Of a stretch of DNA of 35,103 nucleotides, positions 1 to 35,103 are shown in pieces (the stretch's first letter is position 1; each line of letters starts with the position of its first letter). This stretch comes from Oscillospiraceae bacterium. GTDB taxonomy: Bacteria; Bacillota; Clostridia; Oscillospirales; Acutalibacteraceae. The translations under genes were made by a program, and so were the position numbers. The stretch is taken from NCBI GenBank assembly GCA_902780565.1, contig CACZGD010000056.1, forward strand, positions 8,410 through 43,512. Reading direction: 5' to 3'. The notes beneath the pieces were generated by a model, which searched no databases, was not told the DNA's origin, and saw only the letters and a list, made by a program, of their open reading frames with translations.

Positions 1-1
1 G

Positions 2-406
2 GAATACTATTATTATGAGGATAAGGACCGGTCCGTGGAGCGTTGGGAATTGTTTTCGGACGAAGCGCAGGTGAAAACGGACGGGCGGCCGATGCTGCTG
101 ACGCTGAAAAGAGAAGCAAAGTCGCAGTTGTATTTTGACACGGTCGGCTACGACGGCAAGTTCCGCATTACGCTGTTTATCAACCATATTCCCGTTTCGT
201 TTGCCGATGGCAGCATCTGCGCGGAGTTTGAGGCCAACAAGGATAAGCTCACCCGCGTTACGCTGCCGGTGGATACGGCGTCGCTGCCGGAAAACAGCCA
301 TGCGTATCTTTTTATCTGCGGCACGGGCATGGCAAATCCCTATTTGCCGGAGGGTACGTTTGATCTTTATACGAAGCTCGGAACGTACTATCTGGTTATT
401 TCTTAA
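2..406 (+). CDS. 3' end of an unknown protein (partial)
   Basis: The frame is open from the window edge to a TAA at 404-406, giving at least 134 residues; the true start lies upstream, so the internal GTG at 35 should not be taken as the start. The visible part is rich in alternating hydrophobic and polar residues, with short runs such as FRITLFINHI and YYLVIS, suggesting a mostly beta-sheet C-terminal domain. No signal, membrane segment or known motif can be seen in this piece. It ends 15 bases before the start of a lipoprotein gene and probably belongs to the same operon as the ABC exporter downstream. Function unknown. Confidence 0.6.
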   Translation, partial: EYYYYEDKDRSVERWELFSDEAQVKTDGRPMLLTLKREAKSQLYFDTVGYDGKFRITLFINHIPVSFADGSICAEFEANKDKLTRVTLPVDTASLPENSHAYLFICGTGMANPYLPEGTFDLYTKLGTYYLVIS

Positions 407-421
407 GAAGGGGTGATTTGT

Positions 422-1582
422 GTGAAAAAACAGATAACGATCATTCTTTGCATATTGATGTTGGCGCTGTCGGCGTGCCGTTCGGGAGAGAACAGGGATT
501 TTTCAGCGGGAACAGATGCGCCTGCATCCTCGACAGACCCGAGTGAACAAATTGCTGATACAGACGCCGGATCGGAGTGGTCTTTCACTTCTGTCAAAGA
601 AAACGGTCTGTCATTTTTGTCTGCGGATCTGTTCGTCCGGTTTTCGGCAATGGCGGATCGGAATACCCTCTGCATTGTGGCGTACGACCCGGCGGATGAG
701 GAAACCGCGCCGCTGACGGACGGTGTGAGAACGATCCCGCTTACGGTATATTTTTATGATACGAAAAGGAATGAGGTAACGGGCAGCTTCAGGCTGACCG
801 GAACGGAATCCCGTTTTTTCGCGGCGGACGGATACCTTTATACGATAGACGATCCGGGGATCAAAACCGCCGCTCTAAGCGTTTACGACCATACCGGCGT
901 TTGTACGCAAAGCGTAGATTTAAGCGCTGATTATGCCGGGCTGCCCGCGTTCTTCGATGCAAGTATTCTGCTCTATTCCTTCTTAAGTCCCGATGGTCAG
1001 GCTTTGCTATATAACGCCTATGCCGCCGAAACGAATACGCTTGAAGCAGTTGTTTTGGATCTTACCGATGGAACCAAAAACCGTATCCCGCTGCCGCAAA
1101 ATGCAATCGTGAAGGGCTTCGACGGCGAAAACGTGTTGATCCAGGAAACCGTCGATGAAAAAACCACCTTATCGGTTTATTCTCTGAACGGAGAGAAGCG
1201 AAAGGAATACGCTTTCGGCAAGGCAAAAAGCGTAACAGGCGGCGGGCGGTATTACGCCGTTTACGATTTCGGGCAGTATAACGGCAGTGCCGTTACCGTT
1301 CTGGATATCACCGGGTTGAAGGAATCTGAGGTAACGCTCACTTCTCCAGAAGAGGGGCGGCGCTTTCTGTTGAGCGGCGACGGTGAAACGCTGTTAAGCT
1401 ATGACGACGCGGGGACCTTCCGCGTATATGACGTAGAAAAGGATCGGCAGTCCGCTTCGTTTGACATCGGTAACGTCCCGTTTGCCGGTATGATGTTCTC
1501 CTGCCTCGATGCGGAGCATAAAACGGTTTATCTGCCACTGGGAGATCACGGACAATATGAACTGGCAGCGTTCAAGTATTGA
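422..1582 (+). CDS. Lipoprotein, probable beta-propeller, ABC exporter operon
   Basis: A 386-residue protein with a lipoprotein signal peptide: MKKQ, a hydrophobic core, then the lipobox LSAC, so the mature protein should be a lipid-anchored extracellular protein starting at that Cys. I chose GTG at 422 because GAAGGGGTG at 407-415 is well spaced from it; a GTG at 413 in the same frame overlaps that site. The mature part has repeated short stretches like VYFYDTK, LSVYDHTG, FRVYDVEK, resembling blades of a WD40/YncE-like propeller. It precedes the ABC ATPase by 8 bases, so it is likely co-transcribed and may serve as an accessory or sensor protein for the transporter. Ligand unknown. Confidence 0.75.
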   Translation: MKKQITIILCILMLALSACRSGENRDFSAGTDAPASSTDPSEQIADTDAGSEWSFTSVKENGLSFLSADLFVRFSAMADRNTLCIVAYDPADEETAPLTDGVRTIPLTVYFYDTKRNEVTGSFRLTGTESRFFAADGYLYTIDDPGIKTAALSVYDHTGVCTQSVDLSADYAGLPAFFDASILLYSFLSPDGQALLYNAYAAETNTLEAVVLDLTDGTKNRIPLPQNAIVKGFDGENVLIQETVDEKTTLSVYSLNGEKRKEYAFGKAKSVTGGGRYYAVYDFGQYNGSAVTVLDITGLKESEVTLTSPEEGRRFLLSGDGETLLSYDDAGTFRVYDVEKDRQSASFDIGNVPFAGMMFSCLDAEHKTVYLPLGDHGQYELAAFKY

Positions 1583-1590
1583 GGTGAAGT

Positions 1591-2451
1591 ATGAGCATTG
1601 AACTGACGGGCATAAAAAAGAGCTATGGCAAAAAGGAAGTCTTGCACGGCGTCGATCTCTCCTTCGGGCAGGGCGTATTCGGGCTGCTGGGGCCCAACGG
1701 CGCGGGCAAAACCACGCTGATGAGCATTATGACGGGGCTGTTGGAAGCGAGCGCGGGCGACGTAAAATACGGCGGCGTGAGCGTTACGGACAAGAAAAGC
1801 GAATACCTCAAAAAGCTCGGCTTCCTGCCGCAATATCCGGGGTACTATAAAAACTATACCGCGTGGGAATTTTTGGAGTACATGAGCGTGCTCAAGGGGA
1901 TCAAGGGAAACAACCGGAAGCAGATCGATTCGCTTTTGGAATTTGTGAATCTCACCGACGCCGCATGGCAGAAGCTCGGCGCTTTTTCGGGCGGGATGCT
2001 CCGCCGCGTGGGGTTGGCGCAGACGCTGCTTGGGGAACCTGAGGTCATCATTCTGGACGAGCCCACGGCGGGGCTGGACCCCATAGAACGCATCCGGCTC
2101 AGGAATCTCTTATCCGAGATCGCGGTGAAACGCACCGTAATCATCGCCACGCATATCGTTTCGGATATTGAATATATCGCCAACGAGGTGATCTTGCTGT
2201 TCGGCGGCAAAGTAAAAGCGCAAGGCGCGCCGGAAACACTGATCGCCGAAGCCGCGAATAAGGTGTGGCTGGTACACGCTTTGCCGGAAGAAGTGGACGA
2301 ATACGTGAAAAAATACAAGATCAGCAATATCTTAAGCGAAGAAAACAGCTTTGCCCTGCGCCTCGTCAGCGAGGAAAAACCCTGCGAAGCCGCGGTCGGC
2401 GTTTTGCCGAATCTGGAGGACGTGTTCCTCTGGTATTCTTTAAGGCGGTGA
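1591..2451 (+). CDS. ABC transporter ATP-binding protein
   Basis: A 286-residue ABC ATPase. Visible motifs in order are Walker A GPNGAGKTT (about residues 34-42), a Q-loop region LPQYPGYY, the signature FSGGMLRRVGLAQ, Walker B VIILDEP followed by TAGLD, and the switch histidine in ATHIVSD. A C-terminal extension of about 70 residues follows, as in many drug- and lantibiotic-exporter ATPases. Ribosome binding site GAGGTG lies just upstream of ATG 1591. It is 4 bases ahead of the first of two permease genes, so one ATPase (as a dimer) with two different permeases is the likely complex. Substrate cannot be told from sequence; self-protection, peptide export or cell-envelope stress roles are possible. 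Confidence 0.95.
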   Translation: MSIELTGIKKSYGKKEVLHGVDLSFGQGVFGLLGPNGAGKTTLMSIMTGLLEASAGDVKYGGVSVTDKKSEYLKKLGFLPQYPGYYKNYTAWEFLEYMSVLKGIKGNNRKQIDSLLEFVNLTDAAWQKLGAFSGGMLRRVGLAQTLLGEPEVIILDEPTAGLDPIERIRLRNLLSEIAVKRTVIIATHIVSDIEYIANEVILLFGGKVKAQGAPETLIAEAANKVWLVHALPEEVDEYVKKYKISNILSEENSFALRLVSEEKPCEAAVGVLPNLEDVFLWYSLRR

Positions 2452-2455
2452 AACG

Positions 2456-3646
2456 ATGGGCACGCTGTTTTTATATGAACTGAAGAAGCTCATCCGACAG
2501 AAATATCTGATCTTCTTCATCATTCTGCTGCTGGGTGTAAACCTGTTCAATATCTACTTGAATTACGACGAGCTTCTTTCCCCGCAGCAATACGCAAAGG
2601 ACGGCGAGACCTTTGCGCTTACCCCCTTACGGCTGCAAATGGACCGGGATTTTGCGGGGAAGATCACAAACGAAAAGCTTGCAAGGCTAAAAGCGCATCG
2701 GGATGCGGCAGAGGCAATTTTCAACGGTGAAGAGAGCGACGAGCCGATGTATACGCCGTATCCCTATTCCGATATGAATTTTGCCGGAGAGATCATCACC
2801 GAAATGCAGCGGCTGTATACCTATCACGATACCGTGATCGACGCCGTGCTCCAAAAGAACGGTTACTTGGAAACGCAGGCAAAAGCCGTAAATGACCGAT
2901 ACCGTCAGCGGCAGGCAGAGCTGATTGAAAAAACCTATGCCGGAAGAAGCCTTGATTCCTATTACCGGGTCAACGCCTTTGAAACGGTATTCTCTTACCG
3001 TTTAAGCGCCCTGTTTTTGGTATTGCTGGGCGTATACAGCGCCGCCTTCCTGTTTGCCGGTGAAAAGGAAAACGGTATGCTGCCGCTATTAAAATGCACA
3101 CCGAAAAAGCGTGCGCTGTTCGTGGCAAAAACGGCGGCCTTCTTCACGTTCGTATTGTGCGTTGGAATTCTGTTCTTCTCGGCGGATCTGCTCACGTTCT
3201 GGCTTTGCCTGCGGCCGAGCGGATTCTTTCAAACGTTCTACGCGATTGAAGGGTATATGTACTCTATACTGAACGTGAATATCCTCACCGCGTATCTGCT
3301 CACGTCCTTTTTGCGCGTGCTTGGCGCGTTTTTCATCGGCTGCGCCGTGATGCTGCTTTCCGTTTTACTGCCGAAGGCGTGGCACGTGTTTTTCTGCGGC
3401 GTGCTGCTCACGGCGGCGCTTATGGGCATGAGCCTGTTTACGGACGGTATTTTCGGCGCGCTGCGGTTCTTCGACCCCGTAACGCTGCTTATAAGCATTC
3501 GTTTGTTTGAAACCTTCCGCGTTGTCAATATCTTCGGTTATCCCGTGTTTATGTACGCCGCCGCGCTTTTCGGCAACCTGCTGTTCGGTTCGCTCTCTCT
3601 TACGGGCACGTGGCTTATCTACAAAAGGAGACGGGGCTATGCTTAA
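2456..3646 (+). CDS. ABC-2-type transporter permease
   Basis: A 396-residue membrane protein. One N-terminal membrane helix (around YLIFFIILLLGVNLF) is followed by a charged region of about 150 residues expected outside the cell. Then come about five more helices, the last ending in a basic KRRRGYA tail. This layout (one helix, large extracellular loop, five helices) is typical of ABC-2 permeases in Firmicute exporter operons. It starts 4 bases after the ATPase stop, and its last codons overlap the next permease start (ATGCTTAA at 3639-3646), indicating translational coupling. The two permeases share layout and probably form a heterodimer. Confidence 0.85.
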   Translation: MGTLFLYELKKLIRQKYLIFFIILLLGVNLFNIYLNYDELLSPQQYAKDGETFALTPLRLQMDRDFAGKITNEKLARLKAHRDAAEAIFNGEESDEPMYTPYPYSDMNFAGEIITEMQRLYTYHDTVIDAVLQKNGYLETQAKAVNDRYRQRQAELIEKTYAGRSLDSYYRVNAFETVFSYRLSALFLVLLGVYSAAFLFAGEKENGMLPLLKCTPKKRALFVAKTAAFFTFVLCVGILFFSADLLTFWLCLRPSGFFQTFYAIEGYMYSILNVNILTAYLLTSFLRVLGAFFIGCAVMLLSVLLPKAWHVFFCGVLLTAALMGMSLFTDGIFGALRFFDPVTLLISIRLFETFRVVNIFGYPVFMYAAALFGNLLFGSLSLTGTWLIYKRRRGYA

Positions 3647-4721
3647 ACAGGAACTGAAAAAGGTTTTTATCAAAAGATATTATCTGTTGATCTTTTTTGC
3701 GCTGCTTGCGGCGGAACTCGTTTTGTGCGTCGTGCAGGGCGGAAAAGAGGGGCTTTCCGGCTTTGACAAAGAGGCGTACGAGCGTTTTGTAAATATCTAC
3801 GCCGGTCAGATCACGGAAGAGAAAGCGAAACAGCTTGAAACGAGCTTTATGTATCTCGATAACGCGGACGACCTGCGATTGTTTGGCGAGGCGTTTTACC
3901 AGAGCGGGGATATCACGCCGGAGGAATTCGAACAGCTTCAAACGGAACTGGAGCAGTATATGTCCGGCAGGACTGGGATCAATGTCTTTCGGGAGCATTA
4001 CGCTTACGCCTCCGCGAGCCCTGCGCGGGAGATCGTCAACAGCGAGGCATGGACGGAACTCTTTTCCAACGACGCCGCCGATTTATTGTGCGTGTTTGCC
4101 GTGATCGTATTTACGGTCAGCGCGTTCGTCGCGGAAAATGAAACGAGCTTTTCTCTTTTACGGCGCACGACACCAAAAGGGCGAAAAGCGCTCTATCGTA
4201 CCGACCTTAAGTTGGGTATGGTTACGGCGGCGGGGTTCTCGCTGATATGTTCCGCGCTGCGGCTGGGCGTCGGGCTTGCTAAATGGAGCATCCGAGATTT
4301 CGGTGCGCCGCTGGAAAGTCTGGAGCTGTTTGAAAACACATCCTTCGGTGGTTCGCTTTTGGGCGGTTACATAACGATAGCAATTCTAAAAGCGCTCGGT
4401 GCGGCGGCCTTTTGCGCGTTCTGTTTTATATTGGGGAATCTGTTCACATCCTCCGTTACGGTGCTGCTGGCGGGACTCTTAAGCGTTTTACTGCCGCAAT
4501 ACGTTTTGCGGGATGCGCGCATCTATTACGTTTCGCCGGTGTCCCTGTTGCGCGGAACGGGATTCTTGTACGGGAACGTGGTTTTGGAGGAAGCCGACGC
4601 CCTGCCTTTCACCGTCAGCGAGACGGCGGGCACACTCGCACTGCCGATCTCTCTCTTCATCGCCGCCCTGATCGTTTTGTGTGCATTCTTATTCGTTAAA
4701 AAGCGGGGTGCGACCAAATGA
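3639..4721 (+). CDS. ABC-2-type transporter permease, second subunit
   Basis: A 360-residue membrane protein of the same design as the preceding permease: an N-terminal helix (LLIFFALLAAELVLCVV), a large acidic region of about 130 residues, then about five helices ending in KKRGATK. I chose ATG 3639 because AAAAGGAGA stands just upstream and it overlaps the previous stop by 8 bases; an earlier in-frame start near 3507 would lie inside the upstream permease. Its stop overlaps the next start as ATGA at 4718-4721. Gene order ATPase-permease-permease-lipoprotein argues for one transporter complex with an accessory lipoprotein. Substrate unknown. Confidence 0.85.
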   Translation: MLKQELKKVFIKRYYLLIFFALLAAELVLCVVQGGKEGLSGFDKEAYERFVNIYAGQITEEKAKQLETSFMYLDNADDLRLFGEAFYQSGDITPEEFEQLQTELEQYMSGRTGINVFREHYAYASASPAREIVNSEAWTELFSNDAADLLCVFAVIVFTVSAFVAENETSFSLLRRTTPKGRKALYRTDLKLGMVTAAGFSLICSALRLGVGLAKWSIRDFGAPLESLELFENTSFGGSLLGGYITIAILKALGAAAFCAFCFILGNLFTSSVTVLLAGLLSVLLPQYVLRDARIYYVSPVSLLRGTGFLYGNVVLEEADALPFTVSETAGTLALPISLFIAALIVLCAFLFVKKRGATK

Positions 4722-5746
4722 AGAAAAGAACGTTCGCTATTATTCTCTGCGTCTTGCTGCTTTTGGTGTTTCCCTCCTGCAGGGAACAAACGCCGCAAGG
4801 AGACGTGCTGCTGAATTATGCCGACAATTCTTCGCTGCTTGCGGTCGGGAATTTCTTTGTTACGGTTTCCGAAGGCAATAATGAGATATACGTTTTTCCT
4901 GCAAACACCGGCGCTGCGTCTTACGTTTACGCCGAAAACGCGGTATTCATCTGTGAGCATGAGCATCACGGCGGTTATTCGCTGGTCGGCGCGGACGACG
5001 TTTCCTTTTATTACCTTCGCCGTTCCTATTCCGGCGACGGTTACGGGGAGGGGCACGGCGCGCGGATCTATCGTTATTACGTTGACACTGGCAAAACGGA
5101 GCTGGTCTACCGGGACGTTGCGCTTACCAATTTTGACGGGTTCCTCGGGCTGGAGGATATTCTCGGTTTTTCCGGTCCCGTATCGGACGGCGCGGTGACG
5201 GAGATGGGCGGCTTTTGGATCGCCGGAAGATATATCCTGACCCAAGCCGATCTGCTCCAAATTCTGGGGGATGCAAACGAAGCGCAAAGCGCCGGTATAC
5301 GACTCGGCGACCACGGGTTTGAATACTGCGTATCCGGCAAAAGCTTTTTCTTTACGGACGCGTTCCAAAATCTATACTTATATCGGATGGATAACGAAAC
5401 CTTTAACGAGCTGCCCTTTCACTCGGTCAGTATGTTTTTCGTAACCGGGCGGCATCTTTTCGTGATCCCAACGCCCGGCGCGGATATTACCGTTTGCGAT
5501 TTATACGGAGACAGCGTAAAAAACATACCGATGGACGGCGCAGTTTTCGATAATGCACATTGCTGCCGCACCGAAAACGGCGCGCTGTATCTGCAGGATC
5601 AGATCGGTATTATATGGAGAATCGACGAAACGTTGACAAGCTCGATGGTTTGTTACGTTGCTCCCGAAACCCGCTGGACGGTAAAAAACGGTGAAATCTA
5701 TTATTATAACGCCGAGCAAAACGCCGTCCTTACGGCTCTCTCATAA
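4718..5746 (+). CDS. Lipoprotein, ABC exporter operon
   Basis: A 342-residue protein with a lipoprotein signal: MKKR, a Leu/Val-rich core and lipobox FPSC, so the mature form should be anchored outside the membrane. The remainder has repeated beta-like elements (YRYYVDTGK, YLYRMDNET, GIIWRIDE) that suggest a propeller related in style, though not obviously in sequence, to the lipoprotein at the head of the operon. The ATG overlaps the upstream permease stop (ATGA), so it is translationally coupled. It is the last gene before the terminator at 5766-5815. Two lipoproteins bracketing one exporter suggest extracellular sensing or substrate handling, but no specific role can be assigned. Confidence 0.75.
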   Translation: MKKRTFAIILCVLLLLVFPSCREQTPQGDVLLNYADNSSLLAVGNFFVTVSEGNNEIYVFPANTGAASYVYAENAVFICEHEHHGGYSLVGADDVSFYYLRRSYSGDGYGEGHGARIYRYYVDTGKTELVYRDVALTNFDGFLGLEDILGFSGPVSDGAVTEMGGFWIAGRYILTQADLLQILGDANEAQSAGIRLGDHGFEYCVSGKSFFFTDAFQNLYLYRMDNETFNELPFHSVSMFFVTGRHLFVIPTPGADITVCDLYGDSVKNIPMDGAVFDNAHCCRTENGALYLQDQIGIIWRIDETLTSSMVCYVAPETRWTVKNGEIYYYNAEQNAVLTALS

Positions 5747-5765
5747 ATGATAATAAACACAATAT

Positions 5766-5815
5766 GCCCTGTTTTTGACCGGATGACCGCTCTTGAACAG
5801 GGCGTTTTCTATTTT
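5766..5815 (+). terminator. Rho-independent terminator of the ABC operon
   Basis: GCCCTGTT (5766-5773) pairs with AACAGGGC (5796-5803) across a 22-base loop and is followed by GTTTTCTATTTT. It lies 20 bases after the last lipoprotein stop. Confidence 0.75.
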
Positions 5816-5861
5816 GTCCATGTACTGTCCCAATAGAAGGACTGTGATTCAACAATTCTTC

Positions 5862-5890
5862 TTGACAGTCCGGTTGCTCCATGCTATTCT
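5862..5890 (+). promoter_or_regulatory. Sigma-A promoter of the LexA-box gene
   Basis: TTGACA at 5862-5867 and TATTCT at 5885-5890 are separated by 17 bases. Transcription should start around 5897, just upstream of the LexA-type palindrome. Confidence 0.75.
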
Positions 5891-5903
5891 ATTTGTGCGA
5901 ATG

Positions 5904-5915
5904 GAACATATGTTC
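5904..5915. promoter_or_regulatory. LexA/DinR (SOS) box
   Basis: GAACATATGTTC is a perfect 12-base palindrome and matches the Gram-positive LexA (DinR) core GAAC-N4-GTTC. It lies directly downstream of the predicted -10 element and upstream of the start codon, a position where bound repressor would block transcription. Regulation by DNA damage is inferred from this site alone. Confidence 0.75.
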
Positions 5916-5950
5916 TCTAACTTAACTGTATAATGACAGGAGTGATAAAA

Positions 5951-6848
5951 TTGTCTGAAAGCTTTGATCTCAGTTTCTTGGGGCTGAACGGCGCGATTGA
6001 CGCCGAAGTGGCGCAGGCGCTGCTTTCCGGGAAAAACGACATAACAAAAATCCCTACTTCTGCATGTTACCTTACCGATAAAAATAACGGCGCGGCTCTA
6101 TATAACCAAGCGCAAAGAATCATGAAGATCGCCTGGGATCAGGAAATGCGGCGGGAGGGCGTTAAATACTTCTCCGGCAATTACACAGAGGATCACCCGC
6201 CGACGTTGTTAAAAGATACGGACGCAGCAGTCATTGCACAGCTTACGGAGGCGCTCGCTCCGGATATCAAAGCATTGTTTGAAGCAGCGGCGGCAGATGC
6301 TGAAAGCAGAAGAACTCGGCGCAACAACGGAAGATTTGCCTGCGGAGGCGTCCGCCGCGGCGCTGGATCAATGGGCTGACGACGTGATCTCGCAGGAGCT
6401 GGCTATCATGATCGCCGGGCAAAAAGCAAAGGAGTTGTTTGCCTTATCCAAAAACGTGCCACAAGAAACGGATTTCTCCACCCGTCCGGAAAACCGTGCG
6501 CGGGAAGACGCTTACCGGAAAATGTTCCATACTCGTGCGAAGGTTACCGTTGTTCTGTTTCAGGATGATATCCATGATCCGGATCTTCGCGCAGCGGCAA
6601 TGAATCAGGTATCCGTGGAGGAACTGGCGGCAGGAAGCGCCTACCTGGATGCGTTTCTGAAAACGCTTGACGAAACTGACCGCAAAATCACGGAGCTGCT
6701 GATGCAAAAATACACCCAGCAGGAAATCGCGGAACAGATGGGCGTCGGGCAGCCAATGGTGAATAAACATATCAAAAAGATTCAAAAGATTCTTCTGAAA
6801 TTCGACCCGGAGATCAAAAAGATCCTGCCGCTGTTCGGCAAAAAATGA
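5951..6848 (+). pseudogene. SOS-box gene with sigma-region-4-like HTH, frameshifted
   Basis: Two overlapping frames look like one gene of about 298 residues split by one extra base. The first runs from TTG 5951 (ACAGGAGTG ribosome binding site just upstream; an ATG at 5933 has none) to the stop at 6377-6379. After about 6302 its translation becomes Arg/Gly-rich. The second, coding sensibly from about 6297 to 6848, begins with AEELGATTEDLP. Dropping the G at 6302 joins them as ADA-KAEELGATT. The C-terminus (TDRKITELLMQKYTQQEIAE) followed by a recognition-helix-like stretch resembles sigma-70 region 4, so a DNA-binding or sigma-like role is likely. The N-terminal part is unknown. It could instead be two overlapping genes or a +1 programmed shift. 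Confidence 0.6.
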
Positions 6849-6933
6849 TTTAAAAAAAAATAACGAATAGTAAAACTCTAAAACTATTCTCCTTCAATGG
6901 AAACTCATAAAATGATTCAGTTATAAACAATTA

Positions 6934-6980
6934 CGTCGTCTGAAATGCAAAAAAGCATTTTAGACGACGCTTATATTTTT
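6934..6980 (+). terminator. Hairpin terminator after the SOS-box gene
   Basis: CGTCGTCT-G-AAATGC (6934-6948) pairs with GCATTT-T-AGACGACG (6955-6969), leaving a 6-base loop and one mismatch, and is followed by the T-rich CTTATATTTTTATT. It may act in both directions. Confidence 0.6.
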
Positions 6981-7262
6981 ATTAATAGAGCAGAGAATTA
7001 TTATATCATTGCGAAAACAAAAACAATTTTAATTGATCGACTTTAATTATTATCATTCAAATTCATATGTCATATCATCTAAAAGCTGTATTAAATATAA
7101 AGAAGAAACATTTATTAATCCAACAAAACGCATTTTTCTTTCTTGTGAAAGTATTTTTTCTTCGCTTTTTATTTTAATGGTCTAAAAAAGAATCAACTTT
7201 TTTCAGAAAACTGGAATAAAATGACTGTTCCCGTTCCGGTCTATACATGGAGGGGCAAAAAG

Positions 7263-7293
7263 AAGACGTTTGTTTTTGGAGACGTCTTTTTTT
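7263..7293 (+). terminator. Terminator-like hairpin upstream of the RepA_N-like gene
   Basis: AAGACGT (7263-7269) pairs with ACGTCTT (7282-7288), and T residues continue to 7293. Its place about 30 bases before the ribosome binding site of the next gene suggests either insulation from upstream transcription or an attenuator in the leader. Confidence 0.5.
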
Positions 7294-7325
7294 GTTGCCC
7301 GAAAAAAAAGAAAGGAGGTGGCACC

Positions 7326-7670
7326 GTGAACCACAACAAACCAGACGTTTATCTGATCCCCGAAAGCTTCTACTACCAGTCTCGCGCGGAGAATCTCTCC
7401 AAATCGGCGAAGCTACTTTTTCCGCTGATACTAGAAGAATACCGAAAAGCGCTTGCATTGAACAGACAGGATGAATCCGGCGGCGTATACTGCGAGCTGC
7501 CGGTGGAAAAAGCGATGCAGGCGCTGACGTGCAGCAGACAGACGGCGATCAACGCTTTCAGAGAATTGGAGCAGCGTCAATTCATCCGGCGTATCCGGTT
7601 GGGGCAGGGGCAGAACGCAAGGATCTATGTCCTTCGTCCACCGGATATTTTTTTGTCCGGGCAGGTCTGA
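7326..7670 (+). CDS. RepA_N-like replication initiator domain protein
   Basis: A 114-residue protein starting at GTG 7326 with an excellent AGGAGGTG site at 7313-7320. It has the features of the N-terminal domain of RepA_N replication initiators: a start like YLIPESFYYQ, then a region SKLLFPLILEEYRKAL-like, and a winged-helix segment (CSRQTAINAFRELEQ) ending in RIYVL. Full-size RepA_N initiators are about three times longer, so this is either a stand-alone domain, often seen in integrative elements, or a truncated initiator. Inferred role: DNA binding for replication or regulation of the element. Confidence 0.7.
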   Translation: MNHNKPDVYLIPESFYYQSRAENLSKSAKLLFPLILEEYRKALALNRQDESGGVYCELPVEKAMQALTCSRQTAINAFRELEQRQFIRRIRLGQGQNARIYVLRPPDIFLSGQV

Positions 7671-7795
7671 TATCGTGACGTAAAACAAACGATCACGTTC
7701 CAAGACCTGTAATTTGATACCTGCCCCCACTATTTCAGATGGAGCATTTTTGTATCACCAAATATTAGCCGAAAGGCAGAAGGGAGGGAAACCTC

Positions 7796-8104
7796 ATGGA
7801 AGAAAAACGTGCGCTTTCTAACCGTCAATTTGCGGCGTCCGACTTCGATATCAAGCCATATTCATTTATCACAACAGAAGGGATTTTTATCGGCACACTG
7901 GATTTCAAACGTTGGGGTAAAAAGAAAAATCTGCTCAGTTACTTTACACTTGCCGACGGCAGAAAAATCTTTGCGTCAACGTTTTCTTTGCAGGATTATC
8001 TCGGTCTTGCGGATATCAGGCTCGGAACAAACGTTAAACTGACGTTTATTGCCACAAAGAGGTCCGGAGTGATCTATCTTCGGAAAGTAGAAATCGAAGA
8101 TTGA
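7796..8104 (+). CDS. Small conserved-looking protein of the mobile element, unknown
   Basis: A 102-residue basic protein with AGGGAGGG just upstream of ATG 7796. It has no membrane segment or signal peptide. The pattern of alternating hydrophobic residues (FITTEGIFIGTLDF, LSYFTLADGRKIFA, NVKLTFIATK, VIYLRKVEIED) suggests a small beta-barrel such as an OB fold, so nucleic-acid binding is conceivable but not shown. It sits between the RepA_N-like gene and the structured non-coding segment, both linked to DNA processing. Not recognised as a named family. Confidence 0.6.
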   Translation: MEEKRALSNRQFAASDFDIKPYSFITTEGIFIGTLDFKRWGKKKNLLSYFTLADGRKIFASTFSLQDYLGLADIRLGTNVKLTFIATKRSGVIYLRKVEIED

Positions 8105-8109
8105 TTCAC

Positions 8110-8181
8110 TGACGCCAAAAACGCCGGGAATGACGCCAACGGTCTCAGTCGTCGCAGGACTTTGACGTCAGCTTGGCGTCA
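8110..8181. repeat. Iteron-like TGACGCCA repeats
   Basis: TGACGCCAA occurs at 8110-8118 and 8131-8139, its inverse TTGGCGTCA at 8173-8181, and the related TTGACGTCA at 8162-8170. Four related copies within 72 bases, in both orientations, resemble binding sites for a replication initiator or regulator. The RepA_N-like protein encoded upstream is a natural candidate binder, by inference. Confidence 0.55.
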
Positions 8182-8228
8182 AGGCAAAAACAATACCGGA
8201 AAAGTGAGGTGTAAACGAAAAATGACGC

Positions 8229-8356
8229 GTATGAGGCACGGAAAACGACTATCTGATCTGTTCCTACCCCCGTGTCTCATACCGTAACGAGCAGGGCAAA
8301 AATATATATTTTTGCTGAGCCGGCGGCGCGGCTCCTCTTCAGGGGCTTCCGCCCCT
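8229..8356. other. Candidate origin of transfer (oriT) with inverted repeats
   Basis: This non-coding segment has three stacked structures. GTATGAGGCACGG (8229-8241) pairs with CCGTGTCTCATAC (8270-8282), 12 of 13 positions. A perfect 20-base palindrome occupies 8296-8315. A small hairpin, AGGGGC-TTCC-GCCCCT, lies at 8341-8356. Inverted repeats upstream of the mobilization genes are typical of relaxase recognition sites. The nick site cannot be located from sequence alone. A replication origin is the alternative reading. Confidence 0.5.
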
Positions 8357-8388
8357 AAAACCCCGGTCAACACACCAAATATTGCCGC

Positions 8389-8418
8389 TTGACAAAATGC
8401 ACCCATTGGGTGTATGAT
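8389..8418 (+). promoter_or_regulatory. Promoter with embedded operator of the toxin-antitoxin pair
   Basis: TTGACA (8389-8394) and TATGAT (8413-8418) are 18 bases apart. The spacer contains the inverted repeat CACCC-ATT-GGGTG at 8400-8412. An operator between -35 and -10, directly ahead of an XRE-family gene, points to autorepression. Confidence 0.7.
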
Positions 8419-8437
8419 TGTGTCAGAGGTGAAAACT

Positions 8438-9088
8438 ATGTATATCCGTGACCTTAGAACAAAGCTGGGGGATACGCAAAGTGAATTCGCGGCGCGGTAT
8501 CACATTCCTTTTCGTACCGTACAGAATTGGGAGGCCGGCGTGCGCACACCGCCCGAATACGTGATGCGCCTGTTGGAGCGCCGCATCCGTGAGGATCTGG
8601 TCAACCGAAAGACGGCGACGCTGCCGAAGTACGATCCGCATAAGGCAGACCTGCCGAAGCGCGGCGGATATATCGGCGCGCTTTCCTGGCTGAAGGCTGT
8701 TCGTGAACGGATCGGAGAGGACGTCGTTTTCGCGTTGGATGAGGCGCTTATGTGCCATGGCAGCTTTGGCGGCCGCAGCGATGAATTCCTTGTGTGGGTT
8801 TACGGCAGTGATTCCGTAAAGCGTTTTAACGGCGTGGTCGTGCTTGGAAATCACGTCAGCGAGTATAATGTGCTGAACCGGAACGGTCTTTTGTATACCG
8901 ACCTGAACAGAACGATCTCCGACGCCCTCGCAAACGAGTCCCTGTTGGATATGCAAGGCGTAACGGAAGCGTTCAGCAAATACTATTATTCCAACAACGA
9001 GAGCTTTCATGGGCTCAGCGTAGCGCCGGAATATCAGGAAAGATTTGACGCGCTGGCCAAGGAAGCGATAGATTACTATAACGATTGA
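8438..9088 (+). CDS. XRE-family HTH antitoxin-like protein (partner of AbiEii-type toxin)
   Basis: A 216-residue protein. The first 50 residues form a helix-turn-helix of the XRE type (TQSEFAARYHIPFRTVQNWE). The remaining 160 residues are unknown, with an acidic, aromatic-rich character (FALDEALMCHG, FLVWVYGSD, YYYSNNESF). I chose ATG 8438 because AGAGGTG lies 7 bases upstream, while an ATG at 8414 sits within the promoter. The next gene starts 11 bases after its stop. Such tight pairing with a nucleotidyltransferase toxin, plus the operator in the promoter, suggests the antitoxin and autorepressor of a type IV-like toxin-antitoxin system. The C-terminal part may contact substrate or toxin. 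Confidence 0.7.
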   Translation: MYIRDLRTKLGDTQSEFAARYHIPFRTVQNWEAGVRTPPEYVMRLLERRIREDLVNRKTATLPKYDPHKADLPKRGGYIGALSWLKAVRERIGEDVVFALDEALMCHGSFGGRSDEFLVWVYGSDSVKRFNGVVVLGNHVSEYNVLNRNGLLYTDLNRTISDALANESLLDMQGVTEAFSKYYYSNNESFHGLSVAPEYQERFDALAKEAIDYYND

Positions 9089-9099
9089 GAGGTGTTTTT

Positions 9100-9831
9100 G
9101 TGAATATCACAGCAGAAGAAAAACTGATGTACGGCGTGATGAAAGCCGTATACGACAGCGGCATCCCGGTCAATTTCAAAGGCTCAATGGTATTAAAAGC
9201 ATGTCTGATGGAAGCGGGTTATGATGAAGAGACCCGGCATACCGTCGATATTGACGCGAACTGGATCTCCGACGCACCGCCGACGGCGGAGCAGATGGTC
9301 GAATCTCTGCAGAGCGCAATCAGGAAAAGCGGGATCGATCTGGACGTAAGCTTATACAGAATGTACGGAGAAGGCCGTTCCGCGGGCTTTGAATTGAAGG
9401 ACCGTGAATCCGGCGAGGTTCTGTTCACGATGGATATGGACGTGAACCGCCCCGCACCGACGACGAAAATCTATGAGATCGATGAGATCCGGTTCTGCGG
9501 CGTAGCCCCTATCCAGATGATCGCCGATAAGGTTTCGGCTGTATCGACCGACAAAGTGTTCCGCAGGATCAAGGACGTGGTGGATCTGTATTATCTCTCA
9601 AAGGTTTTCACCTTTGACCGCGCCGCCGTTTTACAGACGCTGAAAAACAACGGCAGAAAACTGGAAGGATTCGGCGGTTTCCTGCACAGATATGAGGATC
9701 TGCGGCATTCCTATGAAAAGTTCCGTTTTACGGGCGACGTTTCCAAACCGCCGTTTGACGAAGTGTACAAGGCGGCAAAAGCGTTTATCAAAGACGTGCT
9801 GCCAAAAGAAAAAGACAGAGACGCAAGATAA
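9100..9831 (+). CDS. AbiEii/AbiGii-type nucleotidyltransferase toxin
   Basis: A 243-residue protein with the marks of AbiEii-like nucleotidyltransferases. KGSMVLKACL replaces the usual GGTAL-type motif, the Asp pair appears in RHTVDIDANW, and a later K/R-rich motif (FRRIKDVVDLYYL) matches the family's KDxxDLYxL stretch. Start GTG 9100 is preceded by GAGAGGTG; an upstream TTG at 9085 lacks such a site. Family members transfer nucleotides to cellular targets (tRNA for MenT relatives) and arrest growth unless neutralised. Paired with the XRE gene upstream, it probably stabilises the element or defends against phage. The KGS instead of GGT/GGS loop is a deviation to note. Confidence 0.75.
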   Translation: MNITAEEKLMYGVMKAVYDSGIPVNFKGSMVLKACLMEAGYDEETRHTVDIDANWISDAPPTAEQMVESLQSAIRKSGIDLDVSLYRMYGEGRSAGFELKDRESGEVLFTMDMDVNRPAPTTKIYEIDEIRFCGVAPIQMIADKVSAVSTDKVFRRIKDVVDLYYLSKVFTFDRAAVLQTLKNNGRKLEGFGGFLHRYEDLRHSYEKFRFTGDVSKPPFDEVYKAAKAFIKDVLPKEKDRDAR

Positions 9832-9850
9832 ACCGTAATACCAAACCAAC

Positions 9851-9884
9851 GCACCGATGGGAGTGATCTCACCGGTGCTTTTTC
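9851..9884 (+). terminator. Terminator after the toxin gene
   Basis: GCACCG (9851-9856) pairs with CGGTGC (9873-9878) and is followed by TTTTTC. It separates the toxin-antitoxin pair from the mobilization genes. Confidence 0.65.
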
Positions 9885-9909
9885 ATTTTATCAAGAAAGG
9901 ATTGATGCT

Positions 9910-10254
9910 ATGTCAAAAAACGAAGTGGAAATCTGCTTCAAATGCAATCAGAAACAGCGTGATCAGATCAAGAAGAAAGCAAAAACCAGCGGACTGAAGC
10001 AGGGCGAATATATCCTGCAACGGGCGTTGGGCGCTGCGCCGAAGGAAACACAGCTCGGCGCGTATCTGAATCTGTACCGGAAGCTGTGCGAAATTACGAA
10101 TCTGCCGCTGTCCAACGAAACAGAAGTAAGGCTGAACGGCCTGATCGACAGTATTTACGCACGTCTCTTTGAAAGCGCGCCGCCGTCGGAAGAAATACGG
10201 ATCGAAGAGGAACAGGCTCTGCAGGACTACTACGCGGATATCGGAGCTGATTGA
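9910..10254 (+). CDS. MobC-like mobilization accessory protein
   Basis: A 114-residue protein directly upstream of, and overlapping, the relaxase. The N-terminal part (VEICFKCNQKQRDQIKKKAK, then SGLKQGEYILQRAL) has the strand-helix-helix look of ribbon-helix-helix mobilization proteins, which bind the transfer origin and help the relaxase assemble. The C-terminal half is acidic and helical. AAAGGA lies about 9 bases upstream of ATG 9910. It is short for MobC but close to the size of accessory proteins in clostridial elements. Role is inferred mainly from position. Confidence 0.65.
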   Translation: MSKNEVEICFKCNQKQRDQIKKKAKTSGLKQGEYILQRALGAAPKETQLGAYLNLYRKLCEITNLPLSNETEVRLNGLIDSIYARLFESAPPSEEIRIEEEQALQDYYADIGAD

Positions 10255-10256
10255 AT

Positions 10257-11672
10257 ATGGCGACGACAGCATTTTGGCCCGTATACAATCACCTGAAAGA
10301 AACCATCGATTACGCGGAGAACCCGGATAAGACTATCGAGCGCAAATACGTGGACGAAGACCTTTACAAAACACTTCAATACGCTGAAAACAGCGATAAA
10401 ACAGATGAGACCATGTACGTCAGCGCTGTCAACTGCCCGAAACAAAAAGCCTACGAATTTATGATGCGCACAAAACGGCGCTTCCACGAATCCGGCAAAA
10501 TCGTCGGCTACCACGGATATCAGAGCTTCGCTGCCGGAGAGGTCACAGCGGAGGAAGCGCACCAAATCGGGCTCGAGACCGCAAAGCGGATGTGGGGAGG
10601 GCAGTATGAGGTTGTTGTGACAACCCATCTGAATACCGGGCACCTGCATAACCACTTTGTCGCAAACAGCACGTCCTTCGTTACGGGCAAGAAATTCCGC
10701 AATCAGATCAAGGATCATAAGCGTTTCCGCGAGATCTCCGACGCCGTATGCCAAGAGCATAACAAATCCGTTTTGAAGGACGCACCGTTCTACGGCGGCG
10801 AGAAAGGCGCATATTGGGTTCACAAGAACGGCGGCAAGACGCACAGGGACATTCTGAAAGAGGATTTGGAGCAGTGCTTACACGAAGCGTATTCGCCGAA
10901 AGATTTGGAACGAAGACTAAATTCTATGGGATATATCTGTGATTTCAATCCGAAACATCAGCACTGGACGGTAAAGGCAGTTGATTGGGATCGCGCCGTT
11001 CGTATTGACAAACTTGGTTTTACGAAAGAACGGCTTACCGAAGAGCTCGACGGTCGCAAGCTGTGGAGCTACAGCTCAATTAACCGCGTCGGTTTTTATC
11101 TCGCAGACCATCCCATATACAAACCGAAGATTGCGCCCGTAAACAAACTCTTAAGAGAAATGGAATACGAACTTGATCGTGCGAATGGCGCCGGAGCTGC
11201 GGCGGCAACTCTCGTTGCGATACTCTTTATGATTATACTGACCATCATTCAACTGACAAGGGAGAGAGAAGACTACAGACCGCAAACGCCCGGACTGAGA
11301 AAATTAATCACCGAAGCGCCGAAAATCGAACAGGAATACAAGCTCCTCATAGACAACAACATTTCGTCTATGCAGGAGCTTTTTGATTATCACGATGGTT
11401 TAGAGGCGCAAATCAAAGCACTGGAGGCCGAACGGCAGGCAATACGCAACCGTATCCGCCGCTGCGATAACGCGGAAGAGAAAACAGATCTAAAGCAACA
11501 GGCCAAAGACATCACAAAACAGCTTATCCCTTTGCGTGAACAGAACAAAATAACTGACCGAATCGAACGCCGCGCGCCGGACTTGCAAAGAATGCTGGTC
11601 CTGGAGCGCGTTCTTGAATTACAGGCATGCACACAACAGAAAAATCAAAGAAATATAGAAAGGAGCCGATAA
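10257..11672 (+). CDS. Relaxase/mobilization nuclease (MobA/VirD2 type)
   Basis: A 471-residue relaxase that would nick the transfer origin and lead single-stranded DNA out of the cell. The start MATTAFWPVYNHLKETIDYA with YAENPDKT matches MobA/VirD2-family relaxases, and the metal-binding histidine motif is GHLHNHFVANSTSF (about residues 126-139). A membrane helix near residues 318-338 (LVAILFMIILTII) and a charged coiled-coil C-terminus follow, as in many Tn1549-related relaxases. I chose ATG 10257; a TTG two codons earlier overlaps the previous stop and is possible. It overlaps or abuts the MobC-like gene and lies 1 base before the ParB-like gene, so one operon is likely. Confidence 0.85.
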   Translation: MATTAFWPVYNHLKETIDYAENPDKTIERKYVDEDLYKTLQYAENSDKTDETMYVSAVNCPKQKAYEFMMRTKRRFHESGKIVGYHGYQSFAAGEVTAEEAHQIGLETAKRMWGGQYEVVVTTHLNTGHLHNHFVANSTSFVTGKKFRNQIKDHKRFREISDAVCQEHNKSVLKDAPFYGGEKGAYWVHKNGGKTHRDILKEDLEQCLHEAYSPKDLERRLNSMGYICDFNPKHQHWTVKAVDWDRAVRIDKLGFTKERLTEELDGRKLWSYSSINRVGFYLADHPIYKPKIAPVNKLLREMEYELDRANGAGAAAATLVAILFMIILTIIQLTREREDYRPQTPGLRKLITEAPKIEQEYKLLIDNNISSMQELFDYHDGLEAQIKALEAERQAIRNRIRRCDNAEEKTDLKQQAKDITKQLIPLREQNKITDRIERRAPDLQRMLVLERVLELQACTQQKNQRNIERSR

Positions 11673-11673
11673 T

Positions 11674-12642
11674 ATGGCTAAGAAAAAAGAGAATCAAAAT
11701 CAGGTTGAAACACCTGTCACCGAAAAAAGAGAATCCTTTTATGAAATGTCTCATCGTCTGAGAAAGGAGCAGGAAGAAAAGGAACCCAAGCCGAAATCCA
11801 TTCCCCTTGAACACCTGCATCCCTATCCCGACCACCCATATAAGGTTCTGGACGACGATTCTATGGACGCGCTGACACAAAGCATTTTGGAACGCGGCGT
11901 TTTGACGCCGATCCTCGTTCGCGAACGGGATCACGATCCATATGAATACGACATCATCGCGGGACACCGCAGAGTACACGCAGCAAGAAAGGCAGGGCTG
12001 ACGTCAGTCCCTGCCATTATCTGTAACGTCTCGCGTGACGAGGCGGCGATCATGGTCGTTGACAGCAACCTGCACCGCGAACGCATCCTCCCCAGCGAAA
12101 GAGCAAGGGCGTATAAGATGTGGTACGACGCACAGAAACGGCAAGGAAAGCGCTCTGATCTAACTTCGTCTCATGTTGAGACAAAGTCACGTACCGACGA
12201 AGAAATGGCGGATATCTTTGATACAAGCCGCGCGCAGATCCAGCGTTATCTCCGTCTGATCGACCTGATCCCCGAATTGCTTGATTTGGTGGACGAGGAT
12301 CGGATCGCGCTCAGCGTCGGCGTTGAATTGTCCTATCTTCCCGACGATCTTCAGTATATTGTACTCGGTCAGATCGAAGAACTCGATTGTACGCCGTCAT
12401 ACGCGCAGGCGAACCATATGCACAAGGAAGCCGCTGCAGGAACGCTGACGGAAACGCGTATATCTGAAATGATGGAGCAGGAAAAGCCCAACCAGAAGCT
12501 TAAGGTTACCATCCCGATGGAAAAGCTCTCCCCATATTTCAGAAAAGACGCCACCCCGCAGGATATTCAGACGTATATCCTGAAGCTGCTGGAAGACGAC
12601 CGTATCCGCAGGAAAAAAGCCCGTGACCGGGACGCGAGGTAA
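11674..12642 (+). CDS. ParB/RepB/Spo0J-family protein
   Basis: A 322-residue protein with a charged N-terminal 40 residues, then a ParB N-terminal domain. Its motifs are IPLEHLHPYPDHPYK, the GHRRVHAARKAG box, and the nucleotide-binding segment SNLHRERILPSERA. A central helix-turn-helix (DIFDTSRAQIQRYLRLIDLI) and a C-terminal acidic tail follow. Start ATG 11674 has AAGGAG upstream. ParB-like proteins in clostridial mobile elements often lack a ParA partner, as here, and may regulate transcription or stabilise the element rather than segregate it. It follows the relaxase by 1 base and precedes the TnpW gene by 4. Confidence 0.85.
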   Translation: MAKKKENQNQVETPVTEKRESFYEMSHRLRKEQEEKEPKPKSIPLEHLHPYPDHPYKVLDDDSMDALTQSILERGVLTPILVRERDHDPYEYDIIAGHRRVHAARKAGLTSVPAIICNVSRDEAAIMVVDSNLHRERILPSERARAYKMWYDAQKRQGKRSDLTSSHVETKSRTDEEMADIFDTSRAQIQRYLRLIDLIPELLDLVDEDRIALSVGVELSYLPDDLQYIVLGQIEELDCTPSYAQANHMHKEAAAGTLTETRISEMMEQEKPNQKLKVTIPMEKLSPYFRKDATPQDIQTYILKLLEDDRIRRKKARDRDAR

Positions 12643-12646
12643 GCAT

Positions 12647-12838
12647 ATGAGCAGCACTTATGTTATCAATGGTGTAACGTATCTCGTTGACGCACAATTT
12701 GAGCCTGCAGGCAAGAAAACGACCCTTGCCGACAGGCTCAAACACTATATCAAAAGCGATTTCGCAGATTTTACAAACCACTACAAAGGCGATAAAATGA
12801 CTTCTGAATATGTACTGACTGCCGGAAAGGAGAAGTAA
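12647..12838 (+). CDS. tnpW: TnpW-like transposon-encoded protein
   Basis: A 63-residue protein with a GAGGT site before ATG 12647. The pattern YVINGVTYLVDAQF followed by TTLADRLKHYIKSD matches the small TnpW proteins carried just upstream of large serine recombinases in clostridial transposons. Its function is not established in the family; its constant position suggests a helper of excision or integration. The stop overlaps the recombinase start as TAATG at 12836-12840. Confidence 0.7.
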   Translation: MSSTYVINGVTYLVDAQFEPAGKKTTLADRLKHYIKSDFADFTNHYKGDKMTSEYVLTAGKEK

Positions 12839-14573
12839 TGCAGTCAAACAAAAACCAAAATAAAAATCAGGGCATGACGGCGCTGTACTGCCGTTTGTCC
12901 AGAGACGACGGATCGGAGGGAGACAGCAATTCAGTAGCGAATCAAAAGAAAATGCTCAAAAAGTACGCAAAGGAGCACGGCTTCACCAACACCCGCTATT
13001 ATATCGATGACGGCTATACCGGCACCAATTTCAACCGTCCGGGCTTTCAGAAAATGATGGAGGATATCGAAATGGGGTATATCCAAACGGTGATCGTAAA
13101 GGATATGTCCCGTTTCGGCAGAGACTATCTGACCGTCGGCTACTACACGGACACCTACTTTCCGGAGATGGGTATCCGCTTCATCGCTGTCAACGACTGT
13201 GTTGACAGCGCGGACGGCGAAAACGAGCTGGCCCCGTTCCGGAACGTAATGAACGAAATGTACGCCCGCGATATCAGCCGTAAGGTGCGGAGCGCGCACC
13301 GTATCCGCGGCAATTCCGGCGAGCCGCTGTCACAGCCGCCGTATGGGTATATGAAATCCCCGGAGAACAAAAAGCGGTGGATCGTTGATCCCGACGCCGC
13401 TGCGGTTGTGCGGCGTATCTTCAAAATGGCACTGGAGGGCAAAGGCAACGAAACGATAGCTCGTCTGCTGCAGGAAGACCACGTTTTGAACCCGCTGGCG
13501 TATTGGGACAGCAAAGGTATGAAGCGCGGCGGTAAAAAGGTACAGAAGGACCCTTGCAAATGGAGCAAATGCACGATCCAGAAGATCCTTTCCCAGCAGG
13601 AGTATTGCGGCGACGTGATCAACTTCAAGACCTATTCCAAATCCTTCAAGAACAAGACCCGCTGGATAATCCGCGGGAAAACTGGGTGTTTTTCAGGAAC
13701 GTCCATGAGCCGATCATTGAACGGGAGATTTTTGAACAGGTTCAAAAGCTGACCGAAAACACAAAGCGCCGGGAACCGAAACGGAAGAACGGGCCGAAAA
13801 ACATCTTCAGCGATATGCTCTACTGTGCGGATTGTGGCAAGAAGCTGTGGTACCACACCAATACGGTCAATACGGAGATCCACTTTTTCAGCTGCTCCAA
13901 TTACAAGAAGGACACCCGCGGCACCTGCCCCTCCCGCCACTATATCCGCGCCGACGCCGTGGAGCAGGTGGTCATGCTGGAGCTGAAGAAGCTGTCGGCT
14001 TTTCTCAAAGAAGACGAGGACGCGTTCATCGATCTGCTGACCGAGAAATCCAACCGGGACGTAATCTTTGAAACGCAGCGTCTTCAGCGGGTGATCCGTC
14101 GCGCAACAGAACGCTGTGAAACGATCGTCCAACTGCACGAAAAGCTCTATGAGGACAATGCCAACGGCAAGGTCTCCGACGATTGGTATATGGAACAGGC
14201 GCATCGATATGAGGTAGAGCGCATGGAGCTGAAAGCAAGGATCGCCGCCGCGCAGGAAGAACTGAAGCGGCAGGAAACCATGCAGGTCGGCAGGGATAAC
14301 TACGTCGGCGCGATCCGCAAATTCATGGAAATGCAAACGCTGACGCCGGTCCTGCTGCGGGAACTGATTGACCGTATTGACGTTTATGAAACGGAAGGTG
14401 TCGGCAAACACCGTACACAGCGCATTGTGATCCATTACCGCTTTATCGACACCTTTTCTCTCCCGGAAGACCGCGCAAAAGAAACCTACGTCGCCGATAC
14501 CCGTCAGGGCGTGGCGGTGGAATATCTGCCAATACCGGTTCCGGCACAAGCTCCCGCGCCGCTTCCGGCATAA
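12838..14573 (+). pseudogene. Large serine recombinase (TnpX/TndX type), 1-nt deletion
   Basis: This would be a 578-residue site-specific recombinase that excises and integrates the element. The first frame, 12838-13752, carries the catalytic domain: the nucleophile is Ser21 in YCRLSRDD, followed by DDGYTGTNFNRPGF, KDMSRFGRDYL and the start of the recombinase domain. After KNKTR (near 13662) this frame turns to nonsense. The frame ending at 14573 continues exactly as expected with LDNPRENWVFF, a zinc ribbon (CADCGKKLWYH, then SCSNYKKDTRGTC) and the coiled-coil tail. One missing C in CGC-CTG at 13662 explains the break. Either the element can no longer move itself or the assembly has an error. 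Confidence 0.85.
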
Positions 14574-14582
14574 CAAAACAAA

Positions 14583-14620
14583 GCAGGCGGCACAAGCCAT
14601 AAAAGACCTGTGTCGCCTGC
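14583..14620. terminator. Hairpin after the recombinase gene
   Basis: GCAGGCGGCACA (14583-14594) pairs with TGTGTCGCCTGC (14609-14620), with one G-T pair. T residues are found on the minus-strand side and none follow on the plus strand, so action in the plus direction is uncertain. Confidence 0.5.
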
Positions 14621-14628
14621 AATACAAC

Positions 14629-14671
14629 AAAAAAGCGAGTGTCCATTACTCAAATCCGTAATGAACACTCG
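14629..14671 (-). terminator. Terminator of the tRNA-fMet gene
   Basis: GTAATGAACACTCG (14658-14671) and CGAGTGTCCATTAC (14636-14649) form a 14-base stem with one mismatch. On the minus strand the stem is followed by CTTTTTTG. It starts 3 bases after the tRNA 3' end. Confidence 0.8.
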
Positions 14672-14674
14672 AAA

Positions 14675-14750
<76 letters not shown>

Positions 14751-14778
14751 ATATGACGCACTCCCTGAGTGCCTTATT

Positions 14779-14807
14779 ATATTACCACAGGTTCTTTGAA
14801 AAATCAA
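14779..14807 (-). promoter_or_regulatory. Promoter of the tRNA-fMet gene
   Basis: On the minus strand TTGATT (14807-14802) and TAATAT (14784-14779) are 17 bases apart, with an overlapping TATAAT at 14781-14776. The mature tRNA starts about 25-30 bases downstream. Confidence 0.6.
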
Positions 14808-14811
14808 GGGG

Positions 14812-14860
14812 TTTTTAAAAAATAATTGATAAAACTTTTTTAAAAAATAATTGATAAAAC
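14812..14860. repeat. Tandem duplication of a 24-25-base AT-rich unit
   Basis: The unit of T5-6, A6, then TAATTGATAAAAC occurs twice back to back (14812-14835 and 14836-14860). It lies between the tRNA promoter and the end of the MgtC-like gene. On the minus strand it contributes A/T-rich sequence after that gene. Confidence 0.8.
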
Positions 14861-14879
14861 TGAAAAAAACTTGTTGTCG

Positions 14880-15578
14880 TTACGCCAGCTCCGCTTCATT
14901 CAGCGACGAAACGCCGTCGATGGCGGCAAGCTCGCGGAAGAGCTTCTCCTTATCCACCTTCATGCGCGGGCGCAGGGAGATGAGCGCCAGATACTCGGCC
15001 TCCTGCATGACGGGCGCGCCGATGACCTGCAGGTTGATAACGCCGAGCTTGTTGTTCTTGCAGCAGCGCATGACCTGATCGAGCGAGGGCTTGCTGGTGT
15101 ACTTGACTTCGATTTTGAATTCCGGGTCGCGTTTGATCTTGTTTGCGAGGCCGCCGAGGGTGGTCTCGGTCAGCAGCACAAGCACGGCGGTGACCACTGC
15201 GCCCTCATAGAAGCCTGCGCCGACGGCCAGTCCGATGATACCGGAGGTCCACAGCCCCGCGGCGGTGGTGAGGCCCTTGACGGAATACTGCTTTGTGACG
15301 ATGATGGTCCCGGCGCCGAGGAAACCGAGGCCGGATACGACCGCGGCGCCGATGCGGGAGACGTCCGCGGGCAGCGCGTCGTTGAGGTAGATATAGATGC
15401 CGGACATGGAGGCGACGCTGGCGCCGAGCGCGACAAGGATGTGCGTGCGGAAGCCCGCCGGGCGGTTTTTATAGGACCGCTCAATGCCGATGGCGGCGCC
15501 GAGCAGAAACGAAACGGTCATCTTCAGCACGACGGTGCCGAAGCCGAGCCCGCGGAAGGGGTCTAAAAATGCTAACAT
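14880..15578 (-). CDS. MgtC/SapB family membrane protein
   Basis: A 232-residue protein with about five membrane helices and a cytoplasmic C-terminal domain. Family signatures are LLGAAIGIERSYKNRPAGFR near the N-terminus, then VVSGLGFLGAGTII and GLTTAAGLWTSGIIGLAVG. The C-terminal 80 residues (FKIEVKYTSKPS onwards) resemble an ACT-like regulatory domain. The Shine-Dalgarno GAGGAGGAAC is strong. MgtC proteins are linked to low-magnesium and acid survival, in some bacteria by inhibiting ATP synthase; the role here is not known. It starts 12 bases after another MgtC-type gene, forming a two-gene operon. Confidence 0.9.
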   Translation of the reverse strand: MLAFLDPFRGLGFGTVVLKMTVSFLLGAAIGIERSYKNRPAGFRTHILVALGASVASMSGIYIYLNDALPADVSRIGAAVVSGLGFLGAGTIIVTKQYSVKGLTTAAGLWTSGIIGLAVGAGFYEGAVVTAVLVLLTETTLGGLANKIKRDPEFKIEVKYTSKPSLDQVMRCCKNNKLGVINLQVIGAPVMQEAEYLALISLRPRMKVDKEKLFRELAAIDGVSSLNEAELA

Positions 15579-15590
15579 ACGCGTTCCTCC

Positions 15591-16310
15591 TCAGGCGATC
15601 AGTTCCTGTACGCTCGTCACGCACGGCAGCTCCGCGACTGAGGACAGAATGGATGAATGGGACGTGTTTTCTTTCGAGAGCTTGATTTCGACCACGGCGG
15701 CGGGATTGGTCTTTTTGCCGTTGGTGGAATCCAGCTCGAATTCAAAGATCTTCGCGCCTTCCGCTTCCAGCGTCCGGCAGATCCGGTCAATGTCCTCCAA
15801 AGCGGAAAAGTCCACGTGGATGGTCATGTTCCGCGCGCGGCGCTTATAGCGGACCTCCACGGGCTGCAGGACCTCCAGCGTGAGCACGATGAACACCAGC
15901 GCCACCAGCACGATCTCGTAATACCCCGCGCCCGCGGCAATGCCCAGGTACGCCGCTGCGAACAGACCGATCGCGGTGGTCAGGCCCGAGATCTGCCCGT
16001 GCGCCACCACCATGATGGAGCCCGCCGCAAGAAAGCCGATGCCCGAAAGCACCGCGGCGGAAAAGCGCGAGCCGTCGAACTTCGGGTCCGTGATATCCTC
16101 CGCCCATGCGGTGTTGTTCGTCAGCATTTCGTATTCGTAAAAGGCGATCAGGGTGCTCAGCGCCGACCCGACGCTGGTGATGATATAGGTGCGCAGACCC
16201 GCCGTCTGTTTTTTCTGCGCGCGCCCGTACCCCAGAATGCCGCCCGCCAGCAGCGCCAGCAGCAGCCGGGCGCAGACGGACAGAAAATGAAACTCTCTCA
16301 AATAATCCAT
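15591..16310 (-). CDS. MgtC/SapB family membrane protein (upstream paralogue)
   Basis: A 239-residue protein with the MgtC pattern LLALLAGGILGYGRAQKKQTAGLR, then VLSGIGFLAAGSIMV and ISGLTTAIGLFAAAYLGIAAG, five predicted helices and a C-terminal ACT-like domain. Compared with its downstream neighbour it has an extra 20 residues in the first loop (NNTAWAEDITDPKF), and the Arg-Thr core LRTYII replaces FRTHIL. The two are clear paralogues but well diverged, so this is not a recent duplication. They may act as a heteromeric pair. Confidence 0.9.
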   Translation of the reverse strand: MDYLREFHFLSVCARLLLALLAGGILGYGRAQKKQTAGLRTYIITSVGSALSTLIAFYEYEMLTNNTAWAEDITDPKFDGSRFSAAVLSGIGFLAAGSIMVVAHGQISGLTTAIGLFAAAYLGIAAGAGYYEIVLVALVFIVLTLEVLQPVEVRYKRRARNMTIHVDFSALEDIDRICRTLEAEGAKIFEFELDSTNGKKTNPAAVVEIKLSKENTSHSSILSSVAELPCVTSVQELIA

Positions 16311-16340
16311 CGCAGATCTCCGATCTCAGATTTCCCGCTT

Positions 16341-16369
16341 ATCATAGCATTTTTTCCCGCAAAACGCAA
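16341..16369 (-). promoter_or_regulatory. Promoter of the MgtC pair
   Basis: On the minus strand TTGCGT (16369-16364) and TATGAT (16346-16341) are 17 bases apart, about 30 bases before the ATG at 16310. Confidence 0.55.
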
Positions 16370-16410
16370 GTGCTTTACGTAGATCCGTCCCGGGAATGTG
16401 AAATGCGCGC

Positions 16411-16437
16411 AAAAAAACCGCGTCCCGAAGGACGCGG
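16411..16437 (-). terminator. Terminator of the DUF975-like gene
   Basis: GGACGCGG and CCGCGTCC (16418-16437) form an 8-base stem with a 4-base loop, followed on the minus strand by seven T residues. Confidence 0.85.
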
Positions 16438-16461
16438 CAAAGTGACGAGCCGTCAGGTATC

Positions 16462-17397
16462 TCAGCCCTGATAAGGAGGCTGCTGATACGCGGTGTTGGG
16501 ATCTGGATACTGCGGCTGCTGGGGCTGCTGATAGCCGAGCGCGCCATCGGGATACTGCGGCTGCTGATAACCGCCCTGGGGGTAGCCCTGATAGCCGCCC
16601 TGGGGATAACCCTGATAGCCGGCGGGGATGGCGCCCTTGTTGTTGTAGATCGCGGTGAGCTCCTCATAGAACGCGGCGTGCACAAGGCCGTAGAACAGCG
16701 GGAGGACGATTTCGATCACAAGAAGGATGATGCCGAACAGGCCGCCGAACACGATGCCGACCTTATAGCTGATGGCGGAGAAGCCCCAGGTGATGAGCGC
16801 GAAAATGCCGGAAACGACCAGCACGGCGATGGCGGGGATGAGGTCCGCAAGGAACATCTGGCCGCAATAGCCCTTGGTGCGCTGGGTGGATTCCTTGTAC
16901 GCCTCGAAGGGGTTGCCGTCCTCTTCCTCAACGAGGATGAAGGGGGTCAGGCTGTACTGATAGCTGCGGAAGATGACCAGAATGATCACGGCGATCAGGC
17001 ACAGGAACAGCAGGATGCCGAAGATCCACGCGGCGACGGGATGGATCGCCATGAGCGGCGCGAACACGACCGTGGGGACCAGAATGAGGAGACCCCACAG
17101 GACGAGCAGCAGATCTCTGTAAAGGATGCCCTTGACGGTTCTGCCGGCGGTTTTGCCGGTCTTGAAGCCGTCGAACATCTGGAAGGGTTCGACCTGCTCG
17201 CCGCGGTAGCCGTGCAGATACACCATGCTCATACCGACGGACAGGATCGCGGTCAGGCAGATCGCAAGGATCGGCACGAAACCGGACAGCAGCCAAACGG
17301 CGCCGACGATGATCGAGAAGAGGATCGACGTGCCGAACAGACGGAGCGGCTTCTTCGCGATCACGGAGAACGCGGATTTGTAAATTTTACCAATCAT
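16462..17397 (-). CDS. DUF975-like integral membrane protein with Q/Y/P-rich tail
   Basis: A 311-residue protein. I chose ATG 17397 because AAAGGAGAT precedes it; an earlier in-frame ATG at 17436 lacks one. About six membrane helices occupy residues 1-235. The soluble loop HGYRGEQVEPFQMFDGFKTG and the segment NPFEAYKESTQRTKGY recall DUF975-type proteins of Firmicutes. The last 60 residues are low-complexity, rich in Gln, Tyr, Pro and Gly, with the unit GYQGYPQG twice and YQQPQ repeats. Such tails appear in membrane proteins that self-associate, but the role is unknown. It has its own promoter and terminator, so it is monocistronic. Confidence 0.75.
   Translation of the reverse strand: MIGKIYKSAFSVIAKKPLRLFGTSILFSIIVGAVWLLSGFVPILAICLTAILSVGMSMVYLHGYRGEQVEPFQMFDGFKTGKTAGRTVKGILYRDLLLVLWGLLILVPTVVFAPLMAIHPVAAWIFGILLFLCLIAVIILVIFRSYQYSLTPFILVEEEDGNPFEAYKESTQRTKGYCGQMFLADLIPAIAVLVVSGIFALITWGFSAISYKVGIVFGGLFGIILLVIEIVLPLFYGLVHAAFYEELTAIYNNKGAIPAGYQGYPQGGYQGYPQGGYQQPQYPDGALGYQQPQQPQYPDPNTAYQQPPYQG
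16571..16618. repeat. 24-base tandem repeat encoding GYQGYPQG
   Basis: Two copies of a 24-base unit (16571-16594 and 16595-16618) differ at a few third positions. They lie within the low-complexity tail of the membrane protein gene, so copy number may vary by slippage without breaking the frame. Confidence 0.75.
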
Positions 17398-17434
17398 ACA
17401 AATATCTCCTTTACTGAAATATATTGGTAAATTC

Positions 17435-17464
17435 ATTTTACTATTTTATGCGGCATTGTGTCAA
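17435..17464 (-). promoter_or_regulatory. Promoter of the DUF975-like gene
   Basis: On the minus strand TTGACA (17464-17459) and TAAAAT (17440-17435) are 18 bases apart, about 40 bases before the start codon. Confidence 0.6.
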
Positions 17465-17586
17465 GAGGGAAAGAGATTCTTTTTATAAAATTGTTAAACA
17501 TTTCTTAAAAAATGCCCCTGCGGCAGGCGGCTGCTCTCCGGCGCCGCCCGCCGCCCGCGAAGCGTCTCCGCGCCGTTTCGTTTGTC

Positions 17587-17615
17587 TTTACATCCGGCGC
17601 AGAATGTGGTATACT
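17587..17615 (+). promoter_or_regulatory. Promoter of trmO
   Basis: TTTACA (17587-17592) and TATACT (17610-17615) are 17 bases apart and 33 bases before ATG 17648. Confidence 0.6.
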
Positions 17616-17647
17616 GATCCTGAATAAACTCAAGGGGAGGGGAGCTT

Positions 17648-18328
17648 ATGCCCGAGATCATGCCCATCGCGAGGATCTTCACGCCCTACCGCAGCAAATT
17701 CGGGATCCCGCGCCAGCCGGGGCTGGTGAAAAACGAAAGCCGGGTCGTGTTTGAAAAGCCGTACCGGGACAAAAACGCCGTGCGCGGGCTGGAGGGGTAT
17801 TCGCACGTCTGGCTCATCTGGGGCTTCAGCGAAAACGTCCGCGCGGGCTTTTCGCCCACGGTGCGCCCGCCGCGTCTCGGGGGCAACGAGCGGGTCGGGG
17901 TGTTCGCCACGCGATCCTCCTTCCGGCCGAATTCACTTGGGCTCAGCGCCGTCAGACTTCTCAGGATCGAAACGCAGGGACCGGACGCGCCTGTCCTGGT
18001 CGTGCAGGGGGCGGATATGCTCAGCGGTACGCCGGTCTATGACGTCAAGCCCTATCTGCCCTATTCGGACGCGATCCCGGAAGCGACGGGCGGCTTTGCC
18101 GCCGGGGTGATGGAGCAAAACGCCGAGGTGGTTTTCGCCTGCGATACGTCCGGCGTGCCCGAAACGCTGCTGGCGGAGCTCACCGCGGTCCTGCGGCAGG
18201 ACCCGCGCGTGCATTATCAGAACGACCCCGCCCGGGTCTATGCGTTCGAGTACGCGGACCTGCACGTGGAATTTACCTGGAACGGCGACCTCCTGACGGT
18301 GACGGCTCTGACGAAGGCAAACGGCTGA
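17648..18328 (+). CDS. trmO: tRNA (N6-threonylcarbamoyladenosine37-N6)-methyltransferase TrmO
   Basis: A 226-residue protein of the TsaA/YaeB/TrmO family, which uses S-adenosylmethionine to methylate t6A37 in threonine tRNA. Family hallmarks are visible in order: PIARIFTPYRSKFGIPRQ (about residues 5-22), GLEGYSHVWLIWGF, the strongly conserved RPPRLGGNERVGVFATRS and FRPNSLGLSAVRLL, and DVKPYLPYSDAI. The beta-barrel core takes the first 150 residues and the C-terminal lobe completes the protein at normal length. The start has GGGGAGGGGAG upstream. It has its own promoter and probably a single-gene transcript. Confidence 0.92.
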   Translation: MPEIMPIARIFTPYRSKFGIPRQPGLVKNESRVVFEKPYRDKNAVRGLEGYSHVWLIWGFSENVRAGFSPTVRPPRLGGNERVGVFATRSSFRPNSLGLSAVRLLRIETQGPDAPVLVVQGADMLSGTPVYDVKPYLPYSDAIPEATGGFAAGVMEQNAEVVFACDTSGVPETLLAELTAVLRQDPRVHYQNDPARVYAFEYADLHVEFTWNGDLLTVTALTKANG

Positions 18329-18360
18329 CGCCCCGGCGCGCGTCGTCTTTTGACGCGTAC

Positions 18361-18389
18361 TTGACGGCAAACGAAAAACCGTGTATAAT
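18361..18389 (+). promoter_or_regulatory. Promoter of the GNAT acetyltransferase gene
   Basis: TTGACG (18361-18366) and TATAAT (18384-18389) are 17 bases apart, followed by an AAGGAGGGG ribosome binding site. Confidence 0.85.
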
Positions 18390-18413
18390 AGAGACAGATA
18401 AGGAGGGGTTCCC

Positions 18414-18974
18414 ATGAATAAAAACGAAAGACTTCGGCTGGTCGCGCCGGACGAATCGCATCTGGACGCGGTCTGGGCGTATCGGCAGGAGTTTCTGGAC
18501 GCCGGGGATTCCATGGACGGCTGCGGTCCCATCCGCCGCGCCGAAAGCGCCGAGGCGTGGCTGCAGGACGTGCGCGCCTATCTCGATCCCGCCACGGTCC
18601 CGGCGGACAGGGTGCAGGCCACGCAGTTCCTCGCCGTGCGCGAGTCGGACGGCAGGATCGTCGGCATGATCCAGATCCGCCACCGCTTCAACGACTATCT
18701 CGAAAAATACGCAGGCCACATCGGCTACAGCGTGCGCCCGTCCGAGCGTCGGCGCGGCTACGCGCGGGAGATGCTGGGGCTGTCCTTCCCGTTTTGCCGG
18801 TCGATCGGGCTGTCGAGGGTGCTGATCTGCTGCTTCCCGGGCAACGAGGGCTCGCGCCGCACGATCCTCGAAAACGGCGGCGTCTATGAAAGCACCGTCT
18901 ACTGTCCCGACACGGACGATTATATCGAGCGCTATTGGGTCGACCTCACAGACGCGGCAGGGAAGAACGAATAA
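18414..18974 (+). CDS. GNAT family N-acetyltransferase
   Basis: A 186-residue protein with the GNAT fold: LRLVAPDESHLDAVWAYRQE at the start, the acceptor-side strand FLAVRESDGRIVGMIQIRH, then HIGYSVRPSERRRGYAREML. In that last segment RRRGYA is the acetyl-CoA pyrophosphate-binding loop. The later NEGSRRTILENGGVYE is the usual N-S-x-x-x-x-E-x-x-G region. It resembles ribosomal-protein-alanine or small-molecule acetyltransferases; substrate cannot be told. Strong promoter and AAGGAGGGG site suggest steady expression. It stands alone, with a bidirectional terminator after it. Confidence 0.9.
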   Translation: MNKNERLRLVAPDESHLDAVWAYRQEFLDAGDSMDGCGPIRRAESAEAWLQDVRAYLDPATVPADRVQATQFLAVRESDGRIVGMIQIRHRFNDYLEKYAGHIGYSVRPSERRRGYAREMLGLSFPFCRSIGLSRVLICCFPGNEGSRRTILENGGVYESTVYCPDTDDYIERYWVDLTDAAGKNE

Positions 18975-18979
18975 CGACC

Positions 18980-19027
18980 GCAAAAAAAACGGAGCTGTTG
19001 CGATTGCAGCAGCTCCGGATATTTTTT
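18980..19027. terminator. Bidirectional terminator between the GNAT and GGGtGRT genes
   Basis: CGGAGCTGTTGC (18990-19001) pairs with GCAGCAGCTCCG (19006-19017) around a 4-base loop, with one wobble. There is a T6 run on the right (19022-19027) and an A8 run on the left (18982-18989), so it can serve both converging genes. Confidence 0.85.
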
Positions 19028-19039
19028 AAAGGATGCGGA

Positions 19040-20059
19040 TCAGAACTTCCCGGCCTTGGCGGCTTCCTCAACGGAAACGGCCACGGAAACGGTCATGCCG
19101 ACCATGGGGTTGTTGCCTGCGCCGATCAGACCCATCATTTCCACGTGCGCGGGAACAGAGGAGGAGCCCGCGAACTGCGCGTCGGAATGCATACGGCCCA
19201 TCGTATCGGTCATACCGTAGGAAGCGGGGCCTGCGGCCATGTTGTCGGGGTGCAGGGTACGGCCGGTGCCGCCGCCGGACGCGACGGAGAAATACTTCTT
19301 ACCGGCTTCCACGCGCTCCTTCTTGTAGGTGCCCGCCACGGGATGCTGGAAGCGGGTGGGGTTCGTGGAGTTGCCGGTGATGGAAACGTCCACGTTCTCG
19401 TGCCACATGATGGCAACGCCTTCCTGCACGTCGTTCGCGCCGTAGCAGTGCACGCGCGCGCGGGAGGACTCGGGATCCTTGGAATAGCACTTGCGGCTCA
19501 CTTCCTTGAGCTCGCCGGTGAAATAATCGTACTCGGTCTCAATGAAGGTGAAGCCGTTGATGCGGGAGATGACCTGCGCGGCGTCCTTGCCCAGACCGTT
19601 CAGGATCACGCGAAGGGGCTTCTGACGGACGCGGTTCGCCTTTTCGGCAATGCCGATGGCGCCTTCCGCGGCGGCGAAGGACTCATGACCGGCGAGGAAC
19701 GCGAAGCACTCGGTGTCCTCCTCCAGCAGCATCTTGCCGAGGTTGCCGTGACCGAGACCGACCTTGCGGCGATCCGCGACGGAGCCGGGGATGCAGAAGC
19801 TCTGCAGCCCCTCGCCGATGGCGGCGGCAGCTTCGGAGGCCTTGCGGCACCCCTTCTTGATCGCGATGGCAGCGCCCACGGTGTAGGCCCACTTGGCGTT
19901 CTCGAAGCAGATGGGCTGGATCTTCTCGACCATGTGATAGACGTCAAGACCGGCGTCCTTGGTGATCTGCTCGGCCTCCTCGATGGAGCCGATGCCGTAC
20001 TCGGCAAGCTTCGCAAGGATCTGCTTTTCTCTTCTGTCGTAAGACTCAAATGAAATCAT
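19040..20059 (-). CDS. GGGtGRT family protein
   Basis: A 339-residue soluble protein carrying the family's eponymous motif, here GGGTGRTLHPDN (about residues 265-276). Other conserved-looking stretches are LGHGNLGKMLLEEDTECFAF, HCYGANDVQEGVAIMWHENV and GLIGAGNNPMVGMTVSVA. No membrane segment or cofactor motif is obvious, although several His and Cys residues stand in conserved-looking positions. The family is named for its sequence only; function is not established. It lies 18 bases downstream of an Fe-S scaffold-type gene, a pairing seen in many anaerobes, so a shared role in iron-sulfur or sulfur metabolism is an inference. Confidence 0.88.
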   Translation of the reverse strand: MISFESYDRREKQILAKLAEYGIGSIEEAEQITKDAGLDVYHMVEKIQPICFENAKWAYTVGAAIAIKKGCRKASEAAAAIGEGLQSFCIPGSVADRRKVGLGHGNLGKMLLEEDTECFAFLAGHESFAAAEGAIGIAEKANRVRQKPLRVILNGLGKDAAQVISRINGFTFIETEYDYFTGELKEVSRKCYSKDPESSRARVHCYGANDVQEGVAIMWHENVDVSITGNSTNPTRFQHPVAGTYKKERVEAGKKYFSVASGGGTGRTLHPDNMAAGPASYGMTDTMGRMHSDAQFAGSSSVPAHVEMMGLIGAGNNPMVGMTVSVAVSVEEAAKAGKF

Positions 20060-20077
20060 TGTTCGTTCCCTCCCTGA

Positions 20078-20770
20078 TTATTCTTTCCGCGGATCGATCA
20101 TGCGCACGGCGTCGGCAACGCGGCCGTACTGACCGGAGGCCTTCAGCAGCGCGTCGGCGGGGCTCATGCCTGCCTTGATGAAATCCATCATCTTGCCGAA
20201 GTTCACGAACTTGTAGCCGATGATCTCGTCGTTCTCGTCAAGCGCAAGGTCGGTGATATAGCCTTCCGTCAGCTCCAGGTAACGGGGTCCCTTTTCGAGG
20301 GTGCCGTAGGTCGTGCCGACCATGGAGCGGGCGCCCTTGCCCAGATCCTCGAGGCCCGCGCCGATCACAAGACCGCCCTCGGAAAACGCGCTCTGGGTCC
20401 GGCCGTAGACGATCTGCAGGAACAGCTCGCGCATCGCGGTGTTGATCGCGTCGCACACAAGGTCGGTATTCAGGGCCTCCAGCAGGGTCAGCCCGGGCAG
20501 GATCTCCGCCGCCATCGCCGCGGAATGCGTCATGCCGGAGCAGCCGATGGTTTCCACAAGCGCTTCCTGAATGATGCCGTCCTTGACGTTGAGGGACAGC
20601 TTGCAGCCGCCCTGCTGCGGGGCGCACCAGCCGATGCCGTGCGTGTAGCCGGAAATATCTTTGATTTCGCGGGACTTGACCCATTTCGCTTCCTCAGGGA
20701 TCGGCGCCGCGCCGTGATGGACGCCCTGATGGACGGGGCACATGCCCTTGACTTCTGTTGAATAGACCAT
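20078..20770 (-). CDS. Iron-sulfur cluster assembly scaffold-like protein (NifU/IscU-like)
   Basis: A 230-residue protein with the layout of NifU/IscU-type scaffolds in the form found beside GGGtGRT genes. Candidate cluster ligands are in CPVHQG, WCAPQQGGCKLSL and the IGCSGMTHS motif, which corresponds to the scaffold's G-C-x-x-x-x-x-S region (ETIGCSGMTHSAAMAAEI). Start ATG 20770 has GGAGGAGG upstream and a promoter at 20830-20802. It is longer than IscU (about 130 residues), with an extra C-terminal part FVNFGKMMDFIKAGMSP. It forms a two-gene operon with the GGGtGRT gene. Cluster transfer targets are unknown. Confidence 0.82.
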   Translation of the reverse strand: MVYSTEVKGMCPVHQGVHHGAAPIPEEAKWVKSREIKDISGYTHGIGWCAPQQGGCKLSLNVKDGIIQEALVETIGCSGMTHSAAMAAEILPGLTLLEALNTDLVCDAINTAMRELFLQIVYGRTQSAFSEGGLVIGAGLEDLGKGARSMVGTTYGTLEKGPRYLELTEGYITDLALDENDEIIGYKFVNFGKMMDFIKAGMSPADALLKASGQYGRVADAVRMIDPRKE

Positions 20771-20801
20771 AATGATCCTCCTCCTTTATATTTCTCCTGC
20801 T

Positions 20802-20830
20802 ATCATATCATAAATTCCCCGGATTTTCAA
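20802..20830 (-). promoter_or_regulatory. Promoter of the scaffold-GGGtGRT operon
   Basis: On the minus strand TTGAAA (20830-20825) and TATGAT (20807-20802) are 17 bases apart, about 32 bases upstream of the start codon. Confidence 0.7.
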
Positions 20831-20873
20831 TAGGAAAGAACAAGAATTTGCGCCGCCCGTGTGAAAGTCCGCC

Positions 20874-20905
20874 ATGAAAAACAGGCTGCCTTGCGACAGC
20901 CTGTT
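20874..20905 (-). terminator. Terminator of the exported-protein gene
   Basis: AACAGGCTG (20879-20887) and CAGCCTGTT (20897-20905) form a 9-base stem. On the minus strand it is followed by TTT and a short T/C stretch, 18 bases after the gene's stop. Confidence 0.7.
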
Positions 20906-20922
20906 ATCCGTTAAGGGGTTGC

Positions 20923-22603
20923 TTATTTCTTGAAAATGCTCAGAAGCTTCGCGAAGAGGTTCTCGAAGAACTGCTTGATCAGCTCGCCGAAGCTCTTGCC
21001 CTTTTCCTTGGCGACCTCGGTGGTGGCGTTCACGACCTCGGCTGCGGTGGGGGCCTTGTGCTCGGAGGGCACGAAGGTATCGTCAAAGGCGAAGGCGCCT
21101 TCCACGTCGGTCACGGTATAGACCGGTCTCGCGGCGGCGGTGCCGAAGGCGATGACCTGGCCGGAGGTCACGGCTCTGTCGGTGAAGGACCAGTCGTTGA
21201 CGGCGCCGTCAGCCTCCAGCACGTCCATCTTCACGGTCACGGCGTCGTTTGCGGTGGCGGCCAAGCTGCACGTCATAGGCGTCGGTCAGGAAGACGACCT
21301 TCATATAGGTCTTGGCATACGCGGAGTACACGGAGGCGGCTGCGCCGGCGGCGTTGAACTGCGCGGGGTAGTTATTGGTCACGGCGACGAGCTTTTCGCC
21401 GTTGCCGAGCACGTTCACGGTCACGGCGCCGTCCACGTAGATCGCGCGCACGTATTTCTCGGTGCGGAGCTCGTCGGCGAACAGCACGTCGCGGATCAGG
21501 GCGATCGCGCCCTTGCTCATGTCGATCTCTTCATAGATCGTGCCGTAGAGCTTGGACTTGATCTTGTTGATCAGGCCTTCGTTTTCGGCAAGCTTCAGAT
21601 CGTACAGGGCCTTTTCGCAGATCTCTCTGGTGGTCAGCAGCAGGTCCACGGAAACCAGCGCCTTGTCGGCGTCGTCGCCGTTCAGGGCAAGGCGGGTATA
21701 GTCCGCGGCAAGCGCCTGGAAATAATAGGCGGTGCGCACGGTATCGATCAGGGCGTAGGTGTCGCCGGTGTTCCACAGCACGTCCGCAATGCTGGTGCCG
21801 ACCTGATAGACCTTCAGCGCGGCGGCGGTGTAGACGTTGGAATTCATGGCGAGCTTGGCAAGGTAGTTCAGCGCGGTGGCGCCGGTGTTGCCCGCGGCCT
21901 CTGCGGCGATCTCGGCAAGCACGGTCTCAACGCTGGCGTTCATGTCGGCGATCAGGTTCTCGGCGGCGGTCTTCAGCACCTCGTAGTCGGTGTTGTCGGC
22001 CACATACTGCAGCAGGTCGATGTAATAGGCGTTGGCCTTCTGCACGGAAAGGACCTTCGCGTAAGCCTCGATGAACTTATCTCTGTAGGTCTGGTACATA
22101 TTGCCGACCTTGATCACGCCGTTGATCACGTCAAAGGCGGTGGACCAGCCGGAGGAGGCGAACAGGTCGATCTTCGCGTACTCGTTGACCTTCTGAATGA
22201 AGTCGTTCACGTCGGAGGCGGTCTTGAGCACGGAGATGATCTCATCCACGTAACCGTCGTCGAAGCTGTACTCGGCCTTCTCGATGATGGCGAGCAGGAT
22301 CTTCTCGGCGTCCTCGATCTCGACGTTCTTGTCGAAATAGTTCTTCCACGCGTTGTCGTACAGCGCGAAGGCGGTATACACGGAGGCGGTGGTATTGAGC
22401 GCCTTCATGTTTTCGTAGACGTAACGGTAGCTGACGAACTTGTCGTTGTTCAGCAGGGTCTCCAGCAGCAGGGCGTCGTTGGCCTTCCAGGAGGTGACGC
22501 GGTCGTCGCTCGTATCGTCCGCGGCGATCGCGGCGAAGGGCAGAACGGAGACCAGCATCAGCACGGAAAGGATGACGGCAAGGATCTTACTCGTTTTTTT
22601 CAT
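20923..22603 (-). pseudogene. Large exported, helix-rich protein, 1-nt insertion near its end
   Basis: This would be a 559-residue secreted protein. The start at 22603 has AAAAAGGAG upstream and gives a clear Sec signal peptide (MKKTSKILAVILSVLMLVSV, cleaved near AIAA). The body is alpha-helical and rich in Ala, Tyr and Asp. The first frame, from 22603, reads sensibly to DAYDVQL and then becomes Arg-rich (stop at 21209). The frame ending at 20923 picks up as AATANDAVTVKMDV and ends in ELIKQFFENLFAKLLSIFKK. One extra G in the TTGGCC at about 21259-21262 accounts for it. The C-terminal helix with Lys ends may associate with membrane or wall. Function unknown; no anchoring LPXTG. Confidence 0.75.
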
Positions 22604-22649
22604 GGATCTTGACTCCTTTTTCGGGTTTGATTTTATACAAATCGCTCCT

Positions 22650-22678
22650 ATTATATCCAAAGACAGACGGGGTGTCAA
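22650..22678 (-). promoter_or_regulatory. Consensus promoter of the exported-protein gene
   Basis: On the minus strand TTGACA (22678-22673) and TATAAT (22655-22650) are exactly 17 bases apart, a perfect consensus, suggesting high expression. Confidence 0.85.
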
Positions 22679-22763
22679 CGGCAAACCTGATGCGAAAATA
22701 TGTACGGTTTGTAAATTTTGATTTTTTATCTGACACACGCACGATTTGTGTCGGATGTGCTTC

Positions 22764-22795
22764 AAAAAAAAGCCCCGGCGTTGATAAGCCGGGGC
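22764..22795 (-). terminator. Terminator of the Ldh_2-family gene
   Basis: GCCCCGGC (22772-22779) and GCCGGGGC (22788-22795) form an 8-base stem with an 8-base loop, followed on the minus strand by eight T residues. Confidence 0.9.
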
Positions 22796-22808
22796 GGGGA
22801 ATCGCTGC

Positions 22809-23975
22809 TTATTTGTTTTCGATCAGCGCTTCGACCTTGGTGTCGCTGACGTAGGGGACGTAGCCCTCTTCCCACGGGAAGACGTACTTCGTCAGGCCCA
22901 GCTCGTCGCGGACGGCGTTGATCTCGCCCTGCACGGACTCGTTGATCGGCACGCCGTGCGGCTCGCGGGACTTCCAGATCTCGTACTCCTTCTCACCGGC
23001 GGTGTAGATCCGCTCGGCGCCGGGCGCCTTTTTGCTGGCGCGCATGGAGCGCATGATCTCGCCGGTCTTTTTGCGGGTAATCTCTTCGCCGAGGAAGTGG
23101 TTCGTATCGATCGCGATGAAGAAGTGGCCCAGGTGATAGGGACGGATGCTGCCGTTCTCGTCCTTGCCGTCGAGGTCCTTGCCGTAAACGCCGTCCTGCA
23201 GCACGGCGGACAGCAGCTCCACGAACAGCGCGAAGCCGTAGCCCTTATAGCCGCCCAGCGCCTCGCCGATACCGCCGAGGGTGGTCAGCGCCGCGGTGCC
23301 CTGACGGATCTTTTTCAGCGCGACGCCTGCGTCGCCCTCCACCGCGTCGCCGTTCAGGTCCACGATGGTGCCGGGATGCACGGGCTCGCCGATGCGGGCG
23401 TAATACTCGACCTTGCCGTTCTGGGTGATGGAGGTGGCGGCGTCGAAGTTGAAGTCAAACGCTTCGTCGCTGGGCACGCCGAGGGTGAAGGGGTTCGTGC
23501 CGAACATGCCTTCCACGCCCCAGGTGGGCGCCACGGAGGGTCTGGCGTTGGTGCCGGTCATGCCGATGCACCCGGCTCTCGTAGCCATGGAGGTATAGTA
23601 ACCGGCGATGCCGTAGTGGCAGGAATTGCGCACCACGACCATGCCCATGCCGTACTTCTTCGCCTTGTCGATCGCCATCTGCATGGCCTTCATGCCGATG
23701 ACCTGGCCCATGCCGTTATGGCCGTCCACCACCGCGGTGGTCTCGGTCTCCTTCAGGATCTCGAAATTGGTGATCGGCTGCTGGATGCCGGCCTTGATGC
23801 GGTCAAGATAGATGGGCTTGAACCGGTTGCAGCCGTGGCTCTCGATGCCGCGCTTATCGGACTCCAGCAGGACGGACGTGCACATCTCGGCGTCCTCGCG
23901 CGGGATCCCGTAGCCGACGAACGCGTCGGTCACGAAGTCGGTGATCAGGTTCCACGGACAAACTACTTTAGGCAT
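22809..23975 (-). CDS. Malate/L-lactate dehydrogenase (Ldh_2 family)
   Basis: A 388-residue NAD(P)-dependent oxidoreductase of the Ldh_2 family, which reduces or oxidises 2-oxo/2-hydroxy acids such as malate, lactate or ureidoglycolate. Visible hallmarks are DKRGIESHGCNRF (the SHG histidine about residue 48), NSCHYGIAGYY, the nucleotide-binding segment PTWGVEGMFGTNPFTLGVPS, and GGYKGYGFALFVELLSAVL. I chose ATG 23975 because AAAGGAGA is 9 bases upstream; a TTG at 23984 would touch that site. The last 60 residues form a longer-than-usual tail (EEGYVPYVSDTKVEAL). Single-gene transcript with its own promoter and terminator. Substrate not determinable. Confidence 0.9.
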   Translation of the reverse strand: MPKVVCPWNLITDFVTDAFVGYGIPREDAEMCTSVLLESDKRGIESHGCNRFKPIYLDRIKAGIQQPITNFEILKETETTAVVDGHNGMGQVIGMKAMQMAIDKAKKYGMGMVVVRNSCHYGIAGYYTSMATRAGCIGMTGTNARPSVAPTWGVEGMFGTNPFTLGVPSDEAFDFNFDAATSITQNGKVEYYARIGEPVHPGTIVDLNGDAVEGDAGVALKKIRQGTAALTTLGGIGEALGGYKGYGFALFVELLSAVLQDGVYGKDLDGKDENGSIRPYHLGHFFIAIDTNHFLGEEITRKKTGEIMRSMRASKKAPGAERIYTAGEKEYEIWKSREPHGVPINESVQGEINAVRDELGLTKYVFPWEEGYVPYVSDTKVEALIENK

Positions 23976-24017
23976 TGGAAACAATCTCCTTTATATCGTT
24001 ATTTTTTTATCAGGCAT

Positions 24018-24045
24018 ATTGTAGCACAAATAAAACTTTTGTCAA
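24018..24045 (-). promoter_or_regulatory. Promoter of the Ldh_2-family gene
   Basis: On the minus strand TTGACA (24045-24040) and TACAAT (24023-24018) are 16 bases apart, about 43 bases before the start codon. Confidence 0.75.
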
Positions 24046-24108
24046 GGATTTTCGGGAATTTCCCCCGCTTTCGCGCGAAATCCGCGCCCCGTGTTTTTGC
24101 CGGACCGC

Positions 24109-24137
24109 GAAAAAAGGTCCCCAGAAAAACGGGGACC
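24109..24137 (-). terminator. Terminator of the NRPS operon
   Basis: GGTCCCC (24116-24122) and GGGGACC (24131-24137) form a 7-base stem with an A-rich loop, followed on the minus strand by a run of T residues. It stands 10 bases after the Lgt-like stop. Confidence 0.8.
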
Positions 24138-24146
24138 CGCGGCGGG

Positions 24147-25055
24147 TTATTTTTTTCGCCTCTTCTTGGCGTGGACGATGTTCTTTCCCTTGTTTTTCTT
24201 CCGTTTCTTCGTCTTCAGCGCTCCCAGCTTTCCGTCGAGCCACGCCTTGTTCCTGGTCTCGAAGAAGGCCGTTATGCGTTCGCCCCAGATCAGTACGGCG
24301 ACCAGATACACGGCGCCAAGCACGAAGCCGATGATGCACTGGATATGATAGCCGGTCAGCCTGCCCCACACTGCGGGATAGTCGCCTCTCCAGAATTCGG
24401 AAATAAACCGGGAGCCGCAGTACATCAGCATGAACAGCGGATACAGCAGGCCGGTTTTCCTGTTTTTCCTGCGTCCGACCAGGATCAGAACGATGAGCAT
24501 CACTACGGCGCAGGCCATTTCGATGAGCTGGACCGGGACCTGATACTGCGCCTGATTCTGATTGTAGCAGAATGCGGGGAAGGGGCCGGGGCCGGACAGC
24601 TCCACACCGTTGCAGCAGCCCTGGAAGTAGCAGGCGAGCTTCACGATGATCAGGATGACGAGCCCCAGCGGCGCGAAATAATCCTCCAGCTTCAGCGGCG
24701 AGACCCTGAGCAGCACGCCGAAAACGAACAGCAGGACCGGCACGAAGAACATATAGGGGAAATAATTTGCGGAGCGGTCTCCGAGAAACAGCAGGGAAAG
24801 GGGATTGTTCAGCGCGGCGGTGACGGCGGCCGTCAGGGCGAAGATCACCAGCGCCTCAAACCCGCAAAACAGCCACCACGCGAAGGAGAGGGGCTTTTTT
24901 AACAGAGCCTTTTCTGCGGCAACGGGGAACGTTGAGAACGTACGGTAGGTTTTCAGGCGGCAAATCAGCACGATAAGCGCCGCGACGTAGGCGATCGCGT
25001 TCAGCGGGTCGTAAAGCGCGACGGAATGCCCGAACAGGTTCAAGGTCGGATACAT
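24147..25055 (-). CDS. Lgt-family (prolipoprotein diacylglyceryl transferase-like) membrane protein
   Basis: A 302-residue protein with about seven membrane helices and a very basic tail (KKRKKNKGKNIVHAKKRRKK). The overall helix order and the motif LACYFQGCCNGVE resemble the G-C-F-x-x-G-C-C-x-G variant of the Lgt family common in Clostridia, not the GRIGNFINGE motif of classical Lgt. PVQLIEMACAVV and FISEFWRGDYP fit the later Lgt segments. Classical Lgt moves diacylglycerol from phosphatidylglycerol to a lipoprotein cysteine. This divergent form starts 3 bases after the NRPS stop, so it is surely in that operon. Inferred role: acylation or membrane handling of the peptide product; a housekeeping role is less likely here. 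Confidence 0.75.
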   Translation of the reverse strand: MYPTLNLFGHSVALYDPLNAIAYVAALIVLICRLKTYRTFSTFPVAAEKALLKKPLSFAWWLFCGFEALVIFALTAAVTAALNNPLSLLFLGDRSANYFPYMFFVPVLLFVFGVLLRVSPLKLEDYFAPLGLVILIIVKLACYFQGCCNGVELSGPGPFPAFCYNQNQAQYQVPVQLIEMACAVVMLIVLILVGRRKNRKTGLLYPLFMLMYCGSRFISEFWRGDYPAVWGRLTGYHIQCIIGFVLGAVYLVAVLIWGERITAFFETRNKAWLDGKLGALKTKKRKKNKGKNIVHAKKRRKK

Positions 25056-25058
25056 AAA

Positions 25059-28000
25059 TCAGCCTTCTTTCTCGTCGTCGGACAGCAGCGTAAAGAGCGT
25101 GTCCGCTTTTTCGGTTTGAAAATAGTGGGAATCGCACGCAATGAAGCGAATATCCCCCACGCCTTCGGCGTATCGGCTCCAGCGGTCCGCCGCGCGGCGG
25201 TAGCCGCGGGTAAAGGGATCAGTTTTGCTGAGGATCAGCCGGACCTGCACCGGCGTAAGGTCTGTTTTTTCGCTCGCGTAAGCAAAGAACTGCGCCGTAT
25301 CCCGTCGGAACCGGCGAAGCATCTCCCGGGACCGGTCCTCCGGCAAAGCGTCGTCGGATAAACCGGCGCGCCGCAGAAAGCGCAGGATCCGGCCGTCCGG
25401 CAGGGCTTTCCAGACGTTGACGGCGGTTTTTCCGGGCTTCGGGGGGACGTTGCCGCCTGCGGTCCAGTCCGTTACGACGGGACGCTCGCGGTTCAGCAGG
25501 TCCAGCAGCCGCATCGCGGTCACCGCGCCGGCGCAATGGGAGTAGAACGCCGTGGGAAGCGCGGCGGCAAGCGACCGGATCTCGTCGGCGGCGGCCGGAT
25601 ACGCCTCGTCCGGCAGCCACGGAACGTAAAACAGCGCGGTAGGGGACCGCTTTCTTTTATATACCGCGGTCAGCGCGGTGAAGGCGGCGGCGTCGCCGCC
25701 GGCGAAGGAAAAGAGCAGCAGCGCCCTTTCTGCGTTCTCCGGCCGGTACAGCGGAACAAGATAAGTATAATCCATTTTCCGCTCCCCGTCAAGTCTTTTC
25801 GCAAGCCCCGCGGGCGTGGGGTCCGCAAGGAAGTCCTCGGGCGTCAGCGCGTCCAGCGGCGGGCGGGAGAGCAGGGAGATAAGCTGCAGGCTCGTGCCGC
25901 CGAGCTCGTAAAACCCGTCCAGGCGGCCCACCTCGGGAACGCCGAGGCATTTGGCGAACGCGGCGCAGATCTCCTTTTCCGTTTCGGTCTCGGGCGGGCG
26001 GAACGCCGTTTCCGGCGCGTCCGGAAGGGGAATCGCGTCCAGCGCTTTTCGGTCGGTTTTGCCGCTCGCGTTCACGGGCATGGCTTCCAGCCGCATCAGG
26101 ACTGCCGGGACCATATAGGCGGGAAGGCGCTTGCCGAGCTGCGCGCGTACCGTTCCGGGGTCTGCCTCTCCGGTATAAAACGCGGCCAGACGGTCGGGCG
26201 ACCTCTTCGGCAGGACAGCCGCCTGCAGAACGCCGCAAACGTCTTTGATCGCGGCCTCGATCTCGCCGGGCTCGATCCGCTGCCCGTGGAGCTTGATCTG
26301 AAAATCGTTCCTTCCCGCGAAGATGAGGTTGCCGTCCTCTCTCCGGTACCCGAGGTCGCCGGTCAGATACATTTTTCCCTTCCCGTATGGGTCGGGACGG
26401 AATTTTTCCGCGGTCCGCTCCGGGTCGCCCAGATACCCCTGACCCACGTTCATTCCGGCAATGCAGATCTGCCCCGTGACGCCGGTGGGGACGGGCCGGA
26501 GATCGCGGTCCAGAATATAGATCCGCGTATTGTCGACCGGCTTGCCGATCGGCACCGGATCCCCGATCCCCGGCTCGCAGGCGAAGAACGTGACGTCCAC
26601 GGCGCATTCCGCCGGTCCGTAAAGGTTATGGAGCTTTGCGCCGTTCGGCGCGAGCGCGTAAAAGGCGTTGACCTCCGCGGCGTGCAGCGTTTCGCCGGAT
26701 AAAAATACGTTTCGCAGTGTTTTCAGCCGATCGCCGCGCGCCGGCGCCGTCTGAAGGAATTCCAGAAAGCGGTCGAACACCGTCGGCACAAAATGAAGAT
26801 CTGTCACGCCGCCTTTGCTGATCGCGTCCAGCGTCGCGCCCATGCGGTAATGGTCGCCGGGCGGCAGGATATACAGGGAAAACCCGTACATGGCGAAGCC
26901 GAAGATCTCCCACACCGAAACGTCGAAGGTATAGGGGGTCTTTCGCATCACGACCGTGTCGCGGTCGAAATACTCGTTCGCCATCCAGCCCACGCGGTTG
27001 ACGATGGAGCGGTTCGTCACCATCGCGCCCTTTGGCGTACCGGTGGAGCCGGAGGTGAAAATGACGTAAAGCGTGTCGTCGGGGACTGCGTTCGGCGCGG
27101 GGACCGCGTCCGGCAGGGGAGAAGCCAGGATCTCTTCGATCACCACCGCTTTCTCCGTCAGTCCGAGATATTTTTTCTGTCCCAGCACAAGTCCGCAGCC
27201 CGCCGTTTTCAGCAGAAGCTCGACGCGCTCCTTCGGGAAATCCGGGGAGAGCGGCAGATAGGCGTTGCCGCCGCGCACGATCCCGTAAATCGCGGCAAGC
27301 TCGGAAAAGCCCCGGTCGCACAGTACGCCGACCACCTGTTTTTTATCCCCGAGCCGCGCGCGGATGAACGCGTCGGTCTTCTCGGCGGCGGCTTGCAGGT
27401 CGCGGTAGGCGTAGTTCCTTCCCCCGTCGGAAATATGCGGCGCGTCCGGATCTCTTCTGACCTGTTCTTCAAATAAAGCGTAGACGCTTTTTTCCGGGAC
27501 CGGGACCTCGCGGAAGTCCACTTGCGCCGCCTGCTCCAGCTCGTCGGGCGGCAGCGTCCGGAGCGCGGAAAGCGGTCTGTCTCCGTCCTCGACGACCTGC
27601 TCCAGCAGGTAGAGAAAGCTTCGCAGGAGCCGCAGGACCGTTGCCTCGGGGCAGCGGTCCCGGTCGTAAACGGCGCGGACCGTATATTGCCCGTCGTGCG
27701 GATAGACCGTCAGGTGCAGACCGAATTCCGTTTTTTCCCGGAAGGATACCAGTTTTGCGTGCAGCGGCGCCGGCTGCCGGTCGGGCGAAGCGACGGCGTA
27801 ATTTTCAAATACGAACAAAACGTCCGGGGCGGTCCCGCCGAGACAGTCGCCGACAAGCTCGGCGAAGGGCAGTATGCCGAACCGGTCCGCGTCCACGGCG
27901 CCGTCCTGCGTCCGCCGCAGGAAAGCCGCAACGGTATCCCCGGGACGGGTGACAGAGCGCACGGGAACGGTATTGATAAACGGGCCGACCGTGCGAAGGA

Positions 28001-28865
28001 TATTTCCCCCGCCGCTTCTGCCGGAGATCGTTTTGGCAAACGTCACGTCGTCGGTCCCGGAAAACCGTTGCAGGGCAAGGGCGAAGCACCCCTCCAGCAG
28101 CGTATTCTCCGTCAGGCGTTCTCTTCTGGCGAAGTCCCGGACGCTGCGGCACAGCGATGCCGGGAACGGCAGCTCGGTCTGCCGCGTCTCGGAGGCGGTC
28201 GTTTTTTCCCGCCGCCCGAAAAAAGCGGCTTCTTTGTATGCGGCGAACAGCGTTTTCCAGTAGGCTCTCGCTTCGTCGCGGCTGCCGGAGCGGAGCTCCT
28301 TCACATAGGCGGAAAACGGCTTGCTTCCGGCTTTTTCCTGTATGATCTTTGACCGGATCTCTTCCTCGGTCAGACCCTCCGAGAGATCGCCGCAGTACCG
28401 GTTCAGATCCTCCGTCAGAACGGGCAGACTCCAACCGTCCAGAATGATGTGGTGTGCGTGAAACAGCAGGAACCGCGCATCGGTAAAATCAAGCACCGTA
28501 AAGCGCGCCAGCGGCTCGTTCGTGAGGTCGAAGGGACGCGTCGTCAGCGTGTCGAAGGCCGCCTCCGTCTCGGACGGCGTATACGCGTGCCCGAACCGCT
28601 TTACGGTGAATTCCGGTTCCCGGTCGCCGAGCACGACCTGTTTTGCGGCGCCGCTGGATCTCAGCACGGCAAAGGCCGTTTTGAGCGCCTCGTGACGTTC
28701 GGCAAGCAAAGAAACGGCCCGCCCCAGCAGTGGCAGAGGAAAATCGGAGGAAACGCGCAGCAGAGCAGAGACGGCGTAAAGCGCGCCGTCTTTTTTCAGC
28801 TTATCCTGGGCCAGAATGCCCTCCTGGACCGGCGTCAGTCCGTAAACGTCCCGGATCTCCGACAC
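25059..28865 (-). CDS. Non-ribosomal peptide synthetase, C-A-PCP-TE, serine-type code
   Basis: A 1268-residue synthetase. The condensation domain (residues 1-445) has HHIILDG at 138-144 with intact His and Asp. The adenylation domain (460-945) has FTSGSTGTPKG, FDVSVWE, NLYGPAE, YLTGDLG and NASGKTDRK. Mapping the ten Stachelhaus positions on GrsA gives D649, V650, W653, H692, F722, S724, L749, V757, D758, K937. This is the EntF-type serine code. The carrier domain has GGTS (Ser993). The terminal domain (1035-1268) is a thioesterase of the FSFAGG type in which the nucleophile motif is YSHCAGA, so Cys1112 replaces Ser, with Asp1217 and His1248 as likely partners. GTG start at 28865 with AAGGAGG. 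It acts after the C-A-PCP-E protein. Confidence 0.93.
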   Translation of the reverse strand: MSEIRDVYGLTPVQEGILAQDKLKKDGALYAVSALLRVSSDFPLPLLGRAVSLLAERHEALKTAFAVLRSSGAAKQVVLGDREPEFTVKRFGHAYTPSETEAAFDTLTTRPFDLTNEPLARFTVLDFTDARFLLFHAHHIILDGWSLPVLTEDLNRYCGDLSEGLTEEEIRSKIIQEKAGSKPFSAYVKELRSGSRDEARAYWKTLFAAYKEAAFFGRREKTTASETRQTELPFPASLCRSVRDFARRERLTENTLLEGCFALALQRFSGTDDVTFAKTISGRSGGGNILRTVGPFINTVPVRSVTRPGDTVAAFLRRTQDGAVDADRFGILPFAELVGDCLGGTAPDVLFVFENYAVASPDRQPAPLHAKLVSFREKTEFGLHLTVYPHDGQYTVRAVYDRDRCPEATVLRLLRSFLYLLEQVVEDGDRPLSALRTLPPDELEQAAQVDFREVPVPEKSVYALFEEQVRRDPDAPHISDGGRNYAYRDLQAAAEKTDAFIRARLGDKKQVVGVLCDRGFSELAAIYGIVRGGNAYLPLSPDFPKERVELLLKTAGCGLVLGQKKYLGLTEKAVVIEEILASPLPDAVPAPNAVPDDTLYVIFTSGSTGTPKGAMVTNRSIVNRVGWMANEYFDRDTVVMRKTPYTFDVSVWEIFGFAMYGFSLYILPPGDHYRMGATLDAISKGGVTDLHFVPTVFDRFLEFLQTAPARGDRLKTLRNVFLSGETLHAAEVNAFYALAPNGAKLHNLYGPAECAVDVTFFACEPGIGDPVPIGKPVDNTRIYILDRDLRPVPTGVTGQICIAGMNVGQGYLGDPERTAEKFRPDPYGKGKMYLTGDLGYRREDGNLIFAGRNDFQIKLHGQRIEPGEIEAAIKDVCGVLQAAVLPKRSPDRLAAFYTGEADPGTVRAQLGKRLPAYMVPAVLMRLEAMPVNASGKTDRKALDAIPLPDAPETAFRPPETETEKEICAAFAKCLGVPEVGRLDGFYELGGTSLQLISLLSRPPLDALTPEDFLADPTPAGLAKRLDGERKMDYTYLVPLYRPENAERALLLFSFAGGDAAAFTALTAVYKRKRSPTALFYVPWLPDEAYPAAADEIRSLAAALPTAFYSHCAGAVTAMRLLDLLNRERPVVTDWTAGGNVPPKPGKTAVNVWKALPDGRILRFLRRAGLSDDALPEDRSREMLRRFRRDTAQFFAYASEKTDLTPVQVRLILSKTDPFTRGYRRAADRWSRYAEGVGDIRFIACDSHYFQTEKADTLFTLLSDDEKEG

Positions 28866-28877
28866 GGTGAAGCCTCC

Positions 28878-31800
28878 TTAAAACAGGTCTTGCAGTTCCT
28901 GCAGTTCCGCCGCGGTCAGCGTGTCGTCCGAATAGCCGGAAGCCCGGACGCCGTCCGTTCCCGCGAGTTTTTTCAAATATACGGGGATCAGCCCCGCAAG
29001 CGCTCCGGCGGTCCCGCGCGGCGCGGCGCCGGCGGGCTGGAAGAATTCGAGCTGCACGCCATCCTGCGTCAAAAAGCAGTCGACGGCGATTACGCCCGGA
29101 AAGCGCGACTGCCCGGCGATCCGGCAGACCAGACGGCCGCCAAGCGTTTTTTCAAGCGTTGCGTTGTTATAAAAATTGAACAGGATCCTGCAGGACGCCG
29201 GAAGTCCCGTCTCCCGCAAAAGGCGGGCAAAGCCCGGGTCCGGCCCTTTCCGCAGCGCTTCGGCAGCGGTAAAACGCGCTTCGGCGCAGTCGGGACTCCG
29301 GAAAACGACGGGGATCAGCTTCGTGAACCAGCCCACGGTCCCGGAGACCTCGGGGGTCCTGCCGTGGCTTTCACAAAGGATCACGGCGTCGCCGCCGAGA
29401 CGTTCATAAGCGGCGAGCCCGGTCGCGGCCAGAAGCGCGTCCCGGAGCGTCTGCGGACCGTCGTTCCCGCGGAGGAAGGGCTCCAGCTCCGTACGGGGCA
29501 GAAGCGCGGCGCGCGCTTCCTCTTCCATGGTCACGTCCCGAGGGAAGGCCTTTGCCCCGCGCACGGCGGCTGCCGGGAATGCGGACTCGTTCTGCGTTTC
29601 TTCGGTCGCCCAAATTGCGTAGGGAAGCGTCGGTTCGGGCAGCCGGACGGCCCGTCCGGCCATCAGCGCGTCGATTACGGCGAACAGGTCTGTGAGCAGG
29701 ATCTCCCAGGAAACCAGATCCGTGATGAAATGATGGACCGTCAGGCGGCACAGCCCGCCCGTTTCCCGGGGGCAGAACAGCACGTCCGTCAGCGGACCGT
29801 TTTTTAGATCGAACCGCACTGTCCGGTCCTTCAGGAAAGCGACGGTCTCCGTTTCGTCGCCCACGAACGGGACGCTGCGAAAGCGGTAGGCTTCCGCACT
29901 CCCGTCTTCCCGGATCCGGAAACCGCTCTCCTCCGTGACGGCGCGAAGCATATCGTGCCGGCCGGCGACGGCGTCCAGCGCGCGCCTGAGCAGCGCTTCC
30001 TCGCAGTCCACCCGCAGAACGACGGCTTGGGAAAAGCCCTCCGCGTCGGTCGGCGCGTTCCGGAGATAGGCGCAAAGGATGGGCGGGAAGGGGCAGCGCT
30101 CCGGCGCTTGCCTGCGGACCGGTTGCGCCGGTCCGTTTATCGGGATCATTTTTTTTGCGAGGGTCCCCAGCGTCTCGCTTTTCATAATATCCGGGACCGC
30201 GACGCGATAGCCGCGTCTTTCCAACATGGAAGCCAGATGGATCGCCTTGATGGAGTCGCCGCCGAGAGAGAAGAAATTGTCGGAAACGCCGACTGCGGTC
30301 TCGCCGGTCAGCTCGGCGGCAGCCTGACAGAGGACGGTCTCCGCCGCCGTTTCGGGCGGCTGAAGGCCGACGCGTGGCGAAACCGTCTCCAAAACGGTAT
30401 CGGACAGGGCTCTGCGGTCTGTTTTACCCGAGACAGTCAGCGGCATCCGGTCGAGATGCGTAAAAGAATGCGGGATCATATAGCCCGGCAGGGTGACGGA
30501 CAGGGCGCTGCGCAGGTCATCGACCGGTCGTTTCTCCCCGGTATAAAACGCGCAAAGGAGCTGTTCGCCGTCCTTTTCCAGAACGGTCGCCGCGGCGAGG
30601 TCGATCCCGTCCAGCGCGCGGAGGGCTGCCTCGATCTCCCCGGCTTCGATGCGCTGCCCGCGGAGCTTCAGCTGGGTGTCCAGTCTGCCGATATAGGCGA
30701 CGTTCCCGTCTTCACGCAGGGCGGCAAGGTCCCCGGTGCGGTAGAGCTTCCCCGTCCCAAAAGGATTATCGACGAATTTTTCCGCCGTTTTTTCGGGGTC
30801 GCCCGGGTATCCCGCGCCGACGCCGGCGCCGGCAAGGCAAAGCTCTCCCGGGACTCCGACCGGGACGGGCTGCAGATATTTATCCAGAATATAGGCGCTC
30901 GTGTTGGCGATGGGACGCCCGAGATGTACGTCGGTTCCGGCTTCCCGCCGGAGCTCACCGCCGAGATCCCAGACCGTGCATTCGCTCGGCCCAAGGGGGT
31001 TGAAGACGTCCGCGTCGGGGGAGCGCTCGAAGATCCTTTGCAGCAGCGCCTTCGGAAGCGGCTCGCCCGAGGAGCAGACCACCTGCAGAGCCCCGAGCGC
31101 GCTGTGCGCCTCCTCCCCCTCGTAGTACAGCGAAAGCCGCGTCGGCGTGGTCATTAGGACGTCGACCCCGTATTCCGCCGCGCGGGCGAGAAACAGCTCC
31201 CGCCGGAGGCCTTCCTCCTCCCCGAACAGAACGACCGTATACCCGTTCAGCAGCGGCAGCAGGGACTCCGCGATGAAATAATCGAAGGAAACGCTGTTGA
31301 CGCAGGCGAAAACGCGGTGGTCCTGTTTTCTCAGGGCAGGCAGCGTATTGTTGTTGAGACAGAAATTCAGCAAGCCCCGTTGCAGCAGCAGGCACCCCTT
31401 GGGTTCGCCTGTGGAGCCGGAGGTGTGGATGATATACGCCGCGTCGCGGACCGCCTCCGGCGTGGGGCCCTCGGGCGAAACGGCGGTCAGCTCCCGGAGC
31501 GTCAGGACGCGCACGCCGTCGATTTTCGGTTTTTCGGGGTCGTCGCAGAGCAGGAGCTTCACGCCGCAGGCGCGGCACAGCCGGCGCAGTCTTTCCGCGG
31601 GGAAGCGCTTGTCCGTCGGCAGGAAAACCGCGCCGCGTTTCAGGACCGCGAGCTGGAGGATAAAAAGCGCTTCGCCGCGCTCCAGCCGGATCGCGGTTAC
31701 GTCTCCGGGACCGATCCCGAGGGCGGAAAGCCGATCCGCGGCGGCGTCGATCCGGTGCAGCAGCTCCCGGAAGGACAGCCGTCTGTCCCCCGCGACAAGC

Positions 31801-33155
31801 GCGGTCCGAAGCGGCAGATGCTCCGCCGTCTCCCGGAACGCCGCGTAAAGGCTTTTCTCCGGGATGGGTGCTGCCGGTCCCTCGGCGTATCGGCGCAGGA
31901 AGGCGGGCGCGTCCGGTACCAGACCCAGCCGCGTTAAAGGCAGGTCCGGCGTTTCCAGAAGGATCGCCGCGGCGGTCGTCAGGCAGGCGTGGATACGCCG
32001 GACCTCGTTCTCCGTCAGCAGAGCGGTGCGGTAAATATAATCGAGGACCAGTCCGTCCTCACCGTTGCGGTGGTTGAACACGAGCTGCAGGGTCTCCGCC
32101 TGGCAGCGGCGGGAATACTCCGTCGCCAGCATATCCGCGTCGGCGAAGATCTCGTCGGACTGGAAGTTGACAAGCACGTCGTACAGCCTGTCGGAAAAGC
32201 GTCCGGCGGCGCGGAGCTCGCGCAGGAGCTGCCCGTAGTTATAGCGCTGGTGGCGGAAAACGGACAGGATCTCGTCCGAGACCGCAAGCAGATTGTCCCG
32301 CAGGGAGGCGCGGTAGTCCGGTCGGATCAGCACCGGCGCGGTATTGACGTACATCCCGACGGTATGAAGGTCTTTTTCCGAAACGCGGCCGAGCACGGGC
32401 ATACCGATGAAAAAGGCGTCGGGGCAGCCGCGGTATTTGGCGAAAAACAGGGCGAACAGCCCGAACAGCAGGGCGGTCTCCGTCATATCGTTTTCCCGCG
32501 CGAAGGCGCTCAGCGCGCCGCGCGTTCCGGCGGACAGGGCAAGGCGCAGGAAGGCAGCGTCGTAGTTTTCGTCCGATTTCCCGGCAAACAGCACCGGCTC
32601 CGGGCAGCGGTCGAACCGTTCCAGAAAGTATGCGCGGTCTTTTGCGCAGCGTTTCGAGGTCAGATATTCATCGCGCGAGGCGGCGTATTCGACGAAGGAA
32701 TACCGCTCCGATTGCTTGCCCTCAATAATTTCGTTGAGCTGGGTCCCGATCAGGGACATGGACCAGGCGTCGCCCAGCAGATGGTGCACGCGCAGCACGA
32801 TCCCGTAGCCGCCGGGATAGACCACCGCCCGAAGGTCGCTCAGGGGGCCCTTCAGGTCAAAGGGCGTTACGGCTGCCGCCTGCCCGATCGCCTCGAGTTC
32901 CTTCACGTCGTCGACGCGCACCACCGGGATCTCCCGCGCTTCGGGGTCGGTCATATAAAGGACGGGCTCGTCCCCGGTATCGTCCAGACGCAGGTTCAGC
33001 GCGTCGTTCGTGCGGTAGATCTGCCGGATCGCGTCCACGACGCGGGCTTCCGGGCAGGGGCGCTCCACGGTCATAACGCCGCACATGACCGAAACGCTTG
33101 AGCCGATATATTTTTCCGCGTCGTAGATCAGACGCTGCGGGGCGGTCAGTTTCAT
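28878..33155 (-). CDS. Non-ribosomal peptide synthetase, C-A-PCP-E
   Basis: A 1425-residue synthetase and the likely first module. The condensation domain (1-425) has HHLLGDA at 124-130 (Gly replaced by Ala) and, being N-terminal, probably accepts an acyl starter. The adenylation domain (435-920) has HTSGSTGEPKG (577-587), GPSE, YRTGDL and SGKTDRR. Its specificity positions read D625, Y626, A629, M668, C694, S696, P720, V728, W729, K911, a code I do not recognise. The carrier motif LGGDSIKA (Ser968) is the form found before epimerases. The last 390 residues are an epimerisation domain with HHFITDLVSW (1141-1150) and ESHGRT followed by TVGWFTKL. ATG 33155 has GGAGA upstream; an ATG at 33188 sits at the predicted transcription start. 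Confidence 0.92.
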   Translation of the reverse strand: MKLTAPQRLIYDAEKYIGSSVSVMCGVMTVERPCPEARVVDAIRQIYRTNDALNLRLDDTGDEPVLYMTDPEAREIPVVRVDDVKELEAIGQAAAVTPFDLKGPLSDLRAVVYPGGYGIVLRVHHLLGDAWSMSLIGTQLNEIIEGKQSERYSFVEYAASRDEYLTSKRCAKDRAYFLERFDRCPEPVLFAGKSDENYDAAFLRLALSAGTRGALSAFARENDMTETALLFGLFALFFAKYRGCPDAFFIGMPVLGRVSEKDLHTVGMYVNTAPVLIRPDYRASLRDNLLAVSDEILSVFRHQRYNYGQLLRELRAAGRFSDRLYDVLVNFQSDEIFADADMLATEYSRRCQAETLQLVFNHRNGEDGLVLDYIYRTALLTENEVRRIHACLTTAAAILLETPDLPLTRLGLVPDAPAFLRRYAEGPAAPIPEKSLYAAFRETAEHLPLRTALVAGDRRLSFRELLHRIDAAADRLSALGIGPGDVTAIRLERGEALFILQLAVLKRGAVFLPTDKRFPAERLRRLCRACGVKLLLCDDPEKPKIDGVRVLTLRELTAVSPEGPTPEAVRDAAYIIHTSGSTGEPKGCLLLQRGLLNFCLNNNTLPALRKQDHRVFACVNSVSFDYFIAESLLPLLNGYTVVLFGEEEGLRRELFLARAAEYGVDVLMTTPTRLSLYYEGEEAHSALGALQVVCSSGEPLPKALLQRIFERSPDADVFNPLGPSECTVWDLGGELRREAGTDVHLGRPIANTSAYILDKYLQPVPVGVPGELCLAGAGVGAGYPGDPEKTAEKFVDNPFGTGKLYRTGDLAALREDGNVAYIGRLDTQLKLRGQRIEAGEIEAALRALDGIDLAAATVLEKDGEQLLCAFYTGEKRPVDDLRSALSVTLPGYMIPHSFTHLDRMPLTVSGKTDRRALSDTVLETVSPRVGLQPPETAAETVLCQAAAELTGETAVGVSDNFFSLGGDSIKAIHLASMLERRGYRVAVPDIMKSETLGTLAKKMIPINGPAQPVRRQAPERCPFPPILCAYLRNAPTDAEGFSQAVVLRVDCEEALLRRALDAVAGRHDMLRAVTEESGFRIREDGSAEAYRFRSVPFVGDETETVAFLKDRTVRFDLKNGPLTDVLFCPRETGGLCRLTVHHFITDLVSWEILLTDLFAVIDALMAGRAVRLPEPTLPYAIWATEETQNESAFPAAAVRGAKAFPRDVTMEEEARAALLPRTELEPFLRGNDGPQTLRDALLAATGLAAYERLGGDAVILCESHGRTPEVSGTVGWFTKLIPVVFRSPDCAEARFTAAEALRKGPDPGFARLLRETGLPASCRILFNFYNNATLEKTLGGRLVCRIAGQSRFPGVIAVDCFLTQDGVQLEFFQPAGAAPRGTAGALAGLIPVYLKKLAGTDGVRASGYSDDTLTAAELQELQDLF

Positions 33156-33199
33156 AGATTTCTCCGTTTTCGGGCGATAACACGCCATGTTATTATTTT

Positions 33200-33228
33200 A
33201 TTATAATCTGCCGCGGGAACGATGTCAA
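33200..33228 (-). promoter_or_regulatory. Perfect-consensus promoter of the NRPS operon
   Basis: On the minus strand TTGACA (33228-33223) and TATAAT (33205-33200) are exactly 17 bases apart. Transcription would begin near 33193, leaving a leader of about 40 bases before the ATG at 33155. Confidence 0.88.
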
Positions 33229-33242
33229 GTGCAGAAAGGGGA

Positions 33243-33271
33243 TTGTTTTTTTTTAAAAATAATGATATTAT
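33243..33271 (+). promoter_or_regulatory. Divergent promoter of the acyl ligase operon
   Basis: TTGTTT (33243-33248) and TATTAT (33266-33271) are 17 bases apart in an A/T-rich stretch, 32 bases before ATG 33303. It lies back to back with the NRPS promoter, only 14 bases separating the two -35 elements. Confidence 0.6.
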
Positions 33272-33302
33272 ATAAAAAATGCAGGAAAGGAATCTGATAC
33301 TT

Positions 33303-34991
33303 ATGGACTATAAACGCGTGAAACAGGATTTCCGCGATGCCGACGTGACGCTGTTCGGCGCTTTGCGGGCGGCGGCGGACCGTTATCCGGGCGCGCCGGC
33401 GATCGGCTTTTTCGGCAAAAAGACGAGCTTTGCCGCGCTGATCGAGGACGTGGAGAACACCGCCCGCGCGCTGCTGAAGGCGGGCGTCGCGCCCGGGGAC
33501 GCGGTGACGTTCATGCTGCCGAACTGCCCGCAGGCGGTCAGCGTGTTTTACGCGATCAGCCGCATCGGCGCCACGGCGAACATGATCCACACGCTTTCCT
33601 CCGAGGAGGAGATCGCGTATTATCTCGATAAGGCGGACAGCCGGTTCCTGGTCACGCTCGACAGCTTCTGCCGGAAGGTCGAAAGCGCGGGCGCGCGGAC
33701 GAAGGCCGGGGTGACGGTCCTGTATACCTCCATAGCGGAGCGGATGCCGCCGCTGATCAGAATCGGCTTCGCGCTCAAAAACCGGAAAAACAAAACCCCG
33801 AAGCCCGTCGGGGCGCGCTTCCTGTCTCTCAAGGCGCTCAGGGCGGAAGCAAAAGGGCTTTCGCTGCCGGAGGTCTCCTACGACCCGGCGCACGTTGCGG
33901 CGATCCTGTATTCCGGCGGCTCCACCGGGCTGCCGAAGGGTATCTGCCTGACGGACCGGAATATCAACGAGCTCGGCATTCAGGTCGCGGACGCGGCGGG
34001 CCACCGCATTTGCCCGGGGCTCAAGTTCCTGTCCGCCATGCCGCTGTTCCACGGCTTCGGGCTGGGCGTCGGCATCCACACCTTCATATGCAACGGCGCG
34101 CAGTGCGTGCTGGTGCCGCAGTTCACGCTGGACGCCTATGTGAAAACGCTTCTGAAGGAAAAGACCAACATGCTCGCCATCGTGCCGTCCATGCTGGAGG
34201 CGTTCCTGCGTACGGACGCCTTCGACGGCAAGGACCTGTCCTTCCTCAAGGGGATCTTCAGCGGGGCGGATTCCACGCCCGTGGCGCTGCAGGAGCGCAT
34301 GAACGCCTTCCTGAAAGCGCACGGCTGCGGGGAGCAGGTGCGCGAGGGCTACGGCCTGACGGAAACCGTGACGGCCTGCTTCCTGAATCCGATCGAGCGC
34401 GTGAAGGCCGGCAGCATCGGTCTGCCGCTCGGCGAAACGAAATACCGGATCGTAAAGCCCGGCACGTTCGAGGACCTGCCGGTCGGGGAAAACGGCGAGC
34501 TGATCATTTCCGGGCCGGTGGTCATGCAGGGGTATCTGGGCGATCCCGAAGAGACGGCAAAGACGCTGCGCACCGAAAACGGCGTGACCTGGCTGTTCAC
34601 GGGGGATCTCTGCCGCCGCGATGCGGACGGCTACGTCTTCTTCGTGCAGCGGCTCAAGCGGCTGATCATCACGGCGGGCTATAACGTGTCTCCGGTCCAG
34701 GTGGAGCAGGCCGTGAACGCGGTCCCCGGCGTAAAGACCTCCTGCGTGGTCGGCGTAAAGGACAAGCTGACCGGGCAGCGCGTCGTCGCCTGCGTCGTGC
34801 CGGATGCGGAGGCGGACCCGAAAAAGCTGAGGGCGGAGATCCTTGCCGCCTGCCGGACGCGGCTGGCGCAGTACGCGGTCCCGACGAAGATCGAGTTCCT
34901 GAACGAGCTGCCGCTGACGAAGATGGGAAAGGTCAATTTTACCCAACTCGAAAAAGAACAGAATGAAAGGACGGAGAAGCAGAGTGTTTGA
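33303..34991 (+). CDS. AMP-forming acyl-CoA/acyl-ACP ligase
   Basis: A 562-residue member of the ANL adenylating superfamily. It has the phosphate-binding loop YSGGSTGLPKG (about residues 203-213), the acyl-site region MPLFHGFGLGVG, GYGLTET, the Asp of TGDLCRRD, and the C-terminal hinge and lysine motif KRLIITAGYNVSP and LTKMGKVNF. It activates a carboxylic acid, most likely a fatty acid, as an acyl-adenylate and passes it to CoA or a carrier protein. ATG 33303 has AAAGGAA upstream. It overlaps the next gene, an acyl carrier protein, by 8 bases, so acyl loading onto that carrier is the natural inference. Divergent from the NRPS operon, it may supply the acyl starter. Confidence 0.88.
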   Translation: MDYKRVKQDFRDADVTLFGALRAAADRYPGAPAIGFFGKKTSFAALIEDVENTARALLKAGVAPGDAVTFMLPNCPQAVSVFYAISRIGATANMIHTLSSEEEIAYYLDKADSRFLVTLDSFCRKVESAGARTKAGVTVLYTSIAERMPPLIRIGFALKNRKNKTPKPVGARFLSLKALRAEAKGLSLPEVSYDPAHVAAILYSGGSTGLPKGICLTDRNINELGIQVADAAGHRICPGLKFLSAMPLFHGFGLGVGIHTFICNGAQCVLVPQFTLDAYVKTLLKEKTNMLAIVPSMLEAFLRTDAFDGKDLSFLKGIFSGADSTPVALQERMNAFLKAHGCGEQVREGYGLTETVTACFLNPIERVKAGSIGLPLGETKYRIVKPGTFEDLPVGENGELIISGPVVMQGYLGDPEETAKTLRTENGVTWLFTGDLCRRDADGYVFFVQRLKRLIITAGYNVSPVQVEQAVNAVPGVKTSCVVGVKDKLTGQRVVACVVPDAEADPKKLRAEILAACRTRLAQYAVPTKIEFLNELPLTKMGKVNFTQLEKEQNERTEKQSV

Positions 34992-35103
34992 GACGCTGCG
35001 TGAAATCTATCTTGACATGACCGGGAACGAGGATCGGGACATCACGCCGAAAACCAGGATCGCGGACGGGCTGGGGCTGTCCTCCTTCGGCAAGGTGCAG
35101 CTC
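34984..35103 (+). CDS. Acyl carrier protein (5' part, cut by window end)
   Basis: The first 40 residues are present, starting at GTG 34984 with GGACGGAGAAG just upstream and overlapping the end of the ligase gene by 8 bases. The stretch RIADGLGLSSFGKVQL matches the carrier-protein signature, with the phosphopantetheine serine in LSSF in place of the more common DSL. An acidic helix precedes it (FETLREIYLDM), as in acyl carrier proteins. The C-terminal half lies beyond the window. Together with the ligase it forms a likely loading pair. Whether it feeds the NRPS is an inference from the divergent arrangement. Confidence 0.8.
   Translation, partial: MFETLREIYLDMTGNEDRDITPKTRIADGLGLSSFGKVQL

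Follow-up and report, generated by a model that had tools for sequence, protein, structure and literature searches.

Organization of the locus and its serine-coded terminal module

The locus raises the question of what is released by an NRPS whose terminal module combines a serine code with a cysteine thioesterase (TE). The window, i.e. the whole stretch of 35,103 nucleotides analysed, holds a gene set that probably makes fatty-acid-capped serine peptides released as a reactive four-membered ring, a mode of release predicted because two enzymes known to form such rings are relatives of the TE.

The open reading frame at 25059..28865 on the (-) strand encodes NRPS-B, a protein of 1268 aa with the domain order C-A-T-TE. 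Its start codon is GTG, with a Shine-Dalgarno-like AAGGAGG ahead of it, and with this GTG as residue 1 Pfam placed the C domain at residues 5–444, the adenylation (A) domain at residues 465–936 (26058..27473, (-) strand; supported also by the code alignment) and the T domain at residues 965–1025, the alpha/beta-hydrolase match over the TE being weak. No MbtH-like domain was found by Pfam in the whole protein, and the chain stops at residue 1268 straight after the TE. A single alignment gave DVWHFSLVDK at the ten specificity positions, with no letter different from the E. coli EntF code, a result that bears out the original prediction that this frame is an NRPS terminal module with a serine code. 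Judged from the A code, the last residue loaded by NRPS-B would be serine, which carries a beta-nucleophile.

That prediction was sound for the terminal module, but it missed an upstream module with an epimerase-like domain, a ligase, a truncated ACP and an Lgt-like gene. The upstream protein, NRPS-A (28878..33188, (-) strand; 1436 aa), consists according to Pfam of C-A-T and an epimerase-like domain, of which HHFITDLVSW, ESHGR and GTVGWFT are presumably the motifs; a substrate reading of its A code, DYAMCSPVWK, was tried and none was assigned. Divergent from NRPS-A lies the gene for a FadD-like AMP-forming acyl ligase (33279..34991, (+) strand), identified from model matches that were closest to long-chain acyl-CoA ligases, with all shown scores below the curated cut-offs. 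An AMP-ligase-like frame occurs upstream in all nine loci in which the NRPS 5' end is present, the L042 copy being a truncated piece that matched weakly. The ligase gene runs into a frame of 40 aa (34984..35103, (+) strand) that ends at the edge of the window and contig; it gave no Pfam match, and its likeness by eye to the ACPs beside the ligase in relatives suggests the start of an acyl carrier protein.

Catalytic residues of the thioesterase

The TE of NRPS-B (residues 1036–1268; 25062..25760, (-) strand) was assigned to the ObiF1/SulM type from sequence, profile, structure and tree. Its nucleophile motif is YSHCAGA, in which serine replaces the first glycine of GxCxG. In the alignment, the nucleophile Cys1111 (codon 25533..25535), Asp1216 (25218..25220) and His1247 (25125..25127), all on the (-) strand, are in register with Cys1146, Asp1254 and His1284 of the obafluorin synthetase ObiF1, reported as its proven catalytic triad (PMC6668435). 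Position I is occupied by Gly1138 (25452..25454, (-) strand), corresponding to Gly1173 of ObiF1 and to an aspartate in EntF (PMC6668435), so that the triad acid is the aspartate at position II. The alignment with ObiF and SulM thus confirmed the predicted cysteine TE with its Asp/His triad and placed no residue other than cysteine at the nucleophile position; the residue numbers given earlier (1112, 1217 and 1248) were one too high. Among solved NRPS TEs, the SulM paper attributes this triad layout only to ObiF1, which forms a beta-lactone, and to SulM, which forms a beta-lactam.

The idea of a serine beta-lactone had been based in part on the cysteine itself, and this part proved too weak. 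As controls, 31 regions were chosen, mostly by long open frame, from PF00975 matches in 391 genomes of the class, leaving out matches already known as position-II Cys TEs; ten had full codes, eight no A domain and four an unreadable code, and in nine the distance between A domain and TE was too large. Among the 19 control TEs that were aligned for the triad, position I was Asp in 15, Asn in one and Ser in three, and 12 had a Cys nucleophile, two of them after what we take to be Gly-like codes. Since cysteine is so common in clostridial NRPS TEs, it predicts little by itself and was dropped as sufficient evidence. The beta-lactone stands as a prediction on other grounds: the discriminating evidence is the ObiF1/SulM triad layout, the grouping with both enzymes in sequence, structure and tree, and the fact that Ser/Thr codes often accompany this TE.

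Relatedness to ObiF1, SulM and other thioesterases

When the NRPS-B TE was searched as a single sequence against the PDB, ObiF1 was the sole significant match (E 2.1e-12; the next was 0.19). With the family profile, ObiF1 came first (1e-16) and the SulM TE (8w2c) second (2.8e-9), the surfactin type II TE following later (2.2e-8), and EntF was missing from the 21 matches. The AF2 model of the TE (pLDDT 94.3) had only SulM and ObiF1 entries as its five best Foldseek matches, with SulM at the top; ObiF1 matched the model with a TMq of 0.82 and an rmsd of 3.1. In the evolutionary tree, which is unrooted and has a long SulM branch, a branch with 100/100 support parts the position-II Cys TEs together with ObiF1 and SulM from nine type II Ser TEs and 12 position-I TEs (11 of the 19 aligned controls plus EntF). 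The entry L078, included as a stand-alone TE, turned out to be a broken NRPS end.

NRPS-B and ObiF1 share, besides the triad and the lack of an acid at position I, the order C-A-T-TE. They differ in that ObiF has an MbtH-like domain and incorporates beta-OH-p-NO2-homoPhe, whereas NRPS-B would load serine by its code; in addition, the window has the FadD-like ligase with the ACP, the upstream module with the epimerase-like domain, the Lgt-like partner and an anaerobic clostridial host. Since Ser and Thr are reported to be excluded at the ObiF1 A domain (PMC6668435), ObiF1 is no direct precedent for serine. The sulfazecin synthetase SulM likewise releases a small peptide by four-membered ring closure, forming a beta-lactam from N-sulfo-Dap, and its motif is Gln-Cys-Asn as against His-Cys-Ala in the NRPS-B TE.

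Hydrolytic release, by which the Cys TE would free a linear N-acyl-aminoacyl-serine acid in the manner of a type II hydrolase, is considered unlikely. The fold and the position of the aspartate are indeed common to type II TEs such as RifR (PMC6668435, PMC11298585). All nine stand-alone type II TEs examined, however, carry serine (GHSMG) and are not part of the Cys position-II group in the tree; a type II proof-reading role was rejected for NRPS-B, whose TE is integrated after the T domain, has cysteine and lies apart from these nine. Furthermore, the Cys-to-Ser change is what brings hydrolysis in both characterized enzymes, ObiF1 C1146S being reported to give the hydroxy acid only (PMC6668435) and SulTE C2818S to hydrolyse rapidly (PMC11298585), so that cysteine suits ring closure.

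It is highly improbable that the TE links two or three acyl-serine units through serine esters into a dimeric or trimeric lactone, as in the enterobactin synthetase EntF or in the formation of serrawettin W1 (serratamolide). EntF does have the identical A code and the same C-A-T-TE layout, but its TE combines a Ser nucleophile with an aspartate at position I, belongs to another group in the tree and yields a trilactone; an EntF-like synthetase was therefore rejected for NRPS-B, the serine code fitting and the TE not, as judged from the profile search, the Cys with Gly at position I and the tree. The serrawettin W1 synthetase SwrW is likewise a C-A-T-TE enzyme (PMC7767323). Its likeness to NRPS-B is one of domain layout, and it makes a symmetric dimer. 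An acyl-serine product is formed by SwrW.

Conservation of the triad and the serine code

Ring closure on serine, the preferred reading, is further supported by the family of closely related TEs, comprising the window and 24 fetched loci. Cys is present in 25 of these 25 TEs and Asp and His each in 24, the exception to the full triad being L030, a nearly identical record that goes out of frame some 108 residues into the TE. The loci had been fetched by two patterns, one of which contains YSHC, so that the count of Cys is partly by construction, while neither pattern contains the Asp or His of the triad. A pattern-free profile search of the genus recovered nine copies in eight of 26 genomes, and all three triad residues belong to the nine invariant columns of a 31-row alignment that includes seven distant relatives. 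The terminal A codes of the family are of serine type in 15 of the 16 fully readable cases (ten identical to EntF, five with one or two changes); four partial codes agree with this type and four are unreadable. Against beta-lactone release stand L049, a family member with DYAMCSPVWK ahead of its TE, and also the serine that replaces the first glycine of GxCxG and the missing MbtH-like domain in NRPS-B.

Outside the family, Ser/Thr codes were found in seven of 11 position-II Cys-TE modules (one partly read) and in one of the ten readable controls (Fisher p 0.024, for a small sample whose rows share ancestry). Five of these distant modules are presumably Thr-coded, and L092 and L093 are Ser-coded. 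Four others (L069, L071, L083 and L086) have codes that we take to be Asp- or Glu-like, so that the layout alone does not mean a beta-lactone; such members of the same TE group, presumably lacking a beta-hydroxyl, also speak for hydrolysis. All five Thr-coded relatives adjoin genes for a sensor kinase (7TM histidine kinase) and an HD-domain response regulator.

The Lgt-like membrane protein

The gene for an Lgt-like membrane protein of 302 aa (24147..25055, (-) strand) begins 3 nt past the NRPS-B stop; a frame antisense to it (22956-24902, (+) strand) was treated as spurious. A homologue, on either strand, is found in 23 of the 24 related loci, where it neighbours the TE end (the ACP in the case of L050). 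In Foldseek, the protein matched E. coli Lgt (prolipoprotein diacylglyceryl transferase; 5azb) with a TM of about 0.5 and an E of 1.8e-5, the E of all other matches being above 0.6. Tyr26, Gln199, Tyr235, Arg239 and Glu243 of Lgt are kept, whereas the protein has Phe, Lys, Cys and Cys where Lgt has His103, Arg143, Asn146 and Glu151. Across 23 aligned rows, the His103 column is Phe in 19, Tyr in three and His in one, and the Arg143 column is Lys in 22 and Arg in one. An ordinary Lgt lying downstream by chance was ruled out because the gene is kept in nearly all loci and its catalytic residues are altered; a high-scoring Lgt (E 9.1e-73) is present elsewhere in the same genome.

The partner could itself determine the end product: if it put the TE-bound acyl-seryl unit or the beta-lactone onto a membrane phospholipid, or joined the two, an aminolipid would result in place of the free lactone. 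The constant neighbourhood, the match of the fold to E. coli Lgt alone and an MFS domain on the Lgt-like proteins of L046 (Pfam) and, by likeness, L039 agree with such lipid synthesis, as does an Lgt-like gene after the Cys-TE gene of the distant Ser-coded L093. That gene, however, was the only match in a profile scan of ten distant Cys-TE loci, with none in the fetched stretch of Ser-coded L092, and E. coli mutants at His103, Arg143 and Glu151, all replaced here, are reported to be inactive (PMC4728403), which makes this route very unlikely. L093 also has two KS genes, an ACP gene and a reductase-like gene, as named by eye.

Proposed product and its meaning

On balance, release of an N-acyl-peptidyl-L-serine as its beta-lactone is the favoured reading, if by no wide measure. 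The genes would form a short lipopeptide assembly line, in which the FadD-like ligase and the free ACP provide an activated acyl chain, to which NRPS-A attaches one residue and epimerises it before NRPS-B adds L-serine. Cys1111 would take over the acyl-dipeptidyl chain from the final carrier domain, and the serine beta-hydroxyl, not water, would attack the TE-held thioester in a 4-exo-trig closure, releasing N-acyl-D-aminoacyl-L-serine beta-lactone. The Lgt-like protein might then bind, modify or pass on this lipid-like product. Of this scheme, the sequence shows the order of the domains, the Ser code, the residues and layout of the triad, the homology to ObiF1/SulM and the conservation of the gene set; the acyl starter, the epimerisation, the loading of substrates, the closure of the ring and the part played by the Lgt-like protein are inferred. 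The beta-lactone of serine has a strained ring and might exist only as an intermediate.

More speculatively, and with low probability, Clostridia could possess a large class of NRPS-made N-acyl-Ser/-Thr beta-lactones, formally related to acyl-homoserine lactones by contraction. Those of the Thr branch would be secreted as signals, and the Ser branch, of ruminant-gut species, would use the Lgt-like enzyme to make a new envelope lipid from the strained lactone or to handle it at the membrane. Both ObiF1 and SulM form their four-membered rings from unusual amino acids, while the clostridial family would pair the same type of TE with ordinary serine or threonine. With this pairing, beta-lactone genes could be searched for by a usable genetic rule, and the NRPS-B-type TE would lend itself to the preparation of serine beta-lactones as a tractable enzyme. 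The family would also be a source of reactive ruminant-gut lipopeptides that is open to testing, and its near-constant Lgt-like partner, together with the sensor kinase of the Thr branch, points to membrane or signalling roles.

The terminal module and its thioesterase

The gene at 25059-28865 on the minus strand (NRPS-B) starts with GTG, has AAGGAGG upstream, and encodes a terminal module of 1268 aa. Pfam recognises condensation (5-444), adenylation (465-936) and carrier (965-1025) domains, numbered with GTG as residue 1, followed by only a weak alpha/beta-hydrolase match in the C-terminal part. For the isolated thioesterase (TE), Abhydrolase_6 is the sole Pfam match at E 1e-3 or better; Pfam Thioesterase is matched by 29 of the 31 members of a wider TE alignment. 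The serine-type code of the original prediction was borne out, since the adenylation domain, aligned together with that of E. coli EntF, gives DVWHFSLVDK, identical in all ten letters. The cysteine-nucleophile TE with aspartate and histidine also stands, with its triad renumbered from 1112/1217/1248 to Cys1111, Asp1216 and His1247.

In a single-sequence search against all PDB chains, the TE has one significant relative, the obafluorin synthetase ObiF1 (E 2.1e-12; next 0.19). A seven-row TE profile ranks ObiF1 first (1e-16), then the sulfazecin TE SulM (8w2c, 2.8e-9), surfactin type II TE (2.2e-8) and a second SulM entry (8w2d, 3.3e-7), with RifR and others after these. EntF is absent from the 21 PDB matches of this profile, and oligomer formation is regarded as very unlikely. 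Of the Foldseek matches to the AF2 model of the TE (pLDDT 94.3, pTM 0.92), the best five are SulM and ObiF1 entries, and the alignment with ObiF1 likewise places a cysteine at the nucleophile position: Cys1146, Gly1173, Asp1254 and His1284 of ObiF1, residues named in passages of PMC6668435, fall on Cys1111, Gly1138, Asp1216 and His1247 of NRPS-B.

Triad layout and evolutionary relationships

The cysteine nucleophile of the original prediction, taken alone, proved too weak a pointer to four-membered rings. From 31 regions with Pfam Thioesterase matches in 391 genomes of the class, 19 control TEs were aligned, with cysteine as nucleophile in 12 and serine in seven. Because 12 of 19 carry cysteine, two of them after what we take to be Gly-like codes and one after a presumably Lys-like code, the residue was ruled out as a sufficient sign. 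The layout of the triad, on the other hand, separates cleanly. At position I, the site of the acid in EntF, the controls have Asp (15), Asn (1) or Ser (3). Cysteine with Gly/Ala at position I, Asp at the alternative position II and His is shared without exception by ObiF1, SulM, 11 distant clostridial TEs and the six rows taken from the window family. According to PMC11298585, ObiF1 and SulTE stand alone among the NRPS TEs compared there in placing the acid at position II, and AB3403 combines a Cys nucleophile with a position I acid. An unrooted IQ-TREE tree of 59 rows has a 100/100 branch that separates the position-II Cys TEs, the full set of 24 family rows and a single misfiled NRPS fragment from all other rows; ObiF1 groups with SulM (99/94), whose branch is long.

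Adenylation codes preceding the thioesterase

Terminal adenylation domains of the window family are Ser-type in 15 of 16 fully readable cases, ten identical to EntF and five differing from it at one or two positions; L030, a near-copy, was left out, four were unreadable, and four partial ones agree with Ser. The sole exception, L049, has DYAMCSPVWK in its terminal module (L049:6941-10663), the code also read in the window's first module, the epimerase-bearing NRPS-A (28878-33188). Outside the family, position-II Cys TEs come after codes that presumably read as Thr in five cases, Ser in two (one of them partial), Asp-like in two and Glu-like in two, both from one genome. Ser/Thr codes are enriched there relative to the control modules, where 1 of the 10 readable ones has such a code (p 0.024). 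The Asp- and Glu-coded TEs are real counter-examples to a strict Ser/Thr rule. In these four loci (L069, L071, L083, L086) the open frame extends well beyond the TE, in L071 into sequence judged by eye to be transporter-like.

The five Thr-coded NRPS genes with a position-II Cys TE (L087, L088, L089, L090 and L091 in G267, G685, G652, G970 and G715) are all followed directly by a histidine kinase and response regulator pair. All three scanned kinases have a Pfam 7TM sensor region, all three scanned regulators Response_reg and HD domains, and the product of these loci may be a signal.

Proposed release

The chain would be transferred to Cys1111, where the predicted serine beta-hydroxyl would then attack it. 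This logic is supported by Cys-to-Ser changes in ObiF1 and in the SulM TE, which are described as leading to hydrolysis. Hydrolytic release by the window TE itself is judged unlikely, and a beta-lactone is the product that we somewhat favour.

Distribution

Counting the window genome each time, TE profile matches occur in 8 of 26 genomes at genus level, 2 of 295 at order level, 20 of 391 at class level and 6 of 398 at phylum level. From the order, class and phylum searches 21 further loci were examined, namely nine stand-alone Ser-type TEs, 11 NRPS-integrated Cys TEs and one broken NRPS end. A scan of genome contigs gave 24 loci, by record title all MAGs of Clostridia-type bacteria, with a ruminant gut compartment named for 15. 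Related NRPS architectures have one to four modules, several being cut by contig ends. A near-identical record (98%) from MAG RUG12348, L030:4442-5047, leaves the family sequence after about 108 TE residues, through either an assembly error or a real break. In the MAG of L037:2269-6271 the NRPS gene occupies two frames, 2269-4578 and 4364-6271, that overlap, so it is broken or misassembled.

Neighbouring genes

In NRPS-A, the condensation, adenylation and carrier domains are joined by a further domain that carries epimerase motifs. A divergent acyl ligase gene (33279-34991) is nearest to long-chain acyl-CoA ligase models, under curated cut-offs. The last 120 bases, where window and contig both end, encode a 40-aa stub, the start of an ACP by its likeness to those adjoining the ligase in relatives; one of those is a Pfam PP-binding protein, and the stub itself has no Pfam match. 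Related proteins precede the ligase in L044:3-1442 and L064:6218-7546; the one in L044, which weakly matches the metallo-beta-lactamase superfamily (E about 4e-4, under the cut-off), could be a self-protection hydrolase. An FMN-reductase-like gene adjoining a 170-aa gene is common to the L049 cluster and L064. Genes for 4'-phosphopantetheinyl transferases lie close to Cys-TE NRPS genes in L042 and L087 (Pfam) and in L047, L052 and L091 (similarity). A GGGtGRT-family protein (PF14057, E 6e-186; 19040-20059) and its 230-aa same-strand neighbour (20078-20770) have no seen tie to the NRPS cluster.

Three bases after the NRPS-B stop begins a gene (24147-25055, minus strand) for a 302-aa membrane protein with a Pfam LGT match, whose model (pLDDT 91) structurally matches E. 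coli Lgt only. Compared with that enzyme it retains Tyr26, Gln199, Tyr235, Arg239 and Glu243 but not His103, Arg143, Asn146 or Glu151; according to PMC4728403, mutating His103, Arg143 or Glu151 abolishes activity. Lipid transfer is graded as quite unlikely. Elsewhere the window genome has one high-scoring Lgt and two more Lgt-like genes. Clustering places a homologue within the cluster in 22 of the 24 loci and tblastn adds one more, L030 alone being without it; in L050 it adjoins the ACP rather than the TE. The protein is fused to an MFS domain in L046, L039 looking alike by sequence, and an MFS gene adjoins it in L034 (Pfam), L035, L038 and L053 (similarity). Ten distant Cys-TE loci were scanned for an Lgt-like gene, and L093 alone has one, next to a Ser-coded Cys TE and a set of KS-, KS-, ACP- and reductase-like genes.

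A literature search, with most subscription journals and all preprints outside its scope, found no paper on the window family. The SulM paper (PMC11298585) describes genome mining for such TEs, and the words Clostridi- and Firmicutes are absent from its main text. The known part is the ObiF/SulM TE mechanism; new here are its predicted use on plain serine, the anaerobe lineage and the Lgt-like partner.
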